Shown one piece after another: positions 1 to 41,693 of a DNA stretch of 41,693 bases; within the stretch, counting starts at the first letter, position 1; each line of letters opens with the position of its first letter. The stretch covers positions 1 through 41,693 of the IMG/VR virus record IMGVR_UViG_3300046171_000345; one strand, 5' to 3'. The stretch comes from a virus. Both the position numbers and the translations under genes were made by a program. The notes below the pieces were generated by a model. It saw nothing but the letters and a program-made list of their open reading frames with translations, did not search any database and was not told the origin of the DNA.

Positions 1-591
1 GATGAACCAAATGGACTGCGCGATGTATTTGGCGCTGCTAATGGATTTGTGCCGAATTATGTTAACCCATTCGGTTTTGTTAAAGATAAAATTGTGCAAA
101 CTAATTTTGCTAAACAAATGACCTTGGGCGCAAGTAATTTAGAAGATTTTAATAAAAAACTAAGAAAACACAAACAAGAACAACAGAAACACTCTACAGC
201 GGTTAGCAGAATAGAAAAACAACTTCAAAGGAATTTACTTTCTCAAAAAGAAGTTGATCGATTAAATAAACAATTAGCGACCGCTAAAAAACACGAAGCC
301 GCAGCTTCTAGAAGAGTTGCGTCCACCACGAGGGGTACAGGGGTCGGAGGGTTTCTTGGTAGGTCAAGCGCCCGTATGGGCGGAGCGTTCAGTGGCGGTA
401 ACTCAGGCATGATGATGATGATGGGGGCTCCTATGGCTGCAGGGTTTCTTCAACAGAGAGAGGGAGCTGGGTGCAAACAGGAGCTGGGGAGCACGGTATG
501 TACGCTGCTGGCGGAGCTTTGCAGTGGCGCCGCTTCCGGGGCTATGATGGCGAGCATGCTCGCCCAATGTTTGGACCTGGAGCTCCTTTAG
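1..591 (+). CDS. Tape measure protein, N-terminal fragment (open at left edge, frame broken)
   Basis: The frame is open from base 1, so the gene starts left of the window. The visible residues include the phrase GFVPNY, of a kind I have seen in phage tape measure proteins, then a Lys/Gln-rich stretch likely to be coiled coil (about 140-300) and a Gly/Ala/Met-rich stretch with a run of five methionines. A tape measure protein sets tail length and is packed inside the tail tube. The reading frame stops at 591, but the natural protein clearly continues in the +3 frame from about 562: adding one G near 559-562 joins the peptide MMASML to GPMFGPGAPL. Between about 455 and 535 the +3 frame (QTGAGEHGMYAAGGALQ) looks more protein-like than this one, so further compensating indels are likely there. 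Sequence errors are more likely than a true pseudogene. Confidence 0.7.
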   Translation, partial: DEPNGLRDVFGAANGFVPNYVNPFGFVKDKIVQTNFAKQMTLGASNLEDFNKKLRKHKQEQQKHSTAVSRIEKQLQRNLLSQKEVDRLNKQLATAKKHEAAASRRVASTTRGTGVGGFLGRSSARMGGAFSGGNSGMMMMMGAPMAAGFLQQREGAGCKQELGSTVCTLLAELCSGAASGAMMASMLAQCLDLELL

Positions 592-839
592 TTATAGGTA
601 TTGGTGGACTAATTGGAGGATTTAAGGGCTTAACGGCTGCAAATGAAGAAAATACAAAAGCATTAAAAGAAGTCGAGAGAGAAAGAAGGCAGCAGGTTGT
701 ATCTTCTTTTGTAGGTGCAGATCCTAAGTTCATGCAAAAATTTTCCAAGAACATATTTAAAGACCTGAGCCCAGAAGGCAAATCAGTCATGAGAATGGCA
801 GCGCCTGAGTTTACAGCCACTAAACCCCCCCGATGTTAG
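471..839 (+). CDS. Tape measure protein, second fragment
   Basis: This frame continues the tape measure protein from about 562 to about 825. It holds a Gly-rich hydrophobic segment (PLVIGIGGLIGGFKG) followed by a charged helical stretch, typical of the middle of tape measure proteins. The first codon at 471 is not a believable start: there is no ribosome-binding site and it lies inside the preceding frame. The frame stops at 839 just after a run of seven C at 825-831. Removing one C lets the protein run on as ATKPPDVSEKDILTRS in the next frame. This is therefore one exon-like piece of a single gene broken by indels, not a separate protein. Confidence 0.65.
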   Translation: MQTGAGEHGMYAAGGALQWRRFRGYDGEHARPMFGPGAPLVIGIGGLIGGFKGLTAANEENTKALKEVERERRQQVVSSFVGADPKFMQKFSKNIFKDLSPEGKSVMRMAAPEFTATKPPRC

Positions 840-885
840 CGAAAAAGACATACTTACGAGAAGCGCAGTTAACCCAATAGCTAAA

Positions 886-1116
886 ATGAAAATACCTTTT
901 ATTTCTCCGATGTTTTCTCCAAGCGACGAAGAAAGAGCGCAAGCTATGGAATATAGTGAACAGATGGGTCAACAATCGGAATTTCAAAAATACCAAAAAT
1001 ACCAACTTACCACTATGAGAAAAGCTCTAGGATCTATGGGTGATGAAAATTTTTGTTGCCAAATTATGAAAAAAATGAGCAAGGTAAAATACAAACAAAA
1101 GGGCAACCCGAGTTAA
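886..1116 (+). CDS. Tape measure protein, third fragment
   Basis: This frame carries the tape measure protein between the C run at 825-831 and a T run at 1050-1054. It is open from about 832, before its first ATG at 886. The residues are rich in Glu, Gln, Lys and Ser (for example SPSDEERAQAMEYSEQ), consistent with coiled coil. Adding one T to the T5 run at 1050-1054 restores DENFLLPNYEKNEQGK and joins this piece to the long downstream frame. Past that point the frame reads a Lys-rich nonsense tail to 1116. Confidence 0.65.
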   Translation: MKIPFISPMFSPSDEERAQAMEYSEQMGQQSEFQKYQKYQLTTMRKALGSMGDENFCCQIMKKMSKVKYKQKGNPS

Positions 1117-3755
1117 AAAAAGCTTCTGCGTATCTAGAAAATTTAGAAAACATAGGGTTTTTTGAGGTAAAAGATACTGGTGACGTAGCGAGGGCTGAAG
1201 CTCTTCGGTCAAGGTTATACGAAATCTACCAAAGCAATCTAACCCAGCAACAAGAACAAAAAAAAGCCTTAATCCTTCAACTAAACTTTCAACGAGTAAT
1301 GTTGAAATCCCAAAAAGCTGCCGCGGACGCTCAGTTAGATATAAAAGCTAAATATCTAAAACAATCTAATTTATTAGATTCTCAAGAAAAAATGCTCGGC
1401 GGGCTAATGAGTGAAGAGCAAAAAGTTAGAATTCAATATAATAAAAATTTAACAAAAGCTTCTGAGGCGTATGCTAGCGGAGCTGCCAAGGCGGAATCTG
1501 ATTTTTCTATGGGCCTGCTTCAAGATATTCAAGGACAAGGTAAGGATAGCCTTAGAGCTGCAATAAAGCAAGAGTTGTTTGACCGAATGAGCGCTGAAGA
1601 GAAATTAGGAAAAACTGCAGAGGGTATTACAAATGTTGAGCTCTCTGGAAAATTAGCTGCAATGTCATCTAAGGAAAAAGAAGAACTTTTAACAAGTTTA
1701 AAAGAGAAAAACAAGGGGATCGATAACGAAGTTAATGAAATACTCGGCAATAGAAAATTAATATATGATAACCAAATAAACACCCTAGAAAAACAAAAAA
1801 CTCTTTCTGATAGCCAGAGCGATGCTCAAAAAACTCTCAATGAAAAAATTGCTCAACAAAAAGACCTAATGGTTGATGTTAATAGAGAGATGCAAAATTA
1901 CATTCGTGGTTTAGATAATGCCGCTCAATCCAGAGCGATAGCTTCTGAAATTACTGCTGCTAGATTTGGAGCCAGACCTCAAACTCAAGGTGCGATTTTC
2001 GCAGAACAAGGAAGATTAGCCGAAGAAAGGAAGAAAAATATCAACACAGAATATGCAAAAAGCGCAACTTCTCAACTTAAAAGTCTTGCTGATACTCTAG
2101 GGCTGGACGAAAAACAAAGAAAGCAAATAATTCAAAGCCCTGACAGGTTAAAGGGTATGTCGGCAAAAGCTATTAGCTCTATGGAAGAAGATCTGGGTAG
2201 TCTTCAGTTTTCAGCTTTTGCAGAAGAAAAGGGTAGCGATAAGCATAAATCACTTCTTGAGCAAATTGAAGAGCTCGAACAATCAATTGCTAGCGCAAAA
2301 TCAGAAACAGCTAAAAAATCTGACCGTATAACAAAAATACTCCAAGGCGATCTTAAGATAACCAAGGAAAAACTTTCAAAAGAAGATAAGTTGCTAGAAA
2401 TAAGAAAAGACGAGTACACCCGAAGAACTGGCCCGGATGCTTTCGGGGAGGGCATCAAGGATGCTGGAATAGAAATGGAAAAGCGGGTCGCTATGATGGA
2501 TTATGAATTAGCAAAGAATATACCTATGAAATTCGCAGACGGCCTGGCGCAAGCAATGCAAGCAACATTAAATCAAACCGAAAATCTTGGTGATGCATTG
2601 ATGGGTATCGCATCAAATTTCTTACAAGCAATTCAAAGCGCTCTTCTTCAAAAAGCCGCTTATCAAATTGTTGGAGGAGTGGGTGCCTCGACAGGATTAT
2701 TCTCAAAAGGTGGTGGTGTTAGGAATTATAGTCGAGGCGGAGGAGTGCCTGCTATGGTGACTAACGGAGAATATGTTATGGGTGGAGACGCTGTTTCTAA
2801 ATACGGAGGAGCTTTTATGCACAGTTTAAATGCTGGAGGAAAAATTCCTGGATATGCAAATGGTGGCGCAGCTCCAGGATCAGCAATCGCAGAAAACTTT
2901 GGAGGAGGAAGAGGTTTCGCTTCTGGTCGAGCTTATCAATCCAAAGCTATGTCTTCATTCTTTTATACTCAATCTCAAAATGTAGGACTTAAAGAAGATG
3001 AGCAATCTTTGATGGGGGTACTACAAGAAGAAGAAAGAAAGCGCCAAGAAGCCGCCGCAAAAAAAGCAAAGAAAAAACAATTTATTCAACAACTAATTGG
3101 TACAGCTTTAACCGCAGGGTTAACTTACGGAATGGGAAAATTGGGCGGGGGAGAGGGTTTATTTTCCCCTAAACCCACTGGCACAGGAACAGTGCTTAAG
3201 GCGCCATCTTCTGGCTGGAATTCTATTTCTAGGGGTACGGATTTAGTTTCTGATATGGGTGGCGGTTTTAATCCTGGGGCTGTGGATAAAGTATTTAATA
3301 TAGATTCACGACTTGGCCCATGGAAACCTAATTATTATGGAGGTTCAATCCGCAAATACGCCAACGGCGGACACATCTCAGGAAAATCTGGAATCGATCA
3401 AATTCCTGCAATGTTGAGCGAAGGAGAATATGTAATCAAAGCAAGCAGCGCTCGTCAACTCGGCAAGCCAATGCTTGACCGAATAAACGCAGGTAAATAT
3501 AATGATGGAGGAGCAGTTGGTTCAACTCAAATAGATTCTTCAACTTCTGCAGGAAACACAAACAATATCAGTATTTCTATAAACATGGAAAATGGAAAAG
3601 TTGGCGCAGAAGAAAAAACTCAAGACGCAAATCCTGCAACATCTCAAGAAGGGTCTTCCGAAAAGGATCAATCTCTTCTTGCTGAAAAAATAAAACAACA
3701 AGTTGTTTCGGTTATCGTTGAAGAGCAACGCCCTGGAGGTCTTTTAAGTGAATAA
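1053..3755 (+). CDS. Tape measure protein, main body
   Basis: The 900-residue body is dominated by long charged coiled coil (about residues 1-470, rich in Lys, Glu and Gln). It is followed by a short amphipathic or hydrophobic helix region (about 490-545) and a C-terminal region with two copies of a Gly-rich motif of the form GGG..P(A)M...GEYV(M/I)..(A/S)(A/S). The copies are near residues 555-585 (MVTNGEYVMGGDAV) and 780-805 (MLSEGEYVIKASSA). This C-terminal motif pair is common in siphovirus tape measure proteins. The TTG at 1053 is only where this frame opens; the real gene begins left of the window and the first 1.1 kb contain at least three indels. The gene stands immediately upstream of the minor tail genes, the expected place in a lambda-type tail operon. 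Confidence 0.88.
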   Translation: MLPNYEKNEQGKIQTKGQPELKKASAYLENLENIGFFEVKDTGDVARAEALRSRLYEIYQSNLTQQQEQKKALILQLNFQRVMLKSQKAAADAQLDIKAKYLKQSNLLDSQEKMLGGLMSEEQKVRIQYNKNLTKASEAYASGAAKAESDFSMGLLQDIQGQGKDSLRAAIKQELFDRMSAEEKLGKTAEGITNVELSGKLAAMSSKEKEELLTSLKEKNKGIDNEVNEILGNRKLIYDNQINTLEKQKTLSDSQSDAQKTLNEKIAQQKDLMVDVNREMQNYIRGLDNAAQSRAIASEITAARFGARPQTQGAIFAEQGRLAEERKKNINTEYAKSATSQLKSLADTLGLDEKQRKQIIQSPDRLKGMSAKAISSMEEDLGSLQFSAFAEEKGSDKHKSLLEQIEELEQSIASAKSETAKKSDRITKILQGDLKITKEKLSKEDKLLEIRKDEYTRRTGPDAFGEGIKDAGIEMEKRVAMMDYELAKNIPMKFADGLAQAMQATLNQTENLGDALMGIASNFLQAIQSALLQKAAYQIVGGVGASTGLFSKGGGVRNYSRGGGVPAMVTNGEYVMGGDAVSKYGGAFMHSLNAGGKIPGYANGGAAPGSAIAENFGGGRGFASGRAYQSKAMSSFFYTQSQNVGLKEDEQSLMGVLQEEERKRQEAAAKKAKKKQFIQQLIGTALTAGLTYGMGKLGGGEGLFSPKPTGTGTVLKAPSSGWNSISRGTDLVSDMGGGFNPGAVDKVFNIDSRLGPWKPNYYGGSIRKYANGGHISGKSGIDQIPAMLSEGEYVIKASSARQLGKPMLDRINAGKYNDGGAVGSTQIDSSTSAGNTNNISISINMENGKVGAEEKTQDANPATSQEGSSEKDQSLLAEKIKQQVVSVIVEEQRPGGLLSE

Positions 3756-3757
3756 TT

Positions 3758-4639
3758 ATGAGCTTCTCAAATTATCAACAAAAGGTTGTAATTGATGGAG
3801 TCGCTCTGTCTGGAGTTCAAGATGTAAATGGCAGTTACGGCATAAGCGAAAAGCCAATTCGTATAGCAGGTGTTGGTTTTGTTGATGCTTTAGTTAATGC
3901 CCCGCTAGAAGGAAACTTTACAATATCCAGAAAAATGGTAAGTAAAGACCCACTAATACAATTTGATTCATTAGGAAAATACACTTATGATGAAAATGAA
4001 ATAAGTGGAGCAATTTTATATGAAAATGATACAAAAGGATTTGGCTTTACAAAAGGCAGAGTAACTCGATATTCTGTCAATTGTGCGGTCGGAGAAATTC
4101 CTGATATACAAACTGATATTACTGTATATGGTGATCTAGGTAGTGGTGTAATGACTCAATCTGAAACGCAAAGTCATCCACCAATACAATATCCTGATCA
4201 ATCTAGTATAAGTATAAATGTTAGTGATTTTCAATTAGACGCAATTACTGATTTTAGTTATAGTCGTTCATTAAATTTAGAAGCTGTATATGCAATTCCA
4301 AAAGGAACTTCATCTGATTGGGATAATGATATTGATATATCGAATCCGAATTTAGATCCTGTACAAATTGACACTCAATATCCGATTGAGACTGATATTA
4401 ATTTTACTATGATTGTAAATAATTATCAGATAAAAGAAATGAAAGATAAAATAAGAAGTGCGCCGAAAAGTAATGTATCTATACAAATAAAAGATGCCGA
4501 AACAGACGCTATTATAAACGCGTTTACTGGTCAGAACGTAAGACTTACAAGCGAATCAATTTCTTCATCAACAGAAGATGAAATGACGATATCATTAACC
4601 TATAAGGGTTATGAGACTCTACACAATCCAGTATCATGA
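3758..4639 (+). CDS. Tail tube-like or minor tail structural protein A
   Basis: This 293-residue protein has no Cys-rich or catalytic motifs and is rich in beta-prone Ser, Thr, Asn and Ile. The pattern (SFSNYQQKVVIDGVALSGV near the start, then repeated short strands) looks like a phage tail-tube or tail-tube-adaptor fold, but I recognise no named family. It begins two bases after the tape measure stop, with a GGAGGT stretch about 15 bases upstream, and overlaps the next gene by four bases (ATGA). Together with that neighbour it fills the space between tape measure and M-like protein, so a role at the distal end of the tail is likely. The function is inferred from position. Confidence 0.6.
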   Translation: MSFSNYQQKVVIDGVALSGVQDVNGSYGISEKPIRIAGVGFVDALVNAPLEGNFTISRKMVSKDPLIQFDSLGKYTYDENEISGAILYENDTKGFGFTKGRVTRYSVNCAVGEIPDIQTDITVYGDLGSGVMTQSETQSHPPIQYPDQSSISINVSDFQLDAITDFSYSRSLNLEAVYAIPKGTSSDWDNDIDISNPNLDPVQIDTQYPIETDINFTMIVNNYQIKEMKDKIRSAPKSNVSIQIKDAETDAIINAFTGQNVRLTSESISSSTEDEMTISLTYKGYETLHNPVS

Positions 4640-5538
4640 GCAAGCCATATTTAAGATTTGAAGACGGCAAGATTTCTTTGGGTGGAAAAGATTTGGATGT
4701 ATCGTCTGCAAGTTTATCTTTGAATCCGTCATTGGAACCTGAAAGAGTTTATGGAGATTATGATGCCGCAATAGCTGGAGCAAAAACAGAGTTTATAAAA
4801 CACGCTGCGATTTCTCCATTGCGTGGTCAGTTAGAAATTAAATTTTTAATCAATTCAGACAAATTTACAACAAATAATATTGATAAACTTTTTGATATAA
4901 GAAATGGAATGAATGGTGATGCAATACATGGTAATATAGTTGGTCGTTATTTCTTTGATAATATGTATTTAAAATCTTTTAGTTTTAGTTTGTCTCCTTA
5001 TTCTGTTATTGAGGCTAGTGCATCTTATGATATATTTGGAAGTGTGAAAAAGACAAGCGAAAGAAGATTCAATATAACAAATTTAAATATAGCGCACGGA
5101 TTAAAATCATTTGGTGAGATGAAAGCCAATAATCAAAGCGCCGACAACATTAGTGGACAATTTGAAATAAGCTCTTTACAATATAGTATACAGGTGAATA
5201 GAAAGGTTCATTATCATATTCGAGGTTCAGAGCACTCGTCGGTTGCAACTACTGCAAACGGAGCCCTGCCTGCACGCGTCTCTCTTGAAAATATAGAAGC
5301 TGAAATGTCTGTCGAGTCGAATGAAATTATTCCGAATCTAAATCCATACGGAGATTATCAATCTGGCACAACAGTGGATGGATTATCTAGCGCTTCACTG
5401 TCTGCATTTTTATATACTCTACAAGGAGATAAGGTTGCTAAATTTTCATGCACTGGTAAGATACAGTCTGAATCGCTGTCGATATCAGAAGGTCAATACG
5501 CAAAAGGTAATTTGACAATACGAGAAATAATTAAGTAA
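4636..5538 (+). CDS. Tail tube-like or minor tail structural protein B
   Basis: This 300-residue protein has the same size and beta-rich character as its upstream neighbour, with which it overlaps by an ATGA. The N-terminus (YLRFEDGKISLGGKDLDVSSAS) resembles an opening beta-strand pair of tail-tube-like proteins. Sequence identity to the neighbour is low by eye, so the two are either ancient paralogues or parts of one hetero-oligomer. It ends at base 5538, where the first base of the next ATG overlaps. I infer a structural role between the tail tube and the tip complex. Confidence 0.58.
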   Translation: MSKPYLRFEDGKISLGGKDLDVSSASLSLNPSLEPERVYGDYDAAIAGAKTEFIKHAAISPLRGQLEIKFLINSDKFTTNNIDKLFDIRNGMNGDAIHGNIVGRYFFDNMYLKSFSFSLSPYSVIEASASYDIFGSVKKTSERRFNITNLNIAHGLKSFGEMKANNQSADNISGQFEISSLQYSIQVNRKVHYHIRGSEHSSVATTANGALPARVSLENIEAEMSVESNEIIPNLNPYGDYQSGTTVDGLSSASLSAFLYTLQGDKVAKFSCTGKIQSESLSISEGQYAKGNLTIREIIK

Positions 5539-6929
5539 TGTCTGATTTGGATAACATTCTTGGGCGTCACTACAAGACCAATGTAAGTAATTACAGCGGA
5601 GTTTTTGCAACAGGTAATAATTATCAAAAATTTGATTTTGTTTATAACACTGGTGATGGAGAGTTTTATTATGCTCGCCAAGACACTGCGGCATATATGG
5701 GCGCAGTTTCTGTTGATCAAAATCTTAGATATACATTAATTCCAGATGGCCCAGCTACAAGTGACGGGCTGAGTCATTATATTCTGGATGGCTTGAATAG
5801 ACCGCACGATATAAGTGCAAATTTTGAAGCGGGACAAATAATAAATTTAAATGGTTCTACTGGAAGTAATGATGGACAATACAAAATATTGTCTATCGAA
5901 GAAAATGCCACTGTCAACAATCAATTAGATTTAACTGGCGCGGCGATAATGGTTTTAGGAATATCTTCTAGCTCGATTGATCATTTTGAACCTTCTGGAA
6001 GTCATGCAATATCTTTGGAAGTTGTAGATTCTGACCCTTCTTTAAATCCCGATGCGTGGACTTCTGATTTATTTTTCTTTGACGCTGATTATGGAGCAAC
6101 TGTAAATTTCAAAGCTAATAATCATAGATATCAATATGGAAATGGTTATTATATTTTGCAGCCCAAAAATATTAATTCTTTAAGCTGCGAATTTGATTTA
6201 AAATTTCAAAACAGAACCAATCGAGAAGCGAATGCACTTATTCACTTTTTAGAAAATAAACAAGGGCAACAAGAAAAAGATAAATCTTCTTTAAATCTTG
6301 CGTACAGTCAGGGAATTTCTGGGTTTCGCTGGGATGGAAATGCAACATTTCATCCATACGATTCAACAGCAACTCAATCAAAAACTTTTTATTGCGCAGA
6401 TTTTTCTCATTCTTTAAATTTTGAAAATAGTAATGATATAAATGTTAGACTTAGAAATTTTAATACTTCTTTATTAAATAAGTCTGAACAATTATTTGTT
6501 AATAAGGCTGATGATTATACTGGTAATTTTAATTATTATGAAAATGATGTTGTATTTTATACTGGCAATCATGAATATTACTATTGTATAAATGATAATA
6601 ATAATATTGCGCCTGTACAAGAAAATATAGAATGGACGCGCGAGTCTGGTTTGTTCTCGAATATAAATACAGGGTATTGGACTCAGGATTTTAATTGGAA
6701 ACCATCGATTGGATTATCTGTTGATCAAAAAATAAGAATAAATAATGTATCATTTGATGGAAAATATACTCAAATATATCAAGATGGAATAAATGAAAGT
6801 TTATTAAATTTAGATTTGCAGTTTAATAATCGAGATGACGAAGAAGCTTATGCTATACTTCATTTTCTTGAACAAAAAATGGGTTATAAACCTTTTGTTT
6901 TTAAGCCCCATCTCCGTACGATTCTGTGA
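5538..6929 (+). CDS. Minor tail protein M-like, N-terminal part (frame broken at 6906-6909)
   Basis: The 463 residues hold two copies of a domain that ends in a motif like lambda gpM-type minor tail proteins: NRTNREANALIHFLENK (about residues 227-243) and NRDDEEAYAILHFLEQK (about 431-447). The second copy is followed by GYKPFVFKP. A short aromatic segment between the copies (WTQDFNWKPSIGL) looks like a strand of the same fold. The stop at 6927-6929 is probably artificial: adding one C to the C4 run at 6906-6909 gives FKPPSPYDSVKNFVCQEWSHSY, running smoothly into the next frame. The protein is expected at the tail tip next to the L-like protein. The start ATG overlaps the last base of the preceding stop. 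Confidence 0.68.
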   Translation: MSDLDNILGRHYKTNVSNYSGVFATGNNYQKFDFVYNTGDGEFYYARQDTAAYMGAVSVDQNLRYTLIPDGPATSDGLSHYILDGLNRPHDISANFEAGQIINLNGSTGSNDGQYKILSIEENATVNNQLDLTGAAIMVLGISSSSIDHFEPSGSHAISLEVVDSDPSLNPDAWTSDLFFFDADYGATVNFKANNHRYQYGNGYYILQPKNINSLSCEFDLKFQNRTNREANALIHFLENKQGQQEKDKSSLNLAYSQGISGFRWDGNATFHPYDSTATQSKTFYCADFSHSLNFENSNDINVRLRNFNTSLLNKSEQLFVNKADDYTGNFNYYENDVVFYTGNHEYYYCINDNNNIAPVQENIEWTRESGLFSNINTGYWTQDFNWKPSIGLSVDQKIRINNVSFDGKYTQIYQDGINESLLNLDLQFNNRDDEEAYAILHFLEQKMGYKPFVFKPHLRTIL

Positions 6930-7378
6930 AAAATTTTGTATGCCAAGAGTGGAGTCATTCATATGTTCATAAAAATAATCATAATATAACCGCAAGATTT
7001 GAGGAATTTCCATTTAACTTGCAAGCAGATCAATATTCTAATTTAGTAACAGAGCCTATTTTGAATTCTGGTGAATTAGTTTTTACTTCTCCATTTGCAT
7101 TTTCCAAAAAAGATTCTGAAGAAGATATAGGTTTTGGTCAAATTATAAAAGGTAGAATTTTATTAAAAAATATTGGTGATTCTCCTGTGGATCTTTACAA
7201 TGCTTCTGTTTCTGCTAGAACTGGTGGCAGCTTTTCTATGGTCGGGCAAAATGGAGGTAATATTCCTGCTGTAGTAGGAAGTGATTTAGAGAAAAGTGAT
7301 TACATTTTTGATCTCCCAGTTAATGAACCTTTAATATCCGATCCGTCTGTTGACTTCGATTTAAGGGAAAGAAAATAA
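6926..7378 (+). CDS. Minor tail protein M-like, central fragment
   Basis: This frame completes the second M-like domain (KNFVCQEWSHSYVHKNNHN and FEEFPFNL are its closing strands). It then continues into a beta-rich domain (about residues 35-150) with no family I can name. The GTG at 6926 lacks a ribosome-binding site and lies inside the overlap, so it is probably not a true start. The frame stops at 7378 after an A4 run at 7372-7375; one more A would give RERKIKLSKSYSAGIRGGQS and keep the protein open. I treat it as the middle of one protein running from 5538 to 7845. Confidence 0.6.
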   Translation: MKNFVCQEWSHSYVHKNNHNITARFEEFPFNLQADQYSNLVTEPILNSGELVFTSPFAFSKKDSEEDIGFGQIIKGRILLKNIGDSPVDLYNASVSARTGGSFSMVGQNGGNIPAVVGSDLEKSDYIFDLPVNEPLISDPSVDFDLRERK

Positions 7379-7845
7379 AATTATCAAAATCTTACTCTGC
7401 TGGTATTCGGGGAGGTCAATCTTTTATCGTTGTGACAGGGTTCCGCCGGAAACTATCGACCAGAAAAAATAAATGGAAGGGTAAATTCGTTTTTTCAAAA
7501 TAATGCTGGCCAAATAAAATCAACAGTATCTTCTTCTCAAAAGTTTTTTGATTGTGATTATTTTGTTGTTGAAGAGTTCTTTAAAAATAATACAGTTACT
7601 GAAATTGCTGGAGGAGGAGAAGCGTTTGTAGATGTTGTGTTTGGGGTATTCAGCAGTCAGAGGTGTCATTGGAAATCTTAACAGATCAAAGTGTAAATAT
7701 AAACGACACAGATAGCACCTCGTCCACTATTGATTCTCTAGAAATAATAAAACTTGGAGGTTACTATTATGGGGATCTAGTTGTTTCTAGCTCTACAGAT
7801 TATAGCCCTCAAACAGGTTCACTTAAAGTATATATAAACTACTAA
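7379..7845 (+). pseudogene. Minor tail protein M-like, C-terminal part in broken frames
   Basis: No single frame covers 7379-7662, but the coding sense is clear. After the break at 7372-7375 the text reads LSKSYSAGIRGGQSFIVVTG to the GGG at 7438-7440. It then switches frame to GSAGNYRPEKINGRVNSFF and runs to about 7640, and after another break near 7636-7645 reads VWGIQQSEVSLEILTDQSVN to the stop at 7843-7845. The final open piece, 7663-7845, begins with a GTG that is unlikely to be a real start. The joined C-terminus is beta-rich. I expect these pieces to be one gene with that at 5538; read-level errors are more likely than decay, because the codons stay protein-like in every segment. Confidence 0.55.
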
Positions 7846-7846
7846 A

Positions 7847-9124
7847 ATGGGAAAATCAGAATCAAATTTAAATAAGCAACTCGTATCTCTAAGTCCGGAC
7901 GTCTTAGTTGATTTATACGAAATAGATTTCAGTTCACTTCAACCAAATTTTGAAATTCTTCAGGATTTATATGGAATATCTATTGGCGCAGATTCGGTTT
8001 ATAGGTTTTGCCCTATGATTAACGGATCAAATCCTGTATATTGGCAAGGTAAGGGTTATCAACCCTTACCTATTAAAGCTAGTGGTTTTGAGCATAAATC
8101 TGATGGGAGGTTGCCAAGACCGACTTTGACAATAGCGAATCCAGATGGAGTGTTATCTCAAATAGTTCACTCTAATAGTGACTTTACAAATTGCAAGGTA
8201 ACTAGAAAGAGAACTTATGTCCGATTTTTGGATGATGAAAATTTTCAAAATAGAAATTTAAACGAATCAGGGAAAAACCCTTTTGGGGAAGCTGACCCTA
8301 ACTCTCACCTTCCTGATGATGTATATTTTATTAATAAAAAAACTCAAGAAAATAAAGTCGGCATTGAATTTGAACTTGTTTCCGTTTTAGAATTTGAAGA
8401 TTCTTGGGTTCCTGCTAGAATTGTTTTGTCTAGCTACTGCAATTGGACATATAGATGTTCTGTTGGTTGCGGTTATAAAGGCCTACCTATTGAAGATGGA
8501 AATGGAGAAAGTCTTCGAGAGGGCTTTGCGAAAAACCCAAGCCTGTCTTCGGTTTCAGGATCAGACCCTGTTTATAATGTAGGAAAAGTTGATCCAGATT
8601 CTTTCCCAAATGGTTTGATAGATATTCCCGATTGGAATAAAGAAGGTCGAGGTTCCACAGATTCTGGTTATAAACTAAATGATCTTGTAAAAATTACCCC
8701 AAGAAATTCTAATAACCCATACAAGTCAACTCCTCAGGTTTTTGTGTGCATTCAATCTCACGAAATAGCAAAAGATCACGTACCTTTTTTTGACAAAGAA
8801 TACTGGGCAAAAGACGAATGCCAAAAAACTTTCGAAGCTTGCAAAAAAAGATTTGGATCTTCAGGTTCTGATGAATTAAATAACGATTACGAAAAGTATG
8901 TGAATAGCTATTCTGATCTCGTTGCCGCTTTTGATAGTCAAACAACCATGAATAAGTACGACTGGGGAAAAAGACACTGGGAGCAGAATGGTCGAGGGGA
9001 AGCTAGAATTATGCCCCAAATAGAAGATGTAGAAGATTTATCTAAATATAATAAGTCAAATAGAACCCATAAAGGTTTAAGATTCGGTGGATTCCCAGGT
9101 ACAGAAAAGTTTAGAGTTGAATAA
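7847..9124 (+). CDS. Minor tail protein L-like, iron-sulfur type, with inserted modules
   Basis: This 425-residue protein matches lambda gpL (tail tip protein that closes the tube and binds an iron-sulfur cluster). Residues 186-211 read like gpL: WVPARIVLSSYCNWTYR, then CSVGCGYKG. The protein ends with the RFGGF motif (412-416) that closes gpL. Candidate cluster ligands are C198, C204 or C208, C325 and C332. gpL itself is only about 230 residues. The extra length is two insertions between the ligand pairs: an aromatic carbohydrate-binding-like module (about 262-321: DW, YKLNDLVKI, VFVCIQSH, FFDKEYW) and a module at about 349-388 (YVNSYSDLVAAF, HWEQNGRGEAR). The ATG lies one base after the M-like stop. 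A perfect hairpin lies in the gene at 8047-8071. Confidence 0.85.
   Translation: MGKSESNLNKQLVSLSPDVLVDLYEIDFSSLQPNFEILQDLYGISIGADSVYRFCPMINGSNPVYWQGKGYQPLPIKASGFEHKSDGRLPRPTLTIANPDGVLSQIVHSNSDFTNCKVTRKRTYVRFLDDENFQNRNLNESGKNPFGEADPNSHLPDDVYFINKKTQENKVGIEFELVSVLEFEDSWVPARIVLSSYCNWTYRCSVGCGYKGLPIEDGNGESLREGFAKNPSLSSVSGSDPVYNVGKVDPDSFPNGLIDIPDWNKEGRGSTDSGYKLNDLVKITPRNSNNPYKSTPQVFVCIQSHEIAKDHVPFFDKEYWAKDECQKTFEACKKRFGSSGSDELNNDYEKYVNSYSDLVAAFDSQTTMNKYDWGKRHWEQNGRGEARIMPQIEDVEDLSKYNKSNRTHKGLRFGGFPGTEKFRVE
8047..8071. repeat. Perfect 11-bp hairpin inside the L-like gene
   Basis: AGGTAAGGGTT at 8047-8057 is followed by a three-base loop (ATC) and its exact reverse complement at 8061-8071. The GGG/CCC core makes it unusually stable for this AT-rich DNA. 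It encodes residues within QGKGYQPLP and no T run follows on either strand, so it is not a standard rho-independent terminator. It may be an mRNA processing or pausing structure, or chance. Confidence 0.7.
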
Positions 9125-9452
9125 AATATTTGATTCATCTTTTCTTGATGAACTAAAGTTATATTCTAAAAAAACACCCGACCAGGAGTGTTGCGGTATA
9201 ATAATAAAAGAAAACAATTTAAATAAATTCATTTCATGTGAAAATAAAAGCCTTTATCCTCGTGAGTCTTTTGTTATAAACTCTAATATTATTATTGATT
9301 ATAATGTTGAATATATTTTTCATAGTCATACTATTGGTAGTGCTAATCCATCAATTAAAGATATGCGAGTTTCACAAGAATTATGTATACCTTTTTTGAT
9401 TTATAGTTTAAGCTGTGATGAATTTTACTTATACAATAATATAAGTGTATAA
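9087..9452 (+). CDS. JAB/JAMM-domain tail tip peptidase (lambda K N-terminal domain-like)
   Basis: The protein is a stand-alone JAB/MPN metalloprotease domain of about 120 residues. The JAMM zinc site is complete: Glu34 in ECCGIII, then H79-S-H81 followed seven residues later by S89 and D92 (HSHTIGSANPSIKD). In lambda, gpK joins such a domain to an NlpC/P60 domain; here the NlpC/P60 half is absent. The position between L-like and I-J genes is that of gpK. The GTG at 9087 and a TTG at 9117 are both possible starts. The TTG would reduce overlap with the L-like gene, and the residues before it are not part of the fold. It may trim the host wall or a tail component during entry or assembly. Confidence 0.82.
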   Translation: MDSQVQKSLELNKIFDSSFLDELKLYSKKTPDQECCGIIIKENNLNKFISCENKSLYPRESFVINSNIIIDYNVEYIFHSHTIGSANPSIKDMRVSQELCIPFLIYSLSCDEFYLYNNISV

Positions 9453-9473
9453 GAATATAAGGTTTAAGGTAAA

Positions 9474-12400
9474 GTGAAGACGGTATATTTACATGGTAAG
9501 TTAGGTAAACGCTTTGGTAAAAAGTGGAGCCTAAACGTGGGCTCTGTTCGGGAGGCGTTTTCTGCCCTAGAAGCTAATAGCGAGGGCTTTTTCGAATATA
9601 TTTTAGATTGCGCAAAAAGAGATATTCAATATATAATTCTCGCGAAGTCTCCTTCTAGCTTGAAAAATGAAGGGGATTTTAAAAAGTACGCCATGTCTCC
9701 TTGTGAGTTAAACATGGTTAGCAACTCAAAAGAAATTCATATAGTTAGCAAAACAGAGGGTTCGATTACTGTGGCAATTGTTAAGGCTATTTTGGTTGCG
9801 GTTGCTGTTCAAGTGGTTATGAGTGTTTTATTTAAGCCGCCGAAGCCGCCAGAAAGAAAAGATCCAACTAATACCAAATCTTATTTAATTGCTGGAGCAA
9901 TTAATCGACAAGCTCAAGGTATTGCCGTTCCCCTGGGTTATGGAAAATTAAAGATTGGAGCTTCTAATATAGCTACTAGGCAAACCTCAAAAAGGTTTAG
10001 AAGCTCTACTGAAGAAAAGTCTTTAGAGTCCTATAGTGAGATAGAAATTTTAGATTTATTATCTGAGGGCCCGATAGAAGGTTTTATAAACAAGAATGGT
10101 GGCACAATATCTGGAGGCGATATTCGAGAGGGAATCTTTTTAAATAATGTTCAAGTAAAAAATACCCCCAGGAACTTAAATGACGAAGGAACTTTGAATT
10201 ATGTGTTGAATGAAAATGAAGACTCAGAAGAAGGTAAACCTAAGTTTAAAGACGGAGATGAGTCTGATTCGACGATTTTGTCTGATGAAGTTTTTTCTAT
10301 AAGAGAATATAATTCGCGTTTATATGGTTCTAGTCCTTACGGTAGAAATAAAAAATACTCGGGCGGCAAAAAGGAATACGAAATAATTCAAGAAGCTTTA
10401 TCTAATGATGCAAAAATATTTTCTCATTTTGTTTCTAATGAAAATGTTGGTAAGGTGTCAATCACTATAAAGTCTAACCTTTATGTTCAAAATGATGATG
10501 GATCAACTTCTTCTAATAATATAAGATTTGCGATATTAATCACAAGATCTAATGGAGAGTTTAATGTTCTTGATCGATCGAGTTCGAAATGTATAGTAGA
10601 GTTTGAGCAAAATTCTGGATTGACTGAAACTCATCAAGATTACGATAGCTATTTTACTTTAGATGGAATTGCAACTTCACCGTATCAATTCGATATAAAC
10701 ATATCTTATAATCCAAAATTAAATAAAGAAGAAATTAGTGGTGGAGTAACTTTTAAAGTTATACGTTTGAGTGCAGAATACGACCCCTCTGTAAAAGGAG
10801 GTTCTGTAGGTGGAATAGCAAAGCGTAGAGACTTGGAGATCGCTCATATTGTAGAAATAATTAAACAGCCGATGCTTTACCCTCATAGCTCTATATGTAA
10901 ATTAGTATTCGACGGAAAGAATTTTTCAAACATTCCAGAAAGGTCGTATCATGTACGATTAAAGAAAGTTTTAATTCCTTCTAATTACGACCCTGTCTCT
11001 AGAAAGTACGATGGGCCTTGGGATGGGCTGTTTCTCGGGCAGTCTGATTCTTTGGAATCTGTGCATTCTATCGCTGATAGAGACAAAAGGTGGACGGATA
11101 ACCCTGCTTGGATTTTTTACGATTTATTGCATAACGCTAGGTATGGCGTTGGTAAATATGGATTGGAAGAAGAAAATATAGATAAATGGCAACTGTATAA
11201 AGTCGCTAAATATTGCGACGAGTTAGTTGAGACTAATTACCCTATAGAAACCGAAAGCGCTTTTCCGAGAATGTTTGAAACTGATAATAATTTACTGTTT
11301 GATGAGTTTATTGAACAGCAAAATTCAGAAGATTCCAACGGTTTGTCAAACTTAAAAAGCAATGGAAGCTTTACGGTAAAAATAAAAAGCGATAATTTTT
11401 ATAATGATAACGGCCAATTAAAAGTTAATGCTAATGCGTTTTTAACCCCCGGCGAAATAAAGGATAAGTTTACAAAAGAATTTGGCGACGGAGATAGCTT
11501 TAGGGGTAAGAAGATTGCTTTCTTTATTCATCAAAACAATGCTGACCTTAGTTCTTTGAGTGATGCTGATATTTTAAATATTCAAAAAAAATCTGCAATA
11601 CGTTCTGGTGAAATCATTATAGAGGAAAGAATTATATTAAGAAGTAATGCTACAAATAGAGAAGTTACTTTGGCGGGCCCAACTTTTTCAAGTAATCCGA
11701 TGACTTCGGCTGACAATAAAACATACGGTGCGTGCGCTACTCAAATTAGCCACCCTATTGTCGAAGCTAGGTTTTCTTCTAATATTTATTTAACTGATCG
11801 TGTGGAGGCTTTAAATGTTATGAATAATACAGCTTCTGTTTTTAGAGGGATTATAGCTTATTCTGCAGGAAAAATTATCGCCGTTCAAGATGCCTTTAAA
11901 AGACCTGTTCAGTTATTTAATAATTCAAATGTATCTATTGACGGATTCTCTTATGCAGGGGTAAATAAAAATAAAAAGTTTACAGCTTGCCTTGTTCGGT
12001 TTAATAATAAAGATAAAAATTATCAACCAGACGTAGCATTCGAGGAAGACGCTGATGCTATGCAGAAATTTGGGTATGTCGAAAATGAAACTATGGGTTT
12101 CGGTATAACATCTGAAAGTCAAGCGAGAAGACTCGCTAAGTGGATTTTATTTTCCTCTCAACTAGAGACAGAGACAATTACATTTAAGACTGGGCAAGAG
12201 GCAAGTTATCTATTTCCAGGTGCAATATTTGAGGTGTCTGATGAAATGAGGGCTGGGTCAACAAAAAGTGGAAGAATTTTAGATATTCAAATGCACAAAC
12301 AGGTTGCTGTTCAGGGTCAGTCGTCTCAACTTAATGTTAAACTACCTGATCCTTATGTTTTGATTGATAAGTCCACAATAGAGGCGCCAAGCTTTAAGCG

Positions 12401-14090
12401 TGTCGAGCTTACTGTTTGCGTGGGGCTCTCAAACTCATCTCAGGAAAAACTTAATGCTAGGGCTGCTTTTGAGAGATCTAGTGAAGATCAGGACGCAGAA
12501 GCAAGCGCTATATTAACCCCTCAAATATACAAATTTGATGGAACCATAAACTCTGATTTTGCAATAACTAAAGAGGGGCCAAGGGGGCAAGCTTCCACAG
12601 TTTCGGATTTAAAATTAAAATTGTCTTTTGATTTAGATCTTGCAGATAATTTGTTTAAAATATTTAACCATTCTTTTGAAGATGGAGATAGGGTGCGTTT
12701 TGTTTCTGATGGTGTTCTTCCTGGAGGTTTAAATCCTAACCGAGTTGAAAAGTATGCATATTATGTAATAGAAACAACTAAAAACACATTTAAGGTTTCT
12801 GAAGAACTAAATGGGCAACCTGTAAATGTCGTGGATATCGGCAAAGATATTTTAAATAATATTGGAGGTGATCATTATCTATGTCCAGAAAGTGGTCAAA
12901 AGACAGCTGATGCTCTTGATCAAATTATGATTGGCTCCCCGTATTCAATAAAGGGGACGGTTGGAACGAAAAGTAAGAAGTCTTTATCCAATCAAGAAAG
13001 AAGTAATTTGGGTATAATTAGCTCTCCAGCTGCAGGCTGGTCTGTTTCTAACTATTTTGGTTATATATATTCTCAAGATCAAGTTGATTGGATAATGACT
13101 GTTAATATCGGATGGATATATGTTGGCCAAATAAAAGAGAGGCAACCTTCGTCAGATGATTTGTGGTTTTTTATTCCTGAGGTCGGTTGGGTGTGGACTA
13201 CAGATAGCTCAGTAAATGACATCAAGAATGATTTTTGGTATATAGACTCTCACAAACAAAATAATTCAACCGCAAGTGGCTGGGTAATTCCTTACTATGA
13301 TAGTTCTAAGAGAGAAAATATTGTTCAATTTTTTGTTTATGATACTGATACATCCTATCAGGTTGGTCAGGATTATTTACTAGGGTCAACGTCTGACGGT
13401 GCTGGTAAAAAATACACAATCTCGGAAATTGGATTTAGCAATTCTGTTCGTATTGGTTATTTTTTAACTTTAACGAATAGATCTTCTACTGTAGAGACAA
13501 AGTCTATAAGCAACTCCACTCCTACTGGCAAAAATAGAAATGATAATCCCAACTATATTTCAGCTACGATATCTAGTGTTGTTACTCGAAATCCTCAAGA
13601 GTCAATTCAAAATCAAAATTCAATAGCAATCGAACTTCAAAACGGTCATGGCGGCGACCTTCGGAATAATCAAGAAATATTTATAGAAGCATTTTCTTCT
13701 GATTCTACAAATTTTAATAATGAAATAAATAAAAAATGGCGTATTATAATAATAAATGAAAATGTTTTTGAATTGATTAATTCTGGTCAAGCATATACTC
13801 ATTTTTCTTCTATATCTAATGTAACAAATAATGGTGAAATTAATTTTATTCGAGATGCAAAGTCTATAGTAGAAAGAAGTTTAGAAGGTCAATTATTTAG
13901 AACGATGTCGGTAAAAGAAGTACAAGATAATGAATATGAAGTTGTTGGGTTAGAATACAACGCTTCTAAATTTGCTGCTGTAGATAAAAAAGGGGTTGTT
14001 AGGAAACCAACCCTTCCTATTCCTCCTCAAGCTGATATGGCTATACCTGAAGCGCCAGACGGTTTACAATTAATCGATTTAACAAACTAA
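9474..14090 (+). CDS. Tail tip protein: I-like N-terminus fused to J-like central fibre protein
   Basis: The 1538-residue protein begins with a lambda gpI-like domain (about 1-125: VYLHGKLGKRFG, SVREAFSALEAN) ending in a hydrophobic segment (98-120) and a Pro-rich turn (KPPKPPERK). It continues as a J-like host specificity protein (about 136 on: AVPLGYGKLKIG, then SEIEILDLLSEGPIEGF at 188-204). J-like proteins form the central tail tip and bind the receptor. Near residues 1188-1258 lies a Trp/Tyr/Gly-rich insert (GWSVSNYFGYIY, NIGWIYVG, EVGWVWTT, FWYID). The start is GTG at 9474 with AAGGTAAAG just upstream. The fusion makes a separate I gene unnecessary. The next gene begins four bases after the stop and probably continues the tip structure. 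Confidence 0.87.
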   Translation: MKTVYLHGKLGKRFGKKWSLNVGSVREAFSALEANSEGFFEYILDCAKRDIQYIILAKSPSSLKNEGDFKKYAMSPCELNMVSNSKEIHIVSKTEGSITVAIVKAILVAVAVQVVMSVLFKPPKPPERKDPTNTKSYLIAGAINRQAQGIAVPLGYGKLKIGASNIATRQTSKRFRSSTEEKSLESYSEIEILDLLSEGPIEGFINKNGGTISGGDIREGIFLNNVQVKNTPRNLNDEGTLNYVLNENEDSEEGKPKFKDGDESDSTILSDEVFSIREYNSRLYGSSPYGRNKKYSGGKKEYEIIQEALSNDAKIFSHFVSNENVGKVSITIKSNLYVQNDDGSTSSNNIRFAILITRSNGEFNVLDRSSSKCIVEFEQNSGLTETHQDYDSYFTLDGIATSPYQFDINISYNPKLNKEEISGGVTFKVIRLSAEYDPSVKGGSVGGIAKRRDLEIAHIVEIIKQPMLYPHSSICKLVFDGKNFSNIPERSYHVRLKKVLIPSNYDPVSRKYDGPWDGLFLGQSDSLESVHSIADRDKRWTDNPAWIFYDLLHNARYGVGKYGLEEENIDKWQLYKVAKYCDELVETNYPIETESAFPRMFETDNNLLFDEFIEQQNSEDSNGLSNLKSNGSFTVKIKSDNFYNDNGQLKVNANAFLTPGEIKDKFTKEFGDGDSFRGKKIAFFIHQNNADLSSLSDADILNIQKKSAIRSGEIIIEERIILRSNATNREVTLAGPTFSSNPMTSADNKTYGACATQISHPIVEARFSSNIYLTDRVEALNVMNNTASVFRGIIAYSAGKIIAVQDAFKRPVQLFNNSNVSIDGFSYAGVNKNKKFTACLVRFNNKDKNYQPDVAFEEDADAMQKFGYVENETMGFGITSESQARRLAKWILFSSQLETETITFKTGQEASYLFPGAIFEVSDEMRAGSTKSGRILDIQMHKQVAVQGQSSQLNVKLPDPYVLIDKSTIEAPSFKRVELTVCVGLSNSSQEKLNARAAFERSSEDQDAEASAILTPQIYKFDGTINSDFAITKEGPRGQASTVSDLKLKLSFDLDLADNLFKIFNHSFEDGDRVRFVSDGVLPGGLNPNRVEKYAYYVIETTKNTFKVSEELNGQPVNVVDIGKDILNNIGGDHYLCPESGQKTADALDQIMIGSPYSIKGTVGTKSKKSLSNQERSNLGIISSPAAGWSVSNYFGYIYSQDQVDWIMTVNIGWIYVGQIKERQPSSDDLWFFIPEVGWVWTTDSSVNDIKNDFWYIDSHKQNNSTASGWVIPYYDSSKRENIVQFFVYDTDTSYQVGQDYLLGSTSDGAGKKYTISEIGFSNSVRIGYFLTLTNRSSTVETKSISNSTPTGKNRNDNPNYISATISSVVTRNPQESIQNQNSIAIELQNGHGGDLRNNQEIFIEAFSSDSTNFNNEINKKWRIIIINENVFELINSGQAYTHFSSISNVTNNGEINFIRDAKSIVERSLEGQLFRTMSVKEVQDNEYEVVGLEYNASKFAAVDKKGVVRKPTLPIPPQADMAIPEAPDGLQLIDLTN

Positions 14091-14094
14091 TATT

Positions 14095-15654
14095 ATGTTG
14101 TCGACTGCTATAGGTATAGAATTTAACGTCAATGATCTAGACGCTAATTACGAAATAATTGGAACTTCTGACAATTATTCATTTCAATACAAGCTTGGTC
14201 GCGGTAGTTCTTTAGTGGATGACGAAGGAGATCTCGCGCAGAAAACAATATCATTAAAGGGTAATTATGGCGAATTTAATGTAAAAGTTTTTGCGGTTAG
14301 CGATATTGGAATTAGATCTGCATTTATTGAAGATACAATCAGTGTTAGCGCGCCAGATTTTAGTGACACGTTTTCATTTTCTGATATAAGAATATCTAAG
14401 CTTGGTCAACAAGTAAATATCGAACCAGAAGTAATTCAATCGCCCGATCAAAATAATAATAAATTAATTGTTTTTTCTGAATATGTAGATAGATCTGCGA
14501 ATATAGAATGGAGCTTGACCCCGCCTCTTGGTCACGCGAAAGAAGGTCGACCATTATCTACTGAATTATTGAGTGATGCATTTTTTGATCATTTTAAAAT
14601 AAGAATATTTAATACAGAAAACTCTATTGAGTTTACAGATTCTGAATTGAGTAATTCATCTGCAATGGCTAATACTTTGTTGAGTCCGGATGTTACTGGC
14701 TCGCTTGAGTCTTATAGAGATTTTTCATTAAACTTAAATTCTTCTGTTTTTGATGATTTGAATTTTGATAGAAATATATCTGTAGAAGTTGTTTCGCACG
14801 ATTCTTTTGGTAATACTGCGACTGGATTAATTAGTGGTATTAATTATTCTCCATCTGTGTTAAATTTAAGTGCTGCACTTAGGGGTTCTGATATATCATT
14901 TTCTTGGATTCAAAACGATAGGGATTATAATTCAACTACAATAAATGCTTTATCTATTCCCAAGGATCAACCTTTATATAATAGTGGCGATTTGCAGGCT
15001 AGTTTAACTTACTATGAGGGTTTAGCTTCCGCTTCTAGGTGGGATGGTATAAGTAATTATAGGGTTGGAGATAAGGTTAACTATCAAGACGTTGTGTATG
15101 AATGTAAGGTTGGTCATAATGCAAATAGTTCTCGAGTACCTCAGGAATCTTATTGGTGGAAGACTCTTGAGCCTGTTGTTGATTACTCTCATAATGAATA
15201 CCAAGTTATAGAACAAGCTTTAGAGCTTCGTCAAATATGGGGTTATAAATATTATTATACTTTTCAATCTGTTGACGGTTTTGGAACTGGTCAACTTTTT
15301 AACTTAACTGATGAAGGAATATCTCCAAAAGGTTCTGACTTTGATACTTTAGATCCATTTCTTTCTGAATTAAAAATTGGTAATTTAAGATTTAGAGAAA
15401 GAGAAGATGATTTAGTATTTAATTGGGATATCGTAGATCAAGAAGGTAATACTGTTAATTTGGATGAATATAAATTTGCTTTATCGAATAGTGATATTCC
15501 TTCTGTTTTAGGTATTAGTGGCTCTTTGTTTGACGCTGATACTAATTTATTTTTGACAGGAATAACAGAGGGTAGTAATTCTAGGTCAACGTTTATAGAT
15601 GAAGATGGGCAGATAGGTATTGCGACAGGAGCTTCCAAATACAGAAGTTTTTAA
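14095..15654 (+). CDS. Central fibre protein, N-terminal part (frame break at 15648-15652)
   Basis: The 519 residues are beta-rich with fibronectin type III-like stretches and one aromatic carbohydrate-binding-like module (about 309-362: ASRWDGISNYRVGDKVNY, VVYECKVGH, YWWKTLEP). It begins four bases after the J-like gene. The stop at 15652-15654 lies in T5 followed by AA. If one T is dropped, or if the ribosome slips +1 on the Phe codon, the text reads KYRSFNSFEYTRQLNNEIYG and continues into the long downstream frame. The downstream frame has no good start of its own. Together 14095-21616 would encode a fibre of roughly 2500 residues. Confidence 0.72.
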   Translation: MLSTAIGIEFNVNDLDANYEIIGTSDNYSFQYKLGRGSSLVDDEGDLAQKTISLKGNYGEFNVKVFAVSDIGIRSAFIEDTISVSAPDFSDTFSFSDIRISKLGQQVNIEPEVIQSPDQNNNKLIVFSEYVDRSANIEWSLTPPLGHAKEGRPLSTELLSDAFFDHFKIRIFNTENSIEFTDSELSNSSAMANTLLSPDVTGSLESYRDFSLNLNSSVFDDLNFDRNISVEVVSHDSFGNTATGLISGINYSPSVLNLSAALRGSDISFSWIQNDRDYNSTTINALSIPKDQPLYNSGDLQASLTYYEGLASASRWDGISNYRVGDKVNYQDVVYECKVGHNANSSRVPQESYWWKTLEPVVDYSHNEYQVIEQALELRQIWGYKYYYTFQSVDGFGTGQLFNLTDEGISPKGSDFDTLDPFLSELKIGNLRFREREDDLVFNWDIVDQEGNTVNLDEYKFALSNSDIPSVLGISGSLFDADTNLFLTGITEGSNSRSTFIDEDGQIGIATGASKYRSF

Positions 15655-18600
15655 CAGTTTTGAGTATACTAGACAATTAAACAACGAAATTTATGGAACT
15701 GGAGGTTTTATTTTTACTGCCTATCCATTTGATAAGGATTTAACTTACGGACCAAATGATGTAGTTATTGGAGATGATGGGCAACTGTATATTCCAGCCA
15801 GAGTTCCTCCAACTTACACAACGAATAAACCTACAGATTTTGATTCTTACGGTGTGCCTGGAACTTTTACCTTTGATAATGGGTTTTATTATTTATGCGT
15901 AGACAATAATACATGGCTAAGAAAAGCTTTAACTGTAGTTACTAGAGTATCTTCAAATGCTGGAGATGTTTATAGCGACGATAATTTCCACTATATATGT
16001 ATGGGTGGAACTTCTTGGGGTAAATTTCCTCTCGCTGAATTTGATAGACCTAAAGAGTCTTTTCCGCAGGGGTTTCTTGGGCAAGTTTATTACGATCAAG
16101 AATATTTTAATGTTTATACCTCGCAGGGTTGGAAGAGTTCTGCTTTCGCAAATTGGGGTGGCTATTCGAGTTCAATAATTATCAATGAATATGAAAGAAC
16201 TAGACCTACTTATCCACTGTGGTTTGCTGGAGATAATTATGAGGTTGATGATGTTGTGGAGTATGATGGGCAACTGCATAAAGTCGATCAAGCTTTTGGG
16301 CCTCAAAGCACTCTTGGTGTTTTTGATTATAATGTATCATACCCTTCTGGCGTACTTATTGTCGCCCCTGAAGATGGAACTGTGCAACCTTTTGAGGTTT
16401 ACAGATCTTTTGTTCCTGGCGATAAGGTAATATATAAAAAATCGATATACGAATCGTTGACATATCAATCTGAGTCGGAAATAGTAAAACCTGATTCGGA
16501 TATTGATCAATGGAGACTTCTTTCTTTATTTAATGATATTGATTGTGCTATATTTAAATCTACTACTGAATTTCCTGTTATATATTCAAATGATTTTGAG
16601 TTTCCTACTGATGGAAATATAAACTACCAGTCTGAAATTCCTACTTCAATTATAAATGCTGGTGATGCTGGTCAATTTGCATTGAGTGAAGGTTATTTGT
16701 ATTTATGTATATATCAAAATAATTGGATTAGAGCAGCGATAACAATAGAAGAAAAAAGCGCAGGATCTGTTGGGGATAGAGATTATGATGATAATTTTTA
16801 TTACTTTTGCCTCGGTGGAACATCTTGGGGTAAGATAGCTTTAGCGGCTTCAACAAAATCTGATGCGGGTAGCGTGGGGGACATTTACTATGATTCGGAT
16901 TTCTTTTATGTTTTAACAAGTTCTGGCTGGAAGAGGTTTACAATGCAGCGGTGGGCTTTTCTTCAGGTCGCCGTGTTGGATAGTTCTCACTGGGAGAAAC
17001 AAAATCCTGAAATATCTGATAAGTTTAGCTTGTTGGTTCCGAGATTTCCTTACGAGGTTGACGATTGGTTAGCTACTGAGGATTATTTTTCTGGGCAATT
17101 GGCTGTTTACGATAATACTATTTGGAGTGGTGTTATAGATAATGGACCAAACTTTTCAGACGGATATAAAATACCTAGTAGCTCTTCTGTATATTGGTCT
17201 GCGCCAAATATATCAACAAGTTTTGCTCCTGGAGATAGGGTTTATTATGACGGACAAATATACAAATCTTTACAAAGTAATCCAACTGGCGCTCCAATAT
17301 TTCCGTCTAATTCAAAAGATTATTCTAATGAATCAACTTATCAACAATCTCAGTGGGCGCCGTTTTGGGAACTGAATCAAGCTTATGATGGCTTAGTTTT
17401 TAATCATATAGGTATACCCGAAAGCGGAAAGAGGAGTGTCGGTTTAGAGGTTGGTATAATTAATAACGAAGGAGATATACTTCAGTTAGATAGAATTACA
17501 GGATTTAATCCTGAGCCAAGTATCATTCCTCAAGGATTTCAAGCTGATAGTGTTAGTGAATCTACTAAAGTTAAATTTAATTTTAATTATTCTTTCGGAT
17601 CTCAGGAGAAGACCTCAAAAGTTCAATTGTATAGATCTGAAAATCCTAATTTTAGCATTTTAGATTCCCAAGGTCTACCTGGAACTGGGGCTTCAACATT
17701 CGTTAAGGAAGTTTTAGGGGCGGGAGATGCAACGTTTGGCCAGAATATAACTCAAATAGTTGATGAACCTCCAGTTCCGTCTATTCCTGGGTACGGCGAA
17801 CAAATTACAGGTTACTATTATAAAATACTTCCGTTTGATGATTTTGGATCTGGAGATTTATATGGAGTAACTAATAACCAAGGCGGACTTGAGAGAGTTT
17901 TGGTTTACCCAAAAAGCTTTAGCTCTCAGAATCCTAACGCTGTACCTGGAAAAGTATTTAGAACTAATCAAAATGATATTCCTGGGCCAGTTATCAATTT
18001 GACAGGAAGAACCGCTTTTGAGAATTTCTTTTTTAATTGGGAAATGCCAAATAGTAACCTCGGTATCGTTGGTAATATTCCTAATGATATTAGTCATTAC
18101 GAAGTTTGGCAGTCAGAGGATCCAACTTTATATTTCGGAGCTTTAAATAAAAGATTAAACCAACAAGACAATTCAAAGGGTTACCGAAGAATCGAAGCTG
18201 ATATTGAAAGTACTGGCCCGATACCAATAGAACAGCAAGATCCAGCGCTAGGAATATCTAATGCAACTAAAATCTTTGATATAGACGCTCTATCTCCATT
18301 AGTTTCTGCTTCTCATTTTGGGGTAACTAATGATACAAGATATTTTTGGGTCAGAGCTGTTGATCACGCTGGAAATAAAAGTCCATTTACTGGATCTGCA
18401 AATCTACAAAGTAATAATATAGAGGGATTGCAATTAATATTAGGTCAAGCTAAGACTACTGATATAGCAGATTTTGAGCAGAATATATCTAATACATTTC
18501 ATAATATTGTTTCTCTTGTTCCTAATAATCCATTTGTTGATAATGATCCTGATTCCTCTTCGATTAGATGGGATAGGCATTTTGTATATCACAAGGGAAT

Positions 18601-21600
18601 CGGTTATGTTATTGGTGGAGATTCATCTTCTGATAAGTTTATTTGGTGGCAACCTACTGGTAGCGTTGCAATAACTCCAACTCAAAGTGGTGAGTTAGGT
18701 TTAGTTGGGCCTGGTGGCGGGCCTCTAGATTCGTCTATAACAAACCCGCTAAGAAATGTATTGTATAGCGGAAATTATAATACATTAAATTATCACCCTG
18801 CAGGTGGAGATGAAAATGATCCAATATTAGACTTTAATGATGGTGATTTTATTATAGCCAGAAATAGTCAAGGCGTTGCCACTCCTGTTTGGCACTCTTT
18901 TGCTAATGCAACTATTGGTACTGCGCAAATAGAAAATGCAGCAATTGTAGACGCTAAGATAAAAACTTTAACCGCTGATAAAATAACAGCTGGAGTTATA
19001 CAAGGGCAAGATGTTCAGGTCGGAGGAACTGGTCAAATAAGAAGCGCTGGCTTTGATGGTCTAGATTTAAATAGCACAAACCCACAACAAGGCTTTGCTC
19101 TAAGTGGGGATGGTTCTTTTGTTTTTCAGACTCAAAATGGTAAATTGTATTTTGATGACGATCAATTAGTTTTAGAAGGAAAATTAAAACAATCAAATGG
19201 TGCTGAGAATACATTTATATCAATGTATGCAGAGCCAGATGTATTTATGTATGAAGAGAGGGAAGATGGGTCTTTCGTTCCTTCTTTATCGATAACTAGC
19301 CAAGAATCTAATATCATAACTTCTTTTACTAATAGTGATGTATCTGGAAGTGATGTTCGATTTAAATTGTTGACAGATGCGGGTGATGAAATTTTTGGTT
19401 ACGATGATCATGATGTAAATAATGTATACGATATTAGTGGTTTTTATTATGATCCAACTACTAATTTTGATTCTTCTACATCAACTGCAACTGCGACATT
19501 AAATATTGGTGATAGAACAGGCGTTAATGACCCAGGATTTGATCTTATTGTTCATTATGGAAGTGATGATGGTTTAAATTTTGGATCTGTAATTGTTTTT
19601 GCATCTGGAATTGGATCTACAGCTGAACACGCTGTAACCATCAGTATGCAAACCCAAGGGTCAATGGGGAAAAGCCCAGTTTATAGAGGAATTTGGAATC
19701 CTAATTCTAATTATGTTGGTTTAAATGAAAGTGACGGTACAAGCAATGCAAGTTTATTAAGAGGAGATGTTGTACATCATAATGGAACTTATTATATTGC
19801 TAAAATAAGCAATCAAGGCCAGGCTAATGAGCCGCCCAATGATACTGTTTGGGATACATTTGGCGCACAATTTGAAAGTGTTGCAACTAATTTATTATTA
19901 GCTGAAGACGCTATTATTAGTCACAAATTAACTTTAGGATCAGGAACCGATGATTCTGATAACCCTAATACAGGGGCAAATGGTATTATACATACAGTAA
20001 ATAAAGACAGCATTTCTGATATTAGTCCAGGATTTTATTTATCTAGTGATGAAGATAATTACTTTGGGGTTGGAGATGCAAGTCAATTCATAAAATTTGA
20101 CGCAAACAGTTTAAGTATAAACGCTCAAAATTTTACTTTTGGTGGGTCGAGCTCGTATTTAAAAAACGATTCAACAAAATCAAAGGTTGAAATTCAAACT
20201 GATTTATTTTATTTAGGTGATGCAGATTCATATCTTGAATTTGATACAAGTAATAGTAAGTTAACAATCAATGCATCATATTTTAAAGGAGGAGTGCAGG
20301 GAGTAACAACCCCTAGTACTAGATTTAATTTTAGCGATTATACGAATGTTGACCCACGTGCCGCTTTCATTGGTGGGGGTTATAATAATACTATACAAAT
20401 TCCTGCCACCCCTAATTTTTTATCTATTGGCTCTGCAATTGTCGCTGGAGCAGAAAATTCAGTTGAAGGTAGATTCTCTTTTATTGGCGGTGGGTACGAT
20501 AATGATTGTAAGGATAATTTTTCTGTTATAGCTGGAGGTTATAATAATGACATGCCTAAATATGATGTAAACAATGCAGGCGCTAATATAATTGGGGCAG
20601 GACAAAGTAATAAAATAGAAGGAGGAAGCAATCAAATAATAGTTGGCGGATCAAATAATTTAATAGAATATTCTCCTGGATCTATACAAATATTTAATAA
20701 AACGGCAAATGCTGTCGAAAATCCTGATACAAATATTTTCAGCAGAAGGGTATTGGGGGGAGATAAGGCCCCTGATTTATTTAATATTTACAAAAAATAT
20801 TCCGATGGAGAAAGAGTGCGAAGTGGGCCTGGTGCATTAATGGCTTACGTCTGGGAGAAAAGAGGTGGTGGCGTAATTCAGGGTCAGCCAACTCCTTCAA
20901 CATCTAATTTAGAAGCTATAAGTTCCGGAAAAATTAATAACGCTGGAAACGGATACATAGCTGACGGTAATGTAACTAGCGCCTTATCTAATGGAGATTT
21001 AGTTTTCTTTGTTGAAGAAGATGGAAATTATGATGAAGCTAATACTTCTGTATCAAGCTTTAGTTATCAATCTTCAAGTAATTCGACTATAATATTTACC
21101 ACCCCTTTTCCTAATTTAAGTGCAAATTCTGAAGGCCATATATATAAAGTTAACAACTGTTCGTGGAAAAGAGTTTCTAAAAATGGTACTAGGTATATCG
21201 ACGCTCCAAACTGGATAATTAATCCATATATATCAAGTGCAGCTTATGTTGTAAACACTACAGTTAATTCTTTCCGAGGGGATTATAATCCCTTCGTTGG
21301 TCAGTGGCTTTACTGCGTTGGAATTTTTGACGCAGGAATTCCAAATTCAGTCGCGCATAATTCGTTTATTTTTATAATTCCTACATATTCTTCTATTGAA
21401 GCGGAATCTTGGTTTTATATTAATGGTAATAGTAAAAATGCTGATTTTGCAGGCTGGAATTGGTGTAAACCATCAACTAGGGGTGCTTCAGGAATTTATA
21501 TTTTTAATCATACAAACCAGCATTGGGTGTTAATCCTAGCTGGTCAGGACGCCTATATAGTAAATAACAATCAAAAATCTCTTATATCATCAAATGGGCT

Positions 21601-21616
21601 TTCAATTTTTTCATAA
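15620..21616 (+). CDS. Giant tail fibre protein, C-terminal part
   Basis: The frame encodes 1998 residues. Two related blocks about 267 residues apart each contain NF.Y.C.GGTSWGK (near residues 115-135 and 382-405) and a following (S/T)S.GWK motif. Several aromatic GD.V.Y.G..Y modules occur near 215, 270, 545 and 1380; they resemble small carbohydrate-binding modules. Around 1096-1143 is the IGTAQIENAAIVDAKI type repeat found near the end of J-like and fibre proteins. At about 1582-1690 come YadA-head-like turns (FIGGGYNN, FIGGGYDN, IAGGYNN, IIVGGSNN) that form a beta-roll. The TTG at 15620 has no Shine-Dalgarno and overlaps the previous frame by 35 bases, so this is most likely the continuation of the preceding gene. 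Confidence 0.78.
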   Translation: MRQELPNTEVFNSFEYTRQLNNEIYGTGGFIFTAYPFDKDLTYGPNDVVIGDDGQLYIPARVPPTYTTNKPTDFDSYGVPGTFTFDNGFYYLCVDNNTWLRKALTVVTRVSSNAGDVYSDDNFHYICMGGTSWGKFPLAEFDRPKESFPQGFLGQVYYDQEYFNVYTSQGWKSSAFANWGGYSSSIIINEYERTRPTYPLWFAGDNYEVDDVVEYDGQLHKVDQAFGPQSTLGVFDYNVSYPSGVLIVAPEDGTVQPFEVYRSFVPGDKVIYKKSIYESLTYQSESEIVKPDSDIDQWRLLSLFNDIDCAIFKSTTEFPVIYSNDFEFPTDGNINYQSEIPTSIINAGDAGQFALSEGYLYLCIYQNNWIRAAITIEEKSAGSVGDRDYDDNFYYFCLGGTSWGKIALAASTKSDAGSVGDIYYDSDFFYVLTSSGWKRFTMQRWAFLQVAVLDSSHWEKQNPEISDKFSLLVPRFPYEVDDWLATEDYFSGQLAVYDNTIWSGVIDNGPNFSDGYKIPSSSSVYWSAPNISTSFAPGDRVYYDGQIYKSLQSNPTGAPIFPSNSKDYSNESTYQQSQWAPFWELNQAYDGLVFNHIGIPESGKRSVGLEVGIINNEGDILQLDRITGFNPEPSIIPQGFQADSVSESTKVKFNFNYSFGSQEKTSKVQLYRSENPNFSILDSQGLPGTGASTFVKEVLGAGDATFGQNITQIVDEPPVPSIPGYGEQITGYYYKILPFDDFGSGDLYGVTNNQGGLERVLVYPKSFSSQNPNAVPGKVFRTNQNDIPGPVINLTGRTAFENFFFNWEMPNSNLGIVGNIPNDISHYEVWQSEDPTLYFGALNKRLNQQDNSKGYRRIEADIESTGPIPIEQQDPALGISNATKIFDIDALSPLVSASHFGVTNDTRYFWVRAVDHAGNKSPFTGSANLQSNNIEGLQLILGQAKTTDIADFEQNISNTFHNIVSLVPNNPFVDNDPDSSSIRWDRHFVYHKGIGYVIGGDSSSDKFIWWQPTGSVAITPTQSGELGLVGPGGGPLDSSITNPLRNVLYSGNYNTLNYHPAGGDENDPILDFNDGDFIIARNSQGVATPVWHSFANATIGTAQIENAAIVDAKIKTLTADKITAGVIQGQDVQVGGTGQIRSAGFDGLDLNSTNPQQGFALSGDGSFVFQTQNGKLYFDDDQLVLEGKLKQSNGAENTFISMYAEPDVFMYEEREDGSFVPSLSITSQESNIITSFTNSDVSGSDVRFKLLTDAGDEIFGYDDHDVNNVYDISGFYYDPTTNFDSSTSTATATLNIGDRTGVNDPGFDLIVHYGSDDGLNFGSVIVFASGIGSTAEHAVTISMQTQGSMGKSPVYRGIWNPNSNYVGLNESDGTSNASLLRGDVVHHNGTYYIAKISNQGQANEPPNDTVWDTFGAQFESVATNLLLAEDAIISHKLTLGSGTDDSDNPNTGANGIIHTVNKDSISDISPGFYLSSDEDNYFGVGDASQFIKFDANSLSINAQNFTFGGSSSYLKNDSTKSKVEIQTDLFYLGDADSYLEFDTSNSKLTINASYFKGGVQGVTTPSTRFNFSDYTNVDPRAAFIGGGYNNTIQIPATPNFLSIGSAIVAGAENSVEGRFSFIGGGYDNDCKDNFSVIAGGYNNDMPKYDVNNAGANIIGAGQSNKIEGGSNQIIVGGSNNLIEYSPGSIQIFNKTANAVENPDTNIFSRRVLGGDKAPDLFNIYKKYSDGERVRSGPGALMAYVWEKRGGGVIQGQPTPSTSNLEAISSGKINNAGNGYIADGNVTSALSNGDLVFFVEEDGNYDEANTSVSSFSYQSSSNSTIIFTTPFPNLSANSEGHIYKVNNCSWKRVSKNGTRYIDAPNWIINPYISSAAYVVNTTVNSFRGDYNPFVGQWLYCVGIFDAGIPNSVAHNSFIFIIPTYSSIEAESWFYINGNSKNADFAGWNWCKPSTRGASGIYIFNHTNQHWVLILAGQDAYIVNNNQKSLISSNGLSIFS

Positions 21617-21622
21617 TTTAAA

Positions 21623-22321
21623 ATGTCAATAACACCTCCATTAACAACTGGAAATTTTTTCGCCGACCCTAGAAGGAATCCAGATTTTTTACCTCCTAGC
21701 GATAATACTTTACATGGAGGTGGGTATGATGCAGGTAATAGCATTATGGCAGGAATTAATAACAGGATTATGGACTCACGGAGATGTTCTATAATTCAAG
21801 GAGCGTCCAACATAATAAATGCGAAATACAATACTCACGTTATTGGGGATTTTGTTGAAGCTTCTGAGGATAATTGTTTTTATGTTGGATGTATTAATGG
21901 CATGCAGGTCAAGGGGCAGGTTAACGCTCCATCTATTTATTCCCAAGGAAATATATTTGCAGAAGGTGATATTATCGCAGAGGGTGATATTACCGCAGCA
22001 AATCTTTCTGATAAAAGACTAAAAGATGATATTTCCTTAATAGATAACCCTTTATCTAAAATAATGTCTCTAGATGCAATCGAATTTAATTGGAACGATA
22101 AGCAATCGACTCATCAAGGTCACGATATCGGATTAATAGCCCAGCAAGTTGAAAAAATTGCTCCAGAAATAGTGCAGGAAAGGAAAGATGGGTATAAAGC
22201 TCTTAAATACGAAAAGGTTATTCCTTTGCTAGTCGGCGCAATTAAAGAACAGCAAGAAAAAATACAAATACTAAATGACCGCGTAGAATATCTATTAAAA
22301 AAAATAGACTCTATGAGTTGA
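21623..22321 (+). CDS. Short fibre protein with peptidase S74 intramolecular chaperone
   Basis: Residues 1-100 contain YadA-head-like turns similar to those near the end of the giant fibre (GGGYDAGNSIMAGINN, SIIQGASNII). Residues 127-232 are a peptidase S74 (endosialidase-type) chaperone: LSDKRLKDDI at 128-137 with Ser129, Asp130 and Lys134, then FNWNDKQSTHQGHDIGLIAQQVEKIAPEIV, written here as two parts FNWNDK and GLIAQQVEKIAPEIV. It ends in a coiled coil. Such domains help fibres trimerise and then cut themselves off at the Ser. The protein is short and separate from the giant fibre, six bases downstream. Its 3' end overlaps the convergent minus-strand gene by 11 bases. Confidence 0.88.
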   Translation: MSITPPLTTGNFFADPRRNPDFLPPSDNTLHGGGYDAGNSIMAGINNRIMDSRRCSIIQGASNIINAKYNTHVIGDFVEASEDNCFYVGCINGMQVKGQVNAPSIYSQGNIFAEGDIIAEGDITAANLSDKRLKDDISLIDNPLSKIMSLDAIEFNWNDKQSTHQGHDIGLIAQQVEKIAPEIVQERKDGYKALKYEKVIPLLVGAIKEQQEKIQILNDRVEYLLKKIDSMS

Positions 22322-23150
22322 TTACTTTCATTAATATTCTTGATTCGGAAGGTGGAATATCTGAATAGTCGTTCCAATCTTTAACAGAATCATTTTGATA
22401 CAATCCTTTTTTCCAATAATCTCTTAATATAAATTTAAACTCTTCAAAATTAGAACAATTTAATTTGTCTTTTGCTAGTGATTCAATCATTGAATATGGA
22501 GTAATTGATCCTAGTTGAGAGTTTTGTTGAGGAGCGGATAGATTTGATTTGTCGATCTCATCATCTCCTACAATATGAACATTAAGAAAGTTTCTAACAC
22601 AGCGAACAAATGCTCGGTTACATGCAATTGTTTCTAAAAATTTGGTTGCGAAATTACTTGTGTTGTTTAATGTCGCGTTTGCCATATCTTGAAATGTAAC
22701 CGCTTGGCCACCTGTTTCATAATTTGGTAAAAACTTCATTTTGCAAGTTGCTGCTACGTGATCCATTTCACATTTAACAATATCATATTGTACATCCATA
22801 AAGCCTCTTAATTTTGCCAACTCTTTAATTCCGCTAAGCTTGATTAGTAGTTGATGATCTTTTAATCCTTCGATCGATCGAGGAACATCTTTCTTTCGAA
22901 GATCGAACCAAGATTTGTTTGGAAATAAATGCTCGTCCTTAATCATTGATCGCCAGTTAACAGAGCCGTCTTCTGCAAATACATAATCTACATTACCTAG
23001 TAGTCCGTATTCGTCTCTTTGGAACTTTGCTGGGCCGTCTGCGTATTTTTTATTCAACGCTCTTTTTGTTACGGTTGGCGAAGTGGTTGTAGATTCGTAT
23101 GTTACTGAATTATCAGATACTGTTTTTGTTTTGCGTGCCATGGTTGTCAT
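22311..23150 (-). CDS. Possible single-strand annealing or recombination protein
   Basis: The 279-residue protein has a central block, about 105-205, arranged like a Rad52-type annealing fold. A helix and loop (LSGIKELAKLRGF) are followed by two strands (VQYDIVKCEMDHVAATCKM) and then a helix with IACNRAFVRCVRNFL, comparable in place to the Ala/Arg-rich helix of Rad52 and Erf/Sak proteins. I know of similar unnamed proteins in aquatic phages but cannot confirm the family from sequence alone. The first 45 residues are Thr/Lys-rich and likely disordered. The ATG at 23150 or the one at 23141 (MARKTKT) could be the start. It lies at the distal end of the minus-strand operon and overlaps the upstream gene by 38 bases. 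Confidence 0.45.
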   Translation of the reverse strand: MTTMARKTKTVSDNSVTYESTTTSPTVTKRALNKKYADGPAKFQRDEYGLLGNVDYVFAEDGSVNWRSMIKDEHLFPNKSWFDLRKKDVPRSIEGLKDHQLLIKLSGIKELAKLRGFMDVQYDIVKCEMDHVAATCKMKFLPNYETGGQAVTFQDMANATLNNTSNFATKFLETIACNRAFVRCVRNFLNVHIVGDDEIDKSNLSAPQQNSQLGSITPYSMIESLAKDKLNCSNFEEFKFILRDYWKKGLYQNDSVKDWNDYSDIPPSESRILMKVINS

Positions 23151-24300
23151 CGTTATAAATTTTTAGTGTGTTTAATTCTTCCCAAAATTCTGGGCAGTCT
23201 ATGATTTTATTCTCTGTCGCTGGCACATCATGAATCCATGCAGCTTTACTTGCATATGTTTGTCCGTTTGATATGATAGTTCTAGAGTTTTTATAACGAG
23301 TATTATCGCATATTTTATCAACATTGTCAAGATCTTTTTTTGTTTTATCTTGATGTAGTGTTATATTCCAGTCAAAAAACTTTAATCTTAAATCATTAAT
23401 TTCATTTTCATTTTTGCATATTAGATTTAATGGTATGCCGTTTTTCTTTAGTGATTGAATGTAATTTTCATCTGTATCTGATGATACTATATAATTGATT
23501 CTTAGTATACTAGATTTTATTGCGAGTAGATATTGCAATTTCATTGGTTGGTCTAGGAAGATGTTTGCCATTCGTCCATACGCCCACTGTGCAATATTCT
23601 GTTCGTCAAAACATTCATCTCCTAGGATGTTTATTGAGTTGCCTTTTATGAAGTCTGTAGGCATTACATGATTTGGTATTACAGATATTGATGGTAGATG
23701 ATATTCTTTACCAATGTGAAATGTTTCAATGTTGTTTAGATTATTTTTTATATCAAGAAGTTTTAATACAGATTGCGCGATTTTCTCGGGCATAATCATG
23801 TTTATGGTTTTTGGGTTTTCTTGGTTTGAAAACGAAGCCTTGTGTCCACCGCGGTGAGATTCAAATAATTCGTGATTTTCTTTTTTGCCCCAATATGGGC
23901 CGCAACATTCTTTGTATAGTATACTATATAGTGAAACTATTTTTTTATCAAAGCCTGATGCTACATGAGTGCTAAATGAATCATTTCCAAAATGTAATAA
24001 ACTATTTTGTATAATATAGAATGTTTGTTTTAGATTTGTTAATCCTGTATAATGTAAACAGCCATTTATTTTTTTATCGTCTTTCTCTCCTATTTGTATG
24101 ATGTCAATTCCTTCTTTTTGTAAATAGGGGAAAATCATTTGTATTACTTCATTATAATAGTCGTAATTTTTGGCTTGCATGCCGCTGTTGGCGTGCAGTG
24201 TTATGTACTTTTTAGATGTGATTGGGAAGAAGCAAGTTTCAACAAATGGTTTGTCGATTTTTACTCCACAAGATAATGCGTATTGTTCTATGAGGTGCAT
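23113..24300 (-). CDS. GT9-like glycosyltransferase C-terminal half plus unknown domain
   Basis: Residues 32-200 look like the second Rossmann lobe of a GT9 (heptosyltransferase-like) enzyme: YITLHANSGMQAKNY (32-46), IIQIGEKDD (67-75), and FGNDSFSTHVASG (104-116), where GT9 enzymes bind the sugar nucleotide. The first lobe is missing here but is present at the C-terminus of the gene upstream. Residues about 225-395 form another domain I do not recognise (QWAYGRMANIFLDQP, LRLKFFDWNI). The ATG at 24300 lies 13 bases inside the upstream gene and has no Shine-Dalgarno. One extra A before it would fuse the two frames as KIQFDLMHLIEQYA. It is either an indel or a true split read by translational coupling. 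Confidence 0.72.
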   Translation of the reverse strand: MHLIEQYALSCGVKIDKPFVETCFFPITSKKYITLHANSGMQAKNYDYYNEVIQMIFPYLQKEGIDIIQIGEKDDKKINGCLHYTGLTNLKQTFYIIQNSLLHFGNDSFSTHVASGFDKKIVSLYSILYKECCGPYWGKKENHELFESHRGGHKASFSNQENPKTINMIMPEKIAQSVLKLLDIKNNLNNIETFHIGKEYHLPSISVIPNHVMPTDFIKGNSINILGDECFDEQNIAQWAYGRMANIFLDQPMKLQYLLAIKSSILRINYIVSSDTDENYIQSLKKNGIPLNLICKNENEINDLRLKFFDWNITLHQDKTKKDLDNVDKICDNTRYKNSRTIISNGQTYASKAAWIHDVPATENKIIDCPEFWEELNTLKIYNDDNHGTQNKNSI

Positions 24301-26198
24301 AAGTCGAATTGAATTTTATCTTTACCATTGTGCATATAATTTAACATTCTTTGAGTTCCTATGTGAGGTAAGAAGGCTATTTCAAAATAACCTTTATGCT
24401 GCCCCTGCCCTTCAAGTAATACTAAGCTGTCTAATGATTTAGAATATGGAATGGTTTTGTGAATATATGGATTACCTTCTAAGATGATAAAGTATTTTTG
24501 TTCTGTTGCGAAGTATATATTATATTCTGGGTATACTTCTTTTATATTTTTTAATAATGATGTACATAGATAAACATCACCTATACTTTGAGGCATGCAT
24601 ATCAATAACCTTTTACCTTCATCGTCTTTATCTAGTAATTCTTCAAATTTTATTTTTTTGTTTTTTCCATTTTCTTTTTCTGCAACTTTTTTAAAGTGAT
24701 CTAATACATCTTTTCTTTTTAGATCAGTAGATAATCTTTTCATCCAATGTTTATGACCTTCGTCCGAATCTTTTATGTCGAGTTTTAGAATGTTTTTGTA
24801 TATATCTTTTAACCAGTCGGAATCTTTTTCAATCTCGGGCGGCTCATAGTTGGGATCTCTCTCTTCTGAAGAAAATTCAAAATCCCAGTTTATCTCTGGC
24901 ATTGCGTCGATAATCTTTTCAAGTTTTTCACAGACAGCTTCAATGCTGTAATTTTTAATAACAAATTCTCTAGCCTGCTTGCCTAGCGCCTCTATTTTTT
25001 CAGGTTTCATTTTGAATACCTTTTTGAGTTGACTTGCGATGCTGTTTGCGTCTGTACTTGCTTTAATAAATTGCGTTCCTGGTTCTCTATATTCACTCCA
25101 GTTTAACGCGAAACCTCCGCTGTCTGGTGTGCAGCAATCTTCTCCACAACTGTAGTTTGTTACTAGCGTTACAAGTTCTGTTAACTTAGCTTCTTGAATT
25201 GGTATTTCTTGACCACCACTTGTAAATGGGTGGCAATAAACGTCCATCATGTTGTAAATTTCATTCAACTGTTCTTCGTCGATACCTAATTTACTACTTG
25301 TCGTTGCTTGCGATTTTTTTGAACCACAGTGGCCACAGTCAATATCTTCACCTTCGTAACTTTTAACTTCGTATTTTTTACATTTTTTACAAACATAAGT
25401 TGTTAAGACCCTCGACTTGTCGATGCCTTTCTCGTCCATTAATCTAGTTATATCCCACCCTTCTTTCCAGTGGGTGTGAAGTAGCAACTTTGCAGAAGAG
25501 GATGGGTTTTGCTCACAGAAAATTTTGAATCCCTCAAGTAAATTCGGTACGCTTTTTCTTAATTGATTTCTGAATACGAAACCTATTATAAAATCGTTTT
25601 CTTTAATGTTGTTGTTTTTTCTCAGAAGTTTTCTTTGGTCTTCTGGCAACTTGGAGAAATTTTTTGTATCAACTGCTCCATGTAGGGTTTTTACGTGATC
25701 GTGACCCATTTCATTCAAGGCTTTTTCTGCAAATGTAGACCAAGTATAGTAGTTTTTTATTTTAGGCGCAGCTTTAACTGCGTCTGGAAGTATGGGTAGG
25801 CTGTCTAAAGTTGTCCAAATCATACAATTGGTTTTATTCCACCAAGGTCTTTCCGTATAACCCGTGAACGCCCATATATCTTCTATACCTATGTATACAT
25901 CAGGTTTTTCTTGCTTGATTATGTTATCAATTGTATAGTTACCGTAAGCTGCTGATCTAGCTAAATTAGGGTCTTTATTTAATTGCTGCAATAATGCTGG
26001 ATTATCTGGTAGTGACCCCTCACATTTCCATGGTAGCATTTTAAGAGAAGCGTCTCCGCTCTTGATTGAGTTTGAGAGCTCTACTAAATCATATTTTCCA
26101 GTTTTGTATAAATGAATTAATATATTCTTAGTATGCTTCCCGAACCCAGTAAAAGCCTTACAATGATTACTGTGAATTAAGACTTTCTTTTTCTTCAT
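24288..26198 (-). CDS. GT4-like glycosyltransferase with zinc ribbon, linker domain and GT9 N-terminal half
   Basis: The 636-residue protein has a GT-B glycosyltransferase (about 1-430). FTGFGKHTKN at 16-25 is the N-terminal loop and FTSGGQEIPIQEAK at 325-338 carries the conserved Glu pair that holds the nucleotide sugar. A four-cysteine zinc ribbon is inserted at 270-291 (C270, C273, C288, C291). Residues about 461-510 (WLKDIYKNILKLD, HWMKRLSTDLKRKDVLDHF) resemble the small DUF4214 helical domain. From about 529 a second enzyme begins, with LLICMPQSIGDVYLCTSLL (531-549), the GT9 N-terminal lobe, which ends abruptly at the stop. Its other half is the next gene. The ATG follows the preceding gene's TAA directly. 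Confidence 0.82.
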   Translation of the reverse strand: MKKKKVLIHSNHCKAFTGFGKHTKNILIHLYKTGKYDLVELSNSIKSGDASLKMLPWKCEGSLPDNPALLQQLNKDPNLARSAAYGNYTIDNIIKQEKPDVYIGIEDIWAFTGYTERPWWNKTNCMIWTTLDSLPILPDAVKAAPKIKNYYTWSTFAEKALNEMGHDHVKTLHGAVDTKNFSKLPEDQRKLLRKNNNIKENDFIIGFVFRNQLRKSVPNLLEGFKIFCEQNPSSSAKLLLHTHWKEGWDITRLMDEKGIDKSRVLTTYVCKKCKKYEVKSYEGEDIDCGHCGSKKSQATTSSKLGIDEEQLNEIYNMMDVYCHPFTSGGQEIPIQEAKLTELVTLVTNYSCGEDCCTPDSGGFALNWSEYREPGTQFIKASTDANSIASQLKKVFKMKPEKIEALGKQAREFVIKNYSIEAVCEKLEKIIDAMPEINWDFEFSSEERDPNYEPPEIEKDSDWLKDIYKNILKLDIKDSDEGHKHWMKRLSTDLKRKDVLDHFKKVAEKENGKNKKIKFEELLDKDDEGKRLLICMPQSIGDVYLCTSLLKNIKEVYPEYNIYFATEQKYFIILEGNPYIHKTIPYSKSLDSLVLLEGQGQHKGYFEIAFLPHIGTQRMLNYMHNGKDKIQFDLCTS

Positions 26199-26756
26199 TT
26201 AAAAAGGAGCTTCTTGCGGTAGTTCTGTAGGTTTTGTTTCTTGTTGTTCTTTTTTGTACTTTTGTATGTTTTTAATTTCTTCTTTTCTTCTGTGTGAGTA
26301 CAACTCTTGTAGGTAGAATTTAAAAAATTGATCTAAGTTCTCAACTTCTCCTGGTTCAAGCGGAACCCTGAACGATTGATTTCCGTTTCTTGTGAATGTA
26401 ATTCCGAAAGCAGGTAGTGTTATTGATCCGTTTTGAGTTTTTGATTGTTTATCCCAAGGTACAAACTTGATTGATGTTTTATTATCTTCGTAACTGTGGA
26501 ATGCCGAATATTCATATCTCCTATTGAAAGCGCTAATTATTCCACCAATCTCAAATTCACTAAATTTTAAATTGATATTTTTTTCGGGGTTATCCTTGTT
26601 GCCTGAAAAGTTTCCGGATTTTTTCTTATCATCCCAACTGTACTGTTGGATCGCGCTAACATAAACGACTGGTTCTTTATTTCTGTTTACGCCGATTTTA
26701 AAATTAAAAGCGCACCCTAAATTCTTACTGTTTGGTTTATATAATGAAATACTCAT
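26199..26756 (-). CDS. Putative ssDNA-binding protein, PC4/Whirly-like
   Basis: The natural start is probably the ATG at 26756 (MSISLYKPNS), not the TTG at 26774, because a promoter -10 box sits in between. The protein of about 185 residues has a compact beta-rich core (GCAFNFKIGVN, VVYVSAIQQYSWDDKK, NINLKFSEFEIGGIISAF, TSIKFVPWD) like small ssDNA-binding proteins of the PC4/Whirly type in other phages. It has a Gln/Lys-rich helix and ends in PQEAPF, resembling the partner-binding tail of SSB. It lies inside the sugar cassette but is not a sugar enzyme. It has its own promoter, so it may be expressed separately. A second, classical SSB is at 36517. The family call is tentative. Confidence 0.5.
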   Translation of the reverse strand: MSISLYKPNSKNLGCAFNFKIGVNRNKEPVVYVSAIQQYSWDDKKKSGNFSGNKDNPEKNINLKFSEFEIGGIISAFNRRYEYSAFHSYEDNKTSIKFVPWDKQSKTQNGSITLPAFGITFTRNGNQSFRVPLEPGEVENLDQFFKFYLQELYSHRRKEEIKNIQKYKKEQQETKPTELPQEAPF

Positions 26757-26797
26757 AACAGATACTATAACCAAACTCTATTTTGTCAATTTTTTAT
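26757..26797 (-). promoter_or_regulatory. Promoter of the PC4-like gene, apparently leaderless
   Basis: On the minus strand, TTGACA (26789-26784) is followed after 16 bases by TAGTAT (26767-26762). Only five bases (CTGTT) then remain before the ATG at 26756, so the transcript should start at or next to the start codon. There is no Shine-Dalgarno sequence. Confidence 0.6.
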
Positions 26798-27667
26798 TTA
26801 TAATTCTTTTATATTGTGACACCAACGTTCTTCTGATCTTAATGCATCATACTTTCTGTAACTAGAAGTCCAGATTCTGTTTGGTAAACTATTTATTCTT
26901 ATGATATCAAAATGCTTTTGCATTAACTCAACAGATTTTGTATAGTCGAATTGATCGCGGCTATTTTTTATTGGGTCAAAATATGTTTCAAGCGCCGCTT
27001 TACAAATGATTTGTTCTGGGGAAAGTTTTGTCGGTATAGATGATAGTTCGGTTGATTTTTCGAAAACCTTTATCATTCGACTTGTTTGTCCTCCTACAAA
27101 GTGATCAGAGGGATGAAATTTAATTTCATTATCAAATCTAAAATATATATTAGAAGTTACAAGTTTAAACCAATTATAAATTCCTTTTTCGTTTTTACTA
27201 TCTCTATTCTCTTTTATCTTTTTTAGTATAGGATTTATTACAGGATAAGATTCATCTGATCTAAATTTTACTGAGAGAAAGTTTTTCGCTGCTTTGAGCC
27301 CTTCTAATGTAGAGTAGTTTTGAAAAATATAAGGGTTCTTTGCTCCAGACCTTACAGATAGTTTTGAGGCTTTTTTGAAATCGTTGATTACTAATGTAAT
27401 TTTATCTTTGTATTTTTCTATTAAATTTAAATTATCATTATCCCAGCAAGACACAATTACTTCGCCGTATTCTAAATATTGAGGTATTGTATTTATTGAT
27501 CTTAAATGAAGTGGGCCTTGTATAATTATTGATACTTGATCCTCTGACTTTTCAAACCTTTTTAATAAGTTTTTTTGCAGAGTGATCGCAAAATTAGTAA
27601 AGCTTGGAACGTAATTTAATTCTTTACCTGATTGATCTTTTAGTTTATGAGGGTTCCATCGATTCAT
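26798..27667 (-). CDS. WavE-like lipopolysaccharide/glycan glycosyltransferase
   Basis: The 289-residue protein fits the WavE family (named for a Vibrio cholerae LPS core gene). The conserved opening SIIIQGPL is at 46-53, a Cys-Trp strand (VSCWDND) is near 72-78, FRSDE lies at 135-139, and SDHFVGG at 187-193. These are the family's usual substrate-site stretches. It probably transfers a sugar to a glycan. Its start overlaps the GDPD-like gene by four bases and its end is followed by a 41-base gap holding the next gene's promoter. An alternative label would be a generic capsular polysaccharide transferase. WavE enzymes have been little studied, so the acceptor is unknown. Confidence 0.8.
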   Translation of the reverse strand: MNRWNPHKLKDQSGKELNYVPSFTNFAITLQKNLLKRFEKSEDQVSIIIQGPLHLRSINTIPQYLEYGEVIVSCWDNDNLNLIEKYKDKITLVINDFKKASKLSVRSGAKNPYIFQNYSTLEGLKAAKNFLSVKFRSDESYPVINPILKKIKENRDSKNEKGIYNWFKLVTSNIYFRFDNEIKFHPSDHFVGGQTSRMIKVFEKSTELSSIPTKLSPEQIICKAALETYFDPIKNSRDQFDYTKSVELMQKHFDIIRINSLPNRIWTSSYRKYDALRSEERWCHNIKEL

Positions 27668-28086
27668 ACTAAGAAGTCAGAGCATAAGCCAAAGCAGGGC
27701 GGCCCTGAGTAATTTCTAGCGTCATCTACAACTAGGACACTTTTATTGCTAACTCTTTTGCCAGGGTAAGTCCAGACGAAGTTTCTGGAGGTTAAAGTAA
27801 AGTCGTCTGTTTCATGCCAAAAATAGTTTAGTAATGTAAATTCACTAAGTATATCTAACGCTTCTAGGTTTTTGCAATGAATCCATAAATGCTTGAAGTT
27901 TTTTATTAAAAATTTCATAGGGCACGGACTCTCTGGTTTATCGTGCCCCAACCAGAGCTGGTTTCTAGCCCAGACATCTATTTCTACATCAAACCCTTTA
28001 TCGAGAGCTTCCTGTATGTAATCTATAGTGTTCTCTCTTTCTGGCTTAGGGCCATTAATATTTCCTCTATGGGAGACGAATATCAT
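27664..28086 (-). CDS. Glycerophosphodiesterase-like protein (short GDPD)
   Basis: The 140-residue protein has the recognisable GDPD pattern: SHRGN at 5-9, ENT at 18-20, the metal-binding pair Glu35/Asp37 in VEIDV, and GHD at 47-49. It is about half the length of normal GDPDs (around 250 residues), so the barrel is truncated, and the second half (WIHCKNLEALDIL, NYFWHETDDF, GLCSDFL) is a conserved closing region of this short type. In sugar loci such proteins may process phosphodiester-linked substituents. The position next to a sugar nucleotidyltransferase supports a role in a glycan, not in lipid breakdown. It overlaps both neighbours. Confidence 0.75.
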   Translation of the reverse strand: MIFVSHRGNINGPKPERENTIDYIQEALDKGFDVEIDVWARNQLWLGHDKPESPCPMKFLIKNFKHLWIHCKNLEALDILSEFTLLNYFWHETDDFTLTSRNFVWTYPGKRVSNKSVLVVDDARNYSGPPCFGLCSDFLV

Positions 28087-29443
28087 GTTTTAAAAAAGTA
28101 TCTAGATCTTCAGGGGTTCCAAGTCCCCACATCTTATCTATATTAAAAGTTTTTACTCTTGCCCCGATTAATAAAGCTTCGTTATAAACTGGGCATACAT
28201 AGAATTCATTATTGACTCTTATATTTTTCTCGACCATAGATTCTGCACATGAAACATAATCACTTCCTTTTTTCCAGAAATAAATTCCAACTGTAGCGTT
28301 ATCACTAATAGGTTTCTTTTCCGCAACTTCCGTAACAAACCCCTCTTCGTTTAATTTTGCATAACTCCATTTTGGGTGGGTCGAGCGAAATGTTAAGATT
28401 GAGCCGTCTATATCGTCCGCCATGCAGGAATACATAAATTGATTACTCTCCCATTCGACATACTGATCTGAGTTTGCTAGAATTAATGGTTCGTCATTAT
28501 TTATAAATTCTTTAGCGAGTAATGTGGTGCATGCAGCGCCCTCCGTCATGCCCTCCACTTGAACTATTTCGCAATTCGGAGATATCAAATTTAAAGTATG
28601 TTGTAGGGAGTATTTTTCGTAGTGAGATTTTTGAACAATAAATATGTGTCTTGCGTCGATGTTTAGATTCTCTACAACTCTCTGTATCATGGGTTTACCA
28701 TTGACATCTATTAAGGGTTTAGGGAAGGTATATCCCGCCTGTTCAAATCTGGAGCCAGCTCCAGCCATGGGTATTAATACGTTCATTTTGCCTCCTTGCC
28801 ATTTTGGTGAAATTTGCGATTTTTTATCTGCATTAAGTATAGTACTATTAATTTTATCAAATGTCAAGTCATTAGAATCCTTGACTGCGCATAAATGTGC
28901 GCCACTTCTTATTGCACCCTTTCTTCCTATGTGAGAATCTTCAATGATTACTGTCTCGTCAGGGTTGACTCCGACTTTTATCATGCATCTCATGTATATC
29001 TCGGCGTTGGGTTTCGGGTTGTTTACGTCTTCATTTGAATATAAAAAATCTATATAATCAAAAAAACCTTTTCTTATTAGCATTAATTTTGAAGTCTCTC
29101 TTATAGAGTTTGTTGCGCATGCAATTTTGTAGTTTTTCGATTTTAATTTTTTAAAAATATCTATTATTCTGTAGTCGCGCTGATAGTTATCTATTTCTTG
29201 TAATGTTTTTTGCTGCTTAAGTTTCCAGATTCTGTTGTGATATTTTTCTGGAAGATTTTTTTCGGAGCTTAACTTTTTTAATTTTTGAGTTGTTGTTAAT
29301 GCATCGTATTTACAAAGATGTTCTTCTTTACTAATTGTATATTGATCACCTATTTCAGATAGAGCTTTATTGAGTGCGATGTAATGTAATTCGCGAGAGT
29401 CAACTAACACTCCATCTAGATCAAATATAATTAATTTAATCAT
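28067..29443 (-). CDS. Bifunctional HAD phosphatase - sugar-phosphate nucleotidyltransferase
   Basis: Residues 1-205 are an HAD-superfamily phosphatase or phosphomutase with all four motifs: FDLDGVLVDS (7-16; Asp8 and Asp10), CATNS (109-113), the Lys of NPKPN (Lys144) and IIEDS (167-171). Residues 220-458 are a nucleotidyltransferase with GAGSRF (228-233) and KPLIDVNGKPMI (242-253), the nucleotide-binding start of sugar-1-phosphate NTP transferases. The pair could dephosphorylate a sugar phosphate and then activate a sugar. The joint at residue 220 has a strong internal Shine-Dalgarno and ATG, so the second domain may also be made alone. It overlaps its neighbours by a few bases. The sugar is not known. 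Confidence 0.88.
   Translation of the reverse strand: MIKLIIFDLDGVLVDSRELHYIALNKALSEIGDQYTISKEEHLCKYDALTTTQKLKKLSSEKNLPEKYHNRIWKLKQQKTLQEIDNYQRDYRIIDIFKKLKSKNYKIACATNSIRETSKLMLIRKGFFDYIDFLYSNEDVNNPKPNAEIYMRCMIKVGVNPDETVIIEDSHIGRKGAIRSGAHLCAVKDSNDLTFDKINSTILNADKKSQISPKWQGGKMNVLIPMAGAGSRFEQAGYTFPKPLIDVNGKPMIQRVVENLNIDARHIFIVQKSHYEKYSLQHTLNLISPNCEIVQVEGMTEGAACTTLLAKEFINNDEPLILANSDQYVEWESNQFMYSCMADDIDGSILTFRSTHPKWSYAKLNEEGFVTEVAEKKPISDNATVGIYFWKKGSDYVSCAESMVEKNIRVNNEFYVCPVYNEALLIGARVKTFNIDKMWGLGTPEDLDTFLKHDIRLP
28786..28797 (-). promoter_or_regulatory. Internal Shine-Dalgarno and ATG at the HAD/nucleotidyltransferase joint
   Basis: AAGGAGG (minus strand, 28797-28791) is followed by CAAA and then the in-frame ATG whose first base is 28786. 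This ATG is Met220, the first residue of the nucleotidyltransferase domain (MNVLIPMAGAG). The site is one of the clearest ribosome-binding sites in the window and sits exactly where the domain begins. Confidence 0.75.
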
Positions 29444-30137
29444 CTATATAAGTTAAGTATTTTTTCCAATCATCATGTATTCTTATATCATGCTTGCCTT
29501 GGTGGTCCATAAATAAATGACTTTCTATTTTATTATAAAGAGCCCAATATAGAAGTACGCTATTAAAGCCTATGAATTTTTTACTTTGACTGATAACTTC
29601 AAGCGTTTCCTTGAGTGAAGATTTGCCACTAAAGCTTTTACCGAATGAGGGTTTGGTTTCTTCTATGCCGACCCAGCAAACTTTGCTTTCGTTAAAATTA
29701 ATTTTTTTTAAATATTCCAGTATCGGCCTTTTGTTTATGTGCCTTTTTTTTCCTTCGTTTTTGACTCCGCCATTTACTTGTATGCATAAATCGTATTTTT
29801 TCTCAACCGCATTGTTTGTGTGTGGATTTTTGAGGCCTTCATCGATACAAGGTTGCCAGTGAAAATCTCTAGGTGGGCATTTTATGCGGCCATGAGCGCA
29901 CACATTAAAGCATTTATCAAATTTATAATGATTAGTCTGCCACCAGTGTCTCAAGTTGGGGGTGTGTATTAATTGATGGTTTATATTAAATATATTTAAT
30001 AGTTCGCCGCACATTAATAGCTTTTCTTTGGTTGATTCTATGTGGGTATACAGTTGGTTGCGCTCTCCTTCAAGTAGTTTGAGTATGATTATCAGGCAGT
30101 CGCCAACTCCGCCATAACCTAGCGACTCTCGCGTCAT
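29436..30137 (-). CDS. GT9-like glycosyltransferase (small)
   Basis: This protein of 233 residues opens with LGYGGVGDCLIIILKL (6-21), a glycine-rich N-terminal loop like that of GT9 or GT-B enzymes (GG.GD). It ends with KKFIGFNSVLLYWALYN (186-202), the place where GT9 enzymes hold the sugar nucleotide, here with Phe-Asn in place of the usual Asp-Ser. It is shorter than typical GT9 enzymes (about 320-350 residues). A block of Cys and His (VCAHGRIKCPP, about 79-90) lies between the halves and could bind a metal. The ATG overlaps the FkbM gene's stop by four bases. The identification is moderate; it could be another small GT-B protein. Confidence 0.65.
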   Translation of the reverse strand: MTRESLGYGGVGDCLIIILKLLEGERNQLYTHIESTKEKLLMCGELLNIFNINHQLIHTPNLRHWWQTNHYKFDKCFNVCAHGRIKCPPRDFHWQPCIDEGLKNPHTNNAVEKKYDLCIQVNGGVKNEGKKRHINKRPILEYLKKINFNESKVCWVGIEETKPSFGKSFSGKSSLKETLEVISQSKKFIGFNSVLLYWALYNKIESHLFMDHQGKHDIRIHDDWKKYLTYIDD

Positions 30138-30754
30138 AAGATCAGGCTTACATTACCCCACGTACCTGATGATTTATAGCCTATTTTGCAGAAGGAGTCT
30201 ATAACGCTAAGACAGTCTTCTTTGTCGCTCAGTGGGTTGATTTCGAAAATAATTTTTTTAGCAGGTTTAGTATTTTTTTTATCTAGCGCTGATAAGTATG
30301 ATTTTAGTATTGTTGCGTCGTGGCCTTCTGCGTCTATTTTTATTAAATCGCAAGAATCTATCTTCTGCTCTTCGATTAACGATTCGAAGGAAAGTATTTT
30401 AATATCAGATTCGCTTATAAATCCATTGTGTAAATTAAATTTATCAACTAATTTAAGTTGTGCGGGATGAGCTTTGTCTATGGAGTTGCATCCTTGTATG
30501 TATGCGTACATTTTGAAATTTAAACCCCTATCTTTGCAGAAATTTTTAATGGTGTCTTTTTTTATATGAAAGACTTTCCCTGATCTGTCTTGATTGCTTA
30601 TTGCATAGTTTAATTTTTTAACATTGGGTTTGTCTGGTAGGTCATTTAGATATTCTTTTACCGGGTCAATTGACAGGCCCTTAGATTCGTTTGAGCACTG
30701 CTGTATGATAGTCTCAAAGTTAGATGTTCCTATTTCTATAAAATTGTATTCCAT
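30134..30754 (-). CDS. FkbM-family methyltransferase
   Basis: The protein has the motif order of FkbM-type SAM-dependent methyltransferases: EIGTSNFET at 7-15 (SAM-binding motif I), SIDPV at 28-32, and the signature IKIDAEGHD at 138-146 (usually KIDVEGAE), followed by a closing strand (KKIIFEINP). It is 206 residues, the common length. FkbM enzymes O-methylate sugars or polyketides; here the neighbours are glycosyltransferases, so methylation of a glycan is likely. The short spacer upstream (19 bases) holds a TAAACT hexamer seven bases before the ATG, a possible weak promoter. The 3' end overlaps the GT9-like gene by ATGA. Confidence 0.83.
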   Translation of the reverse strand: MEYNFIEIGTSNFETIIQQCSNESKGLSIDPVKEYLNDLPDKPNVKKLNYAISNQDRSGKVFHIKKDTIKNFCKDRGLNFKMYAYIQGCNSIDKAHPAQLKLVDKFNLHNGFISESDIKILSFESLIEEQKIDSCDLIKIDAEGHDATILKSYLSALDKKNTKPAKKIIFEINPLSDKEDCLSVIDSFCKIGYKSSGTWGNVSLIL

Positions 30755-30773
30755 TTATTTTAGTTTAATTGCG

Positions 30774-31454
30774 TTAAATACCTGTCCAGTTATTTTTTAA
30801 ATAAACATAGTCTTCCTCTTCTGGGAATAGTTCCACATATTCTTTTGTTTTGCCTTTCGGTATGTTCTTTGGGTTTGGTTCTATATGCATTAATATTTTT
30901 TTTTCATATTTGAGGATTTCTGGAACTAAATGCTCGGTTAAGAAATATTCATCTGCGCCAAATTCAGATAAGGGGTCTTTATATTTATTCATTAAGTCTG
31001 CAATTTTAAAAGGTAGATTTCTACCGCCAAAGCAACCTGCCATATAGTACCTTCTATTTTTCCTATTCCAAGCTGAAAGCCTATCATGAGCGAGCCATAC
31101 AAAATGTAATAAATAATCCGTATTTAACCATTCGTTGATGGATGTAATATCATTCTGCTGTATCTGAAAATCTAAATCCCTACATACCGCTACGTCACAA
31201 TCATCTAACGCTAGAAATCTCCAAAAGCAACCTTCTCTACCTTCTCCTTTGGGCATTTTTATGCATTCGGTATTATTAATCGACTCAACAGATTTAATTA
31301 TATTTAATGGAGCTGTATCATCAAAATACAATCTAAAATTCCAATCGGGCATATTCTCTGATACAAATTTAGCATTCCTTGGTGCCCCTAGTGCATATTT
31401 GTGGTACGCTGCTGGCCTACTACCAAATAAAGAAGTTGATATTACTTTTTTCAT
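30774..31454 (-). CDS. GT-A-like glycosyltransferase with RDLDF motif
   Basis: The protein has 226 residues. Its middle has EGCFWRFLALDDCDVAVCRDLDF (74-96, given as EGCFWRFLAL and RDLDF), where the Asp-Leu-Asp pair fits a metal-binding DXD-like motif of GT-A sugar transferases. Similar proteins occur in many aquatic phage glycan loci, but the family lacks a settled name. A second block (YYMAGCFGGRNLPFK, about 146-160) looks like an acceptor loop. The gene overlaps the methyltransferase gene upstream by four bases. The sugar donor is not known. I am fairly sure it is a transferase and less sure of its class. Confidence 0.65.
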   Translation of the reverse strand: MKKVISTSLFGSRPAAYHKYALGAPRNAKFVSENMPDWNFRLYFDDTAPLNIIKSVESINNTECIKMPKGEGREGCFWRFLALDDCDVAVCRDLDFQIQQNDITSINEWLNTDYLLHFVWLAHDRLSAWNRKNRRYYMAGCFGGRNLPFKIADLMNKYKDPLSEFGADEYFLTEHLVPEILKYEKKILMHIEPNPKNIPKGKTKEYVELFPEEEDYVYLKNNWTGI

Positions 31455-31987
31455 TTTTTTTGTAAAGCTGCTAAATGTTGACCAGATGAAATCTCGTCTA
31501 TTAAATTATATTTTTCTAAAACAGATCTATAATGCTTTCTGCATGGATGCCAATCATGCATAAAGATAATGCAGTCCTTATCTACGAAGTCGTACATATA
31601 TCTAGCGCACTGAGGCCTAGCTCTTCCGTCTATTAATATTTTTGTGAATTTTTTATTAATTTTCGAACCTGTTTCTATGTATTCTTTGTAGGCTTTGTAT
31701 ATTTTAGTTGTATAGAGTTGGTTCCATTTTACTGCATGTTTTTGATTTGGGTCTTCTGGTCTTACGACTGGAACTGTATGCATTGTGACATTTTTTGGCA
31801 TAATTTCTTTAACTGAATTAGCCCACTTAGGGTCTGATTCGATACTGTAGTATTCTTTTACATATTTAGGAAAAAACATGGTACTACCTCCACAACCATA
31901 TTCGAGCATTATATCATCTTTTTTTAAAAAACTTAATACGAGATTGATCTCCTCTTGAGACATCCATGGTTGATTTGGTACGTTCAT
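31451..31987 (-). CDS. Class I SAM-dependent methyltransferase
   Basis: The 178-residue protein shows SAM-binding motif I at 29-36 (EYGCGGST), the acidic strand at 47-53 (YYSIESDP), a strand with the catalytic-side Asp at about 115-120 (TKILIDGRARP), and a closing FMHDWHPCR (143-151). The pattern is like small methyltransferases of polysaccharide loci. Being the second such enzyme in the cassette, it may modify a different sugar position than FkbM. It overlaps both neighbours by four bases, so translation is probably coupled. An alternative is a DUF-type protein that binds SAM without methylating. Confidence 0.75.
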   Translation of the reverse strand: MNVPNQPWMSQEEINLVLSFLKKDDIMLEYGCGGSTMFFPKYVKEYYSIESDPKWANSVKEIMPKNVTMHTVPVVRPEDPNQKHAVKWNQLYTTKIYKAYKEYIETGSKINKKFTKILIDGRARPQCARYMYDFVDKDCIIFMHDWHPCRKHYRSVLEKYNLIDEISSGQHLAALQKK

Positions 31988-32886
31988 TTTAAATACTTAT
32001 TTTCGGCATGAGTTTTAATTTCATTAAAGACATCTTCACTCCAAGTGAAATCATCTTGATATGAACCGTAAACATCTTGATCACACCAACCAGCTTCCCT
32101 AAAATTATTAGGTCTGCTATGTTCTCCTATTTCTCCTATATATTCAAAATTGTTTGTAAATGTTGAGACTTTAATCATACCTCTTGAGACTAAAGCTGAT
32201 GAAGTGCAGGAATCTTGACTTGATACAATTTTATTTGGATCTACTCCAAATTGAGACATATATTCAAGTATTTTTAAATGAGGGCGAGCTCTATATTCCT
32301 GAGGTAATAAAGCCCAGAAACCCTCCATGATATCTAAGATTTTTTCATAAGAGCTTCTTCTCATTGCGTAAGCCCACATGTGATCCATTAAAATTAATTT
32401 ATCTTTATTTTCTTGTTGTTCTTTTAATGTAGTTTTTGAATCTAAATCATCTATGTAATTGATGTATGAATATCTATGACTTCTTTTTGATCTATGATGT
32501 TCGCCGAAACAATTTATCATAGCTACCCTTTCGTCATCTTTGAATAATTCGATAAGTCTATCTATTTGTTGTATGTAGTGGGGCTGTAATACGGAGTCGT
32601 CTTCAATCAATATTAAGAATTCGTTTTCTTTAAAAACCATTTCTCTTGATAGTTTCATTATTCCCGCTACTCCAAGGTTCATCTTTGGAACAAAGTTTTT
32701 AGAGTGAGGTATGATTTCCTTAGATAAATCAATACATTTTTGAACGGCAGGAATCTCTTGTTGGAATCTTGGCGCATCAATAAAGCAATAAACTTCTCTA
32801 TCCCAACATTGTGGAGATAGGGATTCTAAAACTTTCTTAAAATAATCAGGCCTGTTATATGCCGTTAGTACTACTGGAGTCTTCAT
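31984..32886 (-). CDS. GT-A glycosyltransferase (GNT-I/GT13-like)
   Basis: The 300-residue protein starts with VVLTAYNRPDYFKKVLESL (5-23), the typical opening of GT-A sugar transferases. It has LILIEDDSVLQP (91-102), where Glu-Asp-Asp is the metal and nucleotide-sugar binding motif in GNT-I-like enzymes (also seen in POMGNT1). A His-rich loop follows (GEHHRSKRSHRY, about 128-139). An unusual late block carries FREAGWCDQDVYG. It probably adds GlcNAc or a similar sugar to a glycan or protein. A short gap upstream contains a -10-like hexamer. It overlaps the methyltransferase gene by four bases. Confidence 0.8.
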   Translation of the reverse strand: MKTPVVLTAYNRPDYFKKVLESLSPQCWDREVYCFIDAPRFQQEIPAVQKCIDLSKEIIPHSKNFVPKMNLGVAGIMKLSREMVFKENEFLILIEDDSVLQPHYIQQIDRLIELFKDDERVAMINCFGEHHRSKRSHRYSYINYIDDLDSKTTLKEQQENKDKLILMDHMWAYAMRRSSYEKILDIMEGFWALLPQEYRARPHLKILEYMSQFGVDPNKIVSSQDSCTSSALVSRGMIKVSTFTNNFEYIGEIGEHSRPNNFREAGWCDQDVYGSYQDDFTWSEDVFNEIKTHAENKYLK

Positions 32887-32913
32887 ATAACGATACTAAA
32901 GAAAACTTAAATT
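32887..32913 (-). promoter_or_regulatory. Candidate leaderless promoter before the GT-A gene
   Basis: On the minus strand TAGTAT (32898-32893) lies six bases (CGTTAT) before the ATG at 32886. It is close in sequence to the box at 26767-26762 (TAGTATC then GTTA in both). The -35 position has TTAGAT, a weak match. No Shine-Dalgarno is present. Confidence 0.45.
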
Positions 32914-33642
32914 TTATCTAATTAATTTTGTTTTTATATTTCCGAAATTATTTAATCCTGTTAGTTTTTTGTATTTACAGTTTTTTGATTTTAAGCATAT
33001 TGTTAATACAGATTCTGGCACCTTGATCATATATTCTGGATAACCTTCGTTCCATAAGAAATTTACAGCCTGCTCGACTTCGTTTAGGCAGCTCATGTAT
33101 TTTTGCATATACTCGATACTTCCAACCGCAATTTGGTCATTAACTTGCTTTGGTAGTGCTGCTTGGTCATTGACGAAACTAAATGCAAATTGTTTTTTTA
33201 ATTCTTCTTCATGATTGTATATATTATTACTCTCGAAATAAGGCAATCTAATATGATTATTGTCAATACAGTCTTGTAATTCGTATTTTTTAATTGGTTC
33301 CAAAACTTGGATGTCTGGTCTGAGTCTAATGACCAAATCATATATTTTTTTCTTTTTTGGTAATAATTTATAAACTGATTTCATATTAAATAGCATGGGA
33401 ATTAATCCTGCGCTAGGTTGATATGGTAGATCATCTTTATTTATTGAATAATTATATGCATCGCTTGGCCAAGTAATAAATTTTTTTACTTTGTAATATT
33501 CATTAAATTGTATATAATCTTCATCGTTCCATGTTGATAAATATATATCTGGTTTGAGTGGATTTATTATGTTTTGTAGTATAGAATCGGTACATGATTT
33601 CCAATTACCGAGCTTACCACTGAAACAAAGTGCTACTTTCAT
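32914..33642 (-). CDS. Glycosyltransferase-like protein (ALCFSG type)
   Basis: The 242-residue protein opens with MKVALCFSGKLGNW (1-14) and has YDLVIRLRPDI at 101-111, a pattern seen in a family of phage and bacterial sugar transferases of capsule and LPS loci. The Asp of RPDI is in the place of the donor-binding Asp. The sequence after 160 (FSFVNDQAALP, DQIAVGSIEYMQKYM) matches that family's acceptor side: the transferase presents a check for a DQ/GS pair. It overlaps the GT9-like gene by four bases and is followed by a 27-base gap with a promoter-like box. The donor and acceptor are not known. Confidence 0.68.
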   Translation of the reverse strand: MKVALCFSGKLGNWKSCTDSILQNIINPLKPDIYLSTWNDEDYIQFNEYYKVKKFITWPSDAYNYSINKDDLPYQPSAGLIPMLFNMKSVYKLLPKKKKIYDLVIRLRPDIQVLEPIKKYELQDCIDNNHIRLPYFESNNIYNHEEELKKQFAFSFVNDQAALPKQVNDQIAVGSIEYMQKYMSCLNEVEQAVNFLWNEGYPEYMIKVPESVLTICLKSKNCKYKKLTGLNNFGNIKTKLIR

Positions 33643-34589
33643 TCAGTTATATATTCAGTAATATCTCTCTGCCCTATTAGCTTCTCTATGTTGTCAAGAA
33701 GAAATGGATAAAGTTTATAGGCGGGGTTTCTTAATGTATTTTTTACGATTTGCCCTGCGGTTTTAACATCGTGGTGCATTGGAAGAATGAATTTATCATC
33801 AAATAACCATCTTATTAAATATGAATATTGTACTTTACCGTATTGTTTGCAATACTTAGAGAATGTAAATGTTGGTTTTGAATAGTGGTATGGTATATAT
33901 CTTATTCCAGAATCCACACCAAGCGCAGCAACACACTTACTTGATAAATAAAATATCTCTCGAAGTGATGCATGTATGAAGTGTACTTTTTCTAAATTTT
34001 TTGCAATTAATTTTTCGTATTTATGTTTTGATTGTTCATCATATAAAATAATAATATCAAATTCTTGTGATATATTCTCTATTAGTTTTTCGATATACCA
34101 ATCTTCCATGTTTGAATCTGCATTGTCTCTTGCATATAAATGAGCCAAGATAAATTTATCAGGTGTTTTTATATTAAGATCTGCGCGATTTTCTGGAGTT
34201 GGAAAGGTTTTAAAATACTTTAGCCAATCATAATCATGGTTGAGCCAGCCAAGAGAGTCAATATGCAGATCGTAAAATAAATCATATTCTGATGTCATTT
34301 TTTTATAAATTTCATCGGGTACGTTTTTTATTGAACTTGGATAATCCTCATTCGGGAAGTTTGCGCATTTAATTTTTAAATTTTTATACTTTTTTTCTTC
34401 AATTATAAATGTATTATCGAAGTGGGATGGCCACATTTCATTCAAGATAGATGATTGAAGTTTATTTCCTTCTGTATCCGAGTATAAATCTATAGAGCAA
34501 GAAGGGTATTTCTCTTTTATTGCAGGTATAAAACGATTAGCCGCGAAATGATCTCCTAACCCTCCTTCGATTCTTACCGAAATTCTCAT
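33639..34589 (-). CDS. GT9-like (heptosyltransferase-type) glycosyltransferase
   Basis: Residues 8-15 (EGGLGDHF) carry the Gly-rich N-terminal loop of GT9 enzymes, and residues 224-228 (GVDSG) are the donor-binding Asp-Ser-Gly of that family; the total of 316 residues is normal. GT9 enzymes transfer heptose or similar sugars in LPS core. The start is supported by a good Shine-Dalgarno (GAGGGGAG, spacing about five to six bases before the ATG at 34589), which lies in the end of the winged-helix gene. This is the first sugar enzyme of the minus-strand operon. Confidence 0.8.
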   Translation of the reverse strand: MRISVRIEGGLGDHFAANRFIPAIKEKYPSCSIDLYSDTEGNKLQSSILNEMWPSHFDNTFIIEEKKYKNLKIKCANFPNEDYPSSIKNVPDEIYKKMTSEYDLFYDLHIDSLGWLNHDYDWLKYFKTFPTPENRADLNIKTPDKFILAHLYARDNADSNMEDWYIEKLIENISQEFDIIILYDEQSKHKYEKLIAKNLEKVHFIHASLREIFYLSSKCVAALGVDSGIRYIPYHYSKPTFTFSKYCKQYGKVQYSYLIRWLFDDKFILPMHHDVKTAGQIVKNTLRNPAYKLYPFLLDNIEKLIGQRDITEYITE

Positions 34590-34963
34590 GTAATCTCCCC
34601 TCTTACCATTACAGCTCCACCAAGAACTATTGTATTTAATTGAGTTAACATCTTATTGCAAGTCTTCCTTCTTTTGATATGCTTAGCTCTATACAGTCTG
34701 CCAAGACTTGCGGAAATCTTACCGTAAGACATGCCTCCAAGATCCTCAGCAATCCTTTCGTTCGAGAAGAATATAGGCTTACCGTGCCCCGCCTTTGATA
34801 GAAGATAGTTGTAAACAACAAGATCGTTGCCAATTAAGTTTCCTTCGATAACGTCTTGTTGAACTGCCACTGGAATTTGTATAAACTTTTTCATAATTCG
34901 TAATATCATATCAAGAAAATTGCTTTTGGTCAAGTTAAATCTAAAAAAATCAATTCTGGTCAT
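34586..34963 (-). CDS. Winged-helix DNA-binding protein (HTH_36-like)
   Basis: Up to 125 residues. The core (LIGNDLVVYNYLLSKAGHGK, FFSNERIAEDLGG, YGKISASLGRLYRAKHIKRR) has the layout of a winged helix: a first helix with a VYNYLLS strip, SNE..AEDL as the second helix, then the recognition helix and a Lys/Arg-rich wing. The same layout occurs in HTH_36-type replication and regulatory proteins. The ATG at 34963 is preceded by TACAAT seven bases upstream; a second start at 34894 (MKKFIQIP) is also possible and would remove a hydrophobic N-terminus of unclear use. It is the first gene of the minus operon, so it may control it. A perfect palindrome lies over its -10 box. Confidence 0.68.
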   Translation of the reverse strand: MTRIDFFRFNLTKSNFLDMILRIMKKFIQIPVAVQQDVIEGNLIGNDLVVYNYLLSKAGHGKPIFFSNERIAEDLGGMSYGKISASLGRLYRAKHIKRRKTCNKMLTQLNTIVLGGAVMVRGEIT

Positions 34964-35071
34964 TCAATTAATTGTACAATGTTAATAATATAGGTTTCCT
35001 TATATAATTTTTATTAAATATAATATATATAAATATTGACATTATTGTGAAATGGTGATATACTGTTAACC
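34964..35071. promoter_or_regulatory. Divergent promoter region
   Basis: This 108-base AT-rich gap separates the two operons and holds no gene. Toward the plus strand it contains TTGACA (35036-35041), a 17-base spacer and TATACT (35059-35064), seven bases before the ATG at 35072. Toward the minus strand it has TACAAT (34976-34971), seven bases before the ATG at 34963, with no good -35. Neither start has a Shine-Dalgarno, so both transcripts are predicted to be leaderless. Confidence 0.75.
34971..34980. promoter_or_regulatory. Palindrome over the minus-strand -10 box, candidate operator
   Basis: ATTGTACAAT is a perfect 10-base palindrome, and it is flanked by TTAA and TTAA (34967-34970 roughly, and 34982-34985). 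It overlaps the TACAAT -10 box of the minus operon. The winged-helix protein encoded just downstream could bind here and repress its own operon. This is inference from position. Confidence 0.35.
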
Positions 35072-35368
35072 ATGAAATTTATAGATCTAAGTGAAAGTAA
35101 GTACTTTTTAATAAAATGCTCTGATTGGTCTGTCGTAATATCTGCCGAAGACGAAACTGAAGCATGCACAAACGCGCTCAAAGAAATGATGAAAAGGAGA
35201 GGTAAAAATTTAAAACTATCTTCTGTAATGATATCCAATGAGATGAAGGCCGATATAATGGACGAAGATTATGATGAACTGGTTGAGTATCATTCCGTAT
35301 CAAGAATGCTTGCTAACGCCGGATTTCATGAATTATCATCAAGTTTAAAATCTATATTAGGAGCATAA
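35072..35368 (+). CDS. Hypothetical protein, 98 residues
   Basis: This is a small acidic protein with no motif I recognise. It has an N-terminal beta-strand pair (KYFLIKCSDWSVVISAE) followed by helices (ETEACTNALKEMMKRR) and a C-terminal helix (LEYH-like VEYHSVSRMLANAGF, SSSLKSIL). The first gene of the plus operon is driven by the strongest promoter in the window and starts with an ATG that is likely at the 5' end of the mRNA. Small first genes of early phage operons often adjust host functions, but nothing in the sequence shows this. Confidence 0.72.
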   Translation: MKFIDLSESKYFLIKCSDWSVVISAEDETEACTNALKEMMKRRGKNLKLSSVMISNEMKADIMDEDYDELVEYHSVSRMLANAGFHELSSSLKSILGA

Positions 35369-35373
35369 AAATA

Positions 35374-35922
35374 ATGAAATTAATAGGAATATCAGGATTA
35401 GCAAGATCAGGAAAAGATAGCTTTTATGAAAAATGTATACCACTTCTTCAAAATAAAGGATACAAATACAAGAGGTTTGCTTTTGCAGACGCGCTAAAAG
35501 AGGAGTGTGACCCATTCCTATTGGATAATATAGGCATATCCGCATTCACGGAAGATAATAATGAAAAAGAAATCATCAGACCTCTCTTAGTTGTATACGG
35601 AACGCACATTAGAAGAAAAATGAACAAAAATTGTTGGATAGAAAAAATAGAGCCAAGAGTTAAGGAATCTATCTCCGATAAAACATTCTCATTTATAACT
35701 GACGTTAGGTTTGATAACGAAATAGATTGGGTTCACAATCTAGGAGGAGAGACAGTACATATAACAAGAAAAGGGATTTTACCCCCAAATGAAGACGAGC
35801 GAAAGAACGACCCCGTCTTGAAAAATAAATCAAAGTTCCTAGTCGAGTGGGGAGACTTTAATGAAGAAAAATTGGAATCTTCAGACAAATTAGTATCATC
35901 TATAATGAATTCAATATTATGA
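35374..35922 (+). CDS. Deoxynucleoside monophosphate kinase
   Basis: The P-loop GLARSGKDS (8-16) and the layout (FAFADALKEECDPFLL at 35-50; then VYGTHIRRKMNKNCWIEK; then FITDVRFDNEIDWV with the Asp that contacts substrate) match phage dNMP kinases like T4 gp1. The length of 182 residues is slightly shorter than T4 gp1 (241). It phosphorylates dNMPs for replication. The ATG lies 5 bases after the previous stop with AGGAGC 10 bases upstream, inside the end of that gene. It overlaps the sigma factor gene by four bases. Confidence 0.88.
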   Translation: MKLIGISGLARSGKDSFYEKCIPLLQNKGYKYKRFAFADALKEECDPFLLDNIGISAFTEDNNEKEIIRPLLVVYGTHIRRKMNKNCWIEKIEPRVKESISDKTFSFITDVRFDNEIDWVHNLGGETVHITRKGILPPNEDERKNDPVLKNKSKFLVEWGDFNEEKLESSDKLVSSIMNSIL

Positions 35923-36524
35923 ACGACGAAGAAGATCAAACACTAATACAAAACATACAAAATAAGCGCAACGAAACAGACAGTTTAAATGAGCTCGTTA
36001 ATAGGCATAGCGGAATCTATCTTGAAATGGTAAATGCATTTTCTTCTCCAGGAAATCAATTTGTAGATAGAAACGAGTTAATACAAGAGAAAGAATATAG
36101 AATTTATAAAGCAGCCTTAAATTACGACGAAAATAGAGGAGCAAAGTTTAGTACATATTTAGGCAACGAAACAAAATGGTTATGTTTAAATACTTACAAC
36201 AAAAACAGAAGGAAACCTATTTTTCAATCAGAGTTCATAGAAAACTGCCAAGGCGTACAGGAAAGCGAAGGCCACTCGGATATTTCTGAAAGCTTGAAAA
36301 AAGATCTTTTTGATAAAGTATTATCTATATTAAACACACACCCAGACAAAAGAGTAGAGAAGATATTTAAAATGAGATATGTAGTAGGTCAAGAAAATAA
36401 AGTTATGCCATGGAAAAATGTTTGCAGTAAAATGAAATTAAGTATACAAGGATGTATAAATATCCACAACTCAGCAGTAAAATACGTACAACAAGAATTA
36501 AAGGAGGAAATAAGTTTTGAATAA
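35919..36524 (+). CDS. Sigma-70 family RNA polymerase sigma factor
   Basis: The 201-residue protein has a sigma region 2-like helix set at about 22-100: LNELVNRHSGIYLEMVNAF (24-42), LIQEKEYRIYKAALNYDENRGAKFSTYLGNETKWLCLN (about 56-93; given in parts as YKAALNYDENRGAKFSTYL and ETKWLCLN). Here FSTYLGNETKWL is in the place of the FSTYA..WIR strip that binds core polymerase and the -10 box. The C-terminal helices (KNVCSKMKLSIQGCINIHNS) look like region 4. Such phage sigma factors often switch on late genes. The neighbouring structural genes have unusual -10 boxes (GTGTAATATA), which it may recognise. Confidence 0.8.
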   Translation: MNDEEDQTLIQNIQNKRNETDSLNELVNRHSGIYLEMVNAFSSPGNQFVDRNELIQEKEYRIYKAALNYDENRGAKFSTYLGNETKWLCLNTYNKNRRKPIFQSEFIENCQGVQESEGHSDISESLKKDLFDKVLSILNTHPDKRVEKIFKMRYVVGQENKVMPWKNVCSKMKLSIQGCINIHNSAVKYVQQELKEEISFE

Positions 36525-36900
36525 ATTTATAGCATTAGGCAATCTCACCAAAGACCCAGAGTCAAAAACCACAAAAAGTGGAAAGAATGTATGTTCTTTT
36601 AGTATAGCAATAAATAATAAGGTTAGTAACAGCGTGACCTACATAGATGTAGAAACATGGAACAAGTCGGCAGAAAACTGTGATAGATTCCTAAGTAAAG
36701 GTAGGAAAGTTTTAATAGAGGGTAAACTTCAATTAAACACCTGGCAATCTAAATCCGGAGAAAGTAGAAGTAAAATCTTTTGCGTTGCAGATTTAGTAAC
36801 CTTCTTAGATAAGAACGCCGGGAATCAAGAGTCTCAACAAAAACCTCAAGAGAAAGTCTCACAGCAGGAAGAGGACGAATTCGCGGATATCCCATTCTAA
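36517..36900 (+). CDS. ssb: Single-stranded DNA-binding protein
   Basis: The 127-residue protein fits bacterial-type SSB: an OB-fold (residues 1-105; LGNLTKDPESKTTKSG, VTYIDVETWNKSAEN, GRKVLIEGKLQLNTW), a Gln-rich linker, and the acidic tail EDEFADIPF at the C-terminus that recruits partners. It starts with TTG at 36517, supported by a strong Shine-Dalgarno (AAGGAGG, ending nine bases before it). It overlaps the sigma gene by eight bases and abuts the glycosyltransferase gene (TAATG). Coats ssDNA in replication and repair. Confidence 0.93.
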   Translation: MNKFIALGNLTKDPESKTTKSGKNVCSFSIAINNKVSNSVTYIDVETWNKSAENCDRFLSKGRKVLIEGKLQLNTWQSKSGESRSKIFCVADLVTFLDKNAGNQESQQKPQEKVSQQEEDEFADIPF

Positions 36901-37955
36901 TGAATAAGTTAATATATAAAGCTCCATTAAACTCACTTTCATTTGGTAATGTTTCGTTTAATCTACTAAAAGAAATATATAAAAAAGGAATAGACTTAAC
37001 ATTTTTCCCAATTGGGAAATTAGATGTTAGCGCATTTAATATAAAGGATGAAGGTTTTAAGAAATGGCTGGAAGAATCCGTCCAGAATAGATTTAAGAAA
37101 CTAGATAAAGATTCTACTACATTACAAATGTGGCACCTTAACGGATCTCAAGATAGAATTAGTGGGAAGCAAATACTTTATACATTCTATGAATTGGATG
37201 AGCCTACCGAAAATGAGCTTGCTTTAGCTAGCTTTCAAGATAAAGCTGTTTTTAGCAGTTCTTATGCTAGTGAAAAATTCAACAATTCCCACTTTGCTCC
37301 ATTGGGGTTCGATGATTCTTTCGAAAAAACCAATAAAAAATACCTTGAAGGAAAGATACATTTTGGTTTAATGGGTAAATTTGAAAAAAGAAAACATACT
37401 CAAAAAATAATTCAATCATGGATTAAGAAGTATGGCAACGATTACAAGTATCAACTTAGCTGCTGTATAACAAATCCCTTCTTCAAAAAAGAACAAATGG
37501 AACAAGTTATAGCTCAATGTATGGGAGGAAAAAGATATGGTAATGTAAATTTTATACCTTTCCTACCGTCAAATACTCAAGTAAATGATTTTTTAAATTC
37601 GGTAGACATTGACCTCGGAGGAATGAGCGGTGCAGAAGGATGGAACCTTCCTTCTTTTAACGCAACGTGCCTAGGAAAATGGAGTATCGTCCTTAACGCA
37701 ACATCCCACAAAGACTGGGCGAATGAACAAAACTGCATTCTTTTAAACCCAAGTGGTAAAGAGCCTATATACGATAACATATTTTTTCACCAAGGATCAG
37801 ATTTTAACCAAGGAAGTATGTATTCATTTGACGAAGAAGAATTTATATCCGCAATGGAGAAAGCTGAATCAATATGCAAAACAGAAAATAAAGAAGGTTT
37901 AAAATTAAAAAATAAATTTACATACGCAAAAACCTTAGAAAAAATATTAGAATAA
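36900..37955 (+). CDS. Glycosyltransferase (GT-B, GT4-like)
   Basis: The 351-residue protein resembles GT-B transferases of aquatic phages. About residues 150-165 (KIHFGLMGKFEKRKHTQ) are the start of the second lobe, NVNFIPFLPSNTQVNDF (about 213-229) is the helix-strand before the donor site, and DIDLGGMSGAEGWNLPSFNATCLG (about 234-257, in parts DIDLGGMSGAEGW and NLPSFNA) holds the E..P..A donor-binding segment of GT4 (SxxEGWNLPxxEA). It lies on the plus strand away from the sugar cassette, just upstream of virion structural genes, so it may glycosylate the virion. It starts with TAATG overlap and ends with another. Confidence 0.78.
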   Translation: MNKLIYKAPLNSLSFGNVSFNLLKEIYKKGIDLTFFPIGKLDVSAFNIKDEGFKKWLEESVQNRFKKLDKDSTTLQMWHLNGSQDRISGKQILYTFYELDEPTENELALASFQDKAVFSSSYASEKFNNSHFAPLGFDDSFEKTNKKYLEGKIHFGLMGKFEKRKHTQKIIQSWIKKYGNDYKYQLSCCITNPFFKKEQMEQVIAQCMGGKRYGNVNFIPFLPSNTQVNDFLNSVDIDLGGMSGAEGWNLPSFNATCLGKWSIVLNATSHKDWANEQNCILLNPSGKEPIYDNIFFHQGSDFNQGSMYSFDEEEFISAMEKAESICKTENKEGLKLKNKFTYAKTLEKILE

Positions 37956-38299
37956 TGCCTTTATATACATACGAACACCCAGAGAGCGGAGAAATAATAG
38001 ATGTCGTTCAATCAATGATTGAAGACCACATCTATACAGATGAAACAGGATTAAAATGGAAGAGGGTTTTTCACTCCCCTCAAGCCTCAATAGACGCAAA
38101 CATAGATCCTTTTAGTAAAAAAGACTTCAAGGATAAAATTGAAAATAAAAAAGGCTCATATGGAGACTTATTAGATAGAAGTAAAGAGCTCAGTCAAGCA
38201 AGAAAAGATAAAGCCGGAATAGATCCAGTTCAACAAAAATACTTCAAAGAATACAGCAATAAAAGAAGGGGTCTAAAACACCCCTTAGACAGAGGCTAA
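37955..38299 (+). CDS. FmdB-like small protein lacking zinc cysteines
   Basis: The first eight residues (MPLYTYEH) match the start of FmdB-type zinc ribbons (MPxYxYxC). The Cys pairs that hold zinc are absent here; the place has His and Pro instead. The body has WKRVFHSPQASIDANIDPF at 46-64, typical of a phage version of this family, followed by a charged, likely helical, tail (LLDRSKELSQARKDK, YFKEYSNKRR). Its role in phages is not known. The gene begins directly after the glycosyltransferase stop (TAATG) and ends in a GC-rich hairpin. Confidence 0.68.
   Translation: MPLYTYEHPESGEIIDVVQSMIEDHIYTDETGLKWKRVFHSPQASIDANIDPFSKKDFKDKIENKKGSYGDLLDRSKELSQARKDKAGIDPVQQKYFKEYSNKRRGLKHPLDRG
38266..38286. 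repeat. Perfect 7-bp hairpin at the end of the FmdB-like gene
   Basis: AAGGGGT (38266-38272) pairs with ACCCCTT (38280-38286) across a seven-base loop. No T run follows, so it is not a classic terminator, but it lies just before the promoter-like sequence of the first structural gene. It could separate transcripts or be a processing site. Confidence 0.5.
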
Positions 38300-38323
38300 A
38301 TTTAAGTGTAATATACTCCTGAG
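38286..38323 (+). promoter_or_regulatory. Candidate late promoter of the 38324 structural gene
   Basis: TAGACA (38286-38291) is followed after 17 bases by TAATAT (38309-38314), within the stretch GTGTAATATA (38306-38315). The ATG at 38324 is nine bases downstream, and an alternative -10, TATACT (38312-38317), is six bases upstream of it. The same GTGTAATATA occurs before the structural gene at 39815. No Shine-Dalgarno is seen. Confidence 0.5.
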
Positions 38324-39403
38324 ATGTCAAACCCAGGAGATTTTAAAAACAATCCGTTATACACGGATATTACGAGGCTAGACCACTTATCGCCTCAGCC
38401 AACATTTTCTTATTTTTGGAATGTTCAATCTGGTAGGTGGGAACCAGCAACATCACTGACTCTAGACCTTGGCTCTGGAGGCTTTTCGGGTTCTTTTAAT
38501 GCTGAATTTGATTTTTCAGAAACAAATCGACTGTTATCTGGAATTTCCGGTCAATTAAGTGATGTTAATGACACTGAGACCCATAGGTTACTATCTGGAA
38601 TTTCAGGTGAACTAGGGGAAATAAACGACGCTGAAACCCATCGTTTACTTTCTGGTATTTCAGGCGAACTAGGTAAAATAAACGACACCGAAACCCACAG
38701 GTTGCTATCTGGAGTTTCAGGAGTGCTTGAAGATTTATCAATATCTGGAGGCACAACTCACGTAAATAGAGCTGATACCCAACCATGGAAACTAATAACC
38801 AAGACAGTTAATCAAAAAATAGAAGAAGACTTCATCCTCATGGAGGATATACCAAATAATTTAAGATACGGAGATTACGGAGAAAATTGTTACGGTCAAG
38901 ACAAGAGTATAATGGATGACATTCTAGGAAACTATAATTTAAACGCTAGACTAGATAGAAGCACTCCAGAAACTGGACATCCAGACTATTTTATTCATGC
39001 AGAATATATTGATACAGGAAGATGTGTAGAATCAACTCAAGTGTTTCATTCAGACACGAGATTCGCAATGAGACAAGAAAACCAAAAAGCGAGTCTAATA
39101 AATTCATATGAACTAAAAGATTTTAACGACTTATATCAAAGGGGTTTAGTCGATAATATTCAACTATACAACGAATCTCCATACCCAATACAATTTCACA
39201 CAATAGATTCAACGTTTGATGCTAGTAAAGCTTTTACTCCAGAAAATGATAATTTATTGTATTTATTTTCCGATACAGCCGTAAAATTGAATAGCGATGA
39301 AGCGCAAAAAATATTTGTAAAAAGACCGCATACCATATCGGGTTATACAATAAAATATTCTATAACTTATAAATCTACTGGAATTAGCGATATAATATAC
39401 TAA
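38324..39403 (+). CDS. Virion structural protein with four 19-residue repeats
   Basis: The 359-residue protein has four tandem 19-residue repeats at about residues 67-142, the form being (E)T(H/N)RLLSG(I/V)SG.L...(N)D. They look like one strand and one helix each and are probably oligomerising coiled coil or a beta-alpha stack. The C-terminal 200 residues hold a Gly/Tyr/Asp-rich region (GDYGENCYGQDKSIMDDIL) and beta strands. The tandem DNA copies near 38520-38748 have about 57-bp periods. I recognise no named family; a virion fibre or spike is likely because its neighbours are structural and late-type promoters precede it. Confidence 0.65.
   Translation: MSNPGDFKNNPLYTDITRLDHLSPQPTFSYFWNVQSGRWEPATSLTLDLGSGGFSGSFNAEFDFSETNRLLSGISGQLSDVNDTETHRLLSGISGELGEINDAETHRLLSGISGELGKINDTETHRLLSGVSGVLEDLSISGGTTHVNRADTQPWKLITKTVNQKIEEDFILMEDIPNNLRYGDYGENCYGQDKSIMDDILGNYNLNARLDRSTPETGHPDYFIHAEYIDTGRCVESTQVFHSDTRFAMRQENQKASLINSYELKDFNDLYQRGLVDNIQLYNESPYPIQFHTIDSTFDASKAFTPENDNLLYLFSDTAVKLNSDEAQKIFVKRPHTISGYTIKYSITYKSTGISDIIY
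38521..38748 (+). repeat. Tandem 57-bp repeats (four copies)
   Basis: Four copies of about 57 bases each encode ETNRLLSGISGQLSDVNDT and its variants. The third and second protein copies differ in only two residues (EINDA versus KINDT), and the DNA has diverged mostly at third positions. This shows a coding duplication under protein-level constraint. It may vary in copy number among related phages. Confidence 0.8.
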
Positions 39404-39408
39404 ATGTT
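39391..39408 (+). promoter_or_regulatory. Candidate -10 element before the 39409 gene
   Basis: TATAATATACT occupies 39391-39401. TATACT at its end (39396-39401) is seven bases upstream of the ATG at 39409. The sequence is also the coding end of the preceding gene, so the match could be chance in AT-rich DNA. Confidence 0.3.
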
Positions 39409-39792
39409 ATGGAATTTTTCTCAATAAGAAGGCCAATACAAAGAGTTGGGATAAACCAATATATAATTGGTGACGACCCGACCAGCCCACAACTAGTAAT
39501 AGATAATGGAGCTATCTCTGCGGAGACCATACAGATCACAAGCGGTGTTCAAATTAATGGGGTTGATATATCTTCAGATTTAGAATATCTACCAACTTCA
39601 TTTATAACAAATAGATACAAATTAGAAGAAGCTTTTGAGGTAGACGAATACGGAGATGTCACCCCAGCAACGGGAGCCCAGGTCTCTGACCCCATGTGGA
39701 TTCTAAGAGGAGAAAATGACTTAGAGGTTAGAGCAAACCTATGGAGATACAACACAGGGCCAGAAGCATTTACGGAAGATATATCTTTTTAA
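39409..39792 (+). CDS. Hypothetical virion-associated protein, 127 residues
   Basis: A short protein with a likely N-terminal strand (EFFSIRRPIQRVGINQYII) and an ETIQITSGVQINGVDIS segment, similar to the ALTLNGVDVSQ segment of the next gene's product (both read as a beta hairpin before a helix). I recognise no family. The ATG at 39409 lies seven bases after a TATACT hexamer (39396-39401), and no Shine-Dalgarno is seen. It is in the structural cluster and probably part of the virion. Confidence 0.6.
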   Translation: MEFFSIRRPIQRVGINQYIIGDDPTSPQLVIDNGAISAETIQITSGVQINGVDISSDLEYLPTSFITNRYKLEEAFEVDEYGDVTPATGAQVSDPMWILRGENDLEVRANLWRYNTGPEAFTEDISF

Positions 39793-39800
39793 AAATATAC

Positions 39801-39814
39801 GTGTAATATAAGTA
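39801..39814 (+). promoter_or_regulatory. Candidate late promoter element before the 39815 gene
   Basis: GTGTAATATA (39801-39810) is identical to the ten bases at 38306-38315. TAATAT (39804-39809) lies five bases before the ATG at 39815. No -35 is apparent and no Shine-Dalgarno is present. Confidence 0.45.
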
Positions 39815-41693
39815 ATGGCTACAAGGAATTTAGTACCAAGGAATAGCGGAGAGGGTGGAGTTGGAAAATTAGGAAAATCGTGGGCGACAGGATTTTTTGA
39901 TAATCTGTACATTAATGACTCACTCGTATCAGATATAAGTTCTAATAAAAGTGACGGATACCTAGTAAACCAAAGCCTACAATCTGGAGACAGCGTAACC
40001 TTCGCAAGCGGTAACTTTACAGACGCATTAACCCTGAACGGTGTTGACGTATCACAATTAGGAGCAAGCTTTGAAGCGGCAAGATCAGGAGACGCAAATT
40101 ATGTTTTCTTTTCTGAAGCTTACGACAATCAAGGTCATACAGAAAAAACATACTACAATACAATCAACCCATCCACTATACTCTCGGGAATAAGTGTTGA
40201 GAATGCTTCAGATTTAAGAGTTTCTGTAATTTGGGATGGCCCTAATGATTCGTACATGGGGTCTGCATTCATAAACGAACAACAAATACCCCTATCAAAC
40301 ATAGAGGAAGTGGGGGAGAGAACTAGGAGATTCAAAGGGTATCTAGATAATTTAAATTTAACAGGGCAAAATTTCATAAACTGCAGGGCAAACGGAAGAA
40401 CAACATCGATATCTCTAAACGAAGTTGGTTCTGGACCCCTACCTTATAACATATCAATAGACCATATAGCTAACGCTCAACCCGCCGCAGGACACCAATT
40501 AGGAACAACCCACTTAAAGGAAAATGACCTAATCAATGTTTTTGTAGATTTTAATCAAAGCGGTGTTGACAAAATTAAAGTTTATGATTTCGGCTTATCA
40601 AAAGGAGTCGATTTCGATTCTTATGTATTAAATGATATTGGTAGCGGAATTTCTAGAGCCGTAATACCAACCTTAGTTTCAGACCGAACAGGTGAACAGT
40701 CAGTTGTGGTTCAAATTGTAAATTCGTTTGGTTCTACTGGAGACATAAGTCAATCTACAGATTTCTCAAACCTAAACACAACGAGATTACTCGATCAAAA
40801 TTACCCGCAAATTACAGCTAGCGATCCAACTAATTTTAATGGAAGGTCAGACGGATTAAGGGAAGGAGAATCAACAATCCTTTCGAGCTTCATAACGAAT
40901 TGGTCCTCCCCAACAGACACTGTTCTTTACAGCGGAATAAATAGCAGTATATTAATATCTAATAGTGGTATATTCGAAAGTCAAAAAACAATATTCTACT
41001 CAGATGGAACTTTTGAAGATCAAGACAACTTAACAATAAAAGCCACAAAAACAAATAACGGAGCTATAGACACAAAAGATGTTTTGGTAAAAATAGCAAA
41101 TTCACCAGAAATATTATTCGTAAATGTTATTACTCCAGCAATATCTGCCGTTTCGCCAAACATCATAGGCACATCCAAAATAAAAGGCGGAGACATAGTA
41201 AACGTAGAAGTTAACATTGACGCAAATGAAATACCCTCCTCAGGCATATATCTATCCGTACTTGATTCGGGTTTTTCAAATGGGACTCAAACAAATTACA
41301 CTTCATACTCAAGAGTTGTAAATAGCGATCAAACAGTAACATATACAATTCCGGTAGCAGTAACAAATAGTGTTGCCAAAAACGGAAACCAGGGGCTTTT
41401 AATTAAAGCTAGAGCTCATATCAATTCGAACAACTACATATACAGCGACACTCACGACTCAACAAACGACAGCAATAGCTTTGCGATTCTAGAAAATAGT
41501 TATCCATCAATTTCATTTGGCGCAGTTTCTTATCCAAATAATCAACAAGCATTAAAAAATCAAGAATTAGCCACAGTAACTAATACAATTTCTAATTTTG
41601 ATATAGCACAATATACAACAACAAACAATGAATTAAATATTATAAATCCAAATTTATATCAAACACAAAAACAAATTCAATTAAATAGCGGAA
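39815..41693 (+). CDS. Virion structural protein (open at right edge)
   Basis: The frame runs from the ATG at 39815 to the window end with no stop, giving 626 residues of a longer protein. It begins MATRNLVPRNSGEGGVGKLG, a start I have met in structural proteins of marine phages. A block (NLYINDSLVSDIS, ALTLNGVDVSQLG) shares a hairpin motif with the product of 39409. The rest is beta-rich and Ser/Asn/Thr-rich and looks like a fibre or decoration protein made of Ig-like domains (for example about 225-300, 330-420, 430-520). I cannot name the domain families. The promoter-like GTGTAATATA stretch is just upstream. Confidence 0.75.
   Translation, partial: MATRNLVPRNSGEGGVGKLGKSWATGFFDNLYINDSLVSDISSNKSDGYLVNQSLQSGDSVTFASGNFTDALTLNGVDVSQLGASFEAARSGDANYVFFSEAYDNQGHTEKTYYNTINPSTILSGISVENASDLRVSVIWDGPNDSYMGSAFINEQQIPLSNIEEVGERTRRFKGYLDNLNLTGQNFINCRANGRTTSISLNEVGSGPLPYNISIDHIANAQPAAGHQLGTTHLKENDLINVFVDFNQSGVDKIKVYDFGLSKGVDFDSYVLNDIGSGISRAVIPTLVSDRTGEQSVVVQIVNSFGSTGDISQSTDFSNLNTTRLLDQNYPQITASDPTNFNGRSDGLREGESTILSSFITNWSSPTDTVLYSGINSSILISNSGIFESQKTIFYSDGTFEDQDNLTIKATKTNNGAIDTKDVLVKIANSPEILFVNVITPAISAVSPNIIGTSKIKGGDIVNVEVNIDANEIPSSGIYLSVLDSGFSNGTQTNYTSYSRVVNSDQTVTYTIPVAVTNSVAKNGNQGLLIKARAHINSNNYIYSDTHDSTNDSNSFAILENSYPSISFGAVSYPNNQQALKNQELATVTNTISNFDIAQYTTTNNELNIINPNLYQTQKQIQLNSG

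Follow-up and report, generated by a model that had tools for sequence, protein, structure and literature searches.

In a 41,693-nucleotide stretch of viral DNA (IMG/VR record IMGVR_UViG_3300046171_000345, positions 1 to 41,693; hereafter the window), ten genes (A-J) form one tight minus-strand block at 26798-34589, in which, by comparison with related contigs, exchangeable cargo lies between the conserved frame genes A-B and H-I-J. The ten genes are real: all ORFs called in an earlier sequence-only reading were confirmed at the same positions, and neighbors overlapped by 4-20 bases at 7/9 junctions. The main claim of that reading, a phage-encoded cassette for glycan synthesis and decoration, was well supported, but the cassette is not one fixed pathway, because C-G are exchangeable between the conserved frame genes. 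From the gene sequences, the block is tentatively interpreted, with about evenly balanced confidence, as a locus whose soluble enzymes assemble a glycan in the cytoplasm, the core being fixed and the decoration switchable, and whose most likely target is the fibers of the phage itself.

The lineage of the window phage is uncultured and consists of large tailed phages; a related contig measured 184 kb. Megablast of 22300-35000 against phage records returned no match, and the terminase-like protein of a relative (G011) showed 22-26% identity to phage records among the 20 matches listed of 74. Relatives were found in syntenic contigs for 9/10 cassette genes (the exception being F), and a search for the same gene order in other phage genomes, as the earlier reading had proposed, recovered the A-B/H-I-J frame with variable cargo. 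ORFs were called by a script that dropped any ORF overlapping a longer one by >60 b or 25%, so some genes were missed; the clustering of genes from 24 genomes includes one 75-aa minus-strand ORF.

Frame genes (all minus strand) were assigned by profile and structure searches. A (33639-34589), adjoining the cargo, is a weakly assigned GT9-like transferase (TIGR02193, heptosyltransferase I model, E 0.002, far under cut-off) and was present in 21/30 genomes spanning B to H. B (32914-33642), the left cargo border, matched phrog_13607 (E 5.5e-12), and its AlphaFold2 model (pLDDT 81.5) has a GT-A glycosyltransferase fold, with Foldseek matches to LARGE1 (E 1.6e-7, TM 0.5-0.57, ~12% identity), XXYLT1 and BoGT6a (E 1.6e-7 to 2e-6 over the three); PDB profile searches with A and B gave nothing significant. 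H (28067-29443), the right cargo border, is a fusion of HAD phosphatase-like and sugar nucleotidyltransferase domains (PF13419, HAD_2, E 1.5e-29; PF00483, NTP_transferase, E 1e-10), with 4evw (E 2.3e-17) and beta-phosphoglucomutase (E 1.8e-14) as solved relatives and motif residues invariant across 15 aligned sequences. I (27664-28086) is a compact GDPD-like phosphodiesterase, assigned from invariant columns and a PDB profile match to the solved GDPD 7e0v (E 4e-4, over residues 2-53 only); no Pfam family, GDPD included, was matched at E up to 1. Its 19 invariant columns in 18 aligned sequences include H6-R7, E18-N19, E35-D37 and H48, which we take to fit the GDPD catalytic pattern (HR, EN, ExD, HD); conserved columns extend to residue 137, and judged by the alignment I does not clearly appear truncated. 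J (26798-27667) belongs to the WavE family (PF07507, 45.5 bits, cut-off 27).

The cargo interval of the window phage (29436-32886, minus strand), defined by block replacement between sisters, contains C-G. C (31984-32886) is a GT2-like transferase by weak matches under cut-off (PF13641, E 2.3e-4; PF00535, E 2.9e-4), and F (30134-30754) is an FkbM methyltransferase (PF05050, 39.4 bits, cut-off 22.7) with no cluster partner among the 24 clustered genomes or the 30 genomes spanning B to H. D (31451-31987) is a possible methyltransferase, found in 5 of the clustered genomes, window included; E (30774-31454) is a possible GT-A transferase, 91% identical in L007 and L008, and G (29436-30137) is a small GT9-like protein, 86-87% identical in the same two. 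Structure prediction and HMM searches, the checks suggested for the earlier labels, upheld those of B, F, H, I and J, left A and C weakly matched, and found no relevant family for D, E and G, which stand as motif readings (methyltransferase, GT-A and GT9-like).

The cassette had also been thought to continue at 23113-26198 with a GT4 and a split GT9. This extension was not borne out, because these genes lie in a K-L-M-N block (22311-26774, minus strand) that also occurs without H, I and J: none of the three was annotated in 27/63 loci despite sequence upstream of K, and 4 further loci lacked them where the contig ends. Neighbored by probable DNA-metabolism genes, the GT4 and split GT9 form a block of their own. 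K (26199-26774) is possibly ssDNA-binding (Whirly-like), from a PF08536 match of the distant K of L258 (E 5e-4, under cut-off); the window's K had no family match in the profile scan. The GT4 in L (24288-26198; PF00534, 27.6 bits, cut-off 26.4; phrog_2170 glycosyltransferase, E 1.6e-19) and the C-half of GT9 in M (23113-24300; PF01075, 27.3 bits, cut-off 22, profile positions 104-224 of 247), which also carries an unknown domain, were confirmed by profile, and the GT9 N-half at the end of L was read by eye; for the GT9 family only this C-half was above cut-off, A having its weak TIGR02193 match and G none. N (22311-23150) is a possible Rad52-like annealing protein (AF2 pLDDT 66; best Foldseek matches human RAD52, E 6.5e-3, none at 0.001), and PDB profile searches with K and N gave nothing significant. 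A programmed frameshift joining L and M was rejected, because the M start (ATGCAC) lay inside the end of L in 28/28 sequences, a gene stood between L and M in 6/63 loci (DUF6165 in the one scanned), and no conserved slippery heptamer was seen.

Across the 30 genomes taken as spanning B to H there were 15 cargo sets and 33 cargo families, with 0-7 genes each; contigs cut inside the interval (e.g. L003, L026, L044, L046, and also L210-L213, L222, L223 and L225) were left out of these counts, and B of L004, L012, L015, L037 and L073, present by tblastn, is absent from the 30-genome cargo table. The families include transferases, methyltransferases, a sulfotransferase, a pyruvyl transferase and a CMP-sugar synthetase, and 22/29 cargo representatives (1/29 being a small gene between H and I) matched sugar-transfer, methyl-, sulfo-, pyruvyl-, cytidylyl-transferase or aldolase Pfam families at E <= 0.01, some of them under cut-off. 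Cargo genes were co-oriented and tightly packed, and copies up to 80-96% identical occurred in different backbones. Cargo sharing dropped with divergence (Spearman 0.51); cargo identity was at least 10 points above that of the backbone gene L in 14/82 pairs, and below it as often (14/82). Placement of H group 2 (6 rows) as a single clade in the L tree was rejected (p-AU 6e-6).

Sisters with 93-99.6% identical flanks carried different cargo, replaced up to the start codon of H, and identity returned at, or within 6 bases of, that codon. The calling of replaced segments was confined to pairs whose L genes were at least 85% identical and differed by no more than 60 b in length. The two cleanest pairs also showed replacement of an inner stretch of the long tail fiber, with the fiber tip and intervening genes kept. 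Between G006 and G010, compared over up to 50.6 kb, three blocks were 96.8, 98.2 and 99.6% identical across a 49-kb span, the replaced parts being the cargo (18433-20946) and p10 residues ~1565-2047; between G001 and G022 (flanks 92.6 and 96.9% identical) they were the cargo (8030-10897), p10 residues 1849-2454 and a repeat region in q7/q8. The Ser/Thr fraction was 0.20-0.235 in the replaced fiber stretch vs. 0.16-0.17 in the remainder. Clean co-replacement was seen in two sister groups, comparisons with G002 being messier. In three same-cargo comparisons the fiber tip/p11 changed and the inner fiber did not; sisters differed as well in the tape-measure gene and in a repeat region, and the no-cargo phages L217 and L243 differed along most of the fiber.

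In the window the cassette is followed by the K-N block and then by the fiber-region genes p11 (21623-22321, plus strand; S74 chaperone domain protein after the fiber, PF13884, 55.2 bits, cut-off 22) and p10 (15620-21616, plus strand; long tail-fiber-like protein, phrog_17312 tail protein, E 1.8e-10, with a weak CBM_5_12 match under cut-off). By gene order, phage glycosyltransferases lie near virion genes, as looked for in virion glycosylation. The co-replaced stretch was seen in p10 homologues of sisters. A stable cargo-fiber pairing across the lineage was not found: shared cargo did not predict fiber likeness in 138 diverged pairs (25 genomes, both partners with cargo, last 2300 residues of p10, three truncated). 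Mean residues in fiber matches of at least 60% identity were 32 where at least two cargo genes were shared (26 pairs, with 828 of the underlying residues coming from one pair), 0 where one was shared (25 pairs) and 17 where none was (87 pairs); L007 and L008 had all five cargo genes in common and fibers only 41% identical at most. The suggestion that the fibers are the target gains some support from the replaced stretch in sisters, but the lack of a lasting cargo-fiber pairing counts against it.

No TM-like stretch was found in the 15 cassette-region proteins or the 135 cargo-interval proteins; one ORF in a further sugar region of G011 passed the TM threshold, which is crude. We infer the enzyme substrates, the glycan, its acceptor and its use as follows. 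Because all enzymes look soluble, the glycan would be assembled sugar by sugar in the cytoplasm. The conserved A, B, H, I and J would make and start a common sugar unit: H would trim a sugar phosphate and couple the sugar-1-phosphate to a nucleotide, I would cleave a phosphodiester, and B and J, probably with A, would transfer sugars. The cargo enclosed by B and H would contribute strain-specific residues as well as methyl, sulfate, pyruvate or sialic-type decorations; it is replaced as a block, probably via recombination in the flanking genes. The most likely acceptor would be a virion protein, above all the neighboring long tail fiber, modified before lysis. Since the middle of the cassette is exchanged wholesale between close phages, phages may swap surface sugars, like a bacterial serotype switch; a full phage serotype switch, with an O-antigen-like locus of fixed core and swappable decoration exchanged together with the sugar-bearing fiber stretch, is judged rather unlikely.

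As the main alternative, the enzymes may act on cytoplasmic precursors of the host's LPS core or capsule and alter the receptor of the infected cell, with progeny avoiding debris, other phages excluded, and cargo and fiber both changing with host type; this is possible but doubtful. It would suit the WavE family membership of J and the occurrence of H-I in bacterial chromosomes (e.g. SAR11), with a WavE-family-neighbor homologue in 11/52 loci; bacterial H-I-J-like sets presumably act on the cell surface. Cytoplasmic core transferases require no flippase, and fiber and cargo vary between sisters, where tip and receptor changes need not coincide. However, in the two clean pairs the cargo changed, yet the tip and p11, which we take to be the likeliest receptor binders, lay within blocks of 96.9-98.2% identity, and the tip changed in the three same-cargo comparisons. 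GtrA-type and lipid-carrier genes, which would also count towards host-surface action, were not found in 22 contigs, most of them fragments: the initiating sugar-phosphate transferase PF02397 (control 9/14), the Wzx flippase PF01943 (control 13/14) and GtrA PF04138 (control 7/14) were each found in 0/22. Neither a lipid-carrier polysaccharide pathway nor a Gtr pathway was thus seen in these contigs.

Glycosylated DNA is known in phages (PMC12619734), and L and M sit between weakly Whirly-like and weakly Rad52-like genes and, by eye, beside replication genes in distant phages, so the transferases might hypermodify DNA bases against restriction. For the cassette this is not favored and is thought highly improbable, as thymidylate-synthase-type PF00303 (control 9/14) and C5-methyltransferase PF00145 (control 10/14) were found in 0/21 contigs (one of 184 kb, one of 205 kb), and sulfotransferase, pyruvyl transferase and CMP-sugar genes better match surface glycans; TET/JBP PF12851 was also found in 0/21 contigs, with a control that gave no signal. 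Finally, the cargo interval might be a recombination-prone spot gathering passenger sugar genes without a coherent product, with fiber and cargo as independent hot spots. The failure of cargo sharing to track fibers in diverged pairs and the differing tape-measure and repeat regions of sisters are in line with this, but it is held to be improbable given that cargo is co-oriented, tightly packed and recurrent in different backbones, and that the motif residues of H and I are invariant in aligned sequences.

Outside the lineage, the H-I pair was also found in viral contigs of up to ~300 kb and in abundant marine bacteria, SAR11 among them. Of the loci retrieved with H, 80 of 175 viral ones and 80 of 99 from the genome collection were retained; after removal of the loci of the lineage itself, of L119 and of L169-L198 (partial or distant), I lay in the fetched flank of H in 45/53 phage loci and in 41/49 genome-collection loci, of which some contigs may be viral (L120 looks viral by eye). 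A mere hint of a host comes from L119, a 3.4-kb contig that has the lineage gene order and was assigned to a Flavobacteriaceae MAG, possibly through a binning error.

Phage gtr seroconversion cassettes alter surface glycans with a GtrA flippase and membrane-bound transferases. The present genes would likewise alter surface glycans, but a GtrA flippase and membrane-bound transferases were not found here. The earlier reading held that the cassette exceeds the usual one to three transferases of phages; it does, but cyanophage records with comparable runs exist. The full H fusion (59% identity) occurs in cyanophages S-8S55, B23 and DSL-LC03, in one gene run with I and transferases, and S-SM2 has I but just the NTase half of H (32%); these clusters are in Kyanoviridae, with no annotated fiber gene alongside in the stretches read. 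The cultured cyanophage S-CAM9 likewise has H and I. In mycobacteriophages, virion glycosylation has reportedly been described by Freeman et al. in 2023, with sugars on capsid and tail-tube proteins. Phage-encoded transferases are common to that system, as cited in PMC12619734, and to the present one; its capsid and tail-tube sugars are a proposed analogue, the suspected acceptor here being the fiber, and it differs from the present locus, known from its genes, in that ten genes with sugar activation and decoration-block exchange occur here. N-glycans on a chlorovirus capsid protein are established, and PMC7826918 describes virus-encoded cytoplasmic glycosylation with a conserved core and additional sugars varying between viruses, as proposed here. 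In Megavirinae, eukaryotic viruses, glycan clusters of 6 to 33 genes accompany bacterial-like sugars measured on fibrils (PMC10117803). As in such giant-virus clusters, nucleotide-sugar and transferase genes lie together here, with content varying between relatives; their content is clade-specific, whereas here near-identical phages differ, not only clades, and the evidence is from genes. A literature search that covered few subscription papers returned no description of a phage glycan-cassette exchange locus.

Variation in phages is generally expected at the receptor-binding tip; here a sugar-making cassette is a further fast-changing locus. If its sugars are on the virion, phage surface glycans would count as a variable trait with possible effects on adsorption, decay, grazing and recognition, and H-I would become a concrete enzyme pair for assignment. 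If the cassette acts on the host, it would be a receptor-remodelling system that is unusually elaborate and exchanged rapidly.

The ten ORFs (A-J) claimed by the sequence-only reading at 26798-34589 were present, all on the minus strand, and neighbouring ORFs overlapped at 7 of 9 junctions. Clear family matches upheld the labels of F (FkbM methyltransferase), H (HAD_2 and NTP_transferase) and J (WavE). B matched no Pfam family; its AlphaFold2 model (pLDDT 81.5) resembled GT-A glycosyltransferases (LARGE1, E = 1.6e-7; XXYLT1; BoGT6a), and the GDPD-like label of I was borne out by a profile match to a solved GDPD (E = 4e-4), with what we take to be the GDPD catalytic residue pattern preserved. 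Likeness was weak for C (GT2) and A (heptosyltransferase), and the labels of D, E and G found no backing, no relevant family being recovered for them in family profile searches. Divergent from the cassette, at 35374-36900, were genes for a deoxynucleotide monophosphate kinase, a protein weakly like sigma-70 region 2 and an SSB.

In 27 loci found by searching with H, the gene order was q genes, O, A, B, variable genes, H, I, J, K, L, M, N and fibre genes, several contigs being cut inside that order and some lacking A; an extra small gene lay between H and I in at least 4 of them. The variable genes, or cargo, correspond to C-G in the window. Across 30 genomes taken as spanning the interval (the window and 29 others), cargo comprised 15 distinct sets and 33 families besides A and B, with 0 to 7 genes per genome; 12 of the 30 had none, nine of these making up one clade. 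Of 29 scanned cargo representatives, 22 matched a family of sugar-transfer or sugar-modification type with E ≤ 0.01, though not always above the curated cut-off; the 29 included the small H-I gene, itself without any match. The families were Gly_transf_sug, galactosyltransferase, GT2, GT7, GT25, exostosin GT47, RXYLT1_C and CST-I sialyltransferase, together with sulfotransferase, polysaccharide pyruvyl transferase, CMP-sugar transferase (CTP_transf_3), HpcH aldolase and several methyltransferase families.

Some cargo genes were 80-96% identical between phages whose L proteins (GT4) were 69-79% identical; where L identity fell short of 80% (82 cargo pairs), cargo exceeded L by at least 10 points in 14 pairs and trailed it by as much in another 14. 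Sequence comparison indicates that H itself has moved between genomes. Keeping six genomes with 'group 2' H together in the L tree was rejected (p-AU = 6e-6), and tracking of L (Spearman) was 0.41 for H, 0.46 for B and 0.95 for M.

The sister phages G006 and G010 aligned in blocks of 96.8, 98.2 and 99.6% identity across a 49-kb span, and up to 50.6 kb the replaced sequence was the cargo, from the C stop codon to the H start codon, and 1.4 kb (residues about 1565-2047 of 2763) inside the gene for p10, a long tail-fibre-like protein (15620..21616, plus strand, in the window). Another replaced segment fell within the gene that occupies the tape-measure position, whose window homologue matched tape-measure PHROGs. 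G001 and G022, from a different clade (flanks 92.6 and 96.9% identical), differed in cargo (B end to H start codon), p10 residues 1849-2454 and the q7/q8 repeat region. At the right cargo border, one pair regained identity exactly at the H start codon, the other no more than 6 bases away from it. The replaced p10 stretch had, by eye, the appearance of tandem Ig/Fn3-type repeats, with a Ser/Thr fraction of 0.20-0.235 vs. 0.16-0.17 in the rest. Cargo and p10 also differed, less tidily, between G002 and both G006 and G010. For pairs with the same cargo (L203/L250, L203/L204 and G021/G001, the G021 cargo being cut at the contig start), the p10 tip and p11, an S74 chaperone-domain protein (21623..22321, plus strand), differed and the inner fibre did not; tip and p11 were replaced there as a further, cargo-independent unit. 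From these comparisons, cargo accompanies the inner fibre stretch, not the tip, in close pairs.

For 138 more diverged pairs, both members with cargo, fibre likeness was not predicted by shared cargo. Mean residues in fibre matches of ≥60% identity were 32 for the 26 pairs sharing two or more cargo genes (all from a single pair, 828), 0 for the 25 sharing one and 17 for the 87 sharing none. L007 and L008 had all five cargo genes in common and not the fibre, and L217 and L243, both without cargo, differed along most of the fibre. As the diverged pairs and L217/L243 show no cargo-fibre link, co-replacement may reflect no more than two fast-changing loci, fibre and cargo. Glycan clusters of phages and giant viruses are already known; our literature search found no phage glycan locus swapped as a block between near-identical genomes.

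Outside the lineage, I was present in the fetched flank of H at 45 of 53 phage loci (among the matches listed), always on the same strand and within 100 bases in 13 of the 45. I had a relative in 16 Synechococcus phage records, and at least 80% of H was covered in 11 phage records. In the genome collection, 41 of 49 loci (among the matches listed) had I close to H; the two shared a strand in 39 and were no more than 100 bases apart in 37. Of the 49 loci, 30 were titled Pelagibacteraceae or Pelagibacter. By eye, the pair lay near gyrB and lepA/pheT in SAR11 genomes (L131-L168), sometimes with a WavE-like gene; in L135 it lay between them, with a WavE-family neighbour whose homologues occurred in 11 of 52 loci. 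Sterolibacterium held a GDPD-HAD-NTase-cupin-NTase-WavE-like gene run (by eye). Being found in phage and bacterial loci, H-I, sometimes joined by a WavE-type gene, is by its distribution a portable module of bacteria and viruses. A 3.4-kb contig with the lineage's O-B-H-I-J order (L119) was binned in a Flavobacteriaceae MAG, a weak host hint.

The cassette had also been read as continuing at 23113-26198 with a GT4 and a split GT9. That extension was not sustained: these genes, L and M, belong to a separate minus-strand block, K-L-M-N (22311-26774), whose order was also kept in 27 loci, several of them near-duplicates, where the contig extends upstream of K and no H, I or J was annotated, and they should not be counted as part of the cassette. 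L had no match among 50,697 phage records and occurred at 63 distinct loci in IMG/VR, where K preceded it in 61 (the contig ended in the other two), M followed it in 57, with a small gene inserted between the two in 6 others, and N was called directly after M in 57. In distant phages the neighbours of the block were, by eye, DNA polymerase III-like and exonuclease-like; K of one such phage was weakly Whirly-like, and N is weakly Rad52-like. The block (also at loci L199-L261) is a possible DNA- or replication-linked glycosyltransferase. The GT9 split looks real; L and M have 13 bases in common in the window (24288-24300) and 10-13 in relatives. A frameshift is not favoured, given the small gene between the halves in 6 of 63 loci (L227, L228, L233, L237, L248 and L249; DUF6165 in the one scanned).

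The window is a single virus record of 41,693 bases, and its plus-strand tail genes were of siphovirus type (PF05939 and PF05100 minor tail proteins, GpJ-like tip). The aromatic carbohydrate-binding-like modules suggested for this region agree with CBM_5_12 matches in p9 and p10 (14095-21616), which were weak and below cut-off. q9 (39815-41692) matched the tail-sheath-labelled phrog_15433 (E = 1.5e-26), odd beside such tail genes, and in relatives it adjoins a further stretch of genes that look transferase-like by eye. The related contig G011 (184,324 bases) is probably near complete, judging by a gene whose start recurs at both ends (by eye). Three further sugar regions lie on this contig; of 10 of their proteins scanned, 7 had Pfam matches at E ≤ 0.01 (two GDP_Man_Dehyd, RmlD-like, GT2 with GT25, GT34, a DXD-type transferase and DUF2827). 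The terminase-like protein of G011 matched 74 phage records, and its identity to the 20 of these that were listed was 22-26%. At 79.2-81.3 kb of G011 (L105-L106), succinate dehydrogenase cytochrome b-like, NAD(P)H dehydrogenase-like and adenylylsulfate kinase-like genes were seen by eye.

By a simple hydropathy test, TM-like stretches were found in 0 of 15 cassette-region and 0 of 135 cargo-interval proteins (A and B included); the test is crude, since it flagged 14 of 112 longer G011 ORFs, some of them unlikely to encode membrane proteins and one lying in a further sugar region. Searches of 22 contigs recovered no initiating transferase, Wzx or GtrA family, their controls being positive. As TM-like stretches and these families were both absent, the machinery is probably soluble, and sugars would be built in the cytoplasm, either onto a protein of the phage or onto a lipid-linked precursor of the host. 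Modification of phage DNA by the cassette is unlikely, because thymidylate-synthase-type and C5-methyltransferase genes were not found in 21 contigs. We tentatively prefer the phage fibre as the glycan target, at somewhat under an even chance, over alteration of the host surface, the main rival and a less probable one, because the fibre genes are close to the cassette and its cargo accompanies the inner fibre, not the tip, in close pairs.

Follow-up and report, generated by a model that had tools for sequence, protein, structure and literature searches.

A ribosome-binding-site-like string in the linker of an old phage HAD-nucleotidyltransferase fusion is probably a by-product of the linker peptide

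Here, we report that a virus record of 41,693 bases (the window, i.e., the whole stretch of DNA that was analysed) encodes a fusion of a HAD enzyme and a nucleotidyltransferase (NTase), and that the string AAGGAGG at the joint of the two domains, which resembles a Shine-Dalgarno (SD) sequence for an internal start, is probably for the most part a by-product of the linker peptide of an old bifunctional enzyme, with the full fusion as its main product. The fusion is old and broadly distributed, the string originates from the linker peptide, and the internal start codon has been lost repeatedly among the relatives. A preliminary description of this gene had proposed either a recent fusion of two overlapping genes or a dual-output gene that makes both the fusion and the free second enzyme. 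We found no paper in the open-access literature that describes this fusion or a dual start in it.

Results

Two complete domains in a single frame

As previously described, the two enzymes lie in one frame, a single 458-aa ORF (Table 1). Pfam assigns HAD_2 to residues 5 to 187 (E = 1.5e-29) and NTP_transferase to residues 226 to 393 (E = 9.9e-11); the C-terminal domain belongs to PF00483 (Nucleotidyl transferase) with 42.1 bits against a gathering score of 21.2, and it matches PHROG 3980 (E = 1.7e-75). Among 30 relatives, HAD residues D8, D10, H20, K76, K144, E168, and D169 are invariant, and so are G228, G230, R232, F233, P241, and K242 of the NTase G-x-G-x-R-F ... P-K motif, i.e., one frame carries two complete domains, both with their catalytic motifs. 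The AlphaFold model of the fusion has a mean pLDDT of 90 and a pTM of 0.57, and the orientation of the domains is thus uncertain. In this model W215 to P225 form one beta strand running through the joint, so that the linker is predicted to be part of the extended first beta strand of the NTase, which gives a protein-level reason for the conservation of the linker.

Table 1 Coordinates of the fusion gene, its parts, and the downstream gene in the window
Feature	Position	Strand	Basis
HAD-NTase fusion gene	28067..29443	-	Single ORF, 458 aa; Pfam; homologues over the full length from virus contigs, phages, and cellular genomes
HAD domain, residues 1-190, beta-PGM-like, subfamily IA	28874..29443	-	Pfam, invariant motif residues
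Linker, residues 191-219, ending W215-Q-G-G-K	28787..28873	-	Alignment of relatives, predicted structure
SD-like AAGGAGG, codons CAA GGA GG(C) of Gln216-Gly217-Gly218	28791..28797	-	Sequence, codon null, clade constraint
Third base of the Gly217 codon, the A of GGAGG	28793..28793	-	Synonymous constraint in the clade
ATG of Met220, candidate internal start	28784..28786	-	Sequence; codon compared across relatives
NTase domain, residues 220-458	28070..28786	-	Pfam, PHROG 3980, nearest structure 4evw
Downstream gene, 140 aa, overlaps the end of the fusion by 20 bases	27664..28086	-	ORF

The HAD domain shares its fold, D8, D10, Lys144, and E168-D169 with beta-phosphoglucomutase (beta-PGM) of L. lactis (PDB 1lvh), a HAD subfamily IA enzyme, and shares H20 and K76 with enzymes of this kind as well. 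With 79.8 bits against an NCBIfam cut-off of 189.4, it lies outside the beta-PGM equivalog. Arg49 of beta-PGM, a phosphate-binding residue, aligns with Gly, and in the window with Ala48. By both sequence and fold, the C-terminal domain best matches the nucleoside-diphosphate-sugar pyrophosphorylase of Vibrio cholerae (PDB 4evw; E = 6.1e-26; TM-score 0.80 by target length), which is a standalone protein, whereas the window NTase is fused to HAD. The NTase is close to the RmlA-type fold; its scores are below the NCBIfam cut-offs of the equivalogs RmlA, GlmU, and AglF, the best being rmlA_long with 54.9 versus 320.25 bits.

The fusion is widespread and old

We obtained 223 non-redundant fused virus genes from six scans of virus contigs; please note that full-length fusion queries were used, by which fused matches are favoured, and that the last two scans re-found many of the same contigs. 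Eleven records of cultured cyanophages carry the fusion (51-59% identical over 98-99%), and in all five of those inspected a single long CDS is annotated that begins at the HAD start. S-CAM9 (AOV60556), S-PRM1, B23, DSL-LC03, and S-8S53/55/56 have the same domain order and length as the window, in glycosyltransferase cassettes. The linker of the cultured cyanophages reads W-R-S-E-K-M in contrast to W-Q-G-G-K-M in the window; S-CAM9 has TGG AGG there, i.e., GGAGG nine bases before the ATG, and B23 has AGA where S-CAM9 has AGG. In six virus contigs (L045, L051, L211, L215, L234, and L165) the match to the fusion query is split over ~2 kb, and these possibly hold a second, partial copy of the fusion nearby.

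The cellular scan used NTase patterns only, so that separate genes could be found as well. It returned fusions in Pelagibacteraceae (SAR11), SAR86, Prochlorococcus, and Methylophilaceae, among others; HAD and NTase genes that are adjacent but separate turned up in, e.g., Micrarchaeota, Patescibacteria, Lachnospiraceae, Belnapia, and Methylorubrum. The NTase tree gathers nearly all fused genes in a single clade, outside which the separate genes root; one divergent fused gene (L524) groups with the separate NTases. The fusion is not recent, as had been proposed, since fused genes dominate a deep clade of phages, SAR11, SAR86, and cyanobacteria. The comparison with separate-gene relatives that the preliminary description called for places these outside the main fused clade, and most of them start one residue earlier: they begin M-L-N-I-V, the start Met aligning with K219 and Met220 with Leu or Ile. 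Met220 is thus not an old start codon, nor is it the exact first residue of the NTase that it was taken for. Close separate-gene relatives were not found in cultured phages, where the nearest NTases without this HAD (SynMITS9220M01, Bellamy, S-SKS1, and S-SM2) are ~31-39% identical.

Two SAR11 NTases without HAD (L521 and L522) nest within the fused clade and probably arose by loss of the HAD. At both loci (L521, 2175-4078; L522, 107-2011; Pelagibacteraceae) the NTase is directly followed by a gene resembling the RuBisCO large chain (PF00016, E = 1.3e-40 in L521), and L521 also has a phosphodiesterase-like gene and a sugar epimerase. Other arrangements of these domains were seen as well. A Prochlorococcus contig (L477, 5166-6434 and 6413-7210, minus strand) has, by eye, an apparent NTase-HAD in the opposite order, with a GmhB-like HAD, next to a sugar-kinase-like gene and 1 kb from a HAD-NTase fusion, and it seems that this enzyme pair has been fused more than once. 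Cyanophages SynMITS9220M01 and Bellamy (L083 and L085, both 2498-3655) have a related NTase, 39% identical, in a 385-aa protein annotated "phosphatase", followed by what by eye is an RpiB-type sugar isomerase-like domain. Two separate-gene operons (L534, 2343-3717; L542, 4388-5748) combine a HAD with two NTase paralogues, one matching the fusion NTase and a second overlapping the end of the HAD gene.

The SD-like string is mostly accounted for by the peptide

AAGGAGG does lie four bases before the ATG of Met220, with CAAA in between, and the resulting AAGGAGG-CAAA-ATG is what a dual start calls for, i.e., an in-frame ATG with a plausible SD and spacing. Its pairing of -11.4 kcal/mol with a generic standard 16S tail, which may not be that of the host, is the strongest of the 136 in-frame internal ATGs in the 33 window genes; 3 of 516 out-of-frame internal ATGs in the window equal or beat it. 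Good SDs are indeed few, as had been stated: with the same anti-SD, 2 of 33 gene starts reach -8 and the median is +0.3, an approximate tally because the starts are mechanical ORF starts. SDs are hardly used by the window genome, and the fusion's own start has none (pairing +2.0 with the standard anti-SD). Both strong SDs at window starts (34589, minus strand; 36501-36517, plus strand) are embedded in the 3' end of an upstream gene that overlaps, which suggests that this phage keeps SDs for overlapping starts and that embedded sites may be used in the window.

In our codon null the peptide was kept, codons were drawn according to the gene's own usage, and the pairing was recomputed. The draws average -9.8 and reach -11.4 or better in 38% of cases (p = 0.38). 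Over the 92 relatives with WQGG and Met, the mean pairing is -9.66 observed versus -9.68 in the null. In neither the window nor this group is the SD stronger than peptide and codon usage predict; the Q-G-G peptide forces most of the pairing strength. The string is spelled by the Gln-Gly-Gly codons of a W-Q-G-G-K linker whose invariant Trp is placed in the first strand of the NTase by the model, and its likeness to a ribosome-binding site would arise mainly because a conserved peptide is encoded in an AT-rich, GGA-using genome. The argument that such a string is unlikely by chance therefore fails for its strength, which the peptide explains, and stands for its A, which is exceptionally constrained in the clade of the window (see below). 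According to published work, internal SD motifs are little if at all depleted, even upstream of internal AUGs, and may be inconsequential (PMC6107199), the SD usage of cyanophages resembles that of cyanobacteria (PMC6847405), and real in-frame proteoform pairs exist whose alternative starts have a stronger SD context than the annotated ones (PMC11005335). The fusion gene resembles the E. coli/Salmonella Ribo-RET pairs of the last study in that its in-frame start has a better SD than the annotated one, which is typical of those pairs; they are documented by ribosome profiling and blots, whereas the window site is a candidate predicted from its sequence, and in the HAD-NTase family the internal start codon varies.

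No coupling of start codon and string among the fused relatives

A Trp stands five residues upstream of Met220 in every virus gene (223 of 223), and position 220 itself is Met in 183 of these genes and Leu in the other 40. Taking virus and cellular fused genes together, this codon is ATG in 205 and something else in 65 of 270 (TTA 33, TTG 14, CTT 7, CTA 6, CTG 2, ATA 2, GCC 1), i.e., the internal start codon is not conserved across the fused relatives. A site that is not conserved while the fusion is was the outcome that the preliminary description took to speak against its proposal; it is found family-wide, and in the window's clade only in part, where the ATG is kept in 53 of 53 members and GGAGG is absent from several of them. 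Three relatives (L304, L306, and L316) keep CAA GGA GG with CTT, CTT, and CTA at the start position, i.e., a strong SD without a possible start, and the K-S-D clade keeps the ATG without any SD. A freshwater clade spells GGT GGT and has lost the ATG in a third of its members; "no SD" here means no GGAGG core, as its GGUG pairs weakly (-8.1) with CACC of the 16S tail. The ESK-clade cyanophages fix GAG (31 of 32 versus 37%), giving GGGAG, a second hint of SD-type constraint. Seven fusions with a W-E-D linker (L480, L485, L488-L491, and L516; SAR11 and one gammaproteobacterial MAG) read TGG GAG GAT, which puts GGGAGG eight bases before the ATG; their close relatives use GAA, GAG is probably rare in these genomes, and an independent SD-like site is possible.

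SD strength showed no association with the presence of ATG among the 104 WQGG genes (38/86 versus 8/18, odds ratio 0.99, p = 1). In 19 independent Met/Leu pairs, a set of limited power, the SD was stronger on the Met side in 9 and on the Leu side in 4 with 6 ties (p = 0.10), and p was 0.59 when peptide and codons were controlled. A start-like drop in RNA structure at the joint and a start-like drop in GC3, i.e., AT-rich third positions at Met220, were both looked for and are absent.

Constraint on the Gly217 codon

In the clade of the window, no three-codon stretch of the gene shows less synonymous variation than the Q-G-G codons (rank 1 of 470), which rank 5/452 and 2/455 with disjoint pairs. 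Gly217 is GGA in 36 of 46 sequences of this clade against a background of 36-41%, a binomial comparison that ignores kinship; the sequences being related, we did not rely on such counts and used Fitch counts, disjoint pairs, and tree simulation. The third base of Gly217 changed 7 times in 46 sequences, 0.15 per sequence versus 0.28 for the next glycine column, and in a narrow clade 2 times in 27 (0.07 versus 0.27). No other glycine codon position of the gene is as constrained in this clade (p < 0.001 versus tree simulations). From the peptide by itself such constraint would not be expected, and it is the strongest evidence in favour of the preliminary description. The freshwater clade without GGAGG has its joint codons at rank 8/445, also at the top of its glycine columns; a clade without GGAGG thus constrains the same codons, which speaks against a constraint specific to an SD.

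Discussion

If Met220 is a second translation start in the clade of the window, the gene would give the fusion plus the free NTase, and the ratio of the two activities would change. This reading has real points on its side: the SD of Met220 outranks all other in-frame internal ATGs, the ATG is retained throughout the clade, the A of GGAGG is under exceptional constraint that holds with disjoint pairs, the fusion's own start has no SD, SAR11 has standalone NTases (L521 and L522), the ESK cyanophages fix GAG, and both strong start SDs of the window are embedded in upstream genes. We nevertheless consider it unlikely, as the peptide accounts for the SD strength, several clade members without GGAGG still have the ATG, and the freshwater clade, a third of which has lost the ATG, shows constraint on the joint codons too, spelled GGT GGT. 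An NTase made from Met220 would also have a truncated first strand and lack the invariant Trp. A gene with dual output is disfavoured overall, since the start codon is not conserved, the SD is uncoupled from it, there is no structure or GC3 signal, and a clade without GGAGG is constrained alike. In its evolutionary form, this reading says that the window's aquatic-phage clade secondarily fitted the linker of an old fusion with a ribosome-binding site, and that other lineages may have done likewise in a slightly different register (GGGAG in ESK, GGGAGG in some SAR11); we regard this as doubtful.

A pause of the ribosome on the SD-like string, which would let the HAD fold before the NTase emerges, fits the location of the string at the domain boundary, a synonymous constraint that needs no start codon, and the SD-like strings carried by Leu-bearing relatives; the string is missing, however, from many relatives that have the fusion, and we think such a pause very unlikely. 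Hardly credible at all is AAGGAGG as the fossil ribosome-binding site of a former NTase gene that recently fused with an overlapping HAD gene. Separate adjacent HAD and NTase genes do exist, and in one such pair (L512) the NTase start is closely preceded by an SD-like AGGAAGG that overlaps the HAD stop. But the SD-bearing clade is far younger than the fusion, the start residue of most separate NTases corresponds to K219 rather than Met220, and every virus clade, including several that lack GGAGG, conserves Trp215; the NTase tree and the offset of the start residue led us to reject it.

We thus return to the bifunctional enzyme with a peptide-derived string as our preferred reading. The HAD, a phosphatase or phosphomutase, would most likely prepare the phosphate of a sugar or polyol, which the sugar-type NTase would then activate for the neighbouring glycosyltransferase genes or surface-glycan cassette. 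The fusion would hold the two activities at 1:1, possibly with channelling between the domains, and no significant second product would be expected. A conserved linker peptide can give rise to what looks like an internal ribosome-binding site, and the codon null, start-codon loss, independent contrasts, and synonymous constraint together are a recipe for judging such sites. The HAD-NTase fusion is common to aquatic phages and abundant ocean bacteria, so that phages may repeatedly carry genes for the supply of nucleotide-sugar or nucleotide-polyol. If the constraint in the window's clade does reflect real internal initiation, these phages would tune the ratio of two coupled activities by a single base.

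Genomic neighbourhood of the fusion

The fusion lies in a glycan-type run (22311-34963, minus strand) with WavE-like, FkbM methyltransferase-like, and glycosyltransferase-like genes, most members of which have no Pfam hit; tail genes stand on either side. Matches to tail-type PHROGs elsewhere in the window (tape measure and minor tail proteins) suggest that the virus is a long-tailed phage. No Pfam family was found for the 140-aa downstream gene. By eye, it resembles a small protein of DSL-LC03 annotated glycerophosphoryl diester phosphodiesterase, and similar small phosphodiesterase-like genes adjoin the fusion in SAR11, Prochlorococcus, Belnapia, and Lachnospiraceae.
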